Shown in pieces: positions 1 through 43,856 of a stretch of DNA of 43,856 nt. Made by a program: the position numbers and the translations under genes. The stretch is from assembly GCA_020350885.1 (NCBI GenBank), contig CP070727.1, forward strand, positions 622,686 to 666,541, written 5' to 3'. The stretch is from a bacterium. GTDB taxonomy: Bacteria; Krumholzibacteriota; Krumholzibacteriia; Krumholzibacteriales; Krumholzibacteriaceae. Within the stretch, counting starts at the first letter, position 1, and the number at the start of each line of letters is the position of its first letter. Below the pieces are notes generated by a model that saw only the letters and a list, made by a program, of their open reading frames with translations, searched no databases and was not told the DNA's origin.

Positions 1-322
1 AGGGAAGGTTGAGCGCCATGACGGAGCCCAGCATCACGTTGAAGATGCCCTTCGTCACCTGAACGTTCGCATGCGTCTCCTCCCAGATATCCGAGCCGCC
101 CGACAAGACATTGTAGAGCCGGAACGTGATCTGGTAGCTCCCGTCCGGAACGGCCGTGCCGCCGGCATCGGTCAGCACGCCCTGATAATTGAGAACATTG
201 GAAAGCCCGGGCTGGTGTGTTGCTGCCGAAACGTCCGAACGGCCGGGATCGACTTCCTCGGCGGCGCTAAGCGACACCATTCCAACAAACAAAACGAAAG
301 CCAAAAAGAGTGACCGCTTCAT
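1..322 (-). CDS. Secreted protein, N-terminal part, cut by window edge
   Basis: The reading frame starts at the ATG at 322 (minus strand), 5 nt after AGGAGG, and runs off the left edge after about 107 codons. The first ~20 residues (MKRSLFLAFVLFVGMVSLSA) form a clear Sec signal peptide. The rest contains 'LNYQGVLTDAGG', 'ITFRLYN' and 'VTKGIFNVMLGS', a beta-rich N-terminal module common at the start of large exported or surface proteins of FCB-type and deltaproteobacterial genomes, often ahead of fibre or repeat domains. No function can be assigned from this piece. A good promoter lies upstream. It is incomplete, so the total length and C-terminal domains are unknown. Confidence 0.8.
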   Translation of the reverse strand, partial: MKRSLFLAFVLFVGMVSLSAAEEVDPGRSDVSAATHQPGLSNVLNYQGVLTDAGGTAVPDGSYQITFRLYNVLSGGSDIWEETHANVQVTKGIFNVMLGSVMALNLP

Positions 323-421
323 CTCTTCCTCCTTTTCACGATTGCGGAATCGCCGAATCCGGCTTCTTCGTGTATTTATCCTTTGTCCGCTTGAAAGTAC
401 GGCTCTCTGTTGGATTCTCAT

Positions 422-450
422 ACTATACGTTGCTTCGATACCGGCGTCAA
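422..450 (-). promoter_or_regulatory. Sigma70-type promoter for the secreted protein at 1-322
   Basis: On the minus strand TTGACG (450-445) and TATAGT (427-422) are separated by exactly 17 nt; each matches the consensus at five of six bases. The predicted transcript starts near 415 and leaves a leader of about 90 nt before the ATG at 322. The rest of the gene-free stretch 323-718 shows nothing else I can support. Confidence 0.6.
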
Positions 451-718
451 TCACGGGGTGCGGCGAGGGATCGATTCTGAAATCCACACTATGGCAATAA
501 TAGGCATAAAATTGGCAGAATACCCCCTTTATTCAATGTTGAAAAAGCTGTCCCTTCTGAAAATTCCATCCCGGTACAAGTCGGTGATCTTCCCGACATA
601 ATTGGATCTGGAATCCGGCAATAAATTTTGGATTATTTCATTTAGATGAAGAGGAAAATGATAAGCGGAAAACTCATTTCAAATCTGGACAGAATAATCT
701 CGGCACGGGAAGTGGTTC

Positions 719-1796
719 CAATAGCACTCACACATTAAGCAGCCTGTCGGAAATACCGATGATGCAATCCGCCAACCATCGGTTCTGTGCTAATTGGTCT
801 GATATCAGGTGGCTGAACCGGTCTCGTGTTCGGACAATCCTTCTCGAGGCCAAGATGAGTCCGAGATTCATGGTAGTAGCAGAGGTACTCCTTGAGAACT
901 CGACGGAGATGCTTATCATTGAAAATGATTATGTGATCCAGACATTCTCGTCTGATTGAGCCGATCACCCGCTCAACGTACGGGTTTTGCCAGGGAGAAC
1001 GTGCTGCGATCAGTACTTGCTTGATATCCATTGATTCAACCCGACGATAGAACTCCTCCCCGTATTTACTGTCCCGATCGCGGATCAAGTATCTCGGAGC
1101 GGTATCCCACGGGAAAGCATTCACGATCTGCTGGCCTGTCCAGGCGGCAGTTGGTGACTCGGTTACATTGAAATGGACAATTTTCCTCCGTTTGTTGCTC
1201 ATTATCAAGAAAACGAAAAGTACTCGGAATGTCACTGTTGGAACCGTGAAGAAATCTATCGATACGATATCCCTAGCGTGGTTCGTCAGGAATGCTCGCC
1301 AGCTCTGGGAGGGTGGTTTCCGGTGTAGAACCATATACTTCGAGACAGAAGCTTGGCTGAGCTCAATGCCGAGCTTGAGTAGCTCACCATGAATCCTTGG
1401 CGCTCCCCACAGTGGATTGGCTTGTGACATTCTGCGGATGAGATCACGGGTTTCCTGGGGAACCCTCCGTCTTCCCATACACCTCGCTCGGCTTTTCCAT
1501 CTCCAATACAATCGGAATCCATTTTTATGCCAACGGATAACGGTTTCGGGTTGGACCATTGCAAGCGGTTTTCTCCAATCAGGCCAAAGTCGTGAAAGGA
1601 TGATCCAAAGCGTTCGATCCCGATTCTTCAAACGAGGTCTTTGGGCATTTCGTTGCAGGACATCGAGTCGATGGCGTAGCGCGAGGTTTTCCAAGGCAAG
1701 CGCACGGTGCGACCTCAACGCTGAAAGGAATGTGCGTAGAATTAGAATAATCATTCGATGTATATAATAATTGGATTAGGGTAAGTGCAAGTATTG
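719..1796 (-). mobile_element. Integrase-type insertion sequence (ends tentative)
   Basis: A single-ORF DDE transposase occupies most of this interval. The proposed ends are an imperfect inverted repeat: CAATAGCACTCACAC reading inward from 719, and CAATACTTGCACTTAC reading inward on the other strand from 1796. The match needs a 3-nt gap and no target-site duplication is visible, so the boundaries are tentative. The element lies between a promoter region and an unrelated protease gene and appears to carry no passenger gene. Confidence 0.5.
735..1754 (-). CDS. DDE integrase-core transposase, apparently intact
   Basis: This 339-residue transposase has a basic helix-turn-helix N-terminal half (about residues 20-140) and an rve integrase catalytic domain (about 160-300). 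The probable DDE triad is D167 ('SIDFF'), D226 ('IRDRDSKYG') and E261 ('NPYVERVIGSIRRE'); the last two are 35 positions apart, as expected. It resembles the one-ORF integrase-core transposases common in environmental bacteria and needs no frameshift. The ATG at 1754 has no visible Shine-Dalgarno site, and the upstream sequence is very AT-rich. The frame has no internal stop, so it may still be active. Confidence 0.88.
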   Translation of the reverse strand: MIILILRTFLSALRSHRALALENLALRHRLDVLQRNAQRPRLKNRDRTLWIILSRLWPDWRKPLAMVQPETVIRWHKNGFRLYWRWKSRARCMGRRRVPQETRDLIRRMSQANPLWGAPRIHGELLKLGIELSQASVSKYMVLHRKPPSQSWRAFLTNHARDIVSIDFFTVPTVTFRVLFVFLIMSNKRRKIVHFNVTESPTAAWTGQQIVNAFPWDTAPRYLIRDRDSKYGEEFYRRVESMDIKQVLIAARSPWQNPYVERVIGSIRRECLDHIIIFNDKHLRRVLKEYLCYYHESRTHLGLEKDCPNTRPVQPPDIRPISTEPMVGGLHHRYFRQAA

Positions 1797-2082
1797 TAAG
1801 GCGGATGACATTTACAGAAGGCACACCGGAAACTTCATCCATATGAACAAGAAGAGCTGCTGCGCTGAAACCTTTCAAGGCAGAATTATATTTTTATATA
1901 TCTGTTAAACAGTTCGGGTATGCGAGGATAGCTTCGTCTTTTGCACAAGCCATTGTTTACTATTGGGTTATACTAAATATTGCTTGACAGCAGTGATTGT
2001 TACAAGTTACGCTTTCCCTATCGATTTTCTACAGCGATAATAAGGGGCTTCATCAGATCAAAGTTTAAACAGGAGGTCAGCC
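1797..2082. other. Intergenic region upstream of the metallopeptidase
   Basis: No gene is visible. Two weak promoter candidates point toward the gene at 2083: a TATACT box at 1969-1974 without a good -35, and TTGACA at 1984-1989 followed 18 nt later by TACGCT (2008-2013). A strong ribosome binding site, AGGAGGT at 2071-2077, precedes the ATG at 2083. Confidence 0.35.
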
Positions 2083-4611
2083 ATGTGGCGATATAAGTCA
2101 TTCCGCTGCTCTATTGCCGTATTATTCCTGCTCGCACTGATTGTTTCCGCTTTATATACCGGTAGTACTGCAACCCCGCAGGGTCAGATTTCACCACCGG
2201 ATACTTCGCGAGCAGCGGCAGATACAATGATCACCAGGGATCCGATCACCCTGATCCCGAGAAAGATGGTGAATATCAATGTTGTTCCGGAATCACTGAA
2301 AGACGGCAGGATAGCACTGACAGAAAAAAACGCAGAAAAGGTATTCAAGGATTACCTCGAGGAAAACATTAATCTGTATCGGGTGAGGCCGGCAGACCTC
2401 AAGATGATATCCGCGAGACAGAGGCAAGGGACCTGGTTTATCAAATTTCAGCAGTACTACAGGGATATTCCTGTTTATAAGGCCACTGTGGGATTCACCG
2501 CAACTGAGGACGGGATGATCAAGACGTACGGTTCGTCATTCCATCCGGGCATCGATCTCGACACCGAACCGAAGATCAAGCTGCCAGAGGCTGTCGAAAT
2601 CGCAAGACGCACCTATAAAACAGATGCAGGAAGGAGTTACAGCGAGCACGAAGCCACACTGCTTATATATCATGAGAAGGAAGACTCGAAAATAAGGTAT
2701 TACCTCGCGTGGAAATTCCTTCTCAAAGGAAAGCGTCCCGATCCCAGGCAGGAGATGTATTTCATCATCGACGCTGTAAACGGAAACATATTGAAAAGCT
2801 ATACTGCACGCTTTCCAGGAGCACGAGCATTCGGCAAGGTCCAGGGAGAGATCTATCCGGAAAATCCGACCAATCCCCCGATAGCGACGGAACCGCTGAA
2901 ACATTCATATGTGGACATCAGGTGGGCGGGACGCGTGACCACCGATCAGAACGGGGATTACAGCCAGAACCTTCCATGGTACTTCTGGATTTTCAGAAAG
3001 TACAGGGCGACATTCCGGCTCGAGGGTCCATACGCTAGAGTCCAGGATAATGTCGGTAACGATTACACCGCCACCCGTACAAGGAGAAAGAACAGGGCCT
3101 GCGACCATACCTGGACCGCCGCCGACAGGGATCACATAAACGTCTTTTATCATATTAATGTTATGCACGACTGGTTCAAGTCATGGCTTAATCATAACTG
3201 GGTAAACGCATGGGATAATTCCAGCTGCTTCGATGCGGAAGTAAATCATGCTGACAATAATGCCTATGCCGGGAGTCCAATGGAGTATGGTATCGATAAT
3301 TTCGCACGCTCGAGCGATGTGATCTATCACGAATGCACCCACAACGTCCTCTACTACCTATACGGCGACTGGATCGGATGGCCCGATGCCAACGAAGAAT
3401 GGTATGCTTTTGATGAGGGATTCTCGGATTATTTTGCGGGTTCGATAACCGAAGATCCAGCACATGGAGAAGGATGGGGCAGCACAAGGACACTTGATAA
3501 TAATGATCAATACCCGGACAAGAATACGTACTTTATGGATGGTCACGATGGGGGACAGATTATAGGTGGCGCCGCATGGGATCTGAGGGAAGAGCTCATG
3601 AATCTGAAGGGTGACGCAGTTGGATCTAGGCTAGCAGACAATTATATCTTCGACGCGCTGGAGTATATGGCGACATTGCCGCGCGATTACTACTTCTCAG
3701 ACCCGCAAGAGAGCAACTTGCTCTCATGCCTCTATATCGCTTATGACAACAACAACAATCTCAACGACGGGATCCCTCATTTTTTCTACATTCACCACGC
3801 TTTCAGGGACCATAACCTGCTTCAGGCCGTTATCCTCGACAAAGACAGCTATGATGTCTCCACGAATACGATAGGTACGCTGACCGGAGGTGATTTTTAC
3901 TATTTCAGCGGCTCCTTCTGGGCTAATAACTGGGGACAAAGGGGAGTTGTCGATCTGGGCGATATCGGTAATGTCGATCTCGAAGACGTCGATATCCCCA
4001 TCACGGGGTATACCCGGTTCGGTGTTGCGGCTGCACTGAACCATACGTTTGTCTCTCTGGCGCAGACGGGAGAAGAAGGGAGCTATATAGTATTCAGGGT
4101 CAACGCGATAAATGCCGGCGGCAACGAGGTCGTGATCGAATACCTGTACAGGACTCCTTTCCTCGTAGACATCGCCTGGATCTGCCTGCGATACCCGTAT
4201 ATATGCAGGGTGATCTATCCCTGCGATAAGTACCCCTTCCTCTGCGAGCCGTACGTGGTGCTACACGAGGAAGAACTGCTTAAGTTCAAATTCAGGCATG
4301 AGCTCGATAGGGTCATCATTCCAGTCGAAAAGATATGCCAGTATGTGATCGACTGTCCCGGCTGCGGACCGAGGGGGCTCTGCGCCGGATATGAGTTCTA
4401 TTTCAAGAATATGGAAGAACCATTCGGAATAGAGGTATTTAACTCGCAGGGAAAATCTGTCGTCAGTAATATGCGTGATATCAGGGACAAGAAGATAGCG
4501 TTCAGGACTTCACGCGACGAAAGGTATTTTCTGGTCATATATCCTGGTAAGAATACGAAGGTCGACATCGAATATGAGCTTCCGATCACTGGCAGAGGGC
4601 TCGCAAAATAG
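2083..4611 (+). CDS. Secreted thermolysin/fungalysin-like zinc metallopeptidase
   Basis: The ATG at 2083 follows AGGAGGT by 5 nt. The 842-residue product begins with a signal peptide (about 1-30). Next come an FTP-type inhibitory propeptide (about 80-150) and a PepSY-like segment (about 160-235) around 'YLAWKFLL'. In the catalytic domain, zinc ligands H416 and H420 and catalytic E417 lie in 'YHECTHN', and the third ligand E445 lies in 'DEGFSDYFAGS', 25 residues after H420. This gluzincin pattern fits an exported protease made as a zymogen. The C-terminal ~150 residues are unusual: they hold two Cys-rich clusters (around 'CLRYPYICRVIYPC' and 'CQYVIDCPGCGPRGLC') and end without the sorting tail seen elsewhere in this window. 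The natural substrate is unknown. Confidence 0.85.
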   Translation: MWRYKSFRCSIAVLFLLALIVSALYTGSTATPQGQISPPDTSRAAADTMITRDPITLIPRKMVNINVVPESLKDGRIALTEKNAEKVFKDYLEENINLYRVRPADLKMISARQRQGTWFIKFQQYYRDIPVYKATVGFTATEDGMIKTYGSSFHPGIDLDTEPKIKLPEAVEIARRTYKTDAGRSYSEHEATLLIYHEKEDSKIRYYLAWKFLLKGKRPDPRQEMYFIIDAVNGNILKSYTARFPGARAFGKVQGEIYPENPTNPPIATEPLKHSYVDIRWAGRVTTDQNGDYSQNLPWYFWIFRKYRATFRLEGPYARVQDNVGNDYTATRTRRKNRACDHTWTAADRDHINVFYHINVMHDWFKSWLNHNWVNAWDNSSCFDAEVNHADNNAYAGSPMEYGIDNFARSSDVIYHECTHNVLYYLYGDWIGWPDANEEWYAFDEGFSDYFAGSITEDPAHGEGWGSTRTLDNNDQYPDKNTYFMDGHDGGQIIGGAAWDLREELMNLKGDAVGSRLADNYIFDALEYMATLPRDYYFSDPQESNLLSCLYIAYDNNNNLNDGIPHFFYIHHAFRDHNLLQAVILDKDSYDVSTNTIGTLTGGDFYYFSGSFWANNWGQRGVVDLGDIGNVDLEDVDIPITGYTRFGVAAALNHTFVSLAQTGEEGSYIVFRVNAINAGGNEVVIEYLYRTPFLVDIAWICLRYPYICRVIYPCDKYPFLCEPYVVLHEEELLKFKFRHELDRVIIPVEKICQYVIDCPGCGPRGLCAGYEFYFKNMEEPFGIEVFNSQGKSVVSNMRDIRDKKIAFRTSRDERYFLVIYPGKNTKVDIEYELPITGRGLAK

Positions 4612-4674
4612 AATTCCACAAGTTCAGATGTAAAACTTGCTGTTCACAGCTTCGGAATAAGTGTACACATCGTT

Positions 4675-4692
4675 ACCGTCAGCGCTGACGGT
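4675..4692. repeat. 18-bp perfect palindrome
   Basis: ACCGTCAGC is followed directly by its reverse complement GCTGACGGT, about 63 bp after the metallopeptidase stop codon. There is no spacer and no T-tract, so it is not a normal intrinsic terminator. It could be a protein binding site or the stem of a weak hairpin. Confidence 0.6.
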
Positions 4693-4889
4693 TAATTGAC
4701 CTAGCCTATCTCTTCTGTTAATGCTGTCCCACATAAATTTATAAGACTAATTAACTGATCGAGTGAGCAAGAGGAAAATCCGGTAATCGTAACGGGGAAG
4801 GTCAGATAGAACATCTTCTTTCCTAGATAGTACACAAATTTTCACACTGATTTTTATATTACCGATCAACGAAAGGTGTTGGTTAAGAA

Positions 4890-4918
4890 TTGAAATAACG
4901 AATGGAAAAAGTTATAAT
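4890..4918 (+). promoter_or_regulatory. Sigma70 promoter for the sulfatase-like gene
   Basis: TTGAAA (4890-4895) and a perfect TATAAT (4913-4918) are separated by 17 nt. The predicted start near 4925 gives a leader of about 45 nt containing AGAGGT at 4958-4963, 5 nt before the ATG at 4969. Confidence 0.7.
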
Positions 4919-4968
4919 AGTTACCGTTATAGGCTCATTAAATGACTATTTAAGGTTAGAGGTAATTA

Positions 4969-6753
4969 ATGAATGCGAAAAAAGCAATAACCATGGTTTC
5001 AATAGGTGTAATAGTCAGCTCTGTTGTCTATATCATTAGCTCAATACATCATATAATGATCAATCGTTTTATCGAATATGAATTATATCGACTAATCGCA
5101 TTTAGTTTTCAACGGTACTTCACGCAATGGATCTTGATAATTATTTTCATTTCGCTTCTTTTGCTGTGTGTTGTGCCGCTGCTGTCCCTTGTTGTGAAGA
5201 AATTCTGGAAGTTATTCCTTTCCAATGCAATCGAAATCAATATTTCAAATAAAGAAAAACTGATATCCGTTATTGTTTCGCTCTTTTTCTGTATAATATT
5301 TTTCCTCATCGGTGGTTATTATCTAAACCGCTATATCCTTCCTGGATTTTATAGCCCTATGAGCATATTTGGGGATATCGTGTTTCTGATATTTACGATA
5401 CTTATCGGGTGGTTATTAATTAAAATTAATATTGCGAAATTGATGACCTTGCTGAGCAAACCTTTTAGAATAACCGCACTCATTTTATCGATTGTTATCT
5501 TGGTTTTAAATGTAGGTATAATGGTCGAGAGCAGAATACATACACCTACTGGTCCAAATGTCATTCTTATGATATCAGAAACTCTCAGGGCTGACCACGT
5601 AGGATGCTACGGATATCAGAGAAATAATAGTGATAATATAGACTTGTTTTCAGATACAGCCTTCAATTTTTTGAATGCATACACTGTTGCGCCCTGCACC
5701 AAGCCTTCCGTGTGGAATATACTGACATCCCTCTATTATTCCAAAATGCCGGCGAGAGATGATTACGTAATTATTTCAGAATATTTTAAAGCAAAAAATT
5801 ATAAAACAGCTGCTTTTATTTCGCACCATTTCTTAGAGGAGAAGAAAGCCAATCTTCATCAAGGGTTTGACGTATATGATTCAAAGTGTAGGACCCGTGG
5901 AGTTGGAATGGCGACAAGAACAGCAACATCGATAATTAACGAATCTATAAAATGGGTCGAAAAAAACAAAAATTCGCCCTTCTTTGTTTGGTTATTTTTC
6001 TATGATCCTCACGACCCATATGTCCCTCCTGATGAACATCAAGGATATTATAATAAGTCTAAAGACTTCAGTGGAGATAGAAGAGCAGAAGGGATACATT
6101 TTGAAAGCGAGCCGATTTCACCAGAACAAAAAGAGTTTTTAATCAATGCCTACGATGAAGAAATCAAGTACTTGGATTATGAAATAGGAAGATTTCTCGA
6201 GTACTTGAAGAGTGTAGACGAATTCGATGAATCAATTGTCATACTAACAGCCGATCACGGAGAAGAGTTAGGGGACAATGGCAACAGGTGGGACCATTGC
6301 CAATTGGTAAGCCAGGAAGAGATAGCGATCCCCTTGCTGATTAAACTGCAGGGACAAAAAGAGAAAGTTGTAATACGGGATGCGGTTCAGAATATAGATA
6401 TATATCCGACTATAGTGGAACATATCGACGCATATCAGTTACCCGTATATTACTATATGCTTGAGGGACAAAGCTTGATGCAATTTATAATGGCGGAAGA
6501 ATCAACAGAAGAGAGGGCCGCTTTCTCCTTTTGGGGAAAACAAAGATGTATTATAAAGGGACAGTACAAGTATCGTTATTGGAAAGGTGATGAATATTTA
6601 ATTAATTTAGCGACGGGAGAACTAGTTTATGATGATGATCTGCGAAATACATTGATAAAACAGTTAAGCGAGCAATATGAAAAAGTAATACAGAATGAAG
6701 ATTACCATAGAGAGTCATTACGACACATGCGGACTACAGGATATATTCATTAG
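4969..6753 (+). CDS. Membrane-anchored sulfatase-like hydrolase/transferase
   Basis: The 594-residue protein has about five hydrophobic helices in its first ~190 residues, then a soluble alkaline-phosphatase-superfamily domain predicted to face the periplasm. Metal-site residues are visible at E204 and D209 ('ISETLRADHVG') and D429-H430 ('TADHGEELGD'). Where sulfatases carry the Cys or Ser that becomes formylglycine (C/S-x-P-x-R), this protein reads C243-T244-K-P-S: alignment on the P-S pair places T244 at the nucleophile and the following Arg is absent. A Thr nucleophile is typical of phosphoglycerol or phosphoethanolamine transferases, so it may modify an envelope polymer and not hydrolyse sulfate esters. 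It has its own promoter and faces another superfamily member 30 bp downstream. Confidence 0.75.
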   Translation: MNAKKAITMVSIGVIVSSVVYIISSIHHIMINRFIEYELYRLIAFSFQRYFTQWILIIIFISLLLLCVVPLLSLVVKKFWKLFLSNAIEINISNKEKLISVIVSLFFCIIFFLIGGYYLNRYILPGFYSPMSIFGDIVFLIFTILIGWLLIKINIAKLMTLLSKPFRITALILSIVILVLNVGIMVESRIHTPTGPNVILMISETLRADHVGCYGYQRNNSDNIDLFSDTAFNFLNAYTVAPCTKPSVWNILTSLYYSKMPARDDYVIISEYFKAKNYKTAAFISHHFLEEKKANLHQGFDVYDSKCRTRGVGMATRTATSIINESIKWVEKNKNSPFFVWLFFYDPHDPYVPPDEHQGYYNKSKDFSGDRRAEGIHFESEPISPEQKEFLINAYDEEIKYLDYEIGRFLEYLKSVDEFDESIVILTADHGEELGDNGNRWDHCQLVSQEEIAIPLLIKLQGQKEKVVIRDAVQNIDIYPTIVEHIDAYQLPVYYYMLEGQSLMQFIMAEESTEERAAFSFWGKQRCIIKGQYKYRYWKGDEYLINLATGELVYDDDLRNTLIKQLSEQYEKVIQNEDYHRESLRHMRTTGYIH

Positions 6754-6783
6754 ATGATTCTATTAGAAGTGTAAAGAAGCTGA

Positions 6784-8841
6784 TTAAAACAAAGCTGAGC
6801 CGTCAAAATTACATTCTTTCAATTGTTCTTCACTATATCCAATAATCTTTAATACAGAAGGGGCAATGTCGTATATCGATACATCTTCCTTCGTTTCCTG
6901 TTTATTGCAGAGGAGAATGCCTGGTACTAAGCAAGGATCAAACAAATGAGAACCGGACCATTTTTTTAAATTGTCTTCTATTAAAATATCAGGTGTTGCA
7001 CCCAGGGCAGTTTGCCATGACGCCCTATAACCAATATTGAATCCAATATAAAGATCGGGAGTTTGATCATCATAACTACCCCAAAATATCTCTTCTCGTT
7101 CGTATACATTACTTATAACGGGTACGTCAAACTTGTCATCCTTCCAATTCATCAATTTTTTTGATATTTCCTCTTTCAAGTTTTCGGCTTCCAGTCCTGG
7201 TTTGACTATACCATATTTCTCTCTACCTTCCAGGTTTATATAGATGGCACCGAATCCTATAGCAAAGGCTTTGGTTTTCAGCCAGTTGACACCGCTTAAT
7301 AATTCTTTGCCCGTTTCGGTATTTGCCTCATCAAACACTAAATATCCATTTTCTCTAAGCCAGCTATTGACATGTGCGGCTTTTCTAAATGTATTGAAAC
7401 CATGATCCGATAAAACAATAATTATATCTTTTACGGTTGTTTTCTCTAGTACATCACCCAGAATGTCATCCATCCTTTTATACCAACTAGTGATGATTTC
7501 TTTATACTTCTTAGAAGAATCTGCTTCGTACAGAGGGTGATCGGGATCGATATACCGCCAAAACATATGTTGTATAATATCAGAGGATTCGAAATAGCAG
7601 AATAAAACGCCTTTCTTGAAACGATCTAGCTCAAGATCGAGCATTGCTTTCTTCTCTCTAATAACTTCATCAACTTGCTCCAGGAATGCTTTCTCATCAA
7701 TCCTTTTCTGGTTTACCGCCCAAGTATCCATAGGCATTCCTTGAGTATAGTATAGTCCTATTTTATCTACTAATTCTTTGCTGTATCCTTTCGGATGGGA
7801 AATAGCGAATAATGGAGCTCTGGGATCAAAATTGATGGGACTGACGTACAATTTGAATTTAGGTTCGATCTCGACGAGATAACATTTGAATATTCCTTTT
7901 GCCTTCTTAAATATTCCCAGCTTGAATTCAACTTCCATCCAATCGCTCCACTCCCTCACCGCCAGCTCATACTTCTTTTTTTGATATTCTACAGTACAAC
8001 TATTTGTATCATTTATGACAATCTTCGCCGGCACTTTCACATTTTTTGCCTTGCCGCCTATATGAGAAACTCTCGGACCTATAAGATCGATAACTTTTAT
8101 TTGAGACTTGCTAACTGGAAATACTGTGCCGCCTGTTTCCTTGTCCTCTTTTATTTCTCCTGAGGTATAAAACGTAAATGTGCCTTCTGTTCCAAGAATA
8201 TCCGGGACACCCATGCCGGAGAGCATTCTGCCATGTACTTTGTCAGGAGGGTAAGTTATGGGACATCCTATTATTATCGTGGGAACCGATTCATCAGAAG
8301 TATACTCCCAGAAGCATTTGCTATTAATAACACGCTGCGGCTTACCACCCTTCATATTTGAAATAGAAAGTCTAAGTCCATATGTCTCTGGATCTCTTAC
8401 TATAAAATCGAAGACACCGGTTTTCCCAGGATTTTGGCCTGTTGCAAAACCTGTCCACGCAACTGGAGATTGTGAAGGATTAGTGGTCTCTAGATATCTA
8501 AAAGCACCTTTTTCTTTTAGATAATTGAAATTTGGAAGCTTGCCATCTTCCATCATACTTTCGGTGATTTGGGGGCTTAGGCCATCAAATCCAAGAATAA
8601 TGATTTTGTTATCAAATGTATTTTCTTTATTGATCATACCTATTCCCAACGCCGTTAGTAATAATGCAGCAATTATTAATGTCGTTATGATAACAATTTT
8701 TTTATTATTTTTCAGAAATTTTGATAGTCTTTTATAGAATAGTATTAGCACACCAAGGATGCTAACCAGGAATGCTACTACCAATCCTCCGAAGCTGATT
8801 ATAGTGAATCCTGCTGAAGGATCTATATATCCAAATAGCAT
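6784..8841 (-). CDS. Membrane-anchored type I phosphodiesterase/nucleotide pyrophosphatase-like
   Basis: The 685-residue protein begins 'MLFGYIDPSAGF', a short motif seen at the N-terminus of several envelope proteins. Two membrane helices follow (about 12-36 and 48-70), then an alkaline-phosphatase-superfamily domain. Metal ligand D86 lies in 'ILGFDGLSP' and the likely nucleophile S125 lies in 'NPSQSPVAWTGFATG', the position of the Thr in nucleotide pyrophosphatases. Further ligand motifs are 'SSDIIQHMFW' and 'LSDHGFNTF'. Such proteins are usually annotated as alkaline phosphatase family proteins and may cleave phosphodiesters or nucleotide-sugar conjugates; the substrate is unknown. The gene converges on the sulfatase-like gene with only 30 bp between stops. 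Both are clearly richer in A+T than their neighbours, which suggests joint acquisition. Confidence 0.8.
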   Translation of the reverse strand: MLFGYIDPSAGFTIISFGGLVVAFLVSILGVLILFYKRLSKFLKNNKKIVIITTLIIAALLLTALGIGMINKENTFDNKIIILGFDGLSPQITESMMEDGKLPNFNYLKEKGAFRYLETTNPSQSPVAWTGFATGQNPGKTGVFDFIVRDPETYGLRLSISNMKGGKPQRVINSKCFWEYTSDESVPTIIIGCPITYPPDKVHGRMLSGMGVPDILGTEGTFTFYTSGEIKEDKETGGTVFPVSKSQIKVIDLIGPRVSHIGGKAKNVKVPAKIVINDTNSCTVEYQKKKYELAVREWSDWMEVEFKLGIFKKAKGIFKCYLVEIEPKFKLYVSPINFDPRAPLFAISHPKGYSKELVDKIGLYYTQGMPMDTWAVNQKRIDEKAFLEQVDEVIREKKAMLDLELDRFKKGVLFCYFESSDIIQHMFWRYIDPDHPLYEADSSKKYKEIITSWYKRMDDILGDVLEKTTVKDIIIVLSDHGFNTFRKAAHVNSWLRENGYLVFDEANTETGKELLSGVNWLKTKAFAIGFGAIYINLEGREKYGIVKPGLEAENLKEEISKKLMNWKDDKFDVPVISNVYEREEIFWGSYDDQTPDLYIGFNIGYRASWQTALGATPDILIEDNLKKWSGSHLFDPCLVPGILLCNKQETKEDVSIYDIAPSVLKIIGYSEEQLKECNFDGSALF

Positions 8842-8928
8842 AATGTACTCTTCAACTATTGCTCTTGATCCGTTGTATACTAGGAATCACAAAATTGGAG
8901 ATCACCGTATTTCTATTCTTCATTATAA

Positions 8929-8958
8929 ATTATACCTTATAAATTATGCCTTTTTCAA
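8929..8958 (-). promoter_or_regulatory. Sigma70 promoter for the phosphodiesterase-like gene
   Basis: On the minus strand TTGAAA (8958-8953) and a perfect TATAAT (8934-8929) are separated by 18 nt. Transcription would begin near 8922, about 80 nt before the ATG at 8841. Confidence 0.6.
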
Positions 8959-9088
8959 GTTTATTTATCATTCTATTACACTGCATTTAGCAGCTCTAAC
9001 CCTTGACAGACAAAGAATTATTTAGAATATTAGAGAATCTTTACGTGAGTTGCATATATCGTTTTCAGAGTTGTCTAGGCATGGGCCG

Positions 9089-9475
9089 ATGAAATTATTG
9101 GCTACATTAGCGATACAAGCATTCATCACATTCCAGGTGGTGTGCATTTCGCACTGCCACGATGTGGGGCATTACTCTGAACATCATCACCGTTCAATTT
9201 GGAATTGGAGTGCTCATGGCAGTGAACATCACCAAACTGAGCACGAGGATAAAGGTAACTCCTTTGCCTGCTTGCACAAACACCACAGTATCGATCAATC
9301 CCTTGCTCCTAAAAAGCTTACGTTCTCGTGGCCGGAGGTCGCTGTCGATTTTATAGCGAGCACTACCAATATTACCGCATCGTTCACGACGGAAAGCACC
9401 TTCGTCGGCCGAGCTATTTCGCTCGTAGATCAGTACGGATTCACATTCATCGGCAGAAGTCCTACTATCTCCTAA
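9089..9475 (+). CDS. Small His-rich exported protein ahead of metal-efflux genes
   Basis: I chose the ATG at 9089 over the upstream TTG at 9050 because it places a signal peptide (MKLLATLAIQAFITFQVV) at the N-terminus; neither start has a strong ribosome binding site. The 128-residue product has a cluster of His and Cys just after the signal peptide ('CISHCHDVGHYSEHHH') and a second one ('CLHKHHS'). This suggests a periplasmic metal-binding or metal-sensing accessory, in the style of the small CzcI-like proteins that open some efflux operons; homology to CzcI is not demonstrable by eye. The three RND efflux genes follow on the same strand. TTGACA at 9003-9008 could be the -35 element, but no convincing -10 sits 16-18 nt later. 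Confidence 0.65.
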   Translation: MKLLATLAIQAFITFQVVCISHCHDVGHYSEHHHRSIWNWSAHGSEHHQTEHEDKGNSFACLHKHHSIDQSLAPKKLTFSWPEVAVDFIASTTNITASFTTESTFVGRAISLVDQYGFTFIGRSPTIS

Positions 9476-9598
9476 CAGCATTTCTCGATCTCTACCAGCA
9501 AATCATCAATCACAGCGAGGTCTGTGAGAGTTGTCTCACAATCGCTATACAACGGCATGTATCGATGCATGCATTGCCGATAATGCGGAGAGGATATA

Positions 9599-10858
9599 GT
9601 GTTTCGTAAATTAATATGCATTGTGTTGTTGTCCGTTATGCCGCACGGCTATGGGGTCGCGGCTGAGATTTCAATAAGGTTCGAGGACATAGGGGATTAC
9701 GCGCTGGCCAACAGTCCACATGCAAAAATTCTGGAGAAGGATCTAGATTTCATTAGAGCGGATAGGGACGCCTCGCTTCGGTGGTCTAATCCTGAGTTAC
9801 TGTATGAATTAGAGCAGGTTAAAAGTGGTTCAGAATCTCTGCGTGAGTATAGCGTGCTGCTTGAAAAGGAATTTGCGATGCCGTGGATAACAACTCGTAA
9901 CAGGGCCGGATGGAATCTCAGACTCGAAGCTGCCCGACACACAAAAACCGCCCAAACCTGGCATCTGCTTTCAATGCTTCGCCGCGGATACGTTGAATTG
10001 AAGATATACGAGAGGGAGATGGATTATCTCGAAGAGTTCGAGTTACTGATGGAACGTGCCTCCAAGATCTCTGGTGCAAGAAAGCTGGAAGGCACCATAT
10101 CTGGAATGGAACAGCATCTGATAGAGATGTCCTTGCTCGGGATCCGCAGGCGAATCCACGGAATCCGCACGGAATATAGAACCTTATTGGCTGAATGGAA
10201 GATCGAAATGGGCATTCCTGCCGAGGATGGCGTCAGGCTCGAGACTGAGATGGTGTTCAAACAAAAATTCCCAGATTCAAGTTTAAAGAGTGTTTCGGAG
10301 AAAGACGAAACTGCTGATCTGCTAGGGAGGCGGCTCAGCACCGAAGCTCTCGGCAAAAGCTTGCAGATGGAAAAGGGAGGCCTACTTCCGTCAGTGACAA
10401 TCACCGGTGGGTATAAAAATGCCGAAGACACATTCGAGGGATTTGTAGTCGGACTCAAGATGCCAATACCGCTACTGAACCGAAACACGGGTCAAGTGGA
10501 AAGGGTGAGAACCGAGTATGTCAAAGCGAAGATGCAACTTGATCTTTACCAATCCGAACGAAGACGCCGTATACATCTTCTCATAGAGAATGCTGAGGAG
10601 AAGTCTGGGTTGTTGGGAAGATATAGCGAGAAGATGGAAAAGATCGACGGACATATCGAGGATCTCGTCGAGTCGTACAGTGAAGGCTGGCTAACCTTGG
10701 CCGGGTTGCTCGAAGGGATTGAAATATACACAGACGGGATCGAGAACTATTTTGGACTTCTCGGAGAATATTTCGCGGCCATCTTCGAGCTCGAGACGCT
10801 CACCGAGCGAGAACTCGTAAACTCCGCTCTGGCGGAGGGGGAGGCTATCGAACAATGA
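9599..10858 (+). CDS. TolC-family outer-membrane efflux factor (CusC/CzcC-like)
   Basis: The 419-residue protein starts at a GTG (9599) preceded by GAGAGG and has a short signal peptide. Two related alpha-helical halves follow, with the alternating polar coiled-coil character of outer-membrane efflux channels; each half contains a 'NPEL' or 'LPSVTITGGY' type strand entry. It would form the outer-membrane exit duct of an RND tripartite pump. Its stop overlaps the ATG of the adaptor gene by 4 nt (ATGA), so the two are translationally coupled. Length is normal for the CzcC group. Substrate specificity cannot be read from this subunit. Confidence 0.85.
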   Translation: MFRKLICIVLLSVMPHGYGVAAEISIRFEDIGDYALANSPHAKILEKDLDFIRADRDASLRWSNPELLYELEQVKSGSESLREYSVLLEKEFAMPWITTRNRAGWNLRLEAARHTKTAQTWHLLSMLRRGYVELKIYEREMDYLEEFELLMERASKISGARKLEGTISGMEQHLIEMSLLGIRRRIHGIRTEYRTLLAEWKIEMGIPAEDGVRLETEMVFKQKFPDSSLKSVSEKDETADLLGRRLSTEALGKSLQMEKGGLLPSVTITGGYKNAEDTFEGFVVGLKMPIPLLNRNTGQVERVRTEYVKAKMQLDLYQSERRRRIHLLIENAEEKSGLLGRYSEKMEKIDGHIEDLVESYSEGWLTLAGLLEGIEIYTDGIENYFGLLGEYFAAIFELETLTERELVNSALAEGEAIEQ

Positions 10859-12426
10859 GACCGAACTTAAAGTTCTTTATTCTATTCACCGTAATGCTGC
10901 TCTTTTCATGTGCTGCGGATGACCATGGAGTATCTGAGGAAGAACACGGGCATGAGGACCATACGGCAGCCGTCACCATGTGGAGCGATTCACTCGAGCT
11001 GTTCATGGAGTATGGACATTTGATCGTTGGCCAAAAGACGGAGTTTGTTGTGCATCTGACTAGGCTTGCTGACTTTGGCCCGCTCAACGAGGGTAATGTT
11101 ACGGTGCAACTCGATGACGGCAGTGGAGAAGGGTTGGAAGTCACTTCCGAGGCGCCTCTTCGAAAGGGCATCTGGAAGGTTGAAGTACCGGTCTCAAAGG
11201 CCGGGGAATACCATCTTCGCATCATCTGCCGGACACCCATATTATCCGAGGTGTTCGAAATCGGACACGTCAAAGCCTGGGCGACGTTAGAGGATCTGGA
11301 GCTTGCCGAGGGCCACTCCGAGGAGATTGTTGATCATGGGCACGATGAAGCCGATCATGAAGGCGGTGAAGGGGGGATCACCTTCCTCAAGGAACAGCAG
11401 TGGAACACCGAGTTTGGTGTCGAGCCGGTGCGCTTGGTGACCATGCATTCGTCAATTCCTGCCATTGCCGAAGTCCTGCCGAGACAACAAGGTTATGCCG
11501 ATGTTGTCACACCCGTGGAAGGATTTATCAACGTGCTTCATAACCAGGACATGGCTACACCGGGCAGGAGGGTTGAATCCGGTGAGCGTCTCCTTGCTGT
11601 CTGTCCTCCGCTCGAGGGAACAGGATCGTGGACTGAGAGACATCTTGGTTACATGAGAGCAAAGAGAGAGTTCGAGCGTGCAGAAAGGCTACTTCAGCGC
11701 GATGCAATCGCAAAACGTGATTATGAGGAGATACGTCAGAAATACCTCGTGGAAAGATCGAGTTACGAGATGATACTCAAGGGGAGTTCTGCAGAGCCGG
11801 TAGAGGTCGAAGAAACGGGTGAGGTGCATCTCGAGCTAAAGGCTCCCATTAGCGGGATCGTTTCTGTGGTTGACGTTGTTCCCGGGCAGACTATTACGGC
11901 TGGGCAGAAATTGATGACAATCATCGATCCAGCTGCAGTATGGCTGCGAGCAAGTCTTTTCGAGAGGGATTATTACAGGATTGGAAACCCGGAGGGTGCA
12001 ATGATCGTAATCCCGGGCCGCGACGCTTCATTGCTGATCGGGAAGAACGATCTAAAGATCGTCAGCAAAGGTGAGCTATTCGACCGCTCCAGCAGAACGA
12101 TACCGATTATCTTCGAAACTGACAATCCCGGCGGTTTGCTCAAGATCGGGCAGATCGTGCAGATGGAGATATACACTTCCGAAGCTATCAATTCTATTGC
12201 AGTACGGGAAGAATGTATCATCGATGAAGACTACGTTACATATGTGTTCGTGCAGATCGGTGGCGAATCTTTCGAGAAAAGACTAGTTAAAACAGGAGCT
12301 CGCGCGCGGGGCATGGTCGCTATCCTCGAAGGGCTCACCGAAGACGAGCGGGTAGTGACGATTGGAGCTTATAGTGTGAAGCTCGCCTCAACGTCGAAGG
12401 ATATCGGGCACCCACACGTACACTAA
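10855..12426 (+). CDS. RND efflux periplasmic adaptor, metal type (CusB/CzcB-like)
   Basis: The 523-residue adaptor starts at the ATG overlapping the previous stop. A signal sequence ends at 'LLFSC', so C19 is probably lipidated. The N-terminal extension is rich in His and acidic residues ('DDHGVSEEEHGHEDH'); a second His/Asp cluster ('VDHGHDEADHEGG') sits just before the adaptor core, and both look like metal-binding segments. The core has the usual order: beta-barrel/lipoyl half ('VEGFINVLHNQ'), an alpha-hairpin (about 265-310) and the second lipoyl half ('LKAPISGIVSVVDVVPGQ'), then the membrane-proximal domain. It links the inner-membrane pump to the outer-membrane factor. The His clusters argue for a metal substrate, but which metal is not decided. 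Confidence 0.85.
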   Translation: MRPNLKFFILFTVMLLFSCAADDHGVSEEEHGHEDHTAAVTMWSDSLELFMEYGHLIVGQKTEFVVHLTRLADFGPLNEGNVTVQLDDGSGEGLEVTSEAPLRKGIWKVEVPVSKAGEYHLRIICRTPILSEVFEIGHVKAWATLEDLELAEGHSEEIVDHGHDEADHEGGEGGITFLKEQQWNTEFGVEPVRLVTMHSSIPAIAEVLPRQQGYADVVTPVEGFINVLHNQDMATPGRRVESGERLLAVCPPLEGTGSWTERHLGYMRAKREFERAERLLQRDAIAKRDYEEIRQKYLVERSSYEMILKGSSAEPVEVEETGEVHLELKAPISGIVSVVDVVPGQTITAGQKLMTIIDPAAVWLRASLFERDYYRIGNPEGAMIVIPGRDASLLIGKNDLKIVSKGELFDRSSRTIPIIFETDNPGGLLKIGQIVQMEIYTSEAINSIAVREECIIDEDYVTYVFVQIGGESFEKRLVKTGARARGMVAILEGLTEDERVVTIGAYSVKLASTSKDIGHPHVH

Positions 12427-12457
12427 AGAAAAACGGTTTCATGAATAGAGGAGTACA

Positions 12458-15400
12458 ATGCTCGACTACATGATGAGAAAGAGTTTGACCAACAGGTCTG
12501 TTGTCCTGATTGGTGCGGTAATTTTACTCGCCGCCGGAATAGTGGTCGCTCTACGTATGCCGATAGATGTGTTTCCTGATCTCACTGCTCCAACCGTTAC
12601 TGTCATGACTGAAGCTCACGGAATGGCTCCCGAAGAGGTAGAGATGCTCGTCAGTTTTCCGATCGAGGCGGCAGTTAATGGAGCCTCCGGGGTCAGGCGT
12701 GTGCGATCGACTTCGATCCAAGGCTTCTCCACCGTCCATGTGGAGTTCGACTGGGGAATGGATATTTACAAGGCCAGGCAGATCGTGAATGAAAAGCTTC
12801 AGGGAGTGTGGGCTTCTTTACCCGAGGAAGTTGATCAGCCAATGCTCGCTCCGGTCACATCGCTCATGGGTGAGATTATGGCAGTCGGTCTTACGTCTTC
12901 GAAGACATCACTGATGGACTTGCGCACATTGGCTGATTTCACGATTCGTAAGAGGCTTCTCGCGGTACCGGGTGTGGCGAGTGTCAAGGTATACGGTGGC
13001 GAAGTAAAACAGTACCAGGTGCTCATCGATCCTCATTTGCTGAGAAAATACGAGATCGGTTTGAGCGAAGTCCTCAATGCAGCAGGTGGCTCAAACGTCA
13101 ACGCGAGCGGTGGATTCTTTATTCACTCGGGACAGGAATACTTAATCAGGGGACTCGGCCGCATCCGCGATATAGAGGAACTCAAGAAAACGGTCGTGGC
13201 GACACGGAGCGATGTACCGGTCCTCCTGCAGGACGTTGCGCGGATTACAACTGGTGCAGCGACCAAGCTCGGCGAAGCGGCCATCAACATGGAGAAAGGG
13301 GTTTTGCTGGTTATCACCAAGCAGCCCGGCGCAAATACGCTCGAGCTAACGCGCCAACTCGATTCCGTTCTCGATGAGATAGACAAAGCCATGCCGGCGG
13401 ATGTGCAATTGCACACAGAGATATTCAAGCAATCCGATTTTATCCAACGTGCGGTGAACAACGTCATACATGCGCTACGAGACGGGGCCATCCTGGTCGT
13501 GATAATTCTCTTCGTATTTCTTGCAAATATCCGGACCACTTTGATCTCTGTTCTGGCGATACCGCTGTCTCTCGTGTTCGCCATTCTGATACTGAGGTTA
13601 CTCGGGCTTTCAGTCAACACGATGACTCTCGGAGGTATGGCGATCGCGATCGGCGTGCTGGTCGATGACGCTATAATCTATGTCGAGAACGTCCTTCGCA
13701 GGGTGCGGCAAAATGTAGATACGGATTTAAAGACGAGAAAACCATTTTTCGATGTCGTTATCGCCGCCTCGTCAGAGATCAGGGCTCCCATTGCAAATGC
13801 TACGTTCATAATCATTGTGGTTTTTATACCGTTATTCTTTCTCAGTGGTATTGAGGGCCGTATGCTCAAGCCGCTCGGTATAGCATATGCGGTCTCTGTG
13901 TTCGCCTCGCTTCTCGTGGCGGTCGTGGTTTCTCCCGCCTTGTGTGGACATCTCTTATGGCGGATCGATTTGAAAAGAGAGAGAGAAAGCTTTGTCGTCC
14001 GTAAGTTGAAGGCACTCTATAGCCCCGTTCTCGAATGGAGCACGAGGCACGGCAAGCCGATCATGATAGGTGCGGCTGTTCTCGTTATTCTGACCGTAAC
14101 GATGTTAGCCAATCTGGGAAGATCTTTTCTTCCTGAATTCAACGAGGGCACTCTCAATATCAGTATCGCTACTGTTCCCGGAACATCCCTGGAGGAATCC
14201 GACCGGATTGGAGATATGGCCGAACGGCTCCTCCTTGATCATTCATCGGTTGTGTCGGTCGCAAGGCGGACGGGACGCACAAAGCATGATGAGCATTCGC
14301 TCGGTTCACATGCGCATGAGGTCGAAGTCACACTTGCCGATGACATAGACAAGGAGAAAGTGTTGGAAGATATACGGGAAAGGCTGGGATTGCTACCCGG
14401 GACGATTTTTATCATAGGTCAGCCGATCAGCCATCGAATCGATCACATGCTTTCCGGCACGAGAGCCAACATTGCGGTAAAGGTTTTTGGACCGGATCTC
14501 GCGAGACTGAGGTCGATCTCCGCCGATATCAAAGAGGTAATGGAAGAGGTCGAGGGAGTCACCGATCTCTCAGTCGATCAGCAGGTGGACATCCCACAGG
14601 TGAGAATCCGGGCAAACCGTGAAAAGATGGCCTTATATGGTCTTACGATGATGGAGTTGGATGAGTTAATAGATGTGGCGTTTCTCGGCGCTGTAGTGTC
14701 CGAGGTGTATGATGGGCAGAACCGGCACGAGCTCGTGGTAAGGTACGACGAGGAATTTCGTGGTGATCTCGAGTCGATCAAGGAGAGTCTGATTGATACG
14801 CCTTCGGGAGCGGTCGTTCCGCTCGACATGGTAGCCGATATACGGATCGATCGAGGGCCAAACTATATCAGCCGTGAGAACGTCCAGCGAAAGATCGTCG
14901 TGCAGGCTAACGTGAAAGGCCGTGACATGAGCGGTGTAGTCGAGGACATACGGGAGGGTGTCACGGCGAACGTCGACCTGCCCGAGGGCTATTTCGTCCA
15001 GTACGGAGGCCAGTTCGAAAGCGCCGAGTCTGCCTCGAGGATAATCAGCCTCCTGAGCCTCCTATCACTCGTGCTGATTGTCGTCGCTCTCAATCTGGAG
15101 TTCGGTAACTTGAGGGACACGCTACTCGTTCTTGTCAACCTTCCGCTCGCCCTCATTGGGGGAGTGCTGGCCGTTGTGATCACAGGAGGCGTTCTCAATA
15201 TTGCCTCGATGGTCGGATTCATTACGTTGTTCGGTATCTCGGTGCGAAACGGGATTATGATGGTTTCCCATTACAATCACTTGATGAGTGTTGAGGGCCT
15301 GGGGCGCCGCGAGGCGGTTCAAAAAGGTTCCCTCGAGCGGCTCAGCCCCATCCTGATGACCGCCCTGACTACAGGCCTCGCACTGTTGCCGATGGCTCTG

Positions 15401-15541
15401 GCTTCGGGAAAGCCGGGAAACGAGATCCAGGCGCCGATGTCGATAGTGATTCTCGGGGGGCTGCTCACGGCCACGTTGCTCAACATGATCGTTATCCCGG
15501 TGCTGTTCCACAGATACGGAAAGGGGGACGTGCGCGCCTGA
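12458..15541 (+). CDS. RND efflux permease, CzcA/CusA-like
   Basis: The 1027-residue inner-membrane pump starts 31 nt after the adaptor gene behind a GAGGAG site. Its N-terminal region carries the heavy-metal RND signature 'PIDVFPDLTAPTVTVMTEA' and 'MAPEEVEMLVSFPIEAAVNG'. There are twelve predicted membrane helices around two large periplasmic loops. The fourth helix reads 'AIAIGVLVDDAIIYVEN' with D403, D404 and E410. The paired Asp is like the proton relay of drug pumps such as AcrB, whereas classical CzcA has a DFG-type motif and CusA a single Asp. A loop segment 'KHDEHSLGSHAHEVEV' is His-rich. The operon's two His-rich partners favour transition-metal export (Cu/Ag, Zn, Co or similar), proton-driven. 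Specificity remains open. Confidence 0.88.
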   Translation: MLDYMMRKSLTNRSVVLIGAVILLAAGIVVALRMPIDVFPDLTAPTVTVMTEAHGMAPEEVEMLVSFPIEAAVNGASGVRRVRSTSIQGFSTVHVEFDWGMDIYKARQIVNEKLQGVWASLPEEVDQPMLAPVTSLMGEIMAVGLTSSKTSLMDLRTLADFTIRKRLLAVPGVASVKVYGGEVKQYQVLIDPHLLRKYEIGLSEVLNAAGGSNVNASGGFFIHSGQEYLIRGLGRIRDIEELKKTVVATRSDVPVLLQDVARITTGAATKLGEAAINMEKGVLLVITKQPGANTLELTRQLDSVLDEIDKAMPADVQLHTEIFKQSDFIQRAVNNVIHALRDGAILVVIILFVFLANIRTTLISVLAIPLSLVFAILILRLLGLSVNTMTLGGMAIAIGVLVDDAIIYVENVLRRVRQNVDTDLKTRKPFFDVVIAASSEIRAPIANATFIIIVVFIPLFFLSGIEGRMLKPLGIAYAVSVFASLLVAVVVSPALCGHLLWRIDLKRERESFVVRKLKALYSPVLEWSTRHGKPIMIGAAVLVILTVTMLANLGRSFLPEFNEGTLNISIATVPGTSLEESDRIGDMAERLLLDHSSVVSVARRTGRTKHDEHSLGSHAHEVEVTLADDIDKEKVLEDIRERLGLLPGTIFIIGQPISHRIDHMLSGTRANIAVKVFGPDLARLRSISADIKEVMEEVEGVTDLSVDQQVDIPQVRIRANREKMALYGLTMMELDELIDVAFLGAVVSEVYDGQNRHELVVRYDEEFRGDLESIKESLIDTPSGAVVPLDMVADIRIDRGPNYISRENVQRKIVVQANVKGRDMSGVVEDIREGVTANVDLPEGYFVQYGGQFESAESASRIISLLSLLSLVLIVVALNLEFGNLRDTLLVLVNLPLALIGGVLAVVITGGVLNIASMVGFITLFGISVRNGIMMVSHYNHLMSVEGLGRREAVQKGSLERLSPILMTALTTGLALLPMALASGKPGNEIQAPMSIVILGGLLTATLLNMIVIPVLFHRYGKGDVRA

Positions 15542-15549
15542 TTTTTAAT

Positions 15550-15578
15550 TTGACAATTCTTACGTATCACTATATCTT
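15550..15578 (+). promoter_or_regulatory. Promoter of the arsR-hdrA-mvhD operon
   Basis: A perfect TTGACA (15550-15555) and TATCTT (15573-15578) are separated by 17 nt. Transcription would start near 15585, exactly at the left edge of the 24-bp inverted repeat. Confidence 0.7.
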
Positions 15579-15585
15579 CATTTCG

Positions 15586-15609
15586 ATATGTATGAACATT
15601 AATACATAT
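15586..15609. promoter_or_regulatory. ArsR/SmtB-type operator
   Basis: ATATGTAT (15586-15593) and its exact reverse complement ATACATAT (15602-15609) flank an 8-nt centre, making a 24-bp site. AT-rich ~24-bp dyads beginning ATA and ending TAT are characteristic operators of the ArsR/SmtB family. It overlaps the predicted start site, so a bound repressor would block transcription. The first gene downstream encodes an ArsR-type protein, so autoregulation is expected. Confidence 0.75.
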
Positions 15610-15644
15610 AATCATCTTCTCACAGAAACAGTTTGGAGGCGGGT

Positions 15645-15944
15645 ATGAAGGCGGCAGAACTGGAATTGTTCCGGAAACATGCCGAGACATGCTGTATTTT
15701 CTGCAATGAGAGAAGGTTGATGATCATGTGGGCATTGGAAGAGGGTGAGAGGTCGGTCGGGGAAATTGCGATGGAGCTCGACCTGTCTTCTCAGGCCATC
15801 TCGCAGCATCTCCGTTTGATGAAGGATCGCGGTGTTGTCGTCTCAACACGCCGGGGACGTAAGATTTACTACCGCATGGCTAACCCCAAGTTCCTCGAGG
15901 CCCATCGGATGATCCGGAGTGCCATTCAGAAGAATGTAAAATGA
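15645..15944 (+). CDS. ArsR/SmtB-family winged-helix repressor
   Basis: I chose the ATG at 15645, 5 nt after GGAGG, over the in-frame TTG at 15633 that overlaps this site. The 99-residue product is a typical ArsR winged helix with recognition helix 'LSSQAISQHLRLMKDRG' and wing 'VVSTRRGRKIYYRM'. Just before the usual helix 3 there is a Cys cluster, C16, C17 and C20 ('ETCCIFCNERRL'). These cysteines could bind a thiophilic metal or act as a persulfide or redox switch, as in sulfur-responsive ArsR proteins. The cognate operator and promoter lie directly upstream and the downstream genes are an Hdr-type redox module, so sensing of sulfur or redox state is my preferred inference. Regulation of the metal pump just upstream is the alternative. 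Confidence 0.88.
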   Translation: MKAAELELFRKHAETCCIFCNERRLMIMWALEEGERSVGEIAMELDLSSQAISQHLRLMKDRGVVVSTRRGRKIYYRMANPKFLEAHRMIRSAIQKNVK

Positions 15945-15959
15945 TCGGGAGGTAACGCT

Positions 15960-16169
15960 GTGCCGAGTGTTGCTATCAGAGCGGACGGGAAAAAATATAT
16001 GTGGGACAGAGGAGAGTATTCTACGGAGGCTGAAGCCGAAGAAAAAAAGGCCCAGTATCAGAAAGATGATTTTGAAGTTGTTCAACTAGTTGAAGAGGGA
16101 AAGCATCTGCTCTACACACGAAGAGTTGTGACTGAAATCGTGTTGGAGGAAGGAGATCGGCCGTTATGA
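15960..16169 (+). CDS. Small conserved-looking protein of unknown function
   Basis: The 69-residue frame starts at a GTG (15960) behind a good GGGAGGT site and overlaps the next ATG by 4 nt (ATGA at 16166-16169), so translation is coupled to the HdrA-like gene. It is charged, mostly soluble and has no Cys: 'MPSVAIRADGKKYMWDRGEY', then an acidic/lysine helix, then 'LLYTRRVVTEIVLEEG'. I do not recognise the family. Its position inside the operon suggests an accessory or small subunit of the Hdr-like complex. Confidence 0.7.
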   Translation: MPSVAIRADGKKYMWDRGEYSTEAEAEEKKAQYQKDDFEVVQLVEEGKHLLYTRRVVTEIVLEEGDRPL

Positions 16170-18706
16170 AGGGATCAGTGCTAGTCATTGGAGCCGGTCC
16201 CGCAGGCATGCGTGCTGCTGCCGAACTTGTCCAACAGGGATTCAAGGTCTTTCTTGTCGAGGAGAAACCCACCATCGGTGGGAAAATGGCCCAGATCGAT
16301 AAAATGTATCCATCGGATGAGTGTTCAACATGCACCATACTGCCGCGCATGCTGGAACTCACCAGCAATCCCGATAACATTACCATTATGGCCTTCTCTG
16401 AGGTGACAGGTATCGATGGAAGCGCCGGAGATTTTACTGTCAAGGTGACAAAGAAATCGAGATATGTCGATACGGCCAAATGCAACGCCTGTACGGATTG
16501 TTTTCCTGTATGTCCAGTTGGCCTCGTTCCCATGGAATTCAACTATGGCAGAAGCGTCTCGAAGGCCATTTCGTTTTACGCCCCCTTTCCGCCGAGAAAG
16601 GCGATTATTTATCCTGAAAAATGCGATTATCTCCTTAAGGGGAAATGTGGGGACGAAGATCAACCTCCATGTGTAAAGGCATGTGAGGCCGAGGCCATCG
16701 ATTTCAATCAAAAACCCCAGAAAGTGGAATTGCATGTCGGAGCGGTCATCCTGGCTACGGGCAGGATGGAGGACACGAAGGATGCCACGGAAAAATGTGG
16801 ATACGGCAGATATCCCAACATACTCACTGCGCTCGAGTATGAACGTCTCCTCTCTGGACTCGGTCCTACGGGAGGCGTTGTAAAACGTGATGACGGGAAA
16901 GAACCCCAATCGGTGGCTTGGATGGTTATCGATAGCTCCTCATCTGTTTCGTTTTTATCCGCGGTCTCAGAGGCGCTGGGAACCTTGGAGAAAAACCCGG
17001 AAGCCACGGTATCCATCTTGTACGAGAATATTAATCTTCAGAGAGAATCCTACAATGAATTCTATCAAGCGGCAAAGGACAAGCACATCAATTTCATTCA
17101 GACGGATTATATTTCCGTTACCGAAGGGGAGGAAGGGAATATTGCGATTACCTATAGCCAGGGAGGCAAGTCCGATAACCTTCTCAATGTGGAGATGTTT
17201 GTCCTGGCAACACCGCTTGTCCCCGGCTCCAGCACATATGAGCTTGCCGATAGGATCGGAATCGAGATGGATGAAGCGGGATTCTTCCGGAAAAAATCCG
17301 GGGAAATACATCCTCTTCTAACCTTGCGCGATGGAATTTTTGTCTGTGGGAGCATTCAGGAATCAAAGGGAATTGACGACGCTGTTGTTCAGTCGTGTGC
17401 GGCTGCAGCGAACGCCGCCGCCCATTTGGCGCAGGAACGGCATCAGGAAACAAAATCGCCACCGGAGAGGGAATTATTGGCCGTCGAGCCAGAAGATGAA
17501 CCGTCTGTTGCCGTTGTTGTGTGCCGTTGTGGATTGAATATCGCCGGGCTCCTGGACCTCGATGAGCTCGTGCAGTATACCGAGTCACTGCCGCACGTTA
17601 AAAGTGTTGAGGTCACGCCTTTCGGCTGCGATGGTGTGAAGATCAAAGAGCTCCTCAAGAGCAAGAAATACAACAGATTGGTCCTGGGGGCCTGCTCACC
17701 GAGAACCCACGAATCGTTATTCCAGATTCGTGCCGAAACGGGCGGTCTGAACCGTTACCTGGTGGAGATCGTCAACCTGCGCAATCACTGTACGTGGGTT
17801 CATTCAAAGGATAAGACGGGAGCAACCAGCAAGGCGAAGAAGCTCATGAAGATGGGTGTCAATCGTGCTGCGTTACTGGAGCCATTGGATGATATAAAAG
17901 TACCGGTCACTTCGAGTGCACTTGTCGTAGGCGGCACGCCGAGCGGCATTGCATGTTCCTTGAAGCTTGCACAGATGGGATTTCAGGTTCATCTGGCGGA
18001 AAGCAAAAGCAGCTTGAGTAATATAAAAAACAACGACAGTCCCTACGTGAAATCTCTCATAGATGAACTCGAAAAATACGAAAAGGTTACGATCCACACT
18101 GAAACGAAGATAGCCGGTGTCGAGGGATTTGTGGGCAACTACAAGGCAAGTCTTGTCAATTCAAATGGGAATGTGGATATCGGCTCCGTCGTTATAGCGA
18201 CGAACGCGGACATGAAATCGGATGCTGCGGAAGGTGATTATGAGAAGGATTTGCTTCTTTCCAGAGATGATCAGAACCTCTTCATCGGAATGCTCGGCAT
18301 TTTGAACCCGCAGGATTTCAATACGGAAGGTGTATTCAGATGTGGTTCGGCGCGTTCGGAGATGGGCATGCTCGAAGCGATCATAGACGGAGAGGGCGCC
18401 GCATCGCGTGTGGCGGGTGTGATCTCTAAAGATGAATTGACCAAATCTCCAATGGTATCAGTTGTTGTGGATGAGAACTGTGATGGTTGCGCATACTGCA
18501 TAGAACCTTGTCCGGCACAGGCATTAACGCTTATTGAATACATATTGCATGACGGAACTATCAAAAAAACGGTCGATAACAACGATGCAATTTGCAGGGG
18601 ATGTGGAATATGCATGGCGACATGCCCGAAGGTTGGCATCTACGTCAAGAATTTCAAAACCGACCACTTTAATACGATGATTCAGTCCTTAGGGGAGGTA
18701 GAGTAG
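16166..18706 (+). CDS. Tandem HdrA-like flavin/iron-sulfur protein (QmoA/QmoB-like fusion)
   Basis: The 846-residue cytoplasmic electron-transfer protein is built from two HdrA-like units. Unit 1 (about 1-430) has an FAD Rossmann motif ('VLVIGAGPAGMRAA'), the HdrA-type pair C53/C56 ('CSTCTILPRM'), a [4Fe-4S] motif C106-C109-C112-C116, and a looser second cluster motif C153, C161, C169, C173. Unit 2 begins near 445 with the domain that normally opens HdrA ('VVVCRCGLNIAG', 'GACSPRTHESLF', 'NLRNHCTWVHS'). It continues with a second, degenerate nucleotide-binding fold ('VVGGTPSGIA') and ends in a two-cluster ferredoxin (about 768-846: 'CDGCAYCIEPCP', 'CRGCGICMATCP'). Known HdrA proteins take part in flavin-based electron bifurcation, and QmoA/QmoB in sulfate reducers pass electrons to sulfur enzymes. 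The partner gene is MvhD-like; no HdrB, HdrC or QmoC is seen here. Confidence 0.85.
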   Translation: MKGSVLVIGAGPAGMRAAAELVQQGFKVFLVEEKPTIGGKMAQIDKMYPSDECSTCTILPRMLELTSNPDNITIMAFSEVTGIDGSAGDFTVKVTKKSRYVDTAKCNACTDCFPVCPVGLVPMEFNYGRSVSKAISFYAPFPPRKAIIYPEKCDYLLKGKCGDEDQPPCVKACEAEAIDFNQKPQKVELHVGAVILATGRMEDTKDATEKCGYGRYPNILTALEYERLLSGLGPTGGVVKRDDGKEPQSVAWMVIDSSSSVSFLSAVSEALGTLEKNPEATVSILYENINLQRESYNEFYQAAKDKHINFIQTDYISVTEGEEGNIAITYSQGGKSDNLLNVEMFVLATPLVPGSSTYELADRIGIEMDEAGFFRKKSGEIHPLLTLRDGIFVCGSIQESKGIDDAVVQSCAAAANAAAHLAQERHQETKSPPERELLAVEPEDEPSVAVVVCRCGLNIAGLLDLDELVQYTESLPHVKSVEVTPFGCDGVKIKELLKSKKYNRLVLGACSPRTHESLFQIRAETGGLNRYLVEIVNLRNHCTWVHSKDKTGATSKAKKLMKMGVNRAALLEPLDDIKVPVTSSALVVGGTPSGIACSLKLAQMGFQVHLAESKSSLSNIKNNDSPYVKSLIDELEKYEKVTIHTETKIAGVEGFVGNYKASLVNSNGNVDIGSVVIATNADMKSDAAEGDYEKDLLLSRDDQNLFIGMLGILNPQDFNTEGVFRCGSARSEMGMLEAIIDGEGAASRVAGVISKDELTKSPMVSVVVDENCDGCAYCIEPCPAQALTLIEYILHDGTIKKTVDNNDAICRGCGICMATCPKVGIYVKNFKTDHFNTMIQSLGEVE

Positions 18707-18707
18707 G

Positions 18708-19127
18708 ATGGCAGAGAATTTCGAACCCGTTATTCTCACTTTTTGCTGCAATTGGTGCTCTTATGCGGCCGCCGATGCAGCCGGCACCGCACGAATACAA
18801 TATCCACCGAATGTATTAATCATTCGTGCCATGTGTTCCGGGATGGTTCATCCGAATTTCGTTATAGATGCACTTACACAGGGACATGTTGATGGAGTTC
18901 TTGTCTGTGGATGCCATCCGGGCGACTGTCACTATGTGGATGGCAATAAAAGGGCGGAGGCGCGGGCGGAAGCCATACAGCTCATGCTGGAAGATTTCGG
19001 TTTGGAAGAGGAACGTTTCCGGCTGGAGTGGATCTCGGCATCGGAAGGGCCGAAGTTCGCGCGGATTGCAGAGGAAATGACAAAAACGCTTGTCGAATTG
19101 GGGCCAAATCCGTATAGAAGCAGTTAG
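18708..19127 (+). CDS. MvhD-like [2Fe-2S] electron-transfer subunit
   Basis: The 139-residue protein starts 1 nt after the HdrA-like stop, with GGAGGT at 18694-18699. It matches the MvhD/hydrogenase iron-sulfur subunit family: 'LTFCCNWCSYAAADAAG' (C13, C14, C17), 'RAMCSGMV' (C43) and 'VCGCHPGDCHY' (C67, C69, C74). These cysteines bind a [2Fe-2S] cluster that passes electrons from a hydrogenase or other dehydrogenase to HdrA. In QmoB and some HdrA proteins this domain is fused at the C-terminus; here it is a separate last gene, so the pair reconstitutes a Qmo/HdrA-MvhD unit. The electron donor is not encoded in the window. Confidence 0.9.
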   Translation: MAENFEPVILTFCCNWCSYAAADAAGTARIQYPPNVLIIRAMCSGMVHPNFVIDALTQGHVDGVLVCGCHPGDCHYVDGNKRAEARAEAIQLMLEDFGLEEERFRLEWISASEGPKFARIAEEMTKTLVELGPNPYRSS

Positions 19128-19311
19128 CGAACCTATCGCCAGGAAGGTTAATCGGACTGCAATTGGCGACATTCTCCGCTATGTCGAGATAATATCCTGA
19201 ATCATCGGTTGCTAATGAAATGGCTCGTTCGATATCCACCAGCCATGGATCAGAGCAAGCCTCTTTGATCGGGAACGGCAAAATCCTTACAATTTTTTCA
19301 GATATGATTCA

Positions 19312-19341
19312 GTGGCAGGTACTGTATTGCTCCTCTATAAT
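19312..19341 (+). promoter_or_regulatory. Possible promoter for the exported unknown at 19370
   Basis: A perfect TATAAT (19336-19341) lies 18 nt after GTGGCA (19312-19317), a four-of-six -35 match. The leader would be very short, about 20 nt, and contains AGGAGG at 19359-19364. This makes the next gene separate from the hdrA/mvhD operon. Confidence 0.4.
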
Positions 19342-19369
19342 AGTGACGATACTTAAGAAGGAGGATGAA

Positions 19370-20812
19370 ATGAAAAGAAATATCATTGCATGTTCACTAG
19401 TGCTGCTGGTGCTGCTTCCTGCCGGTAATCCAGACTGCCAGACGGCACAGGTGTACAAACATCCGCTTCTGAACTTCCAGTTCGAGGCCTCACCGAATTG
19501 GAACCGTGTATCGCGTCCGGAAGATAAGATGATATTCGAAGTCATGGATCCCGACTCGATTGTTCACGTGGTTCTCTGGTACACCACTACAATGCAGGAT
19601 GCCCATGCGTATCTCTGTAAGATGGCCGGCATGAAGGACCTGGTAGTCGGGGAAAAACCATCGAAGATTAGGATCAAGGAGCACGATGCCTGGGTGCTCT
19701 TTGTCCCCGGAAGAATCTACGACGTTCCGGTTCGCACCTTTCTGGCCGTCATTCAGCATGGAAAGTCGGTCCGCCATCCGAAGGAGAACGCGCTCTACAT
19801 CGTGCAGATCTGGTGTCCCGAGAACGTGTATGAAAGACACATGCAGCGTATGGAGGATATACTCGCCAGCATAGAGATCACAGAACCTATTCATGTTTCC
19901 TATAACCAGCAAGTGTATGCACTCTATCCCCAGATCTTTGATCATGTACCCGATATTCCGTCTCCACTTACGACCGAGAACGGCATGGAGATTGTGACAT
20001 GTATTACACACGATGATCGATATGCACTTGTTCCCGTCACGATAGAGAACGGCGAACCGCTGGATTATAAGAACAATCATTGGTGGGGCAAGGGCAGACA
20101 GCTCGAGGTCGATACTCTGGATTTTCCAACATTGGCAAAAACAGGGTTACATTCGGAAAACGAATTGGATCAAATCGTATCCATCACAGGAAAACCGATA
20201 ACTGAAATAACGCGGATCGGGCGTCCCGACGCATATTCCCGGCAGGGTTTTATAGGTCATGATGAGGATATCGTCTCCGTTCTGAAAGGCGATAACAGGC
20301 TGGTCGATCAATTGGGATCAACTCACCCGCAAATCGCAGGCCCCCTGTTTCATGTGTTCAATGTCATTCTGTCAGTTAAAAAAGACTCCGAGCGGGGAAA
20401 CGTTAAGGGCATTCTCTATAATAAGAGGAAAATATATTTGAAATTCTGGGGTGCAAAAGGGTGGCAGGAATCAATATTCAGTGACGAAATCTTGGGATAC
20501 TGGGAGATTGAAATACGGAGAGAATTGGATCAGGAGGAGCAGGCTTTTCTTTCCCGAAGATATTCGGATCTAACTGAAGAAGAAATGGCCGAATTGAAAG
20601 AGAAACTCTCTTATATTCACACGGGAGAGATAGTTCCATTCTACATTATGCGTTATGGTTTTTATGAGGGACATACAGGATATAGGGCGGACCCGATATC
20701 GATCTCTCTCATCTTCGGATTAAAAAGTATGGAAGAAATCGAGAATGCATTCGAAGGCGTTCTATATAAGAAACTGACGAATCATTTCACCAAAGAAGAT
20801 CTCAACAAGTAA
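19370..20812 (+). CDS. Exported protein of unknown function
   Basis: I chose the ATG at 19370, 5 nt after AGGAGG, over an upstream in-frame start because it opens directly into a signal peptide (MKRNIIACSLVLLVLLPAG). The 480-residue mature protein has an N-terminal ~150 residues with 'FQFEASPNWNRVSRPEDKMIFEV' type segments, reminiscent of PsbP/MOG1-like folds in exported bacterial proteins; that is a guess from pattern only. The C-terminal half, including 'SITGKPITEITRIGRPDAYS', is unfamiliar. It has no lipobox or membrane helix. It precedes egtD on the same strand with a 151-bp gap that contains its own promoter-like signals, so a functional link to ergothioneine is possible but unsupported. 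Confidence 0.75.
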   Translation: MKRNIIACSLVLLVLLPAGNPDCQTAQVYKHPLLNFQFEASPNWNRVSRPEDKMIFEVMDPDSIVHVVLWYTTTMQDAHAYLCKMAGMKDLVVGEKPSKIRIKEHDAWVLFVPGRIYDVPVRTFLAVIQHGKSVRHPKENALYIVQIWCPENVYERHMQRMEDILASIEITEPIHVSYNQQVYALYPQIFDHVPDIPSPLTTENGMEIVTCITHDDRYALVPVTIENGEPLDYKNNHWWGKGRQLEVDTLDFPTLAKTGLHSENELDQIVSITGKPITEITRIGRPDAYSRQGFIGHDEDIVSVLKGDNRLVDQLGSTHPQIAGPLFHVFNVILSVKKDSERGNVKGILYNKRKIYLKFWGAKGWQESIFSDEILGYWEIEIRRELDQEEQAFLSRRYSDLTEEEMAELKEKLSYIHTGEIVPFYIMRYGFYEGHTGYRADPISISLIFGLKSMEEIENAFEGVLYKKLTNHFTKEDLNK

Positions 20813-20864
20813 TTACTCTATCTGCGTTGCTGCGGCCATCGGCAGATGGTTGGGATCCCATTAT

Positions 20865-20899
20865 TTGACAAATTGATATATATGCTATAGGTTTATAGC
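20865..20899 (+). promoter_or_regulatory. Promoter-like region and dyad upstream of egtD
   Basis: A perfect TTGACA (20865-20870) is followed after 15 nt by TATAGG (20886-20891); the spacing is short, so promoter activity is uncertain. An inverted repeat, GCTATA (20884-20889), GGTT, TATAGC (20894-20899), overlaps the proposed -10 and would suit an operator. The leader to the GTG at 20964 is about 65 nt. Confidence 0.4.
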
Positions 20900-20963
20900 T
20901 GGCCGCTTTCGGGGAGCACCTCGATGGTGATGTCACATTGAACTACCTAACGGAGAACATGTA

Positions 20964-21965
20964 GTGCCTTCCCCAACTGCTCAAGATCGTTCTACCATGA
21001 TCATCACTGATATGGAAGACTTCACCGATTCCTTCGTAAAGGACGTCGATAATGGATTGAATGATATACCCAAGCATATTCCATGCGTCTATTTTTATGA
21101 CTATACGGGTTCAATACTTTTCGAAAAAATCTGTCAGTTGCCCGAATATTATTTGACACAGGCCGAAACGGAGATACTCGAAAGCCAATCAAAAAGAATC
21201 ATTACGACCCTTCCCGATAATGTCATGCTCGTGGAGCTGGGCAGCGGTAGCTCCGTCAAGACACGCTTGATCATCGAGGCATTACTGAGTAAATCCGACA
21301 AACTATCATACAGTCCAATCGATATCTCTCGAAAGATGCTTCATGAAAGTTCGATTTCACTATTGGAAAGATATGATAATTTGGAAATCATTTCAGTAGC
21401 CGCTACGTATGAAGAAGGGCTGCGAAAGCTCACTATATTCAATGAACAGGCAAAGCTCATTCTCTGGTTGGGCTCCAGCATCGGTAATTTCAGACCGGCA
21501 GAGGCATCTCGTTTTCTCGGTAATATCGCTGCAACCATGAAGCCGGAAGATTGCTTGCTTATCGGTTTCGATCTTGTCAAAGAGAAGAGGATTTTGGAGA
21601 AAGCTTACAACGACAGCCAAAATGTGACTGCGGAATTCAATTTGAACCTCCTGTCCAGGATCAATCGAGAGTTGGGGGGTGAATTTGATCTCGGCAGGTT
21701 TACGCACCAGGCGCTCTATAACGAAGAGGAACGCAGAATCGAGATGTATCTGATTAGTAATTGCGAGCAGAATGTCTATATCTCCGCCATGAACCGGTCT
21801 TATCACTTTGGGATAAACGAAATGGTACACACAGAAAATTCCTGTAAGTATTCCCCAGAAGCCATTGGGAAGATAGCAAACCGGGCCGGGTTGCAGATAC
21901 TCGAACAATGGTTTGATTCACGACACTATTTCAATTTGACATTATTCAAACCCGACAATCGGTAA
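20964..21965 (+). CDS. egtD: L-histidine N-alpha-methyltransferase (EgtD), makes hercynine
   Basis: The 333-residue protein matches EgtD, which uses three SAM to trimethylate histidine to hercynine (trimethylhistidine), the first step of ergothioneine synthesis. The SAM site is 'MLVELGSGSSVKTRLI', followed by 'YSPIDISRKML'. The family motif 'LWLGSSIGNFRPAEA' and the substrate-domain segments 'VTAEFNLNLLSRINRELGG' and 'RIEMYLIS' are present. Start: GTG at 20964 has GGAG about 9 nt upstream, while the ATG at 20997 has none. The length fits EgtD (about 320). The fused Mo/desulfurase gene begins 26 nt later on the same strand and is predicted to carry out the sulfur step, so the two form a minimal ergothioneine operon without EgtB, EgtC or EgtE. 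Confidence 0.92.
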   Translation: MPSPTAQDRSTMIITDMEDFTDSFVKDVDNGLNDIPKHIPCVYFYDYTGSILFEKICQLPEYYLTQAETEILESQSKRIITTLPDNVMLVELGSGSSVKTRLIIEALLSKSDKLSYSPIDISRKMLHESSISLLERYDNLEIISVAATYEEGLRKLTIFNEQAKLILWLGSSIGNFRPAEASRFLGNIAATMKPEDCLLIGFDLVKEKRILEKAYNDSQNVTAEFNLNLLSRINRELGGEFDLGRFTHQALYNEEERRIEMYLISNCEQNVYISAMNRSYHFGINEMVHTENSCKYSPEAIGKIANRAGLQILEQWFDSRHYFNLTLFKPDNR

Positions 21966-21991
21966 CGGTTGTCGGCACTACCGGGGTCACT

Positions 21992-24900
21992 GTGGCTAAG
22001 TCGAAAAAGCAAAAAGAGAAACACGCAATATGTGGGATCTGTAGCACCGGCTGCTGGGTTGTTGTTTCCTTGGATGAGAGGGGCAGAATCATCGGTGTCA
22101 GGGCCGACGAAGGGACACCGATGGGAAGCTTATGTGAATTGGGAAAGCACTCACCTGACATCGTCTATTCCGAAAACCGCCTCCTCTATCCCTTAAAGAG
22201 AAAGGGCAAGAAGGGGACATACGAATTCGAGCGTATATCATGGGACGAGGCATATGACACCATTGCCGGCAAACTGACGGCAATAAAGGAGAGATACGGT
22301 GCGGAGGCTACAGCCATCTACACCGGCGTGGGCAGTTTCGAACTATCTATGTGCGATGTGTACCAGCCAAAAGGCGTTGCGATATCCTCGGCAAGCAGTG
22401 TGCTGTTTCCCTTCGGTTCTCCAAATACCATGGGCGTCGGAGCGCTGTGCTACGTAGCCTACGGTATGATCGCACCCCACCTCACCATGGGGCGCATGTA
22501 CATGAACATGTTCTCGGAGATAGAGAATGCCGAGCTCATAATTGTGTGGGGTGCCAATCCTGCAACGGATCTTCCGCCCATCGACATGAAAAGAATTCTC
22601 GAAGCACGGGAGCGAGGAGCGGAGGTCGTGGTTATAGATCCCAGAAAAACAGCAACCGTAAAGCTGACCGGCGGTCAATGGATTCCGATACGTCCCGGCA
22701 CCGACGGTGCCCTCGCCCTGGGATTGATCCAAGTTTTAATAGAGGAAGAGTTATACGACGAATCCTTTGTCGAGAACTGGACGACCGGCTTCGAGGACCT
22801 GGTGCAGTACGTGCAGCATTTCCGTCCTGAAGTCGTCGAACACATCACCGGTGTACCGGCACAAACGGTTACCGCCCTGGCCAGAAAGATGGCGGAGGCC
22901 AGGGGTGTTTCCCAGCTCATGTACACCGGTTTGGAGTTCAGCAACAGCGGTGTACAAAACATTCGTGCAACCCTGGTTCTCTGGGCCCTCGCCGGACAAC
23001 TCGATGTCCCCGGCGGACTCTGTTTCTCGATGGATGGCAATCAGTTTCCCATTAACCGGGACGGCCTCATTGCCAATCCCGACACGGGAACGAGGCTCGG
23101 GCGGGACAAGTTTCCCGTATACATCAAATACCGTGATGAGGCCCATGCAATAGCCCTGCCTGGATCTGTATTAGACGGAGAACCCTACAAGATCAGGGCC
23201 CTTATCATATTGGGCGGCTCGATGATCACCTCGTGGCCCAATCCGTCCATTTGGAAAAGTACGATGAACGAGCTGGACTTTCTGGTGACCATAGACAGGA
23301 AGCTTACGGCTGATTCCGCCTATGCGGATATCGTACTGCCGGCAACGACCTATTATGAAAATGTCTCCTACATGACGTATGGCTCCACCTTTCGTATTCG
23401 GGAACGGGTGATTGAGCCGCTGGGTGAGGCACGGAATGATTTCTTTATTATTTCTGAGCTGGCGAAACGGCTGGGATACGGCCATCTGTACCCGCAGACA
23501 GAGGAAGAGTTATTGCGGTATGTTTTAAAAGGGTCGGGATTTGCATTGGAAGATGTAAAGGCGGAAGGCGGCATCGTTTCGATAGAGACGGAGATGATGC
23601 AATACAAGAAATGGGAGAAGGGCTTACTGCGACCCGATGGGAGCCCCGGATTCGATACGCCTTCCGGCAAGTTCGAAATCGCTTCGTCTATTCTGGATGA
23701 GTTTGGTTATGAGCCTCTTCCCAAATATACCGAGCCGAGTGAAGGACCGCTGTCACAGCCGGAATTACTCAAAGACTTCCCGCTTGTATTCAATTCGGGG
23801 AGCAGGATGAGAACCAGTGTCCACACGCAGCATCACGACATACAGGAATTGAACGAGGAACGGCCTGAGCCTGCGGTAACGATCAATATCGGTGATGCAT
23901 CTGCAAGGGGGATACAAAACGGAGATAAGGTGATGATAAAAAGCCCGAGAGGTTCGGTCGTCATGCGGGCCATTGTCACAGAGGATATCGTCGAGGGGGC
24001 CATCGATGCCAATCATGCCGGCGGTGGTCCCATCGGACCGGAAGCCTGGCAGGAAAGCAATATCAATGTACTGACCGACCTGGATAACTTTGATCCCATT
24101 TCAGGCTTTCCCGTTTACAAATCGCTATTGTGTGATGTCGTCAAGCTGGATGATGACAGCGCCTCACTGATCATGGGTTCCGGCGAAATGAGACAGGATG
24201 AAATCCCAATGAGACAGGATCCTGCTCCCCCAGGTACCATCTATTTGGATCATAACGCGACAACCCCCATCGCACATGATGTCAAACAAGTTATGCAGGA
24301 AATGATGGATCTTTACGGCAATCCGTCGAGCATCCACCGGGAAGGAAAAAAATCGAGAAGGATCATCGAAGAAGCACGCCGCAAGGTGGCTCAGCAGATC
24401 AATTGCACAACAAAAAGGATTGTATTCACCGGATGCGGTTCGGAATCGAATAATATGGCTATAAAGGGTGTCGCTTTTACCAATTGGGGAAAGAGGAATC
24501 ATATCGTTACCTCGAGTATCGAACACCCGGCGGTTCTGAACACCTGTAGATGGCTTGAAAAATATAACATCGAAGTGACCTATCTCGACGTCGATGAAAC
24601 GGGGCTCGTTGATCCGGATGAATTCAAAAAAGCTATAACGGATCGTACCTGTCTGGCGACGGTCATGCTCGCAAATAATGAAACCGGGACCATTCAATCC
24701 GTTAGAGAGCTGGTTGACATTGCAAAGGGGAGGAATGTTCTCTTTCATACGGATGCCGTACAGGCTGTAGGGAAGATAGCTGTGGATGTGGAAGAATTGG
24801 GAGTGGATTTGTTGACCGTTTCAGCTCATAAGCTGTACGGCCCGAAAGGAGTCGGGGCACTGTATGTTCGTAAGGAGGTCCCCATGGATAGTTTGATTCA

Positions 24901-25387
24901 TGGGGGTGATCAGGAGCGGGGGCTGCGCTCAGGAACAGAAGATGTGATAAAAATAGCGGGTTTCGGGAAAGCCATGGAACATGTACCGGAATACCTGGAA
25001 GAGATGAGCGGTATTGAAAGACTTCGTGATCGCCTGGAGGCGGGTATCCAGGAAATCATTCACGATTATCGTCTTAACGGTAATAGAAGCCGTCGACTGC
25101 CAAACACCTTGAATGTGACATTGCCCGGTTTGCGTGGTGAGTCGATAGTGCTCGAAATGGACCGGCGGGGCGTTTGCTTTTCATCCGGATCGGCATGCCA
25201 TTCCGGTTCCCCTGAACCTTCCCATGCCCTGATGGCAATGGGACTCACGGAAGAGGAGGCCCACTGCTCGTTGCGATTCTCCTTGGGCCATGATACCAGC
25301 GAGGAAGACATCAAACGGGCCATTGCATTATTGAAGGAAGTCGTCGAACAGTCGAAAAATATAGTGCGTTTCGTTTCATGTAAATAA
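21992..25387 (+). CDS. Metallopterin oxidoreductase-cysteine desulfurase fusion; probable O2-independent ergothioneine synthase
   Basis: The 1131-residue fusion starts at a GTG 26 nt after egtD. Module 1 (about 1-710) belongs to the bis-molybdopterin DMSO-reductase superfamily. It has a [4Fe-4S] motif C14-x2-C17-x3-C21...C48, the pterin-binding body ('IIVWGANPATDLPP', 'VVIDPRKTATVKLTGG') and a C-terminal molydopterin-binding domain (about 597-706). C153 ('GVGALCYVAYG') is the likely Mo/W ligand. Module 2 (about 749-1125) is a NifS/IscS-type cysteine desulfurase with H845, D921, PLP-lysine K947 ('SAHKLYGPKGVG') and persulfide cysteine C1069 ('SSGSACHSGS'). I recall that Caldithrix abyssi has a metallopterin-dependent ergothioneine synthase of this layout, with an acetylene-hydratase-related module 1. 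With egtD alongside, the inferred reaction moves cysteine sulfur onto hercynine C2. No signal peptide, hence cytoplasmic. Confidence 0.85.
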   Translation: MAKSKKQKEKHAICGICSTGCWVVVSLDERGRIIGVRADEGTPMGSLCELGKHSPDIVYSENRLLYPLKRKGKKGTYEFERISWDEAYDTIAGKLTAIKERYGAEATAIYTGVGSFELSMCDVYQPKGVAISSASSVLFPFGSPNTMGVGALCYVAYGMIAPHLTMGRMYMNMFSEIENAELIIVWGANPATDLPPIDMKRILEARERGAEVVVIDPRKTATVKLTGGQWIPIRPGTDGALALGLIQVLIEEELYDESFVENWTTGFEDLVQYVQHFRPEVVEHITGVPAQTVTALARKMAEARGVSQLMYTGLEFSNSGVQNIRATLVLWALAGQLDVPGGLCFSMDGNQFPINRDGLIANPDTGTRLGRDKFPVYIKYRDEAHAIALPGSVLDGEPYKIRALIILGGSMITSWPNPSIWKSTMNELDFLVTIDRKLTADSAYADIVLPATTYYENVSYMTYGSTFRIRERVIEPLGEARNDFFIISELAKRLGYGHLYPQTEEELLRYVLKGSGFALEDVKAEGGIVSIETEMMQYKKWEKGLLRPDGSPGFDTPSGKFEIASSILDEFGYEPLPKYTEPSEGPLSQPELLKDFPLVFNSGSRMRTSVHTQHHDIQELNEERPEPAVTINIGDASARGIQNGDKVMIKSPRGSVVMRAIVTEDIVEGAIDANHAGGGPIGPEAWQESNINVLTDLDNFDPISGFPVYKSLLCDVVKLDDDSASLIMGSGEMRQDEIPMRQDPAPPGTIYLDHNATTPIAHDVKQVMQEMMDLYGNPSSIHREGKKSRRIIEEARRKVAQQINCTTKRIVFTGCGSESNNMAIKGVAFTNWGKRNHIVTSSIEHPAVLNTCRWLEKYNIEVTYLDVDETGLVDPDEFKKAITDRTCLATVMLANNETGTIQSVRELVDIAKGRNVLFHTDAVQAVGKIAVDVEELGVDLLTVSAHKLYGPKGVGALYVRKEVPMDSLIHGGDQERGLRSGTEDVIKIAGFGKAMEHVPEYLEEMSGIERLRDRLEAGIQEIIHDYRLNGNRSRRLPNTLNVTLPGLRGESIVLEMDRRGVCFSSGSACHSGSPEPSHALMAMGLTEEEAHCSLRFSLGHDTSEEDIKRAIALLKEVVEQSKNIVRFVSCK
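24188..24220 (+). repeat. Duplicated 12-bp sequence in the inter-module linker
   Basis: ATGAGACAGGAT occurs at 24188-24199 and again at 24209-24220, a 21-bp period that keeps frame and yields 'MRQDEIPMRQDP' in the linker between the metallopterin and desulfurase modules. It lies about 15 bp before the desulfurase domain begins, so it may mark the fusion junction. Confidence 0.7.
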
Positions 25388-25499
25388 ATGCACTGCTTCG
25401 CTGCCTCTGATTCACGGAACACGTATAATCCAACCGTGATCACGATGACCAAACATACGTATCGCGGCCTTTTCGTGATAGTTCCATTGCACAAATCGT

Positions 25500-25528
25500 G
25501 TGACCACGGTGACAATTTCTGGTATAAT
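25500..25528 (+). promoter_or_regulatory. Extended -10 promoter for the repeat-built surface protein
   Basis: GTGACC (25500-25505, four of six) and a perfect TATAAT (25523-25528) are 17 nt apart, and a TG one base upstream of the box makes an extended -10. The leader is about 70 nt and ends with AGGAGGT (25591-25597) before the ATG at 25606. Confidence 0.55.
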
Positions 25529-25605
25529 ACAGTCGCAGGTTAAGCGGACATTATCTGCATAATATAGAGCATATGCAGCTCGGCAGCTGAAGGAGGTTAT
25601 ACCAG

Positions 25606-28077
25606 ATGTTTATGGGACGACCACTGAGCCTAAGACCATCAAAGCGGTCATCCACCTGCATATTCATTATGCTCTGCTTTCTCTGCACCGGTGTTGCTGT
25701 GTTGCATGCTGCGAGTGATGAGAACTGGGACGGTCATTTCGATTTCTTCATCCATGGTGGAGCCGGATTCGATAATGTCGTCCGTTGCATCAGCGTTAAG
25801 GGCGGCGCCGTATTCGCCGGTGGTGATTTTATCTACGCGGGTGGCGAAGAGGTGAATCATGTCGCCTACTGGAACGGATACACATTCGCGGCATTCGATT
25901 CGGGATTGAACGGCTCCGTGCGAGCGATCGCGCTCGACGGCTATGTGCTGTATGCGGGAGGCAACTTCACGCAGGCCGGAATCCTCGATGTCAATCACAT
26001 AGCCAGGTGGGACGGAGATGAATGGTCGGCGCTCGGAGCGGGATTCGATACCACCGTGTGTGCACTTGCCGTGTTCGATGGTCACGTCTACGCAGGAGGA
26101 AGGTTCAAAACGGTAGGCGGCGACTCCGTTTACCACATCGCCCGGTGGAACGGCAGTGAATGGTCCCCCCTCGGCAGTGGCGTGAACAGTTCTGTGCACG
26201 TTATCACCGTGCATGGCGACGAGATATACGTCGGGGGCACGTTCACGAAGGCCGGCGGCATAACGGTCAATGGCATCGCCCGGTGGGCCGGAGATAGCTG
26301 GTCGCCTGTGGGCGGCGGCGTCAGCGGATCGGGTCCGCAGGGTGTGGCTTCGGTCGACGCCATCCGTTTCGATGGAGGCGGCGATTGCTACGTCGGCGGC
26401 AACTTCACCGAGGCGGGAGGGGTGCCCGTCGGTTTCATCGCCCGGTGGGATGGGAGTACCTGGGACTCCCTCGGCCCGGGATTGAACGGGAGGGTCTTTG
26501 GGGTCGGCATTGTGGAGGAGGGTGTTGTGGCGGGCGGGGGTTTCAACGCTTCAGGCGATAATTATATTCATCATATTGGATTGTGGAATGGCAGCAACTG
26601 GGTCGATATGGGTAACGGCACCGGTACGGATACGTGGGTCTTTGCGGTGGAGGTCGATGGCCCCGACGTCTATTTCGGCGGGGACTTCACCAGGGTGAAT
26701 GCAATCCAAGATGTCGGCAGGATCGCCAGGTGGCGGAACTACTACTTCTACACCCTGGAAAACTCGAATCATGGAATGGACGGCGTCGTCACTTCGCTGG
26801 TCGCCAGGGGTGAGAATATCTTTGCCTGCGGATCTTTCCATCATGGTGGATGCACCTATTGTTACTATGTCGGTATGTGGAACGGCGACAGATGGTTTCC
26901 ACTGGGATCGGGAACCACCAGTAACTTACAAGCCGTTGAGGCAGATAGCGAGTATGTATACATTGGAGGCCACTTCACGAATGCCGGTGGAACGTTTGCG
27001 GAGAATATAGCCCGCTGGGATGGGAACGGATGGCTGCCACTCGGCCCGGGAATAAAAGAATGGATCGTCTATGCTCTTGATTCCGACGGAGAAAATCTTT
27101 GCGTGGGTGGTGAATTCACGACCGCCGGATTCGAACCGGCCGATAACGTCGCAAAATGGGACGGGCTCGGTTGGTCGGCGCTCGGTTCGGGAACAGACGG
27201 GCCGGTCTACGCGGTCGCGATTGTCGGAGACGACCTCTATGCGGGCGGGGATTTCGAGACGGCTGGTGGTATTACCGTAAACAACATCGCAAGATGGAAC
27301 GGAAGTGCATGGGAGGCGATGTCGAGCGGCACGGACGGACCGGTCTACGCCCTGGCATCTCATGGAACCGATCTTTATGTAGGGGGCTCTTTTATGTATG
27401 CCGGTTACGAATTGTTCAACAACATCGCCAGATGGAACGGCAGTAGCTGGTCAGCCCTCGGATCCGGCCTGTTCGGTAGGGGTGTAAACGGCCCTGTGCG
27501 TGCGATAGACATATACGACGGTGCCGTGTATGCAGGAGGTGGCTTCACGGAGGCGGGTGGGGATACAGCGAGCCGCATCGCCGTATTTACCGGGGATGAA
27601 TGGCTGCCACTCGGAAGCGGTGTGAGCGGTGAGGGTAATCCGCACTGGCCGCAAGGTGTCCGTGCTTTTGCATGCACCGGGGACGGCGACATATTCGTGG
27701 GAGGAAACTTCGAGGTCGCCGGCGGCAAGAGTTCGATGTATATCGGCCTGTGGCACACCTCGCTGACTGCCGTCGATGAGGGTGATATCGCCTCCCCCCG
27801 TCATTCACTGTCACAAAACTACCCGAATCCCTTCAATCCTCATACGGTCATCCGGTACGAGGTGCAGGCACCCGGCGGGAGGGTGTCTATCAGCATATAC
27901 AATGTCGGTGGAAGGCTCATCAAGACGCTGATCAATGCTCCGCACCGGGAAGGTGTGTATGAGGCAAGCTGGTCGGGTCTCGATGAGCGGGGAAGGGCCG
28001 TCGCCTCCGGTGTTTATTTCTGCCGCATGCTGGTTTCGGATTTCGAACAGACGAGAAAGCTCGTGCTGCTCCGTTGA
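25606..28077 (+). CDS. Exported beta-propeller-like repeat protein with C-terminal sorting domain
   Basis: The 823-residue protein has a signal peptide (about 1-35, ending 'VLHAAS'). About 14 modules of roughly 47-60 residues follow, each shaped like 'LYAGGxFxxAGGxxVNxIARWNGSxWSxLGxG'. The W-[DN]-G core is well kept in most copies and degenerates in the 7th ('IARWRNYYF') and the last two. Repeats of this kind probably fold as beta-propeller blades. The last ~85 residues ('SLSQNYPNPFNPHTVIRY' to 'TRKLVLLR') are the FlgD-like/type IX-secretion-type sorting tail of FCB bacteria, so the protein is likely secreted or displayed at the surface. Binding partner unknown. The near-identical modules make the gene prone to recombination and to assembly error. 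Confidence 0.85.
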   Translation: MFMGRPLSLRPSKRSSTCIFIMLCFLCTGVAVLHAASDENWDGHFDFFIHGGAGFDNVVRCISVKGGAVFAGGDFIYAGGEEVNHVAYWNGYTFAAFDSGLNGSVRAIALDGYVLYAGGNFTQAGILDVNHIARWDGDEWSALGAGFDTTVCALAVFDGHVYAGGRFKTVGGDSVYHIARWNGSEWSPLGSGVNSSVHVITVHGDEIYVGGTFTKAGGITVNGIARWAGDSWSPVGGGVSGSGPQGVASVDAIRFDGGGDCYVGGNFTEAGGVPVGFIARWDGSTWDSLGPGLNGRVFGVGIVEEGVVAGGGFNASGDNYIHHIGLWNGSNWVDMGNGTGTDTWVFAVEVDGPDVYFGGDFTRVNAIQDVGRIARWRNYYFYTLENSNHGMDGVVTSLVARGENIFACGSFHHGGCTYCYYVGMWNGDRWFPLGSGTTSNLQAVEADSEYVYIGGHFTNAGGTFAENIARWDGNGWLPLGPGIKEWIVYALDSDGENLCVGGEFTTAGFEPADNVAKWDGLGWSALGSGTDGPVYAVAIVGDDLYAGGDFETAGGITVNNIARWNGSAWEAMSSGTDGPVYALASHGTDLYVGGSFMYAGYELFNNIARWNGSSWSALGSGLFGRGVNGPVRAIDIYDGAVYAGGGFTEAGGDTASRIAVFTGDEWLPLGSGVSGEGNPHWPQGVRAFACTGDGDIFVGGNFEVAGGKSSMYIGLWHTSLTAVDEGDIASPRHSLSQNYPNPFNPHTVIRYEVQAPGGRVSISIYNVGGRLIKTLINAPHREGVYEASWSGLDERGRAVASGVYFCRMLVSDFEQTRKLVLLR

Positions 28078-28081
28078 TATG

Positions 28082-28145
28082 GATCCGGCTGGTGGATTTA
28101 CACGTCCAGACTAATCCACGAAAAATTACGGGGTCAAGCCGGATC
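28082..28145. repeat. Nested inverted repeat downstream of the repeat-protein gene
   Basis: The outer arms are GATCCGGCT (28082-28090) and AGCCGGATC (28137-28145); the inner arms are GTGGATT (28092-28098) and AATCCAC (28113-28119). The structure starts 5 nt after the stop codon. It may form a hairpin in the transcript end, though no T-tract follows. The GGGGTCAAGCC segment on its right side recalls the ends of REP/IS200-like small mobile repeats, a recollection I cannot confirm. Confidence 0.5.
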
Positions 28146-28307
28146 TATACTGTCTAGCACGCAAAGAACTCTCAGGCCAACGGTTCAGAACTTAGAACTT
28201 GCATCGATGAGCGTGCGCCTATACAGTATCCCTTGTAATGACGAGTAGATACAGGCGGAAGCGTTTTTCCCGTGCTTCTTAATAGTAAGTATCGGAAGGG
28301 AGACGAA

Positions 28308-30965
28308 ATGAGATTCGTTCGCTTCAACACCTTGGTCATGGCCCTGATTCTATCCTGTTTCCTTGCTGGTATCGCGCCCCCGGTGGAGTCGCATGCTTCC
28401 GAAGGGATCGAAACCCCGGAGGAGCACTTCGGTTTTGTGCCGGGTACGGATGGAATGTTGTTCGATTACGGAGAGCTTATCGATTATTTGCAGAAGCTCG
28501 ATGCCGTATCGCCGAGGCTGAAACTACTCGAAGTCGGCACGTCACCGATGGGCAAGACGATCTACATAGCGTTCATCTCTTCTGAGGAAAATATAAACAA
28601 CCTCGATGAACTTCAGCGGATCAACAGGGAGCTCGCACTCGATCCGGACATACCGGAACCTGAAAGAGATTCCATGATCGACAACGGCAGGGTTTTTGTA
28701 ATGGGAACGCTGTCCATGCATTCGGGCGAGGTCGGCCCATCCCAGGCGGCCCCCCAGATAGCATACGATTTCGTGACTACCGATGATCCGGAAGTGGTGG
28801 TGTGGTTGGACAACGTGGTGTACATGATGATCCCGTGCCATAATCCGGACGGCATGGATATGATCGTCAACCATTACAGAAAGTACAAAGGCACGAAGTA
28901 TGAAGGAAGCTCCATGCCGGGTGTGTATCATAAATATGTCGGCCACGATAATAACAGGGATTTTGTGGCTCTCACGCAGGTTGACACGAAGGTGATCGCT
29001 CGCATTTACAGCAAGGAATGGCATCCCCAGGTTATGGTGGAAAAGCACCAGATGGGTTCGACCGGACCGAGATACTTCGTTCCTCCGATGCATGATCCGA
29101 TTTCTGAAAATGTCGATGCGGGTGTCTGGAACTGGACCTGCGTGTTCGGGTCAAACATGATAACCGACATGACCGAGCAGGGGCTTGCCGGCGTTTCCCA
29201 CAATTATCTATTCGACGATTACTGGCCCGGTTCGACGGAGACCTGTATCTGGAAGAATGTGATCGGCTTTTTAACTGAAAGTGCCAGTGTTCAGTATGCG
29301 ACTCCGATCTATGTAGAGCCAAACGAGCTGAGGGTTATTGGTAAGGGTCTTGCGGAATACAAGATAAGTATTAATATGCCTCATCCGTGGCCGGGGGGCT
29401 GGTGGAGGTTGAGCGATATTCTGGAGTATGAAATTGCCTCCACGGTGTCTATCATCAAGACTGCCTCAAACCACCGCGAAGCAATACTGAGATTTCGAAA
29501 CGACCTGTGCCGCAGGGAAGTCACGCGGGGACAATCAGAGCCGCCGTATTATTACATCTTGCCCCTCGATCAGCATGACAAGAGCGAGCTGGTGGATCTT
29601 GCCAACTTGCTCATGGAGCACGGTGTACATGTTTACTATATATCGGAATCCGTTACCATCGAGGGAACAATCTATTCCAAGGGTGATCTCGTCGTTCCGC
29701 TATCTCAACCGTTCCGGCCGTTCATCAAGGAAGTAATGGAACGTCAGAAGTACCCGGTGCGCCACTATACGCCGGGAGGCGAGATAATCAGACCGTACGA
29801 TGTCACGAGCTGGTCGCTACCACTGCACCGAGGGGTGAAATCTGCCGAGGTAGACACACGCTCGAAAGAACTGGAATCCGCACTCAAGAAACTCAAGGAT
29901 TCTTTCCGCCTGATCAGTATGGAGCCCGATGAATACCGGGCGGCCGTCTTCACCGCCAATCACAATGAGAGTTACAAGGCGGTGTTTCTCGCACTGAAGC
30001 TCGGCCTCAAGGTCGAGCGGTTGGAGAAGGCGGCGACGTTCGGCACATACGAGGTCCCGAAAGGAAGCTTCGTAGTATATAACGGTTCAAAGATGAAGCA
30101 GCTTATCAAGGAAATGAAGGTATCGCCCCTTTTCGTGGAGGAATGCTCCGGGATAAAAGTGTCAACGGTGAAGATTCCGCGGATAGCGCTCGTAGAGACC
30201 TACTTCCACGATATGGATGCCGGGTGGACACGTTTCTTGTTTGATACCTATTCCATACCGTACAAGGTCGTCCGCCCGAGCGATTTCGAGAATATAGATT
30301 TCGTGAAATCCTTCGATATCGTCGTCTTCCCCGATGCAGAAAAATCTGTTCTCATGGAGGGCAAGAGGAAAAGGGCAGAAGAATATTACATTGCGAGCTA
30401 TCCACCCGAGTATACGAATGGAATCGGTGACAAGGTGAAAGATCGATTGATGGTGTTCATCGATAAAGGCGGAACTATCATATCGTGGGGCAGGTCGGCG
30501 AGGATCTTTCTCGGAGTGCTGAAGATCAAGTCGGGAAAAGACGAGAAGGAGGAATTCAGGCTTCCTGTTCGTGATATTTCCGAGAAACTGCGGAAGGAGG
30601 GTTTGTCCTGTCCCGGCTGTTTCATGAAAGTGCTACTGGCCGAGGATCATCCGCTAACCCTTGGAATGCCGAGTGAGATCGGTGTGTTCTTCAGGGGAAG
30701 GCCCGTCTTTACGACATCGATTCCCGTTTTCGATATGGATCGCGCCGTTATAGGTAAATTTCCGGAAAAGGATATCCTTCTCAGCGGCTACAGCGAGAAT
30801 GAGGAGAAGATCGGAAATAAAACGGCTATGGTTTGGATGAGGAAGGGCAAGGGCCAGCTCGTATTATTTACCTTTAATCCGCAGTTCAGGGCTTCGACGA
30901 ATGTTTCCTACAAACTGCTGTTCAATTCGATACTCCTGCCCGGTGTCGATGGGCGGGATAATTGA
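28308..30965 (+). CDS. Secreted M14-type zinc carboxypeptidase-like protein
   Basis: I chose the ATG at 28308, preceded by GGGAG, because it begins a clean signal peptide (about residues 1-32); the longer frame from 28272 adds 12 unsupported residues. The 885-residue protein has an N-terminal M14 domain. 'TLSMHSGEVGPSQ' supplies H138-x2-E141, 'PCHNPDGMD' follows, and 'VEKHQMGSTGPRYF' supplies the third zinc ligand candidate H247. The usual catalytic Glu near the domain end may be in 'GFLTESASVQYA'. The ~450-residue C-terminal part is less familiar and includes a Rossmann-like/GATase-like stretch ('IALVETYFHDMDAGWTRFLFD' region to 'GTIISWGRSARIF'). Such large M14 proteins are common secreted peptidases in FCB-group and Acidobacteria-type genomes. 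There is no sorting tail; the substrate is unknown. Confidence 0.82.
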   Translation: MRFVRFNTLVMALILSCFLAGIAPPVESHASEGIETPEEHFGFVPGTDGMLFDYGELIDYLQKLDAVSPRLKLLEVGTSPMGKTIYIAFISSEENINNLDELQRINRELALDPDIPEPERDSMIDNGRVFVMGTLSMHSGEVGPSQAAPQIAYDFVTTDDPEVVVWLDNVVYMMIPCHNPDGMDMIVNHYRKYKGTKYEGSSMPGVYHKYVGHDNNRDFVALTQVDTKVIARIYSKEWHPQVMVEKHQMGSTGPRYFVPPMHDPISENVDAGVWNWTCVFGSNMITDMTEQGLAGVSHNYLFDDYWPGSTETCIWKNVIGFLTESASVQYATPIYVEPNELRVIGKGLAEYKISINMPHPWPGGWWRLSDILEYEIASTVSIIKTASNHREAILRFRNDLCRREVTRGQSEPPYYYILPLDQHDKSELVDLANLLMEHGVHVYYISESVTIEGTIYSKGDLVVPLSQPFRPFIKEVMERQKYPVRHYTPGGEIIRPYDVTSWSLPLHRGVKSAEVDTRSKELESALKKLKDSFRLISMEPDEYRAAVFTANHNESYKAVFLALKLGLKVERLEKAATFGTYEVPKGSFVVYNGSKMKQLIKEMKVSPLFVEECSGIKVSTVKIPRIALVETYFHDMDAGWTRFLFDTYSIPYKVVRPSDFENIDFVKSFDIVVFPDAEKSVLMEGKRKRAEEYYIASYPPEYTNGIGDKVKDRLMVFIDKGGTIISWGRSARIFLGVLKIKSGKDEKEEFRLPVRDISEKLRKEGLSCPGCFMKVLLAEDHPLTLGMPSEIGVFFRGRPVFTTSIPVFDMDRAVIGKFPEKDILLSGYSENEEKIGNKTAMVWMRKGKGQLVLFTFNPQFRASTNVSYKLLFNSILLPGVDGRDN

Positions 30966-31015
30966 GTGGAGCGGGAGTATCCGAAACCGGATTTAATTCA
31001 GCACTACACATTGTT

Positions 31016-31147
31016 CCGGGATACCGGAGCTCGAGCATTCGAGGGGTTGGGCTTCCTTTCTCCGGGATACCGGAGCTAGAGCATTCGAGGGGTTGGGCTT
31101 CCCTTCTCCGGGATACCGGAGCTCGAGCATTCGAGGCGCCGGGTTCC
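31016..31147. repeat. 46-bp intergenic tandem repeat, about 2.9 copies
   Basis: Units start at 31016, 31062 and 31108, each beginning CCGGGATACCGGAGCT. Units 1 and 2 are both 46 bp and differ at two positions (17 and 42). Unit 3 matches for 29 bp and then diverges. Each unit contains small dyads, CCGG-GATA-CCGG and CTCGA-GCAT-TCGAG; the latter is weakened in unit 2 by the C-to-A change. There are no unique spacers, so this is not a CRISPR array. Confidence 0.9.
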
Positions 31148-31207
31148 AATTTTTGTGACAACAAGCACGAAAGCATGCGCCCCTAACCTCTTTTCTGACA
31201 TAAGGAT

Positions 31208-31236
31208 TAGACAAATTCAATGGAATGTGCTATTTT
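31208..31236 (+). promoter_or_regulatory. Promoter for the radical SAM-methyltransferase pair
   Basis: TAGACA (31208-31213) and TATTTT (31231-31236) are separated by 17 nt, with TG one base before the -10 box (extended -10). The leader is about 55 nt and carries GGAG at 31290-31293. Confidence 0.5.
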
Positions 31237-31297
31237 TCATGACAGCCGATACATTGGCGATGATTAAATAGATGGCAGATCAACACACCGGAGCAGG

Positions 31298-32752
31298 ATG
31301 ATGATCCACCGTTGGGACGTTCTTATGATCAGCCCCGGGCTGAGTGGTGAAATGATATACCCGATGGCTCCGCTCGGTATGTTGTGGATAGCGGCTGTAC
31401 TGGCCAAAGAGGGCTATACAGTAAAATTCCTGGATCTGCAAATCAACCGGGAATCACCCGAACAGATTCTCGGTCAGGAACAGGCGCCGCTTGTCCTGAT
31501 AGGCGGTGTCACCTATAACCGCTTTGAAACGTTCAGGCTGGTTGAACTGGCAAAGAAGGCGAATCCGGAGACAGTCACGGTATACGGTGGCGTGCACGCC
31601 TCATTCACCGCACAGGACACGTTACAACACATCAGAGAGATCGATATCATTGCACGAGGGGAGGGTGAAATAACATCGCTGGAGCTAGCGAATTGTCTGC
31701 TACGCGGGGACCGTGATTATTCACAAATAGACGGCATATCGTTCAGAGACGGTGGTGAAATCAAACACAATAAGCCCCGTGACCGAATAAAGGACCTCGA
31801 TCAGCTGCCATATCCGGCCACACTCCTGCCCGATTGGGATGCATACATTTCGCCCCTTGAATCCTCCGATACTCCAAGCCTTCACACAATGACCTCGCGG
31901 GGCTGTCCGTTCAACTGTATATTCTGTTCATCGGCCAGCATGTGGGGAAAGATGTACTCAACGAGGTCTGCGAAGAATGTGGTCGACGAGATAGAATTGT
32001 TCAAGAACAGGTACGGTATTAAGGGAATGAAGTTCTACGACAGCACTCTCACACTCAAAAAATCCCATATTATATCCATCTGCGACGAACTGGTAGAACG
32101 AAAGCTCGATATACTATGGGAGTGCGATGTTCGCGCAGACACCGTGAGCAGGGAACTCCTGTCGGAGATGAGAGATTCCGGCTGCAGGTATATCGGGATC
32201 GGACTGGAAACCGTTTCCCCCAAGGTTATGAGCACCCTGAGGAAGCAGATCACCGTCGAACAGGTAGAGGACACCATGCGGTGGGCAAAGGAGCTGGGGA
32301 TTGAAGCAAAGGTGTTTATGATAATGGGATTGCCGGGCGAGGATGCGTCTACCGCCCTGGAAGCGGTACAATTCATAAAGGAACATAGAGACGACGCCAG
32401 CAAGATACATATCGGTCCGGCGCAGATATACCCCGGCACCCCACTCGAGCATTATGCAAAGGAGAACGGCACCCTGCCGCCCGGCTTCTCCTGGTCCGAG
32501 CCGTTCGAGAGCGACGAGATAGGAGAGCTCACCTACGCGCGCACCATACCAATATTCAAACAGCCCACATTTGGTATGAGAGAGTATCATCGCTTCAAGA
32601 TAGAGGTCGATAGGCTGTATGATCGGATGCCAACGTTAAAGACGGCTCCAGCCTTTCTGTTCAGGAAGATATCGGCAATTCGCTCCATGCGGGACATCAA
32701 GCACCTATGGGGTGAAGCACGAAAATACATCCGGTGGTGGCTGAAGCCGTGA
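31298..32752 (+). CDS. B12-binding-domain radical SAM protein
   Basis: The 484-residue enzyme starts at the first of two adjacent ATG codons (31298/31301); GGAG is 4 or 7 nt upstream, so either may be used. The N-terminal ~150 residues are a cobalamin-binding-type domain ('PMAPLGMLWIAAVLAKEGY', 'VTVYGGVHASFT', 'DIIARGEGE'). The radical SAM core has C203-x3-C207-x2-C210 ('CPFNCIFC') for the [4Fe-4S] cluster, then 'YIGIGLETVSPKVM' and 'KVFMIMGLPGE'. The layout is that of BchE-like class B radical SAM enzymes, which methylate or rearrange unactivated carbons. The methyltransferase 36 nt downstream is probably cotranscribed, suggesting modification of a lipid, pigment or glycan; the substrate is not identifiable. 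Confidence 0.85.
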   Translation: MMIHRWDVLMISPGLSGEMIYPMAPLGMLWIAAVLAKEGYTVKFLDLQINRESPEQILGQEQAPLVLIGGVTYNRFETFRLVELAKKANPETVTVYGGVHASFTAQDTLQHIREIDIIARGEGEITSLELANCLLRGDRDYSQIDGISFRDGGEIKHNKPRDRIKDLDQLPYPATLLPDWDAYISPLESSDTPSLHTMTSRGCPFNCIFCSSASMWGKMYSTRSAKNVVDEIELFKNRYGIKGMKFYDSTLTLKKSHIISICDELVERKLDILWECDVRADTVSRELLSEMRDSGCRYIGIGLETVSPKVMSTLRKQITVEQVEDTMRWAKELGIEAKVFMIMGLPGEDASTALEAVQFIKEHRDDASKIHIGPAQIYPGTPLEHYAKENGTLPPGFSWSEPFESDEIGELTYARTIPIFKQPTFGMREYHRFKIEVDRLYDRMPTLKTAPAFLFRKISAIRSMRDIKHLWGEARKYIRWWLKP

Positions 32753-32788
32753 TACCGGTGCGGCGTTAGTACTTACTGAATATAATGT

Positions 32789-33817
32789 ATGATCGTGCCG
32801 GCACTACCGACGGCATATACGTCATTGCCGGAGCTGCTCAATATATCAAACTGGTCATTCAACGGGATCGATATGTACGATGCAATAAGGGGACTACCCG
32901 CCTATCAGGTTGCCGATCACTTCCACAGCATTTTGGAGAAAGAAGTATATGCTATGGAGAGGATCCTCTCGGGCGATCCCAGAGAGACATATATGGCCAC
33001 CTTGGGCAGGATCAAAACACGGCCACAAAGGTGTTTTGTCTTTTCGTATCGTTTCAATAAAAGGATCGAGCCGGCCATAAAATTAATACAGGAACAAAAG
33101 GTGACGTGGGTCCTGGATGCCGGCTGCGGCCTGGGAACGGAAGCATTACTTTTTGGACTCATGGGTGTAAAGGTGGCTGCAATCGATATCCACGAAGATC
33201 GGTATGAAGCGGCGAAATCCCGCCTCAACTGGTGGAGGGAGCAAATCTATCCAGGACTCGATGTAGAATTCTATCTCCGCGATACCAGGAGTCTCATAAA
33301 GGAATTAGAGATAGACAAGGGTCACAGGAAGCTGGTTTGGCTTGCCGAGGCTATCTCACATATCTTTCCTCCGGATGATTTTTTAAAGAACGTCTATAAT
33401 CTTATGGATGCTGACGATATTCTGGTCGTATCCGAGACCAACAACCTCAATCCGATTGCCTTTCTATCCAACCGCAAGGAACAGAGGCGCCGTTATGTGA
33501 ACATGGGCCGGGAAGAGAAGGAAATGTACCGCAAGGAGGGGATATGGATTTATCCCTGGACCAAGCAGGACCCAGAAACAGGTGAAACTGTTTATATTTC
33601 CAATGAAAAATTATGGACCCCCATGGGATTCAAACGGCTTTTAAAAAGGACCGGATTCAAGAAGATCAGGTACAAGACCCTCAGGTACATCCCCAATGTG
33701 TTCTTCTTCAGTAAGGTCGTCTTTCCATTCTTGAAGTTTTTAGAAACGGTATTCTCCCGTATTCCCATTATCAATGTATTCGGCGTGTACCAGATAATTC
33801 AGGCTGAAAAAGAGTAG
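32789..33817 (+). CDS. SAM-dependent methyltransferase
   Basis: The 342-residue protein has an ~100-residue N-terminal extension before a class I methyltransferase fold. Motif I is 'WVLDAGCGLGTEALLF', followed by the acidic loop 'VAAIDIHEDRYEAAKSRL' and a later 'LVWLAEAISHIFPPDDFL'. The C-terminal ~40 residues are hydrophobic and basic ('VFFFSKVVFPFLKFLETVF'), which could bring it to the membrane. The ATG at 32789 has no Shine-Dalgarno site; an in-frame ATG at 32872 is an alternative, but translation coupled to the gene 36 nt upstream is plausible. It probably acts on the same unknown substrate as the radical SAM enzyme. It faces the glycosyltransferase pair tail to tail. Confidence 0.8.
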   Translation: MIVPALPTAYTSLPELLNISNWSFNGIDMYDAIRGLPAYQVADHFHSILEKEVYAMERILSGDPRETYMATLGRIKTRPQRCFVFSYRFNKRIEPAIKLIQEQKVTWVLDAGCGLGTEALLFGLMGVKVAAIDIHEDRYEAAKSRLNWWREQIYPGLDVEFYLRDTRSLIKELEIDKGHRKLVWLAEAISHIFPPDDFLKNVYNLMDADDILVVSETNNLNPIAFLSNRKEQRRRYVNMGREEKEMYRKEGIWIYPWTKQDPETGETVYISNEKLWTPMGFKRLLKRTGFKKIRYKTLRYIPNVFFFSKVVFPFLKFLETVFSRIPIINVFGVYQIIQAEKE

Positions 33818-33937
33818 GCTCGATTCAGCCGTAGGCGCCATGAATTCATCCGCACTTCCGAATCCACTGAATTACACTGTTAGGATACCGTTTGTTGTGC
33901 CGCATGCGGGTGGTACAGGCAGGATGGCCGCAGGGTG

Positions 33938-35677
33938 TTAATGTCTTCTCAGAGAATACAGTGGCGGGCGTGAGAAGTCCCTTTCGATATCCCTGCGTCT
34001 TTTCATGTAATAGTCGGCGCTGCAGCATGTCACGTACTCCTCATTTCCCTGTACCACCCTGCCGATGACCTTGTAGGGCAGCCTCCCGCTGTCGGAGATC
34101 ACATCGAAGCCCTCGGCGGTGGTGAGGCAAATTCCCTCCTCCTCGTCCATATATACGCGGGTTTCGGCGAGGGTGGCGGGATCGCTCCTGGGGCGCAGCG
34201 GGTGGTCGCTGTAGAAATTCCATGGGCTTGCGATCCCTTGATAGCTGAACGGTGATCCCCTCATACCACAATCTTTGGCGATCTCGTCGGTCGCAGGGAA
34301 GAGTACCGTCTGCGTGCCATTTTCTGGATCGAGCATCCTGATTTTCGTGGCCAGCTTCCTGATCCCGGGATTTCTGATGTCATGCTTCATGTCCAGGGTG
34401 AAGATGGGAGCGACAATCAGGATCGAGAGGTGGATGGTGAGCAGAGAGAGGAAGACATAGCCGGCGATAGCAGTCCTTCTCTCTGTTTTTAGGATCCGCG
34501 AGAGGAAAACAGCCGAGAAGATGACAAACGGTACGAACACCGGCATGAGGTACCAGGACTTGAATTCACCGGCGAGGGACATGATCAAAAGAGGAGCAAT
34601 TCCACCGGCGGCGAGAAGCACGGCCTCTCTGCGATGAACGTCGGAACATGCCGGCGCCTCACGTTTTCGTTTGAAAAACGATACGATTCCGGCTATCCCC
34701 AAAATCAGCCATACATGCGCATCCCTGAAGAAGAGGTAGAGATTGTTCGCCATCTTTAATAGATAATTAGGGACGGTTCTATCAGCTGCCTCCGTGCTTC
34801 CCATTATCGATCGGCTGTAGAGCAGCCACCGGACATGGATATCGAGGAATCTGGCCCCGAAGATACGGTATTCCTGGTAATACCATACAAAAACGATCAA
34901 AGCCGAGACGACGAGGCCTACCCACAGAAGGGGCCTCTTGAGAAGCCTCCATTCCCGCGTGATGATGATATAGACAAAGATGCTTATAATGGAAAACAGT
35001 CCAAGCACGGATTTCGTGAGGACGGCATAGCCGGCGGTCGCGCCGGTGAGGATAAACCATGCCTGGTGCTTACGCCTGCCGGCGATGAAGCTCACCAGAG
35101 CTATCAAAAAAAGAAGCGTCATCAGATGATCCATGTGAGCCTTCCTCGAGTATTTGTAGAAATAATCACAGAGGAGAAGCCCTGATCCGGAGAGAAAGGC
35201 CACCCAGCTCGAACGGAAAAGCCACCTTGCAAGAAGGTATGTCATCATCACTATGAGTACCGTCTCTATCACCGTCGGAAATCTGGCACCCCATTCGTTT
35301 ATCCCGAATATTTTGTAGCTTGCAGCTATTATCCACATGTGGCCCGGCGGATTGTCGTGGGTCGCCCGTCCGGCGAAACGGGGGGTGAGCCAGTCTCCGC
35401 TTTGCACCATCTCCTTGGCCTTCTGGGCGTAATAGCATTCGTCGTATTTCATCAACCCCCCATTGTCCAGTTTTATCGAACAGAGAAAGATGGTTAAGAC
35501 GGCAAGGAGAATGAATTGATATCTTGGTGTAGATACCAATCTCGCCAGACCTGCGCCGTTGTTGCGGGGTTCGCCGTGCAGGCCGAAAAACGGGTAATCC
35601 TCTTCGGCCGCAGTTTGGAGGCCGGATGTTCCGGAACGGAAAGGCTCACCTGAGGGGGAGGAAACGGATCCATTCAT
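33938..35677 (-). CDS. GT39/ArnT-like membrane glycosyltransferase
   Basis: The 579-residue polytopic protein has about ten to twelve predicted helices. The first periplasmic loop carries the D-E motif of the GT-C fold ('[17 protein letters not shown]'), followed by '[13 protein letters not shown]'. This is the layout of dolichyl-phosphate-mannose-protein mannosyltransferases and ArnT, which use polyprenyl-phosphate sugars on the outer face of the inner membrane. Its ATG (35677) overlaps the stop of the upstream GT2 gene by 4 nt. The GT2 enzyme probably makes the polyprenyl-phosphate sugar that this enzyme transfers to lipid A, glycan or protein. The acceptor is unknown. Confidence 0.85.
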
Positions 35678-36426
35678 AACTGCTTCTCGTTCTCCTTTCT
35701 GAAGATATCGAAACTGAATCCTGCGTGCGCCAGCACATATTTACAGAGCGTCCACAATGTAAGTGTCCCGTACCTTACCGAACGGCTGAAATTAATCGAG
35801 CTGGCTTCCTTCATATAACGTACGGGAACAGGAATGTCCCCGAGCCGGAACCCGAACAGCACCGCCTGGACTATCATCTGGGTATCGAATATGAAGTCAT
35901 CGGAATTCCTCATGAAGGGAATCACCTCGAGTACCCTTCGCCTGTAAGCCCTGAGGCCTGAATGTGTCTCACCGAGATTCTGGCTCAAAACGATATTTTC
36001 GATGAGTGTAAGCACGCGGTTGGCAAAGTACTTGTATACCGGCATGCCGCCCTTGAGGGATTCGCCCCTCGTTCTTATCCGGTTGCCGAGCATGAAATCA
36101 CAGACATCGAGCGTAATCGGCTTTATCAATACATCGATCATCCGGCTGTCGTACTGGTAATCCGGATGGAGCATTACTATTATGTCGTACCCCTTTTCAA
36201 GTGCGTAATTGTAACAGGTCTTCTGGTTCGCTCCGTAACCACGGTTTATATCGTGCTCGATGACCGTCACATCCATCGATCTTGCGAGTGCTACGGTGCC
36301 GTCTGCCGAACAGTCATCGACAAGCAGGATCTCATCGACGATATCCGCCGGAATATCGTCTATGGTCTTTTGCAAGGTTTTCTCTGCGTTGAACGCAGGC
36401 ATTACTACTATTGTACGTTGCCTCAA
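35674..36426 (-). CDS. Family 2 glycosyltransferase (polyprenyl-phosphate sugar synthase type)
   Basis: The 250-residue GT-A enzyme starts at a TTG (36426) 5 nt after GGAGG; no ATG is available nearby in frame. The nucleotide-sugar site is visible: '[12 protein letters not shown]', D37-D38 ('[11 protein letters not shown]') and '[10 protein letters not shown]' (D89, D93), followed by '[15 protein letters not shown]'. It resembles dolichol-phosphate mannose synthase (DPM1)-like enzymes without the C-terminal membrane helices. It most likely charges a polyprenyl phosphate for the GT39 partner encoded next in the same operon. Its upstream region, 36427-36787, is shared with the divergent PH-domain gene. 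Confidence 0.85.
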
Positions 36427-36787
36427 TGTGTCCTCCGGGTAGGTGTCGGCCGGGTTGAAGTTCCGGAGCCCGCTCTCGTAGTACGCAGGACAGTTAAAAC
36501 TCCCCGGATCGAGCCGACGTTTTCAGAATGCATATTCGTAGAACGCAAAGGTAATCCCATAAAAAGAGCTGTGTCAAGGTCGAATGATTATAGCCCATTG
36601 TAATAAAATGTTGCGAGGTATAAAGCCTTTTGTACCGGACTACCGCTACCACCTCTCGTAATGATCGATCCTACACGTTCAGACATGCTTATAAAAATGT
36701 GTCAATTGTATTGAATGTTTTCGAGGGATGGTATGTATTAGATGTGATACCGGAATGGATACATGGCCTAACAGGAGGTTGGTAATC
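36427..36787. other. Divergent intergenic region (glycosyltransferases / PH-domain gene)
   Basis: No gene of its own is visible. On the minus strand a TATAAT box at 36592-36587 could drive the glycosyltransferase operon, but no good -35 precedes it. A TTGACA (36576-36571) on the same strand lacks a -10. On the plus strand a strong AGGAGG (36773-36778) serves the ATG at 36788. Promoter calls here are weak. Confidence 0.35.
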
Positions 36788-37390
36788 ATGGAAACACGCA
36801 AGATCAAACCGAGCAATGGTTATTTGAAGAAGCTGCGGTTAATACTGACGATCGTTGCATTCGTGGTGATCGTATTCGGGTATGGTTTTGGCCTGCTTAT
36901 TGGCATCGAACATGGGTCGCATGTCGCTACGAGCGTCTTTATAGGCTTTCTGATCGCCGATCTCGTATGGTGGATTCCCGCCTTGATTCTGGCAGGTTTA
37001 TATTACAAAAGCCTGAGTTATGAGATACAGGATGACGAAGTGATCGTTCGCGTGGGAATCGTGACAAAATCCGTGAAACACGTGCCATATAGGACGGTGA
37101 CGAATGTGACGGTCAATAGAGGAATTCTGGACAGATATGTGTTCAAACTGGGAAGCCTGAATATTCAAACAGCCGGCATGAGCGGTACCACGGGAGCCGA
37201 GGAGAGTCTTGTCGGACTGGCGAATGTACAGGAAGTATACGACATCGTAGTTCAGAAACTCAGGCTCTTCAGGGGAGGGATGGCGCCGACGACCACCGAA
37301 GTCGACATCGAACCCGTTGCCTCCTCAGGCACCATTTTGAATGCGATATTGAATGAATTGAAAGCGATCCGGCAGAATACGGAGAAGTGA
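36788..37390 (+). CDS. Bacterial PH-domain (DUF304/YdbS-like) membrane protein
   Basis: I chose the ATG at 36788, 9 nt after AGGAGG, over an upstream start that adds 20 residues ahead of it without support. The 200-residue product has two membrane helices (about 18-42 and 50-75). A bacterial pleckstrin-homology-type domain follows (bPH2: 'YYKSLSYEIQDDEVIVRVGIVTKSVKHVPYRTVTNVTV', quoted here in shortened sense as residues ~78-115). The pattern 'LGSLNIQTAG' is typical of YdbS/YdbT-like proteins. Their role is unknown; some are linked to envelope stress or secreted-protein resistance. Its TGA overlaps the GTG start of the catalase remnant. Confidence 0.75.
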   Translation: METRKIKPSNGYLKKLRLILTIVAFVVIVFGYGFGLLIGIEHGSHVATSVFIGFLIADLVWWIPALILAGLYYKSLSYEIQDDEVIVRVGIVTKSVKHVPYRTVTNVTVNRGILDRYVFKLGSLNIQTAGMSGTTGAEESLVGLANVQEVYDIVVQKLRLFRGGMAPTTTEVDIEPVASSGTILNAILNELKAIRQNTEK

Positions 37391-37848
37391 GTAGCCCTTC
37401 ATTCAACCGGGCCAGGGCGGCCACAACCAGTACCTACCAGCGTGACGGCTTCATGCGGCAGAACCTGGACGGTGATGAGTATCCACATTACTATCCCAAC
37501 AGCTTTGTCGGACCCGAACCGGATCCTTCAGCGGCAGAGCCTCCCATAGACGTTGCAGGACTGGCAGCGCGCCACAAGCCTGCCTATCCGCAGGATGACT
37601 TCGTGCAGGCGGGGGATCTATACCGTAAGGTCATGGATGACACCGCCCGCGAGCACCTCGTTGGTAACATCGTCACCCATCTCGGTGGTGCCCAGAAACG
37701 GATACAACTGCGCCAATGTGCACTATTTTACAAGGCGGACGTCGAGTACGGTACACGTGTCGCAAAGGGTCTCGGACTTGATGTGAAGGAGATCGAGAAG
37801 CTGGCGGATATGTCTCAGGAGGAAAGAGCGGAGGCGACGAAGAAATAA
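37387..37848 (+). pseudogene. Catalase C-terminal remnant
   Basis: The 153-residue frame matches only the last third of a clade 3-type monofunctional haem catalase. 'YQRDGFMR...YYPNSFVGPEPDPS' is followed by 'QAGDLYRKVMDDTAREHLVGNIVTHL' and 'RQCALFYKADVEYG'. Full catalases are about 480 residues. The missing ~340 include the catalytic His and Asn and the haem-ligating Tyr, so this piece cannot be an active catalase. The frame begins at a GTG overlapping the TGA of the PH-domain gene, and catalase similarity begins almost at once ('FNRARAATTSTYQRDG'). This looks like a deletion join between the PH-domain gene and a former catalase. It is open to its natural stop, so loss may be recent, or a fragment may be retained. 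Confidence 0.8.
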
Positions 37849-37932
37849 TCAGATCGAGGGGAGGGAGAGCAAGGTCGAGATGAAAGACGGCTGTGTAAAG
37901 CCTGCTCGTGGGCCGATGATATCCGTTTTTTA

Positions 37933-38889
37933 TTATAGCGCAAACGACCGCATATAGCCTTGCAGTTCATTGATCGCCGGTGTGCTCACGGCGCTCCGGT
38001 CAATCAGTGTTTTGAAATCTTCGGTGAGCTCCAACACTTCATCGATGCCTTCCCTCGCATGCAATGCGAATCCGATCTCGGCGAATTTCGAATTGAATAG
38101 TTCCTTGAAGATCTTTGCATTAAAGGATTCCGGCAGCCAGTAAAAGAGATTGTACCTGAACGGCTGCCGTTTCCTTAATCCAAGCTCCCGCAAGACCCTT
38201 CCACCCTCCTTGCATGCACGGATGAATTGCCGAATCCCTTTATCGTCTCCGGCAAGAGCGTAATTATCACAATCATGCTTATAGAGGGAATAGGCGATCG
38301 GCAATATGAAGGCAGCATGATATTTCAGCCAACCATCGATATCCCCGACGATGTCGACGGGAACACCGCTGCTTTCGAAGAATGATTCGATCTGCTTTGT
38401 TCTCGCATTGGTGTTGCCTTCGGGCTCTCCGATAGTGATCGACCTTCGTTTTTCATTTGGTTTTGCGCGATCGACGAAGTGAACTATCTGTTCTTGCAGG
38501 CTGCCGCCGGCCCCCGGAAATCCGAACAGCACTCGTTCCTTCGGTAGTTTTTCGAAATAGGAGTCGAAACCGAGGACGTTGTTTCCCATGAAGAGTATGT
38601 TCCTTATGTTATGAGAGCGCGAGAGCACCTGAAGGACCGGCATGATTTTGTTCTTGCGGATCAATACCACTACGAGATCATACGAGTCATCTTCGGCAAT
38701 TCTGTCGACGACCCGTACCGTAGACGCCATCCGCTCACCGGTATGTTCGTTAAAGAGAACGATTCCGTTTTCTTGAATGAATTCATATCGTTGTTTCCGG
38801 GCGAGAATGGTAACATCTTTGCCTTCCTCGTGAAGAATATGCGCATAGAGGCTTCCGAGCGGTCCGGCCCCGAAGATCAAAGTTCTCAT
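37933..38889 (-). CDS. Ketopantoate reductase-like (ApbA/PanE family) oxidoreductase
   Basis: I chose the ATG at 38889, preceded by AAGGAG, because it places the NADP-binding Rossmann motif 'MRTLIFGAGPLGSLYAHIL' at the N-terminus; the longer frame adds 18 residues of low quality. The 318-residue product has the ApbA N-terminal domain ('VTILARKQRYEFIQENGI', 'DLVVVLIRKNKI', 'FMGNNVLG') and a divergent C-terminal helical domain ('GWLKYHAAFILPIAYSLY'). PanE reduces 2-dehydropantoate for coenzyme A synthesis, but the divergence and lack of pan neighbours leave the substrate open; many family members act on other 2-oxo acids. It stands alone, divergent from the next gene. Confidence 0.75.
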   Translation of the reverse strand: MRTLIFGAGPLGSLYAHILHEEGKDVTILARKQRYEFIQENGIVLFNEHTGERMASTVRVVDRIAEDDSYDLVVVLIRKNKIMPVLQVLSRSHNIRNILFMGNNVLGFDSYFEKLPKERVLFGFPGAGGSLQEQIVHFVDRAKPNEKRRSITIGEPEGNTNARTKQIESFFESSGVPVDIVGDIDGWLKYHAAFILPIAYSLYKHDCDNYALAGDDKGIRQFIRACKEGGRVLRELGLRKRQPFRYNLFYWLPESFNAKIFKELFNSKFAEIGFALHAREGIDEVLELTEDFKTLIDRSAVSTPAINELQGYMRSFAL

Positions 38890-39101
38890 GAGTGCTCTCC
38901 TTTTACGTCCTTCTCCAGAGCGATCGATTTCGATATATACCATACTACATGATCCATTTTTCTTGTAGATAATCGTTGGAAACGACGTATACTGGCGTCA
39001 TACATGCCTGCGATGGAGACGGTGTTTGCGTAGGGAGGACAATGGTAGGATCACCGACCGGAGAGGTTTCCAATAGCTTTTGATTCAGGAGGTGAAGATA
39101 G

Positions 39102-39458
39102 ATGGATCTCGTGGGTCTTTTCGAAAGTGCCGAAAACAAGAGGACATATTCCGCCGGTGAAACCATATTCAACGAGGGGGACGAGCGCGATATGATGTAT
39201 GTAGTCCTCGAGGGGAATATCACCATCCAGCTTCACGGAAAATCAATCAACACGATAAAGCCTGGGGAAATTTTCGGGGAGATGGCGCTGATAAGTGCGA
39301 GCACACGCAGTGCTTCAGCCGTTGCATCGACGGATTGTGTGCTGGTGCCCGTTGATGAGAGCCAGTTTATCTTCATGGTTCAGCAAACACCGTACTTCGC
39401 GCTTCATGTCATGAGGGAGCTCGTACATAAAATCCGTAATATGAGTGAAATGATGTAA
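39102..39458 (+). CDS. Stand-alone cyclic nucleotide-binding-domain protein
   Basis: The 118-residue protein starts 8 nt after AGGAGGT (39087-39093). It is a single CRP-type beta-barrel with the phosphate-binding cassette 'GEIFGEMALISASTRSASA', including the Glu and Arg expected for cyclic nucleotide contact. There is no helix-turn-helix and no second domain, so it is not a DNA-binding CRP by itself. It may act as a small sensor subunit binding another protein. The serine carboxypeptidase gene follows after 60 bp with its own ribosome binding site; no functional link is evident. Confidence 0.85.
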   Translation: MDLVGLFESAENKRTYSAGETIFNEGDERDMMYVVLEGNITIQLHGKSINTIKPGEIFGEMALISASTRSASAVASTDCVLVPVDESQFIFMVQQTPYFALHVMRELVHKIRNMSEMM

Positions 39459-39518
39459 GGATCGAATCATGGCGTTTACTGATGTTATGAAACGGCAATC
39501 AACTAATCGGAGGAGATG

Positions 39519-41051
39519 ATGCGCCCAAAGATTTCGAGTCTTCTCGCAGTACCGGTCCTCGTAGTCCTATCGTTTCACTGCCTTGCGCAGGATCGGCCGA
39601 AAACGGAGAAGGTGAAGATACAAGATGAGGTATCGAAGCTCAAGGAAGAACTGGTCGAAACCACGCATCGTGTGAGAATAGGAGATAGCTCCGTCCGGTA
39701 CAGAGCAACGGCCGGTACGATGGTTCTCGAAGACGAGAAAGGCAAACAAAAAGCTTCGTTGTTCTTTATCTCGTATATGAAGACAGATGTGAAACGACCG
39801 GAAGACCGTCCGCTCACATTCTCCTTTAACGGCGGTCCGGGCTCATCGTCTGTCTGGCTGCACCTGGGCCTGCTCGGACCCAAGAGAGTCATGATGATGG
39901 AGGACGGAACTGCGTATCCGCCGCCGTACAGGCTCGTCGAAAACGAATATTCCCTCCTCGATGTAACCGATCTCGTCTTCATTGATCCGGTCACAACCGG
40001 TTTCAGCAGGCCGGCTCTGGGTGAGGACCCGAAACAATTTCATGGAGTCGATGAGGATATCGAGTGTGTGGGAGAGTTTATCAGATTGTTCATTACGAGG
40101 AATGAACGGTGGGCCTCGCCGAAGTTTCTCATCGGTGAGAGCTATGGTACGACCCGGGCGGCGGGACTCTCCGGATATCTCCAGGACAGGCACGGCATGT
40201 TCCTCAACGGGATAATGCTCGTATCCTCCATCCTCGATTTCCAGACAGCCAAGTTCACAACTGGAAACGATCTGCCGTATATCCTTTACCTGCCCTCATA
40301 TACTGCTTCGGCGTGGTATCACGGCAAGCTCGCTGAGCGGTTCGGGGGCACATTGGCCGCTGCCTTAGCTGAGGCGGAGGAGTTCGCCCTCGGGGAATAT
40401 GCCAGTGTGTTGGTTCTGGGAGACAAGGTGCCTGCCGGGCGGTACGAGAATGTCGTAAAGCGCCTCGTTGACTTGACCGGTCTTTCGGAGGAATACATAC
40501 GGCAGACAAACATCCGGATCAACATAAGGCGATTTACGAAGGAGTTGCTGCGGGAACGCCGGCTCACGATCGGTCGACTCGATAGCCGGTTCATCGGCTG
40601 CGACCTCGATGCGGCCGGCGAGAGGCCGGAATACGACCCCAGCTACACGAACATCTATGGTCCATTCTCTGCGACATTGAACGATTATGTACGCCGGGAG
40701 CTCGAGTATGAAAGCGATCTCCCGTACGAGATTCTCACCGGCAAGGTACAGCCGTGGAACGTCGGAAAGTACAAGAACCGCTATATCAACGTCGCGGAAA
40801 CGCTTCGGGCGGCGATGACGAAAAATCCGGCGCTGAGGATCTATATCGCCAACGGATACTACGATCTGGCCACACCGTACCTTGCGACACAGTACACGAT
40901 GGACCATATGGGGCTCGAAGGCGATCTCAAGAACAATATCGTGATGGGGTACTATGAAGCCGGCCACATGATGTATATACACCTGCCTTCCTTGATACAA
41001 CTAAAAGGGGAGCTCGCGGAATTCATACGCAATTCTGTTACGGGACACTAA
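39519..41051 (+). CDS. Secreted S10 serine carboxypeptidase
   Basis: Two ATG codons are adjacent (39516, 39519); GGAGG at 39509-39513 is better spaced (5 nt) for the second, giving 510 residues. A signal peptide (about 1-23) precedes an alpha/beta-hydrolase fold of the S10 carboxypeptidase family. The oxyanion region is 'FNGGPGSSSVWLHLG', nucleophile S208 is in 'IGESYGTTRAA', D449 is in 'NGYYDLATPY' and H483 in 'YEAGHMMY'. Bacterial S10 enzymes are acid-active secreted exopeptidases that remove C-terminal residues. It belongs with the other extracellular peptidases in the window (M4-like, M14, C25), suggesting a protein-degrading lifestyle. Confidence 0.9.
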   Translation: MRPKISSLLAVPVLVVLSFHCLAQDRPKTEKVKIQDEVSKLKEELVETTHRVRIGDSSVRYRATAGTMVLEDEKGKQKASLFFISYMKTDVKRPEDRPLTFSFNGGPGSSSVWLHLGLLGPKRVMMMEDGTAYPPPYRLVENEYSLLDVTDLVFIDPVTTGFSRPALGEDPKQFHGVDEDIECVGEFIRLFITRNERWASPKFLIGESYGTTRAAGLSGYLQDRHGMFLNGIMLVSSILDFQTAKFTTGNDLPYILYLPSYTASAWYHGKLAERFGGTLAAALAEAEEFALGEYASVLVLGDKVPAGRYENVVKRLVDLTGLSEEYIRQTNIRINIRRFTKELLRERRLTIGRLDSRFIGCDLDAAGERPEYDPSYTNIYGPFSATLNDYVRRELEYESDLPYEILTGKVQPWNVGKYKNRYINVAETLRAAMTKNPALRIYIANGYYDLATPYLATQYTMDHMGLEGDLKNNIVMGYYEAGHMMYIHLPSLIQLKGELAEFIRNSVTGH

Positions 41052-41126
41052 ATTTTAAGCTAGGTAAGAATAAAGTACGCGGGGGCTCTCCCTGCCCGAT
41101 GCTCCGTTTTTCCCACCATGCGGACA

Positions 41127-41156
41127 TTGAAACCGACGTATCTGCTATGGTATAAT
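41127..41156 (+). promoter_or_regulatory. Extended -10 promoter for the C25 peptidase gene
   Basis: TTGAAA (41127-41132) and a perfect TATAAT (41151-41156) are separated by 18 nt, with TG one base upstream of the box. A perfect 7-bp inverted repeat, TATCTGC (41139-41145) and GCAGATA (41157-41163), encloses the -10 and could be an operator. The leader is about 135 nt. Confidence 0.65.
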
Positions 41157-41298
41157 GCAGATAGAACCGGTTCATTTGCCGTACTGTTCTGGTAGACGGG
41201 GTACCGTGGAGCCTTCAGGCCGGGCCGGCCGTCTCAATGGATGGAGAAGACAGTGATACGTATATCTGCACGTTGGCGAGAACGACAGGGGTATTGAA

Positions 41299-43602
41299 AT
41301 GAGAAGAATTCGTATCGTAACAATGTTTGTTGCGCTCGGCTGCCTCATGACTGCAGCAGTACTACCCATTCCGGCAGAGGGGATGATCAACCGGATTGAG
41401 ACGGTTGTCCGGTCCGGCAAGTACCGGATCATCCCATCGGATGACGGACAGAGAATCGTTATGGATGGATTTGGCTGCCGGATGGAGCCCGGCAGACCGA
41501 TGCTTCCGGAGAAGGAGGTCTTGCTTGCACTGCCTCCCGGCGCCCGGGTTCGTCGTGTGGAGGCTCACGGCATTGCGGGAACTCTCTTGTCTGGTACATA
41601 CCGGCTCGCACCGGCCCCGCCGATGGTGCCGCTGGCCGAGCCACAGCACTGCCGGGAGCTTACGGCCAAGATGGCGCGCGAGTGGCAGGAGAATAATGCA
41701 GCTGCCTATTCGACGGATGCCGCATATCCGGATGAAGCCGTAAGAATCACCGGCTCGGGATCGCTCAGAAAGTACGCCTATGCATCCGTCTCCGTGTGCC
41801 CGTTCACCTACCGTCCGCTGTCGGGTAGGCTGACGTGCTACGATGCCGTCCTGATAGCCGTCCACTTCGACGTACCGTCCCCGGGTTCCGCTCGGGCCGA
41901 AGAGATCGATGCGCTCATGTGCGAACGTACGGCCGATAGCAAGGCATCGGAGCTGTTCATCAACTACGAGGAGATGAAGGATCTCTATCAAAGGGAACAA
42001 TCGATCACCGAGCTCCCTGCGCAAATATACGACTACGTGATCATCACAACAGATACCCTCGCCGTTGCCGTCGCTTCTACCAACTTCATCGCCTGGAAGA
42101 GCGCCCTGGGATACAGTGTACGGACCGTTCTGATAACCGATCCTGAGATCACCGGCCAGCCGGGGAGCGATCTGGCCGAACAGATACGTAATTTCCTCAG
42201 AAGCTACTACGGATCATGGGGCATACAGTACGTGCTCTTCGTCGGTGACTACGCAACCGTGCCGATGCGCTACTGCTATCCAGACCCAAACGATCATACA
42301 CACAATCCCGGTAATTCCGGAAACCCCGGCGGTTCCGTTCCAACAGACTGTTATTACGCCGATCTCTCCCTACCCGATGCCGATTCCTGGGACTCGGACG
42401 GCGACGGATACCTCGGTGAGTACCTCCAGGATAATCCCGATTTCCTCGCCGAGGTCTACGTGGGCCGCATTCCCACAAGCGATATAGCCAGGATCACGTA
42501 TGCCCTTGAAAAGCTGGTCGTTTTCGAATGGGACGAGGGAGCATGGAAGAGCCATGCCCTCCAGCCCGGTACGATTCTATTCTATGAAAACCAGGATTTC
42601 AGCGGTTATCCGAAGATCGATGGATCCACACTCCTGAACGAGATCGAGACGAACCTCATGAGCGGCTGGACCGTGAGCCACTACACCGAACAAGATGGCA
42701 TCGATCCTTCGAGCTTTCCGTGGCCAGCGGTGAGCCTGGCCGCCTTCATAGACGATTGGCGGACAGGACAGTACGGGGTCGTCAACTGGTCCGGCCACGG
42801 TGCCCCCTATGGAGTTGGCCGGACCGTATGGGAATGGGATGATGGTGACGGTGTTCCGGAGACCGACGGCTCGGACGGTTGGGGCCAGCCGATGCTCATC
42901 GATATATGGTGTAATCTCGATGACGATTTTCCGTCTATTGTCTTCGCCGTTTCCTGCAATGTGGGATATCCCGAGCCCAACGGTGTGGGGAACCTGGGTA
43001 TCGATCTGCTGACCGAACCCGGATTCGGCGCCTCCGCAGGGATCGTGAGCGCCACACGTCCCGCATGGATCTCGGCGGATGTTATCACAAATCCAGGCGG
43101 AGCGGAGTCCATCTGCTACGAGTTCAACCGTTACGGGATCACTGAAAATGAGAGGCTGGGCGAGGCCCTCTATGACGCCAAGTACTACTGCTATACTAAT
43201 TACGGCTGGGACCATTATGCCGAACACATCAACCAGTGCAACTTCAACCTGTACGGTGACCCTTCTCTGTTGAGGGTGGGTATTACCACCGCCGTGGAAA
43301 ACGGAGTCCATGCAGATGTCCCGGGGCCTGCCCTTCTTATGCAGAACTATCCCAATCCCTTCAATCCGACGACGGTGATACGGTTCGATCTGCGGCGGGC
43401 GACGCATGTGAAGCTCTGTGTCTACAATGTGAAGGGTGAGCTGGTGGCCACACTCGTAGACGATTCCCTGGATGCAGGGGCGAAAGCGATCTGCTGGAAC
43501 GGGAAAGATGACAGGGGCAACTCCGTTGCCAGCGGAATGTACTTCTATCGCCTCGTTGCAGGGGATTACGCGCAGACGAAGAAGATGGTGCTTCTGAGGT
43601 AG
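41299..43602 (+). CDS. Gingipain-type C25 cysteine peptidase with sorting tail
   Basis: The 767-residue protein begins with a signal peptide (about 1-27) and a propeptide-like region (about 28-230). The C25 caspase-like catalytic domain (about 235-660) has the dyad H500 ('NWSGHGAPYG') and C553 ('FAVSCNVGYPE'), followed by 'ASAGIVSATRPAW'. Acidic Asp/Gly-rich stretches ('DADSWDSDGDGYLG', 'WDDGDGVPETDGSDG') probably bind calcium. The C-terminal ~85 residues ('LLMQNYPNPFNPTTVIRF' to 'TKKMVLLR') are the FlgD-like/type IX-type sorting domain, closely related to that of the repeat protein at 25.6-28.1 kb. It is therefore a secreted or surface endopeptidase. A shadow frame covers much of the opposite strand and is not a gene. 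Confidence 0.88.
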   Translation: MRRIRIVTMFVALGCLMTAAVLPIPAEGMINRIETVVRSGKYRIIPSDDGQRIVMDGFGCRMEPGRPMLPEKEVLLALPPGARVRRVEAHGIAGTLLSGTYRLAPAPPMVPLAEPQHCRELTAKMAREWQENNAAAYSTDAAYPDEAVRITGSGSLRKYAYASVSVCPFTYRPLSGRLTCYDAVLIAVHFDVPSPGSARAEEIDALMCERTADSKASELFINYEEMKDLYQREQSITELPAQIYDYVIITTDTLAVAVASTNFIAWKSALGYSVRTVLITDPEITGQPGSDLAEQIRNFLRSYYGSWGIQYVLFVGDYATVPMRYCYPDPNDHTHNPGNSGNPGGSVPTDCYYADLSLPDADSWDSDGDGYLGEYLQDNPDFLAEVYVGRIPTSDIARITYALEKLVVFEWDEGAWKSHALQPGTILFYENQDFSGYPKIDGSTLLNEIETNLMSGWTVSHYTEQDGIDPSSFPWPAVSLAAFIDDWRTGQYGVVNWSGHGAPYGVGRTVWEWDDGDGVPETDGSDGWGQPMLIDIWCNLDDDFPSIVFAVSCNVGYPEPNGVGNLGIDLLTEPGFGASAGIVSATRPAWISADVITNPGGAESICYEFNRYGITENERLGEALYDAKYYCYTNYGWDHYAEHINQCNFNLYGDPSLLRVGITTAVENGVHADVPGPALLMQNYPNPFNPTTVIRFDLRRATHVKLCVYNVKGELVATLVDDSLDAGAKAICWNGKDDRGNSVASGMYFYRLVAGDYAQTKKMVLLR

Positions 43603-43649
43603 AAACTGCCCCGGCTGACCTGCCCTCCGGCTTAGTACAACCCTGAGAC

Positions 43650-43856
43650 TCAAACTGCTCGATCCACGGTAGAAGGTTTGATTGCCTCCGGCGCCGGCGG
43701 TCTGTATCCCAGAGAGCTGTGCGGACGAATCCGATTGTACTCCTTTCTCCAGTGCTCCACAAGAACCTTGGCTTCCCGTAACGTATAGAAGATCTCCATA
43801 TTCAGAAGTTCGTCTCTCAGTTTGCCATTGAATGACTCGTTGTATCCGTTCTCCCA
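43650..43856 (-). CDS. IS3-family transposase OrfB, C-terminal end (cut by window edge)
   Basis: On the minus strand 68 codons run from the right window edge to a TGA at 43652-43650. The sequence 'WENGYNESFNGKLRDELL' followed by 'EYNRIRPHSSLGYRPPAPEAI' is the unmistakable end of an IS3-group DDE transposase. The Glu of 'YNESFNG' is the last member of the DDE triad. The remainder of the element lies beyond the window, so intactness cannot be judged. The inverted repeat of this end should lie within 43603-43650, which I could not define from one end only. It is unrelated to the integrase-type element at 0.7-1.8 kb. Confidence 0.92.
   Translation of the reverse strand, partial: WENGYNESFNGKLRDELLNMEIFYTLREAKVLVEHWRKEYNRIRPHSSLGYRPPAPEAIKPSTVDRAV

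Follow-up and report, generated by a model that had tools for sequence, protein, structure and literature searches.

Two adjacent genes in a 43,856-nucleotide stretch of DNA (the window; G000:C1:622686-666541) raise the question of whether their bacterial host can synthesize ergothioneine without oxygen. The window is part of a 4.13 Mb single-contig genome that is estimated to be 91.7% complete. A preliminary description had proposed that an EgtD and a fusion of a metallopterin enzyme with a cysteine desulfurase form a two-gene pathway in this window. Based on conserved residues, homologues, and gene neighbourhoods, we consider it highly probable (approximately 0.93) that the two gene products together would convert histidine and cysteine to ergothioneine in an oxygen-independent manner.

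Both reading frames lie on the forward strand with the lengths and spacing originally claimed. The first, egtD (20964..21965; GTG start), encodes a 333-residue protein whose domain models and residues are those of a histidine N-alpha-trimethyltransferase. Following a 26-bp spacer (21966..21991), the second (21992..25387) encodes an 1131-residue protein which domains, homologues, and alignment identify as a metallopterin-dependent ergothioneine synthase (MES). A domain search detected Molybdopterin, Molydop_binding, and Aminotran_5 in this protein, i.e. both modules in one chain. Module 1 (residues 1-718 using the borders of the Caldithrix abyssi enzyme; 21992..24145) is a bis-MGD module of the DMSO reductase family with acetylene hydratase as its nearest solved relative, and module 2 (about residues 746-1131; 24227..25384) is, by domains and structural matches, a NifS/IscS-type cysteine desulfurase. 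At 43.6%, the GC content of egtD is below that of the MES gene (51.4%) and of the window (49.5%).

The egtD product scored 358 bits against Methyltransf_33 and 355.7 bits against the EgtD equivalog TIGR03438 (cut-off 290.9 bits), its best solved relatives are histidine methyltransferases, and a profile search identified it as the only EgtD in the genome. Seven residues which we take to line the substrate site of Mycobacterium smegmatis EgtD (Y39, Y56, N166, Y206, M252, E282, and S284) are all identical in the window protein. The M. smegmatis enzyme (PDB 4pim and others) and the window EgtD thus share their equivalog and their substrate residues, but differ in their partner, which is EgtB in M. 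smegmatis and MES in the window.

The MES class was described in 2022 from C. abyssi with the same two-module layout (PMC9516567), and the C. abyssi synthase that had been cited in the preliminary description is therefore real and organized as stated there. According to the main text of that paper, the C. abyssi enzyme contains four Fe-S cysteines (C14, C17, C21, and C48), a metal ligand (C153), a PLP lysine (K952), and two relay cysteines (C1074 and C1135), as well as C1097, a conserved cysteine that is dispensable at the cost of a two-fold loss (PMC9516567). All nine of these cysteine and lysine positions are found in the window protein, at residues 14, 17, 21, 48, 153, 947, 1069, 1092, and 1130. 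By alignment, the Fe4S4 cysteine codons span 22031..22135, the predicted Mo/W ligand C153 (also aligned with acetylene hydratase) lies at 22448..22450, the PLP lysine K947 (C. abyssi K952) at 24830..24832, the first persulfide cysteine C1069 (C. abyssi C1074) at 25196..25198, C1092 (C. abyssi C1097) at 25265..25267, and the tail cysteine C1130 (C. abyssi C1135, essential there) at 25379..25381. The residues that had been listed previously (C14, C17, C21, C48, C153, H845, D921, K947, and C1069) are all where they were said to be; C1092 and C1130 were absent from that list.

Residue conservation was determined across 138 aligned rows, window included, which comprise 120 best-listed homologues and 18 loci (L006 was dropped beforehand, being the same locus as L051). 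Among rows reaching the respective position, K947 is present in 135 of 135, C1069 and C1130 each in 133 of 133, C14, C17, and C21 in 130 of 130, and C48 in 134 of 134. C1092 is conserved in 129 of 133 rows and C153 in 136 of 137, the exception (L058) having a frame that is broken upstream. Two additional cysteines of module 1 are nearly invariant: C121 (22352..22354), found in 136 of 137 rows with L058 again as the exception, and C714 at the end of the module (24131..24133), found in 137 of 138 rows and replaced by alanine in one homologue. The tail cysteine is missing in all six stand-alone desulfurases examined, three of which are from the window's own genome and three from relatives.

Homologues among the matches listed (n=119, window aside) are 64-79% identical to the window protein, 117 of them over at least 96% of its length, and the fusion is therefore not a product of chance. 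One of the loci, L049 (class of a Calditrichaeota MAG), encodes a 1136-residue protein which matches the C. abyssi numbering exactly when aligned residue for residue, and which is 64.5% identical to the window MES; judged by this numbering, it is either the C. abyssi enzyme itself or a close relative thereof. In a tree without an outgroup, in which the tested MES are represented by this numbering match only, the window protein falls among MES homologues including L049. By residues and identity, then, the window fusion is a further member of the published MES class, and MES is widespread. It shares with the C. abyssi enzyme and the three other tested MES, as these are presented in the main text (PMC9516567), the modules, Fe-S cysteines, C153, PLP lysine, both relay cysteines, and an EgtD in the genome. 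It differs from the C. abyssi MES by an offset of -5 in the numbering of its desulfurase residues, by an EgtD encoded directly upstream, and by its host phylum, probably Krumholzibacteriota, which bears out the suggestion that this member is phylum-distant. The phylum was judged from RpoB: among the 120 best-listed relatives, 14 carry organism names, eight of them Krumholzibacteria or similar, five Latescibacteria or similar, and one Bacteroidales. Searches of titles and abstract openings found no MES study beyond PMC9516567 and reviews, and nothing was found in the literature that joins ergothioneine with Krumholzibacteri- names.

Given that module 1 is a member of the DMSO reductase family and that desulfurases do sulfurate molybdenum cofactors, the fusion could alternatively represent an acetylene hydratase, formate dehydrogenase, or polysulfide reductase whose attached desulfurase sulfurates the cofactor only once. 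The best solved match of module 1 is indeed acetylene hydratase (241.7 bits), ahead of thiosulfate/polysulfide reductase (214.8 bits) and formate dehydrogenases (187.7 bits or less). A Foldseek search using the AlphaFold model (mean pLDDT 88.6, pTM 0.80) also placed acetylene hydratase first (E 1.8e-53); the VIA-align matches listed cover module 2 only, and a MES chain was absent among the 60 PDB matches listed. Against this, the window protein lies deep within the MES family, with MES proteins elsewhere reaching 2118 bits and 79% identity among the matches listed, and module 1 is accordingly nearer to the MES clade than to formate dehydrogenases or polysulfide reductase. The acetylene hydratase of Syntrophotalea (Pelobacter) acetylenica (PDB 2e7z) has a cysteine metal ligand aligned with C153, but a desulfurase module is found only in the window protein, and Asp13, which we take to be the catalytic residue of the hydratase, aligns with S18, a position occupied by serine, proline, or alanine in 37 tree rows. 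Similarly, the Cys/Sec and subsequent His that presumably lie at the metal of formate dehydrogenases correspond to C153-Y154, with tyrosine in 136 of 137 rows. Taken together, these data make a conventional molybdenum enzyme very improbable and favour a MES.

In C. abyssi, MES displays desulfurase activity, requires both relay cysteines, transfers sulfur within the chain, and exchanges sulfur reversibly at its metal site, as described in the main text of PMC9516567. In the window, EgtD would, given its family and conserved residues, trimethylate histidine to hercynine. By analogy with the C. abyssi work, the desulfurase module of MES would then withdraw sulfur from cysteine using PLP on K947, carry it as a persulfide first on C1069 and then on C1130, the predicted second persulfide station, and, without leaving the chain, pass it to the bis-MGD metal coordinated by C153, from where a metal sulfido group would sulfurise C2 of the hercynine ring. 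The route put forward in the preliminary description led from a C1069 persulfide to the metal centre; C1069 is retained as a station, whereas the route as a whole is incomplete, as C. abyssi C1135 (here C1130) is also essential (PMC9516567). The geometry of the relay is unreadable from the AlphaFold model because pLDDT is below 50 at residues 151-160, 1068-1073, and 1127-1131, which are the loops containing C153, C1069, and C1130. Their near-invariance makes C121 and C714, neither of which is mentioned in the main text of PMC9516567, candidate relay stations and simple mutational targets.

The genome encodes a single MES, remaining matches spanning one module only. The absence of EgtB and EanB, which had been noted for the vicinity of the genes, extends to the whole genome in profile searches. 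No EgtB match exceeded the cut-off (best 60.8 vs 360 bits), using a model that gave none over cut-off in 14 control genomes but did so in 6 of the 80 genomes of the phylum, and the rhodanese model revealed no EanB-like rhodanese, the three rhodanese stretches detected belonging to a metallo-beta-lactamase/rhodanese protein and a 194-residue frame. Both are unlike EanB, which would be expected as a rhodanese-only protein of about 430-460 residues encoded beside EgtD. EanB, a rhodanese-type ergothioneine synthase of unrelated fold, catalyzes the same overall reaction as MES without O2 (PMC9516567). Genes for molybdenum cofactor synthesis are clustered at 2.158-2.166 Mb and encode MoeA, a MobA-like domain, MoaC, a MOSC/MoCF_biosynth protein, and a MoaA-like protein. 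No MoaA exceeded the cut-off in the genome (best 248 vs 284 bits, 266 residues), which we count against the proposed reading. In the second half of this 266-residue MoaA-like protein (L046:7519-8319, reverse strand), approximately 45 family-model positions are missing, and the cluster is otherwise ordinary.

Of the 80 genomes of the phylum, four carry MES: the window's, G036, G123, and G125 (the latter copy being cut off near a contig end). It was not found in the remaining 19 genomes of the host family. A copy that has decayed or lost its function would be compatible with such sporadic occurrence and with the short MoaA, but neither frame is truncated and no catalytic residue is missing, and we attach next to no weight to decay. 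EgtD matches were obtained in 12 of the 80 genomes (10 over cut-off) and include all four MES carriers, compared with 8 of 76 others (Fisher p 0.0003, kinship ignored); restricting the comparison to EgtD over cut-off gives 3 of 4 vs 7 of 76 (p 0.005, kinship likewise ignored).

This co-occurrence bears on a further alternative, in which the sulfur acceptor of a MES-family fusion is another imidazole or heterocycle and the adjacency of EgtD has a different cause. Substrate specificity is not readable from sequence, and the substrate-site residues of module 1 are not provided by any of the 60 PDB matches listed. The egtD and MES genes are, however, separated by only 26 bp and share a strand. Among the 40 best MES rows, at least 13 more share a contig with EgtD (judged by equal longest-contig sizes), and EgtD directly accompanies MES in four loci (Aminicenantes, Actinomycetota, Nitrospiraceae, and Chloroflexota). 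Furthermore, ergothioneine was produced in vivo by four MES, originating from C. abyssi, Ca. Abyssubacteria, a euryarchaeote, and a vent metagenome, according to the main text of PMC9516567, and at least that of C. abyssi belongs to the same family. A different substrate is thus improbable, and hercynine is the predicted one.

To place the gene pair, a quick MES tree with a simple model was calculated from 39 rows (20 of the 120 best-listed homologues and 19 loci; L058, with its broken frame, was left out). The window belongs to a set of 15 rows (support 100) that also contains Gemmatimonadota, Aminicenantes, Actinomycetota, and Chloroflexota rows, and G036, G123, and G125 group with Calditrichaeota-class rows; forcing the four carriers of the phylum together was rejected (p-AU 6e-61). 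In a 25-row EgtD tree, the window EgtD joins seven EgtDs (support 98/98) on contigs equal in size to MES contigs, and a single clade for the EgtDs of the phylum was again rejected (p-AU 4e-5). Because both trees join the window to other phyla and apart from the other MES carriers of its own phylum, EgtD and MES were likely acquired horizontally, and the grouping with EgtDs apparently from MES contigs, together with the MES tree, suggests that the pair likely moved as a unit. The metallopterin route extends into an uncultured phylum, in which it occurs sporadically and to which gene transfer likely brought it as an EgtD-MES pair. In the four loci named above, EgtD follows MES and is just 36-43% identical to the window EgtD, compared with 61-73% for MES; given this reversed order and the distant EgtD, both partners and gene order have been reshuffled. 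EgtD is not next to MES in G036 or in the Calditrichaeota MAG, where it occupies another part of the genome.

The sulfur step varies among the 12 EgtD-containing genomes of the phylum: MES was assigned in three, EgtB in five, an EanB-type protein in two (a count covering the six genomes on which the rhodanese model was run), MES plus EgtB in one, and none was found in one. The six genomes with EgtB over cut-off comprise the five that have EgtD without MES, plus G125. In G125, EgtB and EgtD are adjacent (G125:C143:22672-24880) and the MES gene runs to the contig end (G125:C176:2151-3881), which we count against the proposed reading of the window pair and which indicates either two sulfur routes or contamination. 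The genome with no assignment, G086, encodes an EgtD over cut-off (G086:C48:98875-99774; L092), with no MES or EgtB match in the genome and no rhodanese match beside EgtD. In G020 and G022, both from the order of the window's host, a 434-residue rhodanese-only protein is encoded directly adjoining EgtD (L089, G020:C2:47000-55000, 1185-4734; L090, G022:C179, 328-1632). The two rhodanese proteins are 72% identical, and that of G020 matches the sulfurtransferases 6ktv and 6h98 in the PDB, which we take to be EanB, at 615 bits. A SufS-type desulfurase gene comes next after the pair in G020, and these EanB-type and SufS-type genes are possibly an unfused counterpart of the MES arrangement.

The presence of three unrelated known routes of hercynine sulfurisation within 80 genomes of one phylum is new, and makes the published question of why this step was reinvented testable among near relatives. 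A broader proposal, which we regard as tentative and rather unlikely in its entirety, combines a longer relay, in which the mobile tail cysteine C1130 would pass sulfur to the metal by way of a module 1 cysteine (C714, located where the modules meet, or C121), with a sulfur step that is swapped around a standing EgtD, such that MES, EgtB, and EanB-type proteins replace one another between related genomes. MES would have been acquired on at least two occasions, in the window's host together with its own EgtD. If such replacement occurs, the choice of sulfur step may follow exposure to oxygen and not ancestry.

Other genes in the window include those for an HdrA-like flavoprotein and, subsequently, an MvhD/VhuD-like protein of the FlpD family (16166-19127), which suggest anaerobic electron transfer. 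At 9050-15541, a CusA/CzcA-family RND pump that scores over its model cut-off is accompanied by a CzcB-like adaptor, a protein of outer-membrane type, and a small His-rich ORF, which together likely form a heavy-metal efflux cluster. At 41299-43602, a gingipain-type C25 peptidase domain is combined with a C-terminal sorting-like domain, by family an ordinary secreted peptidase.
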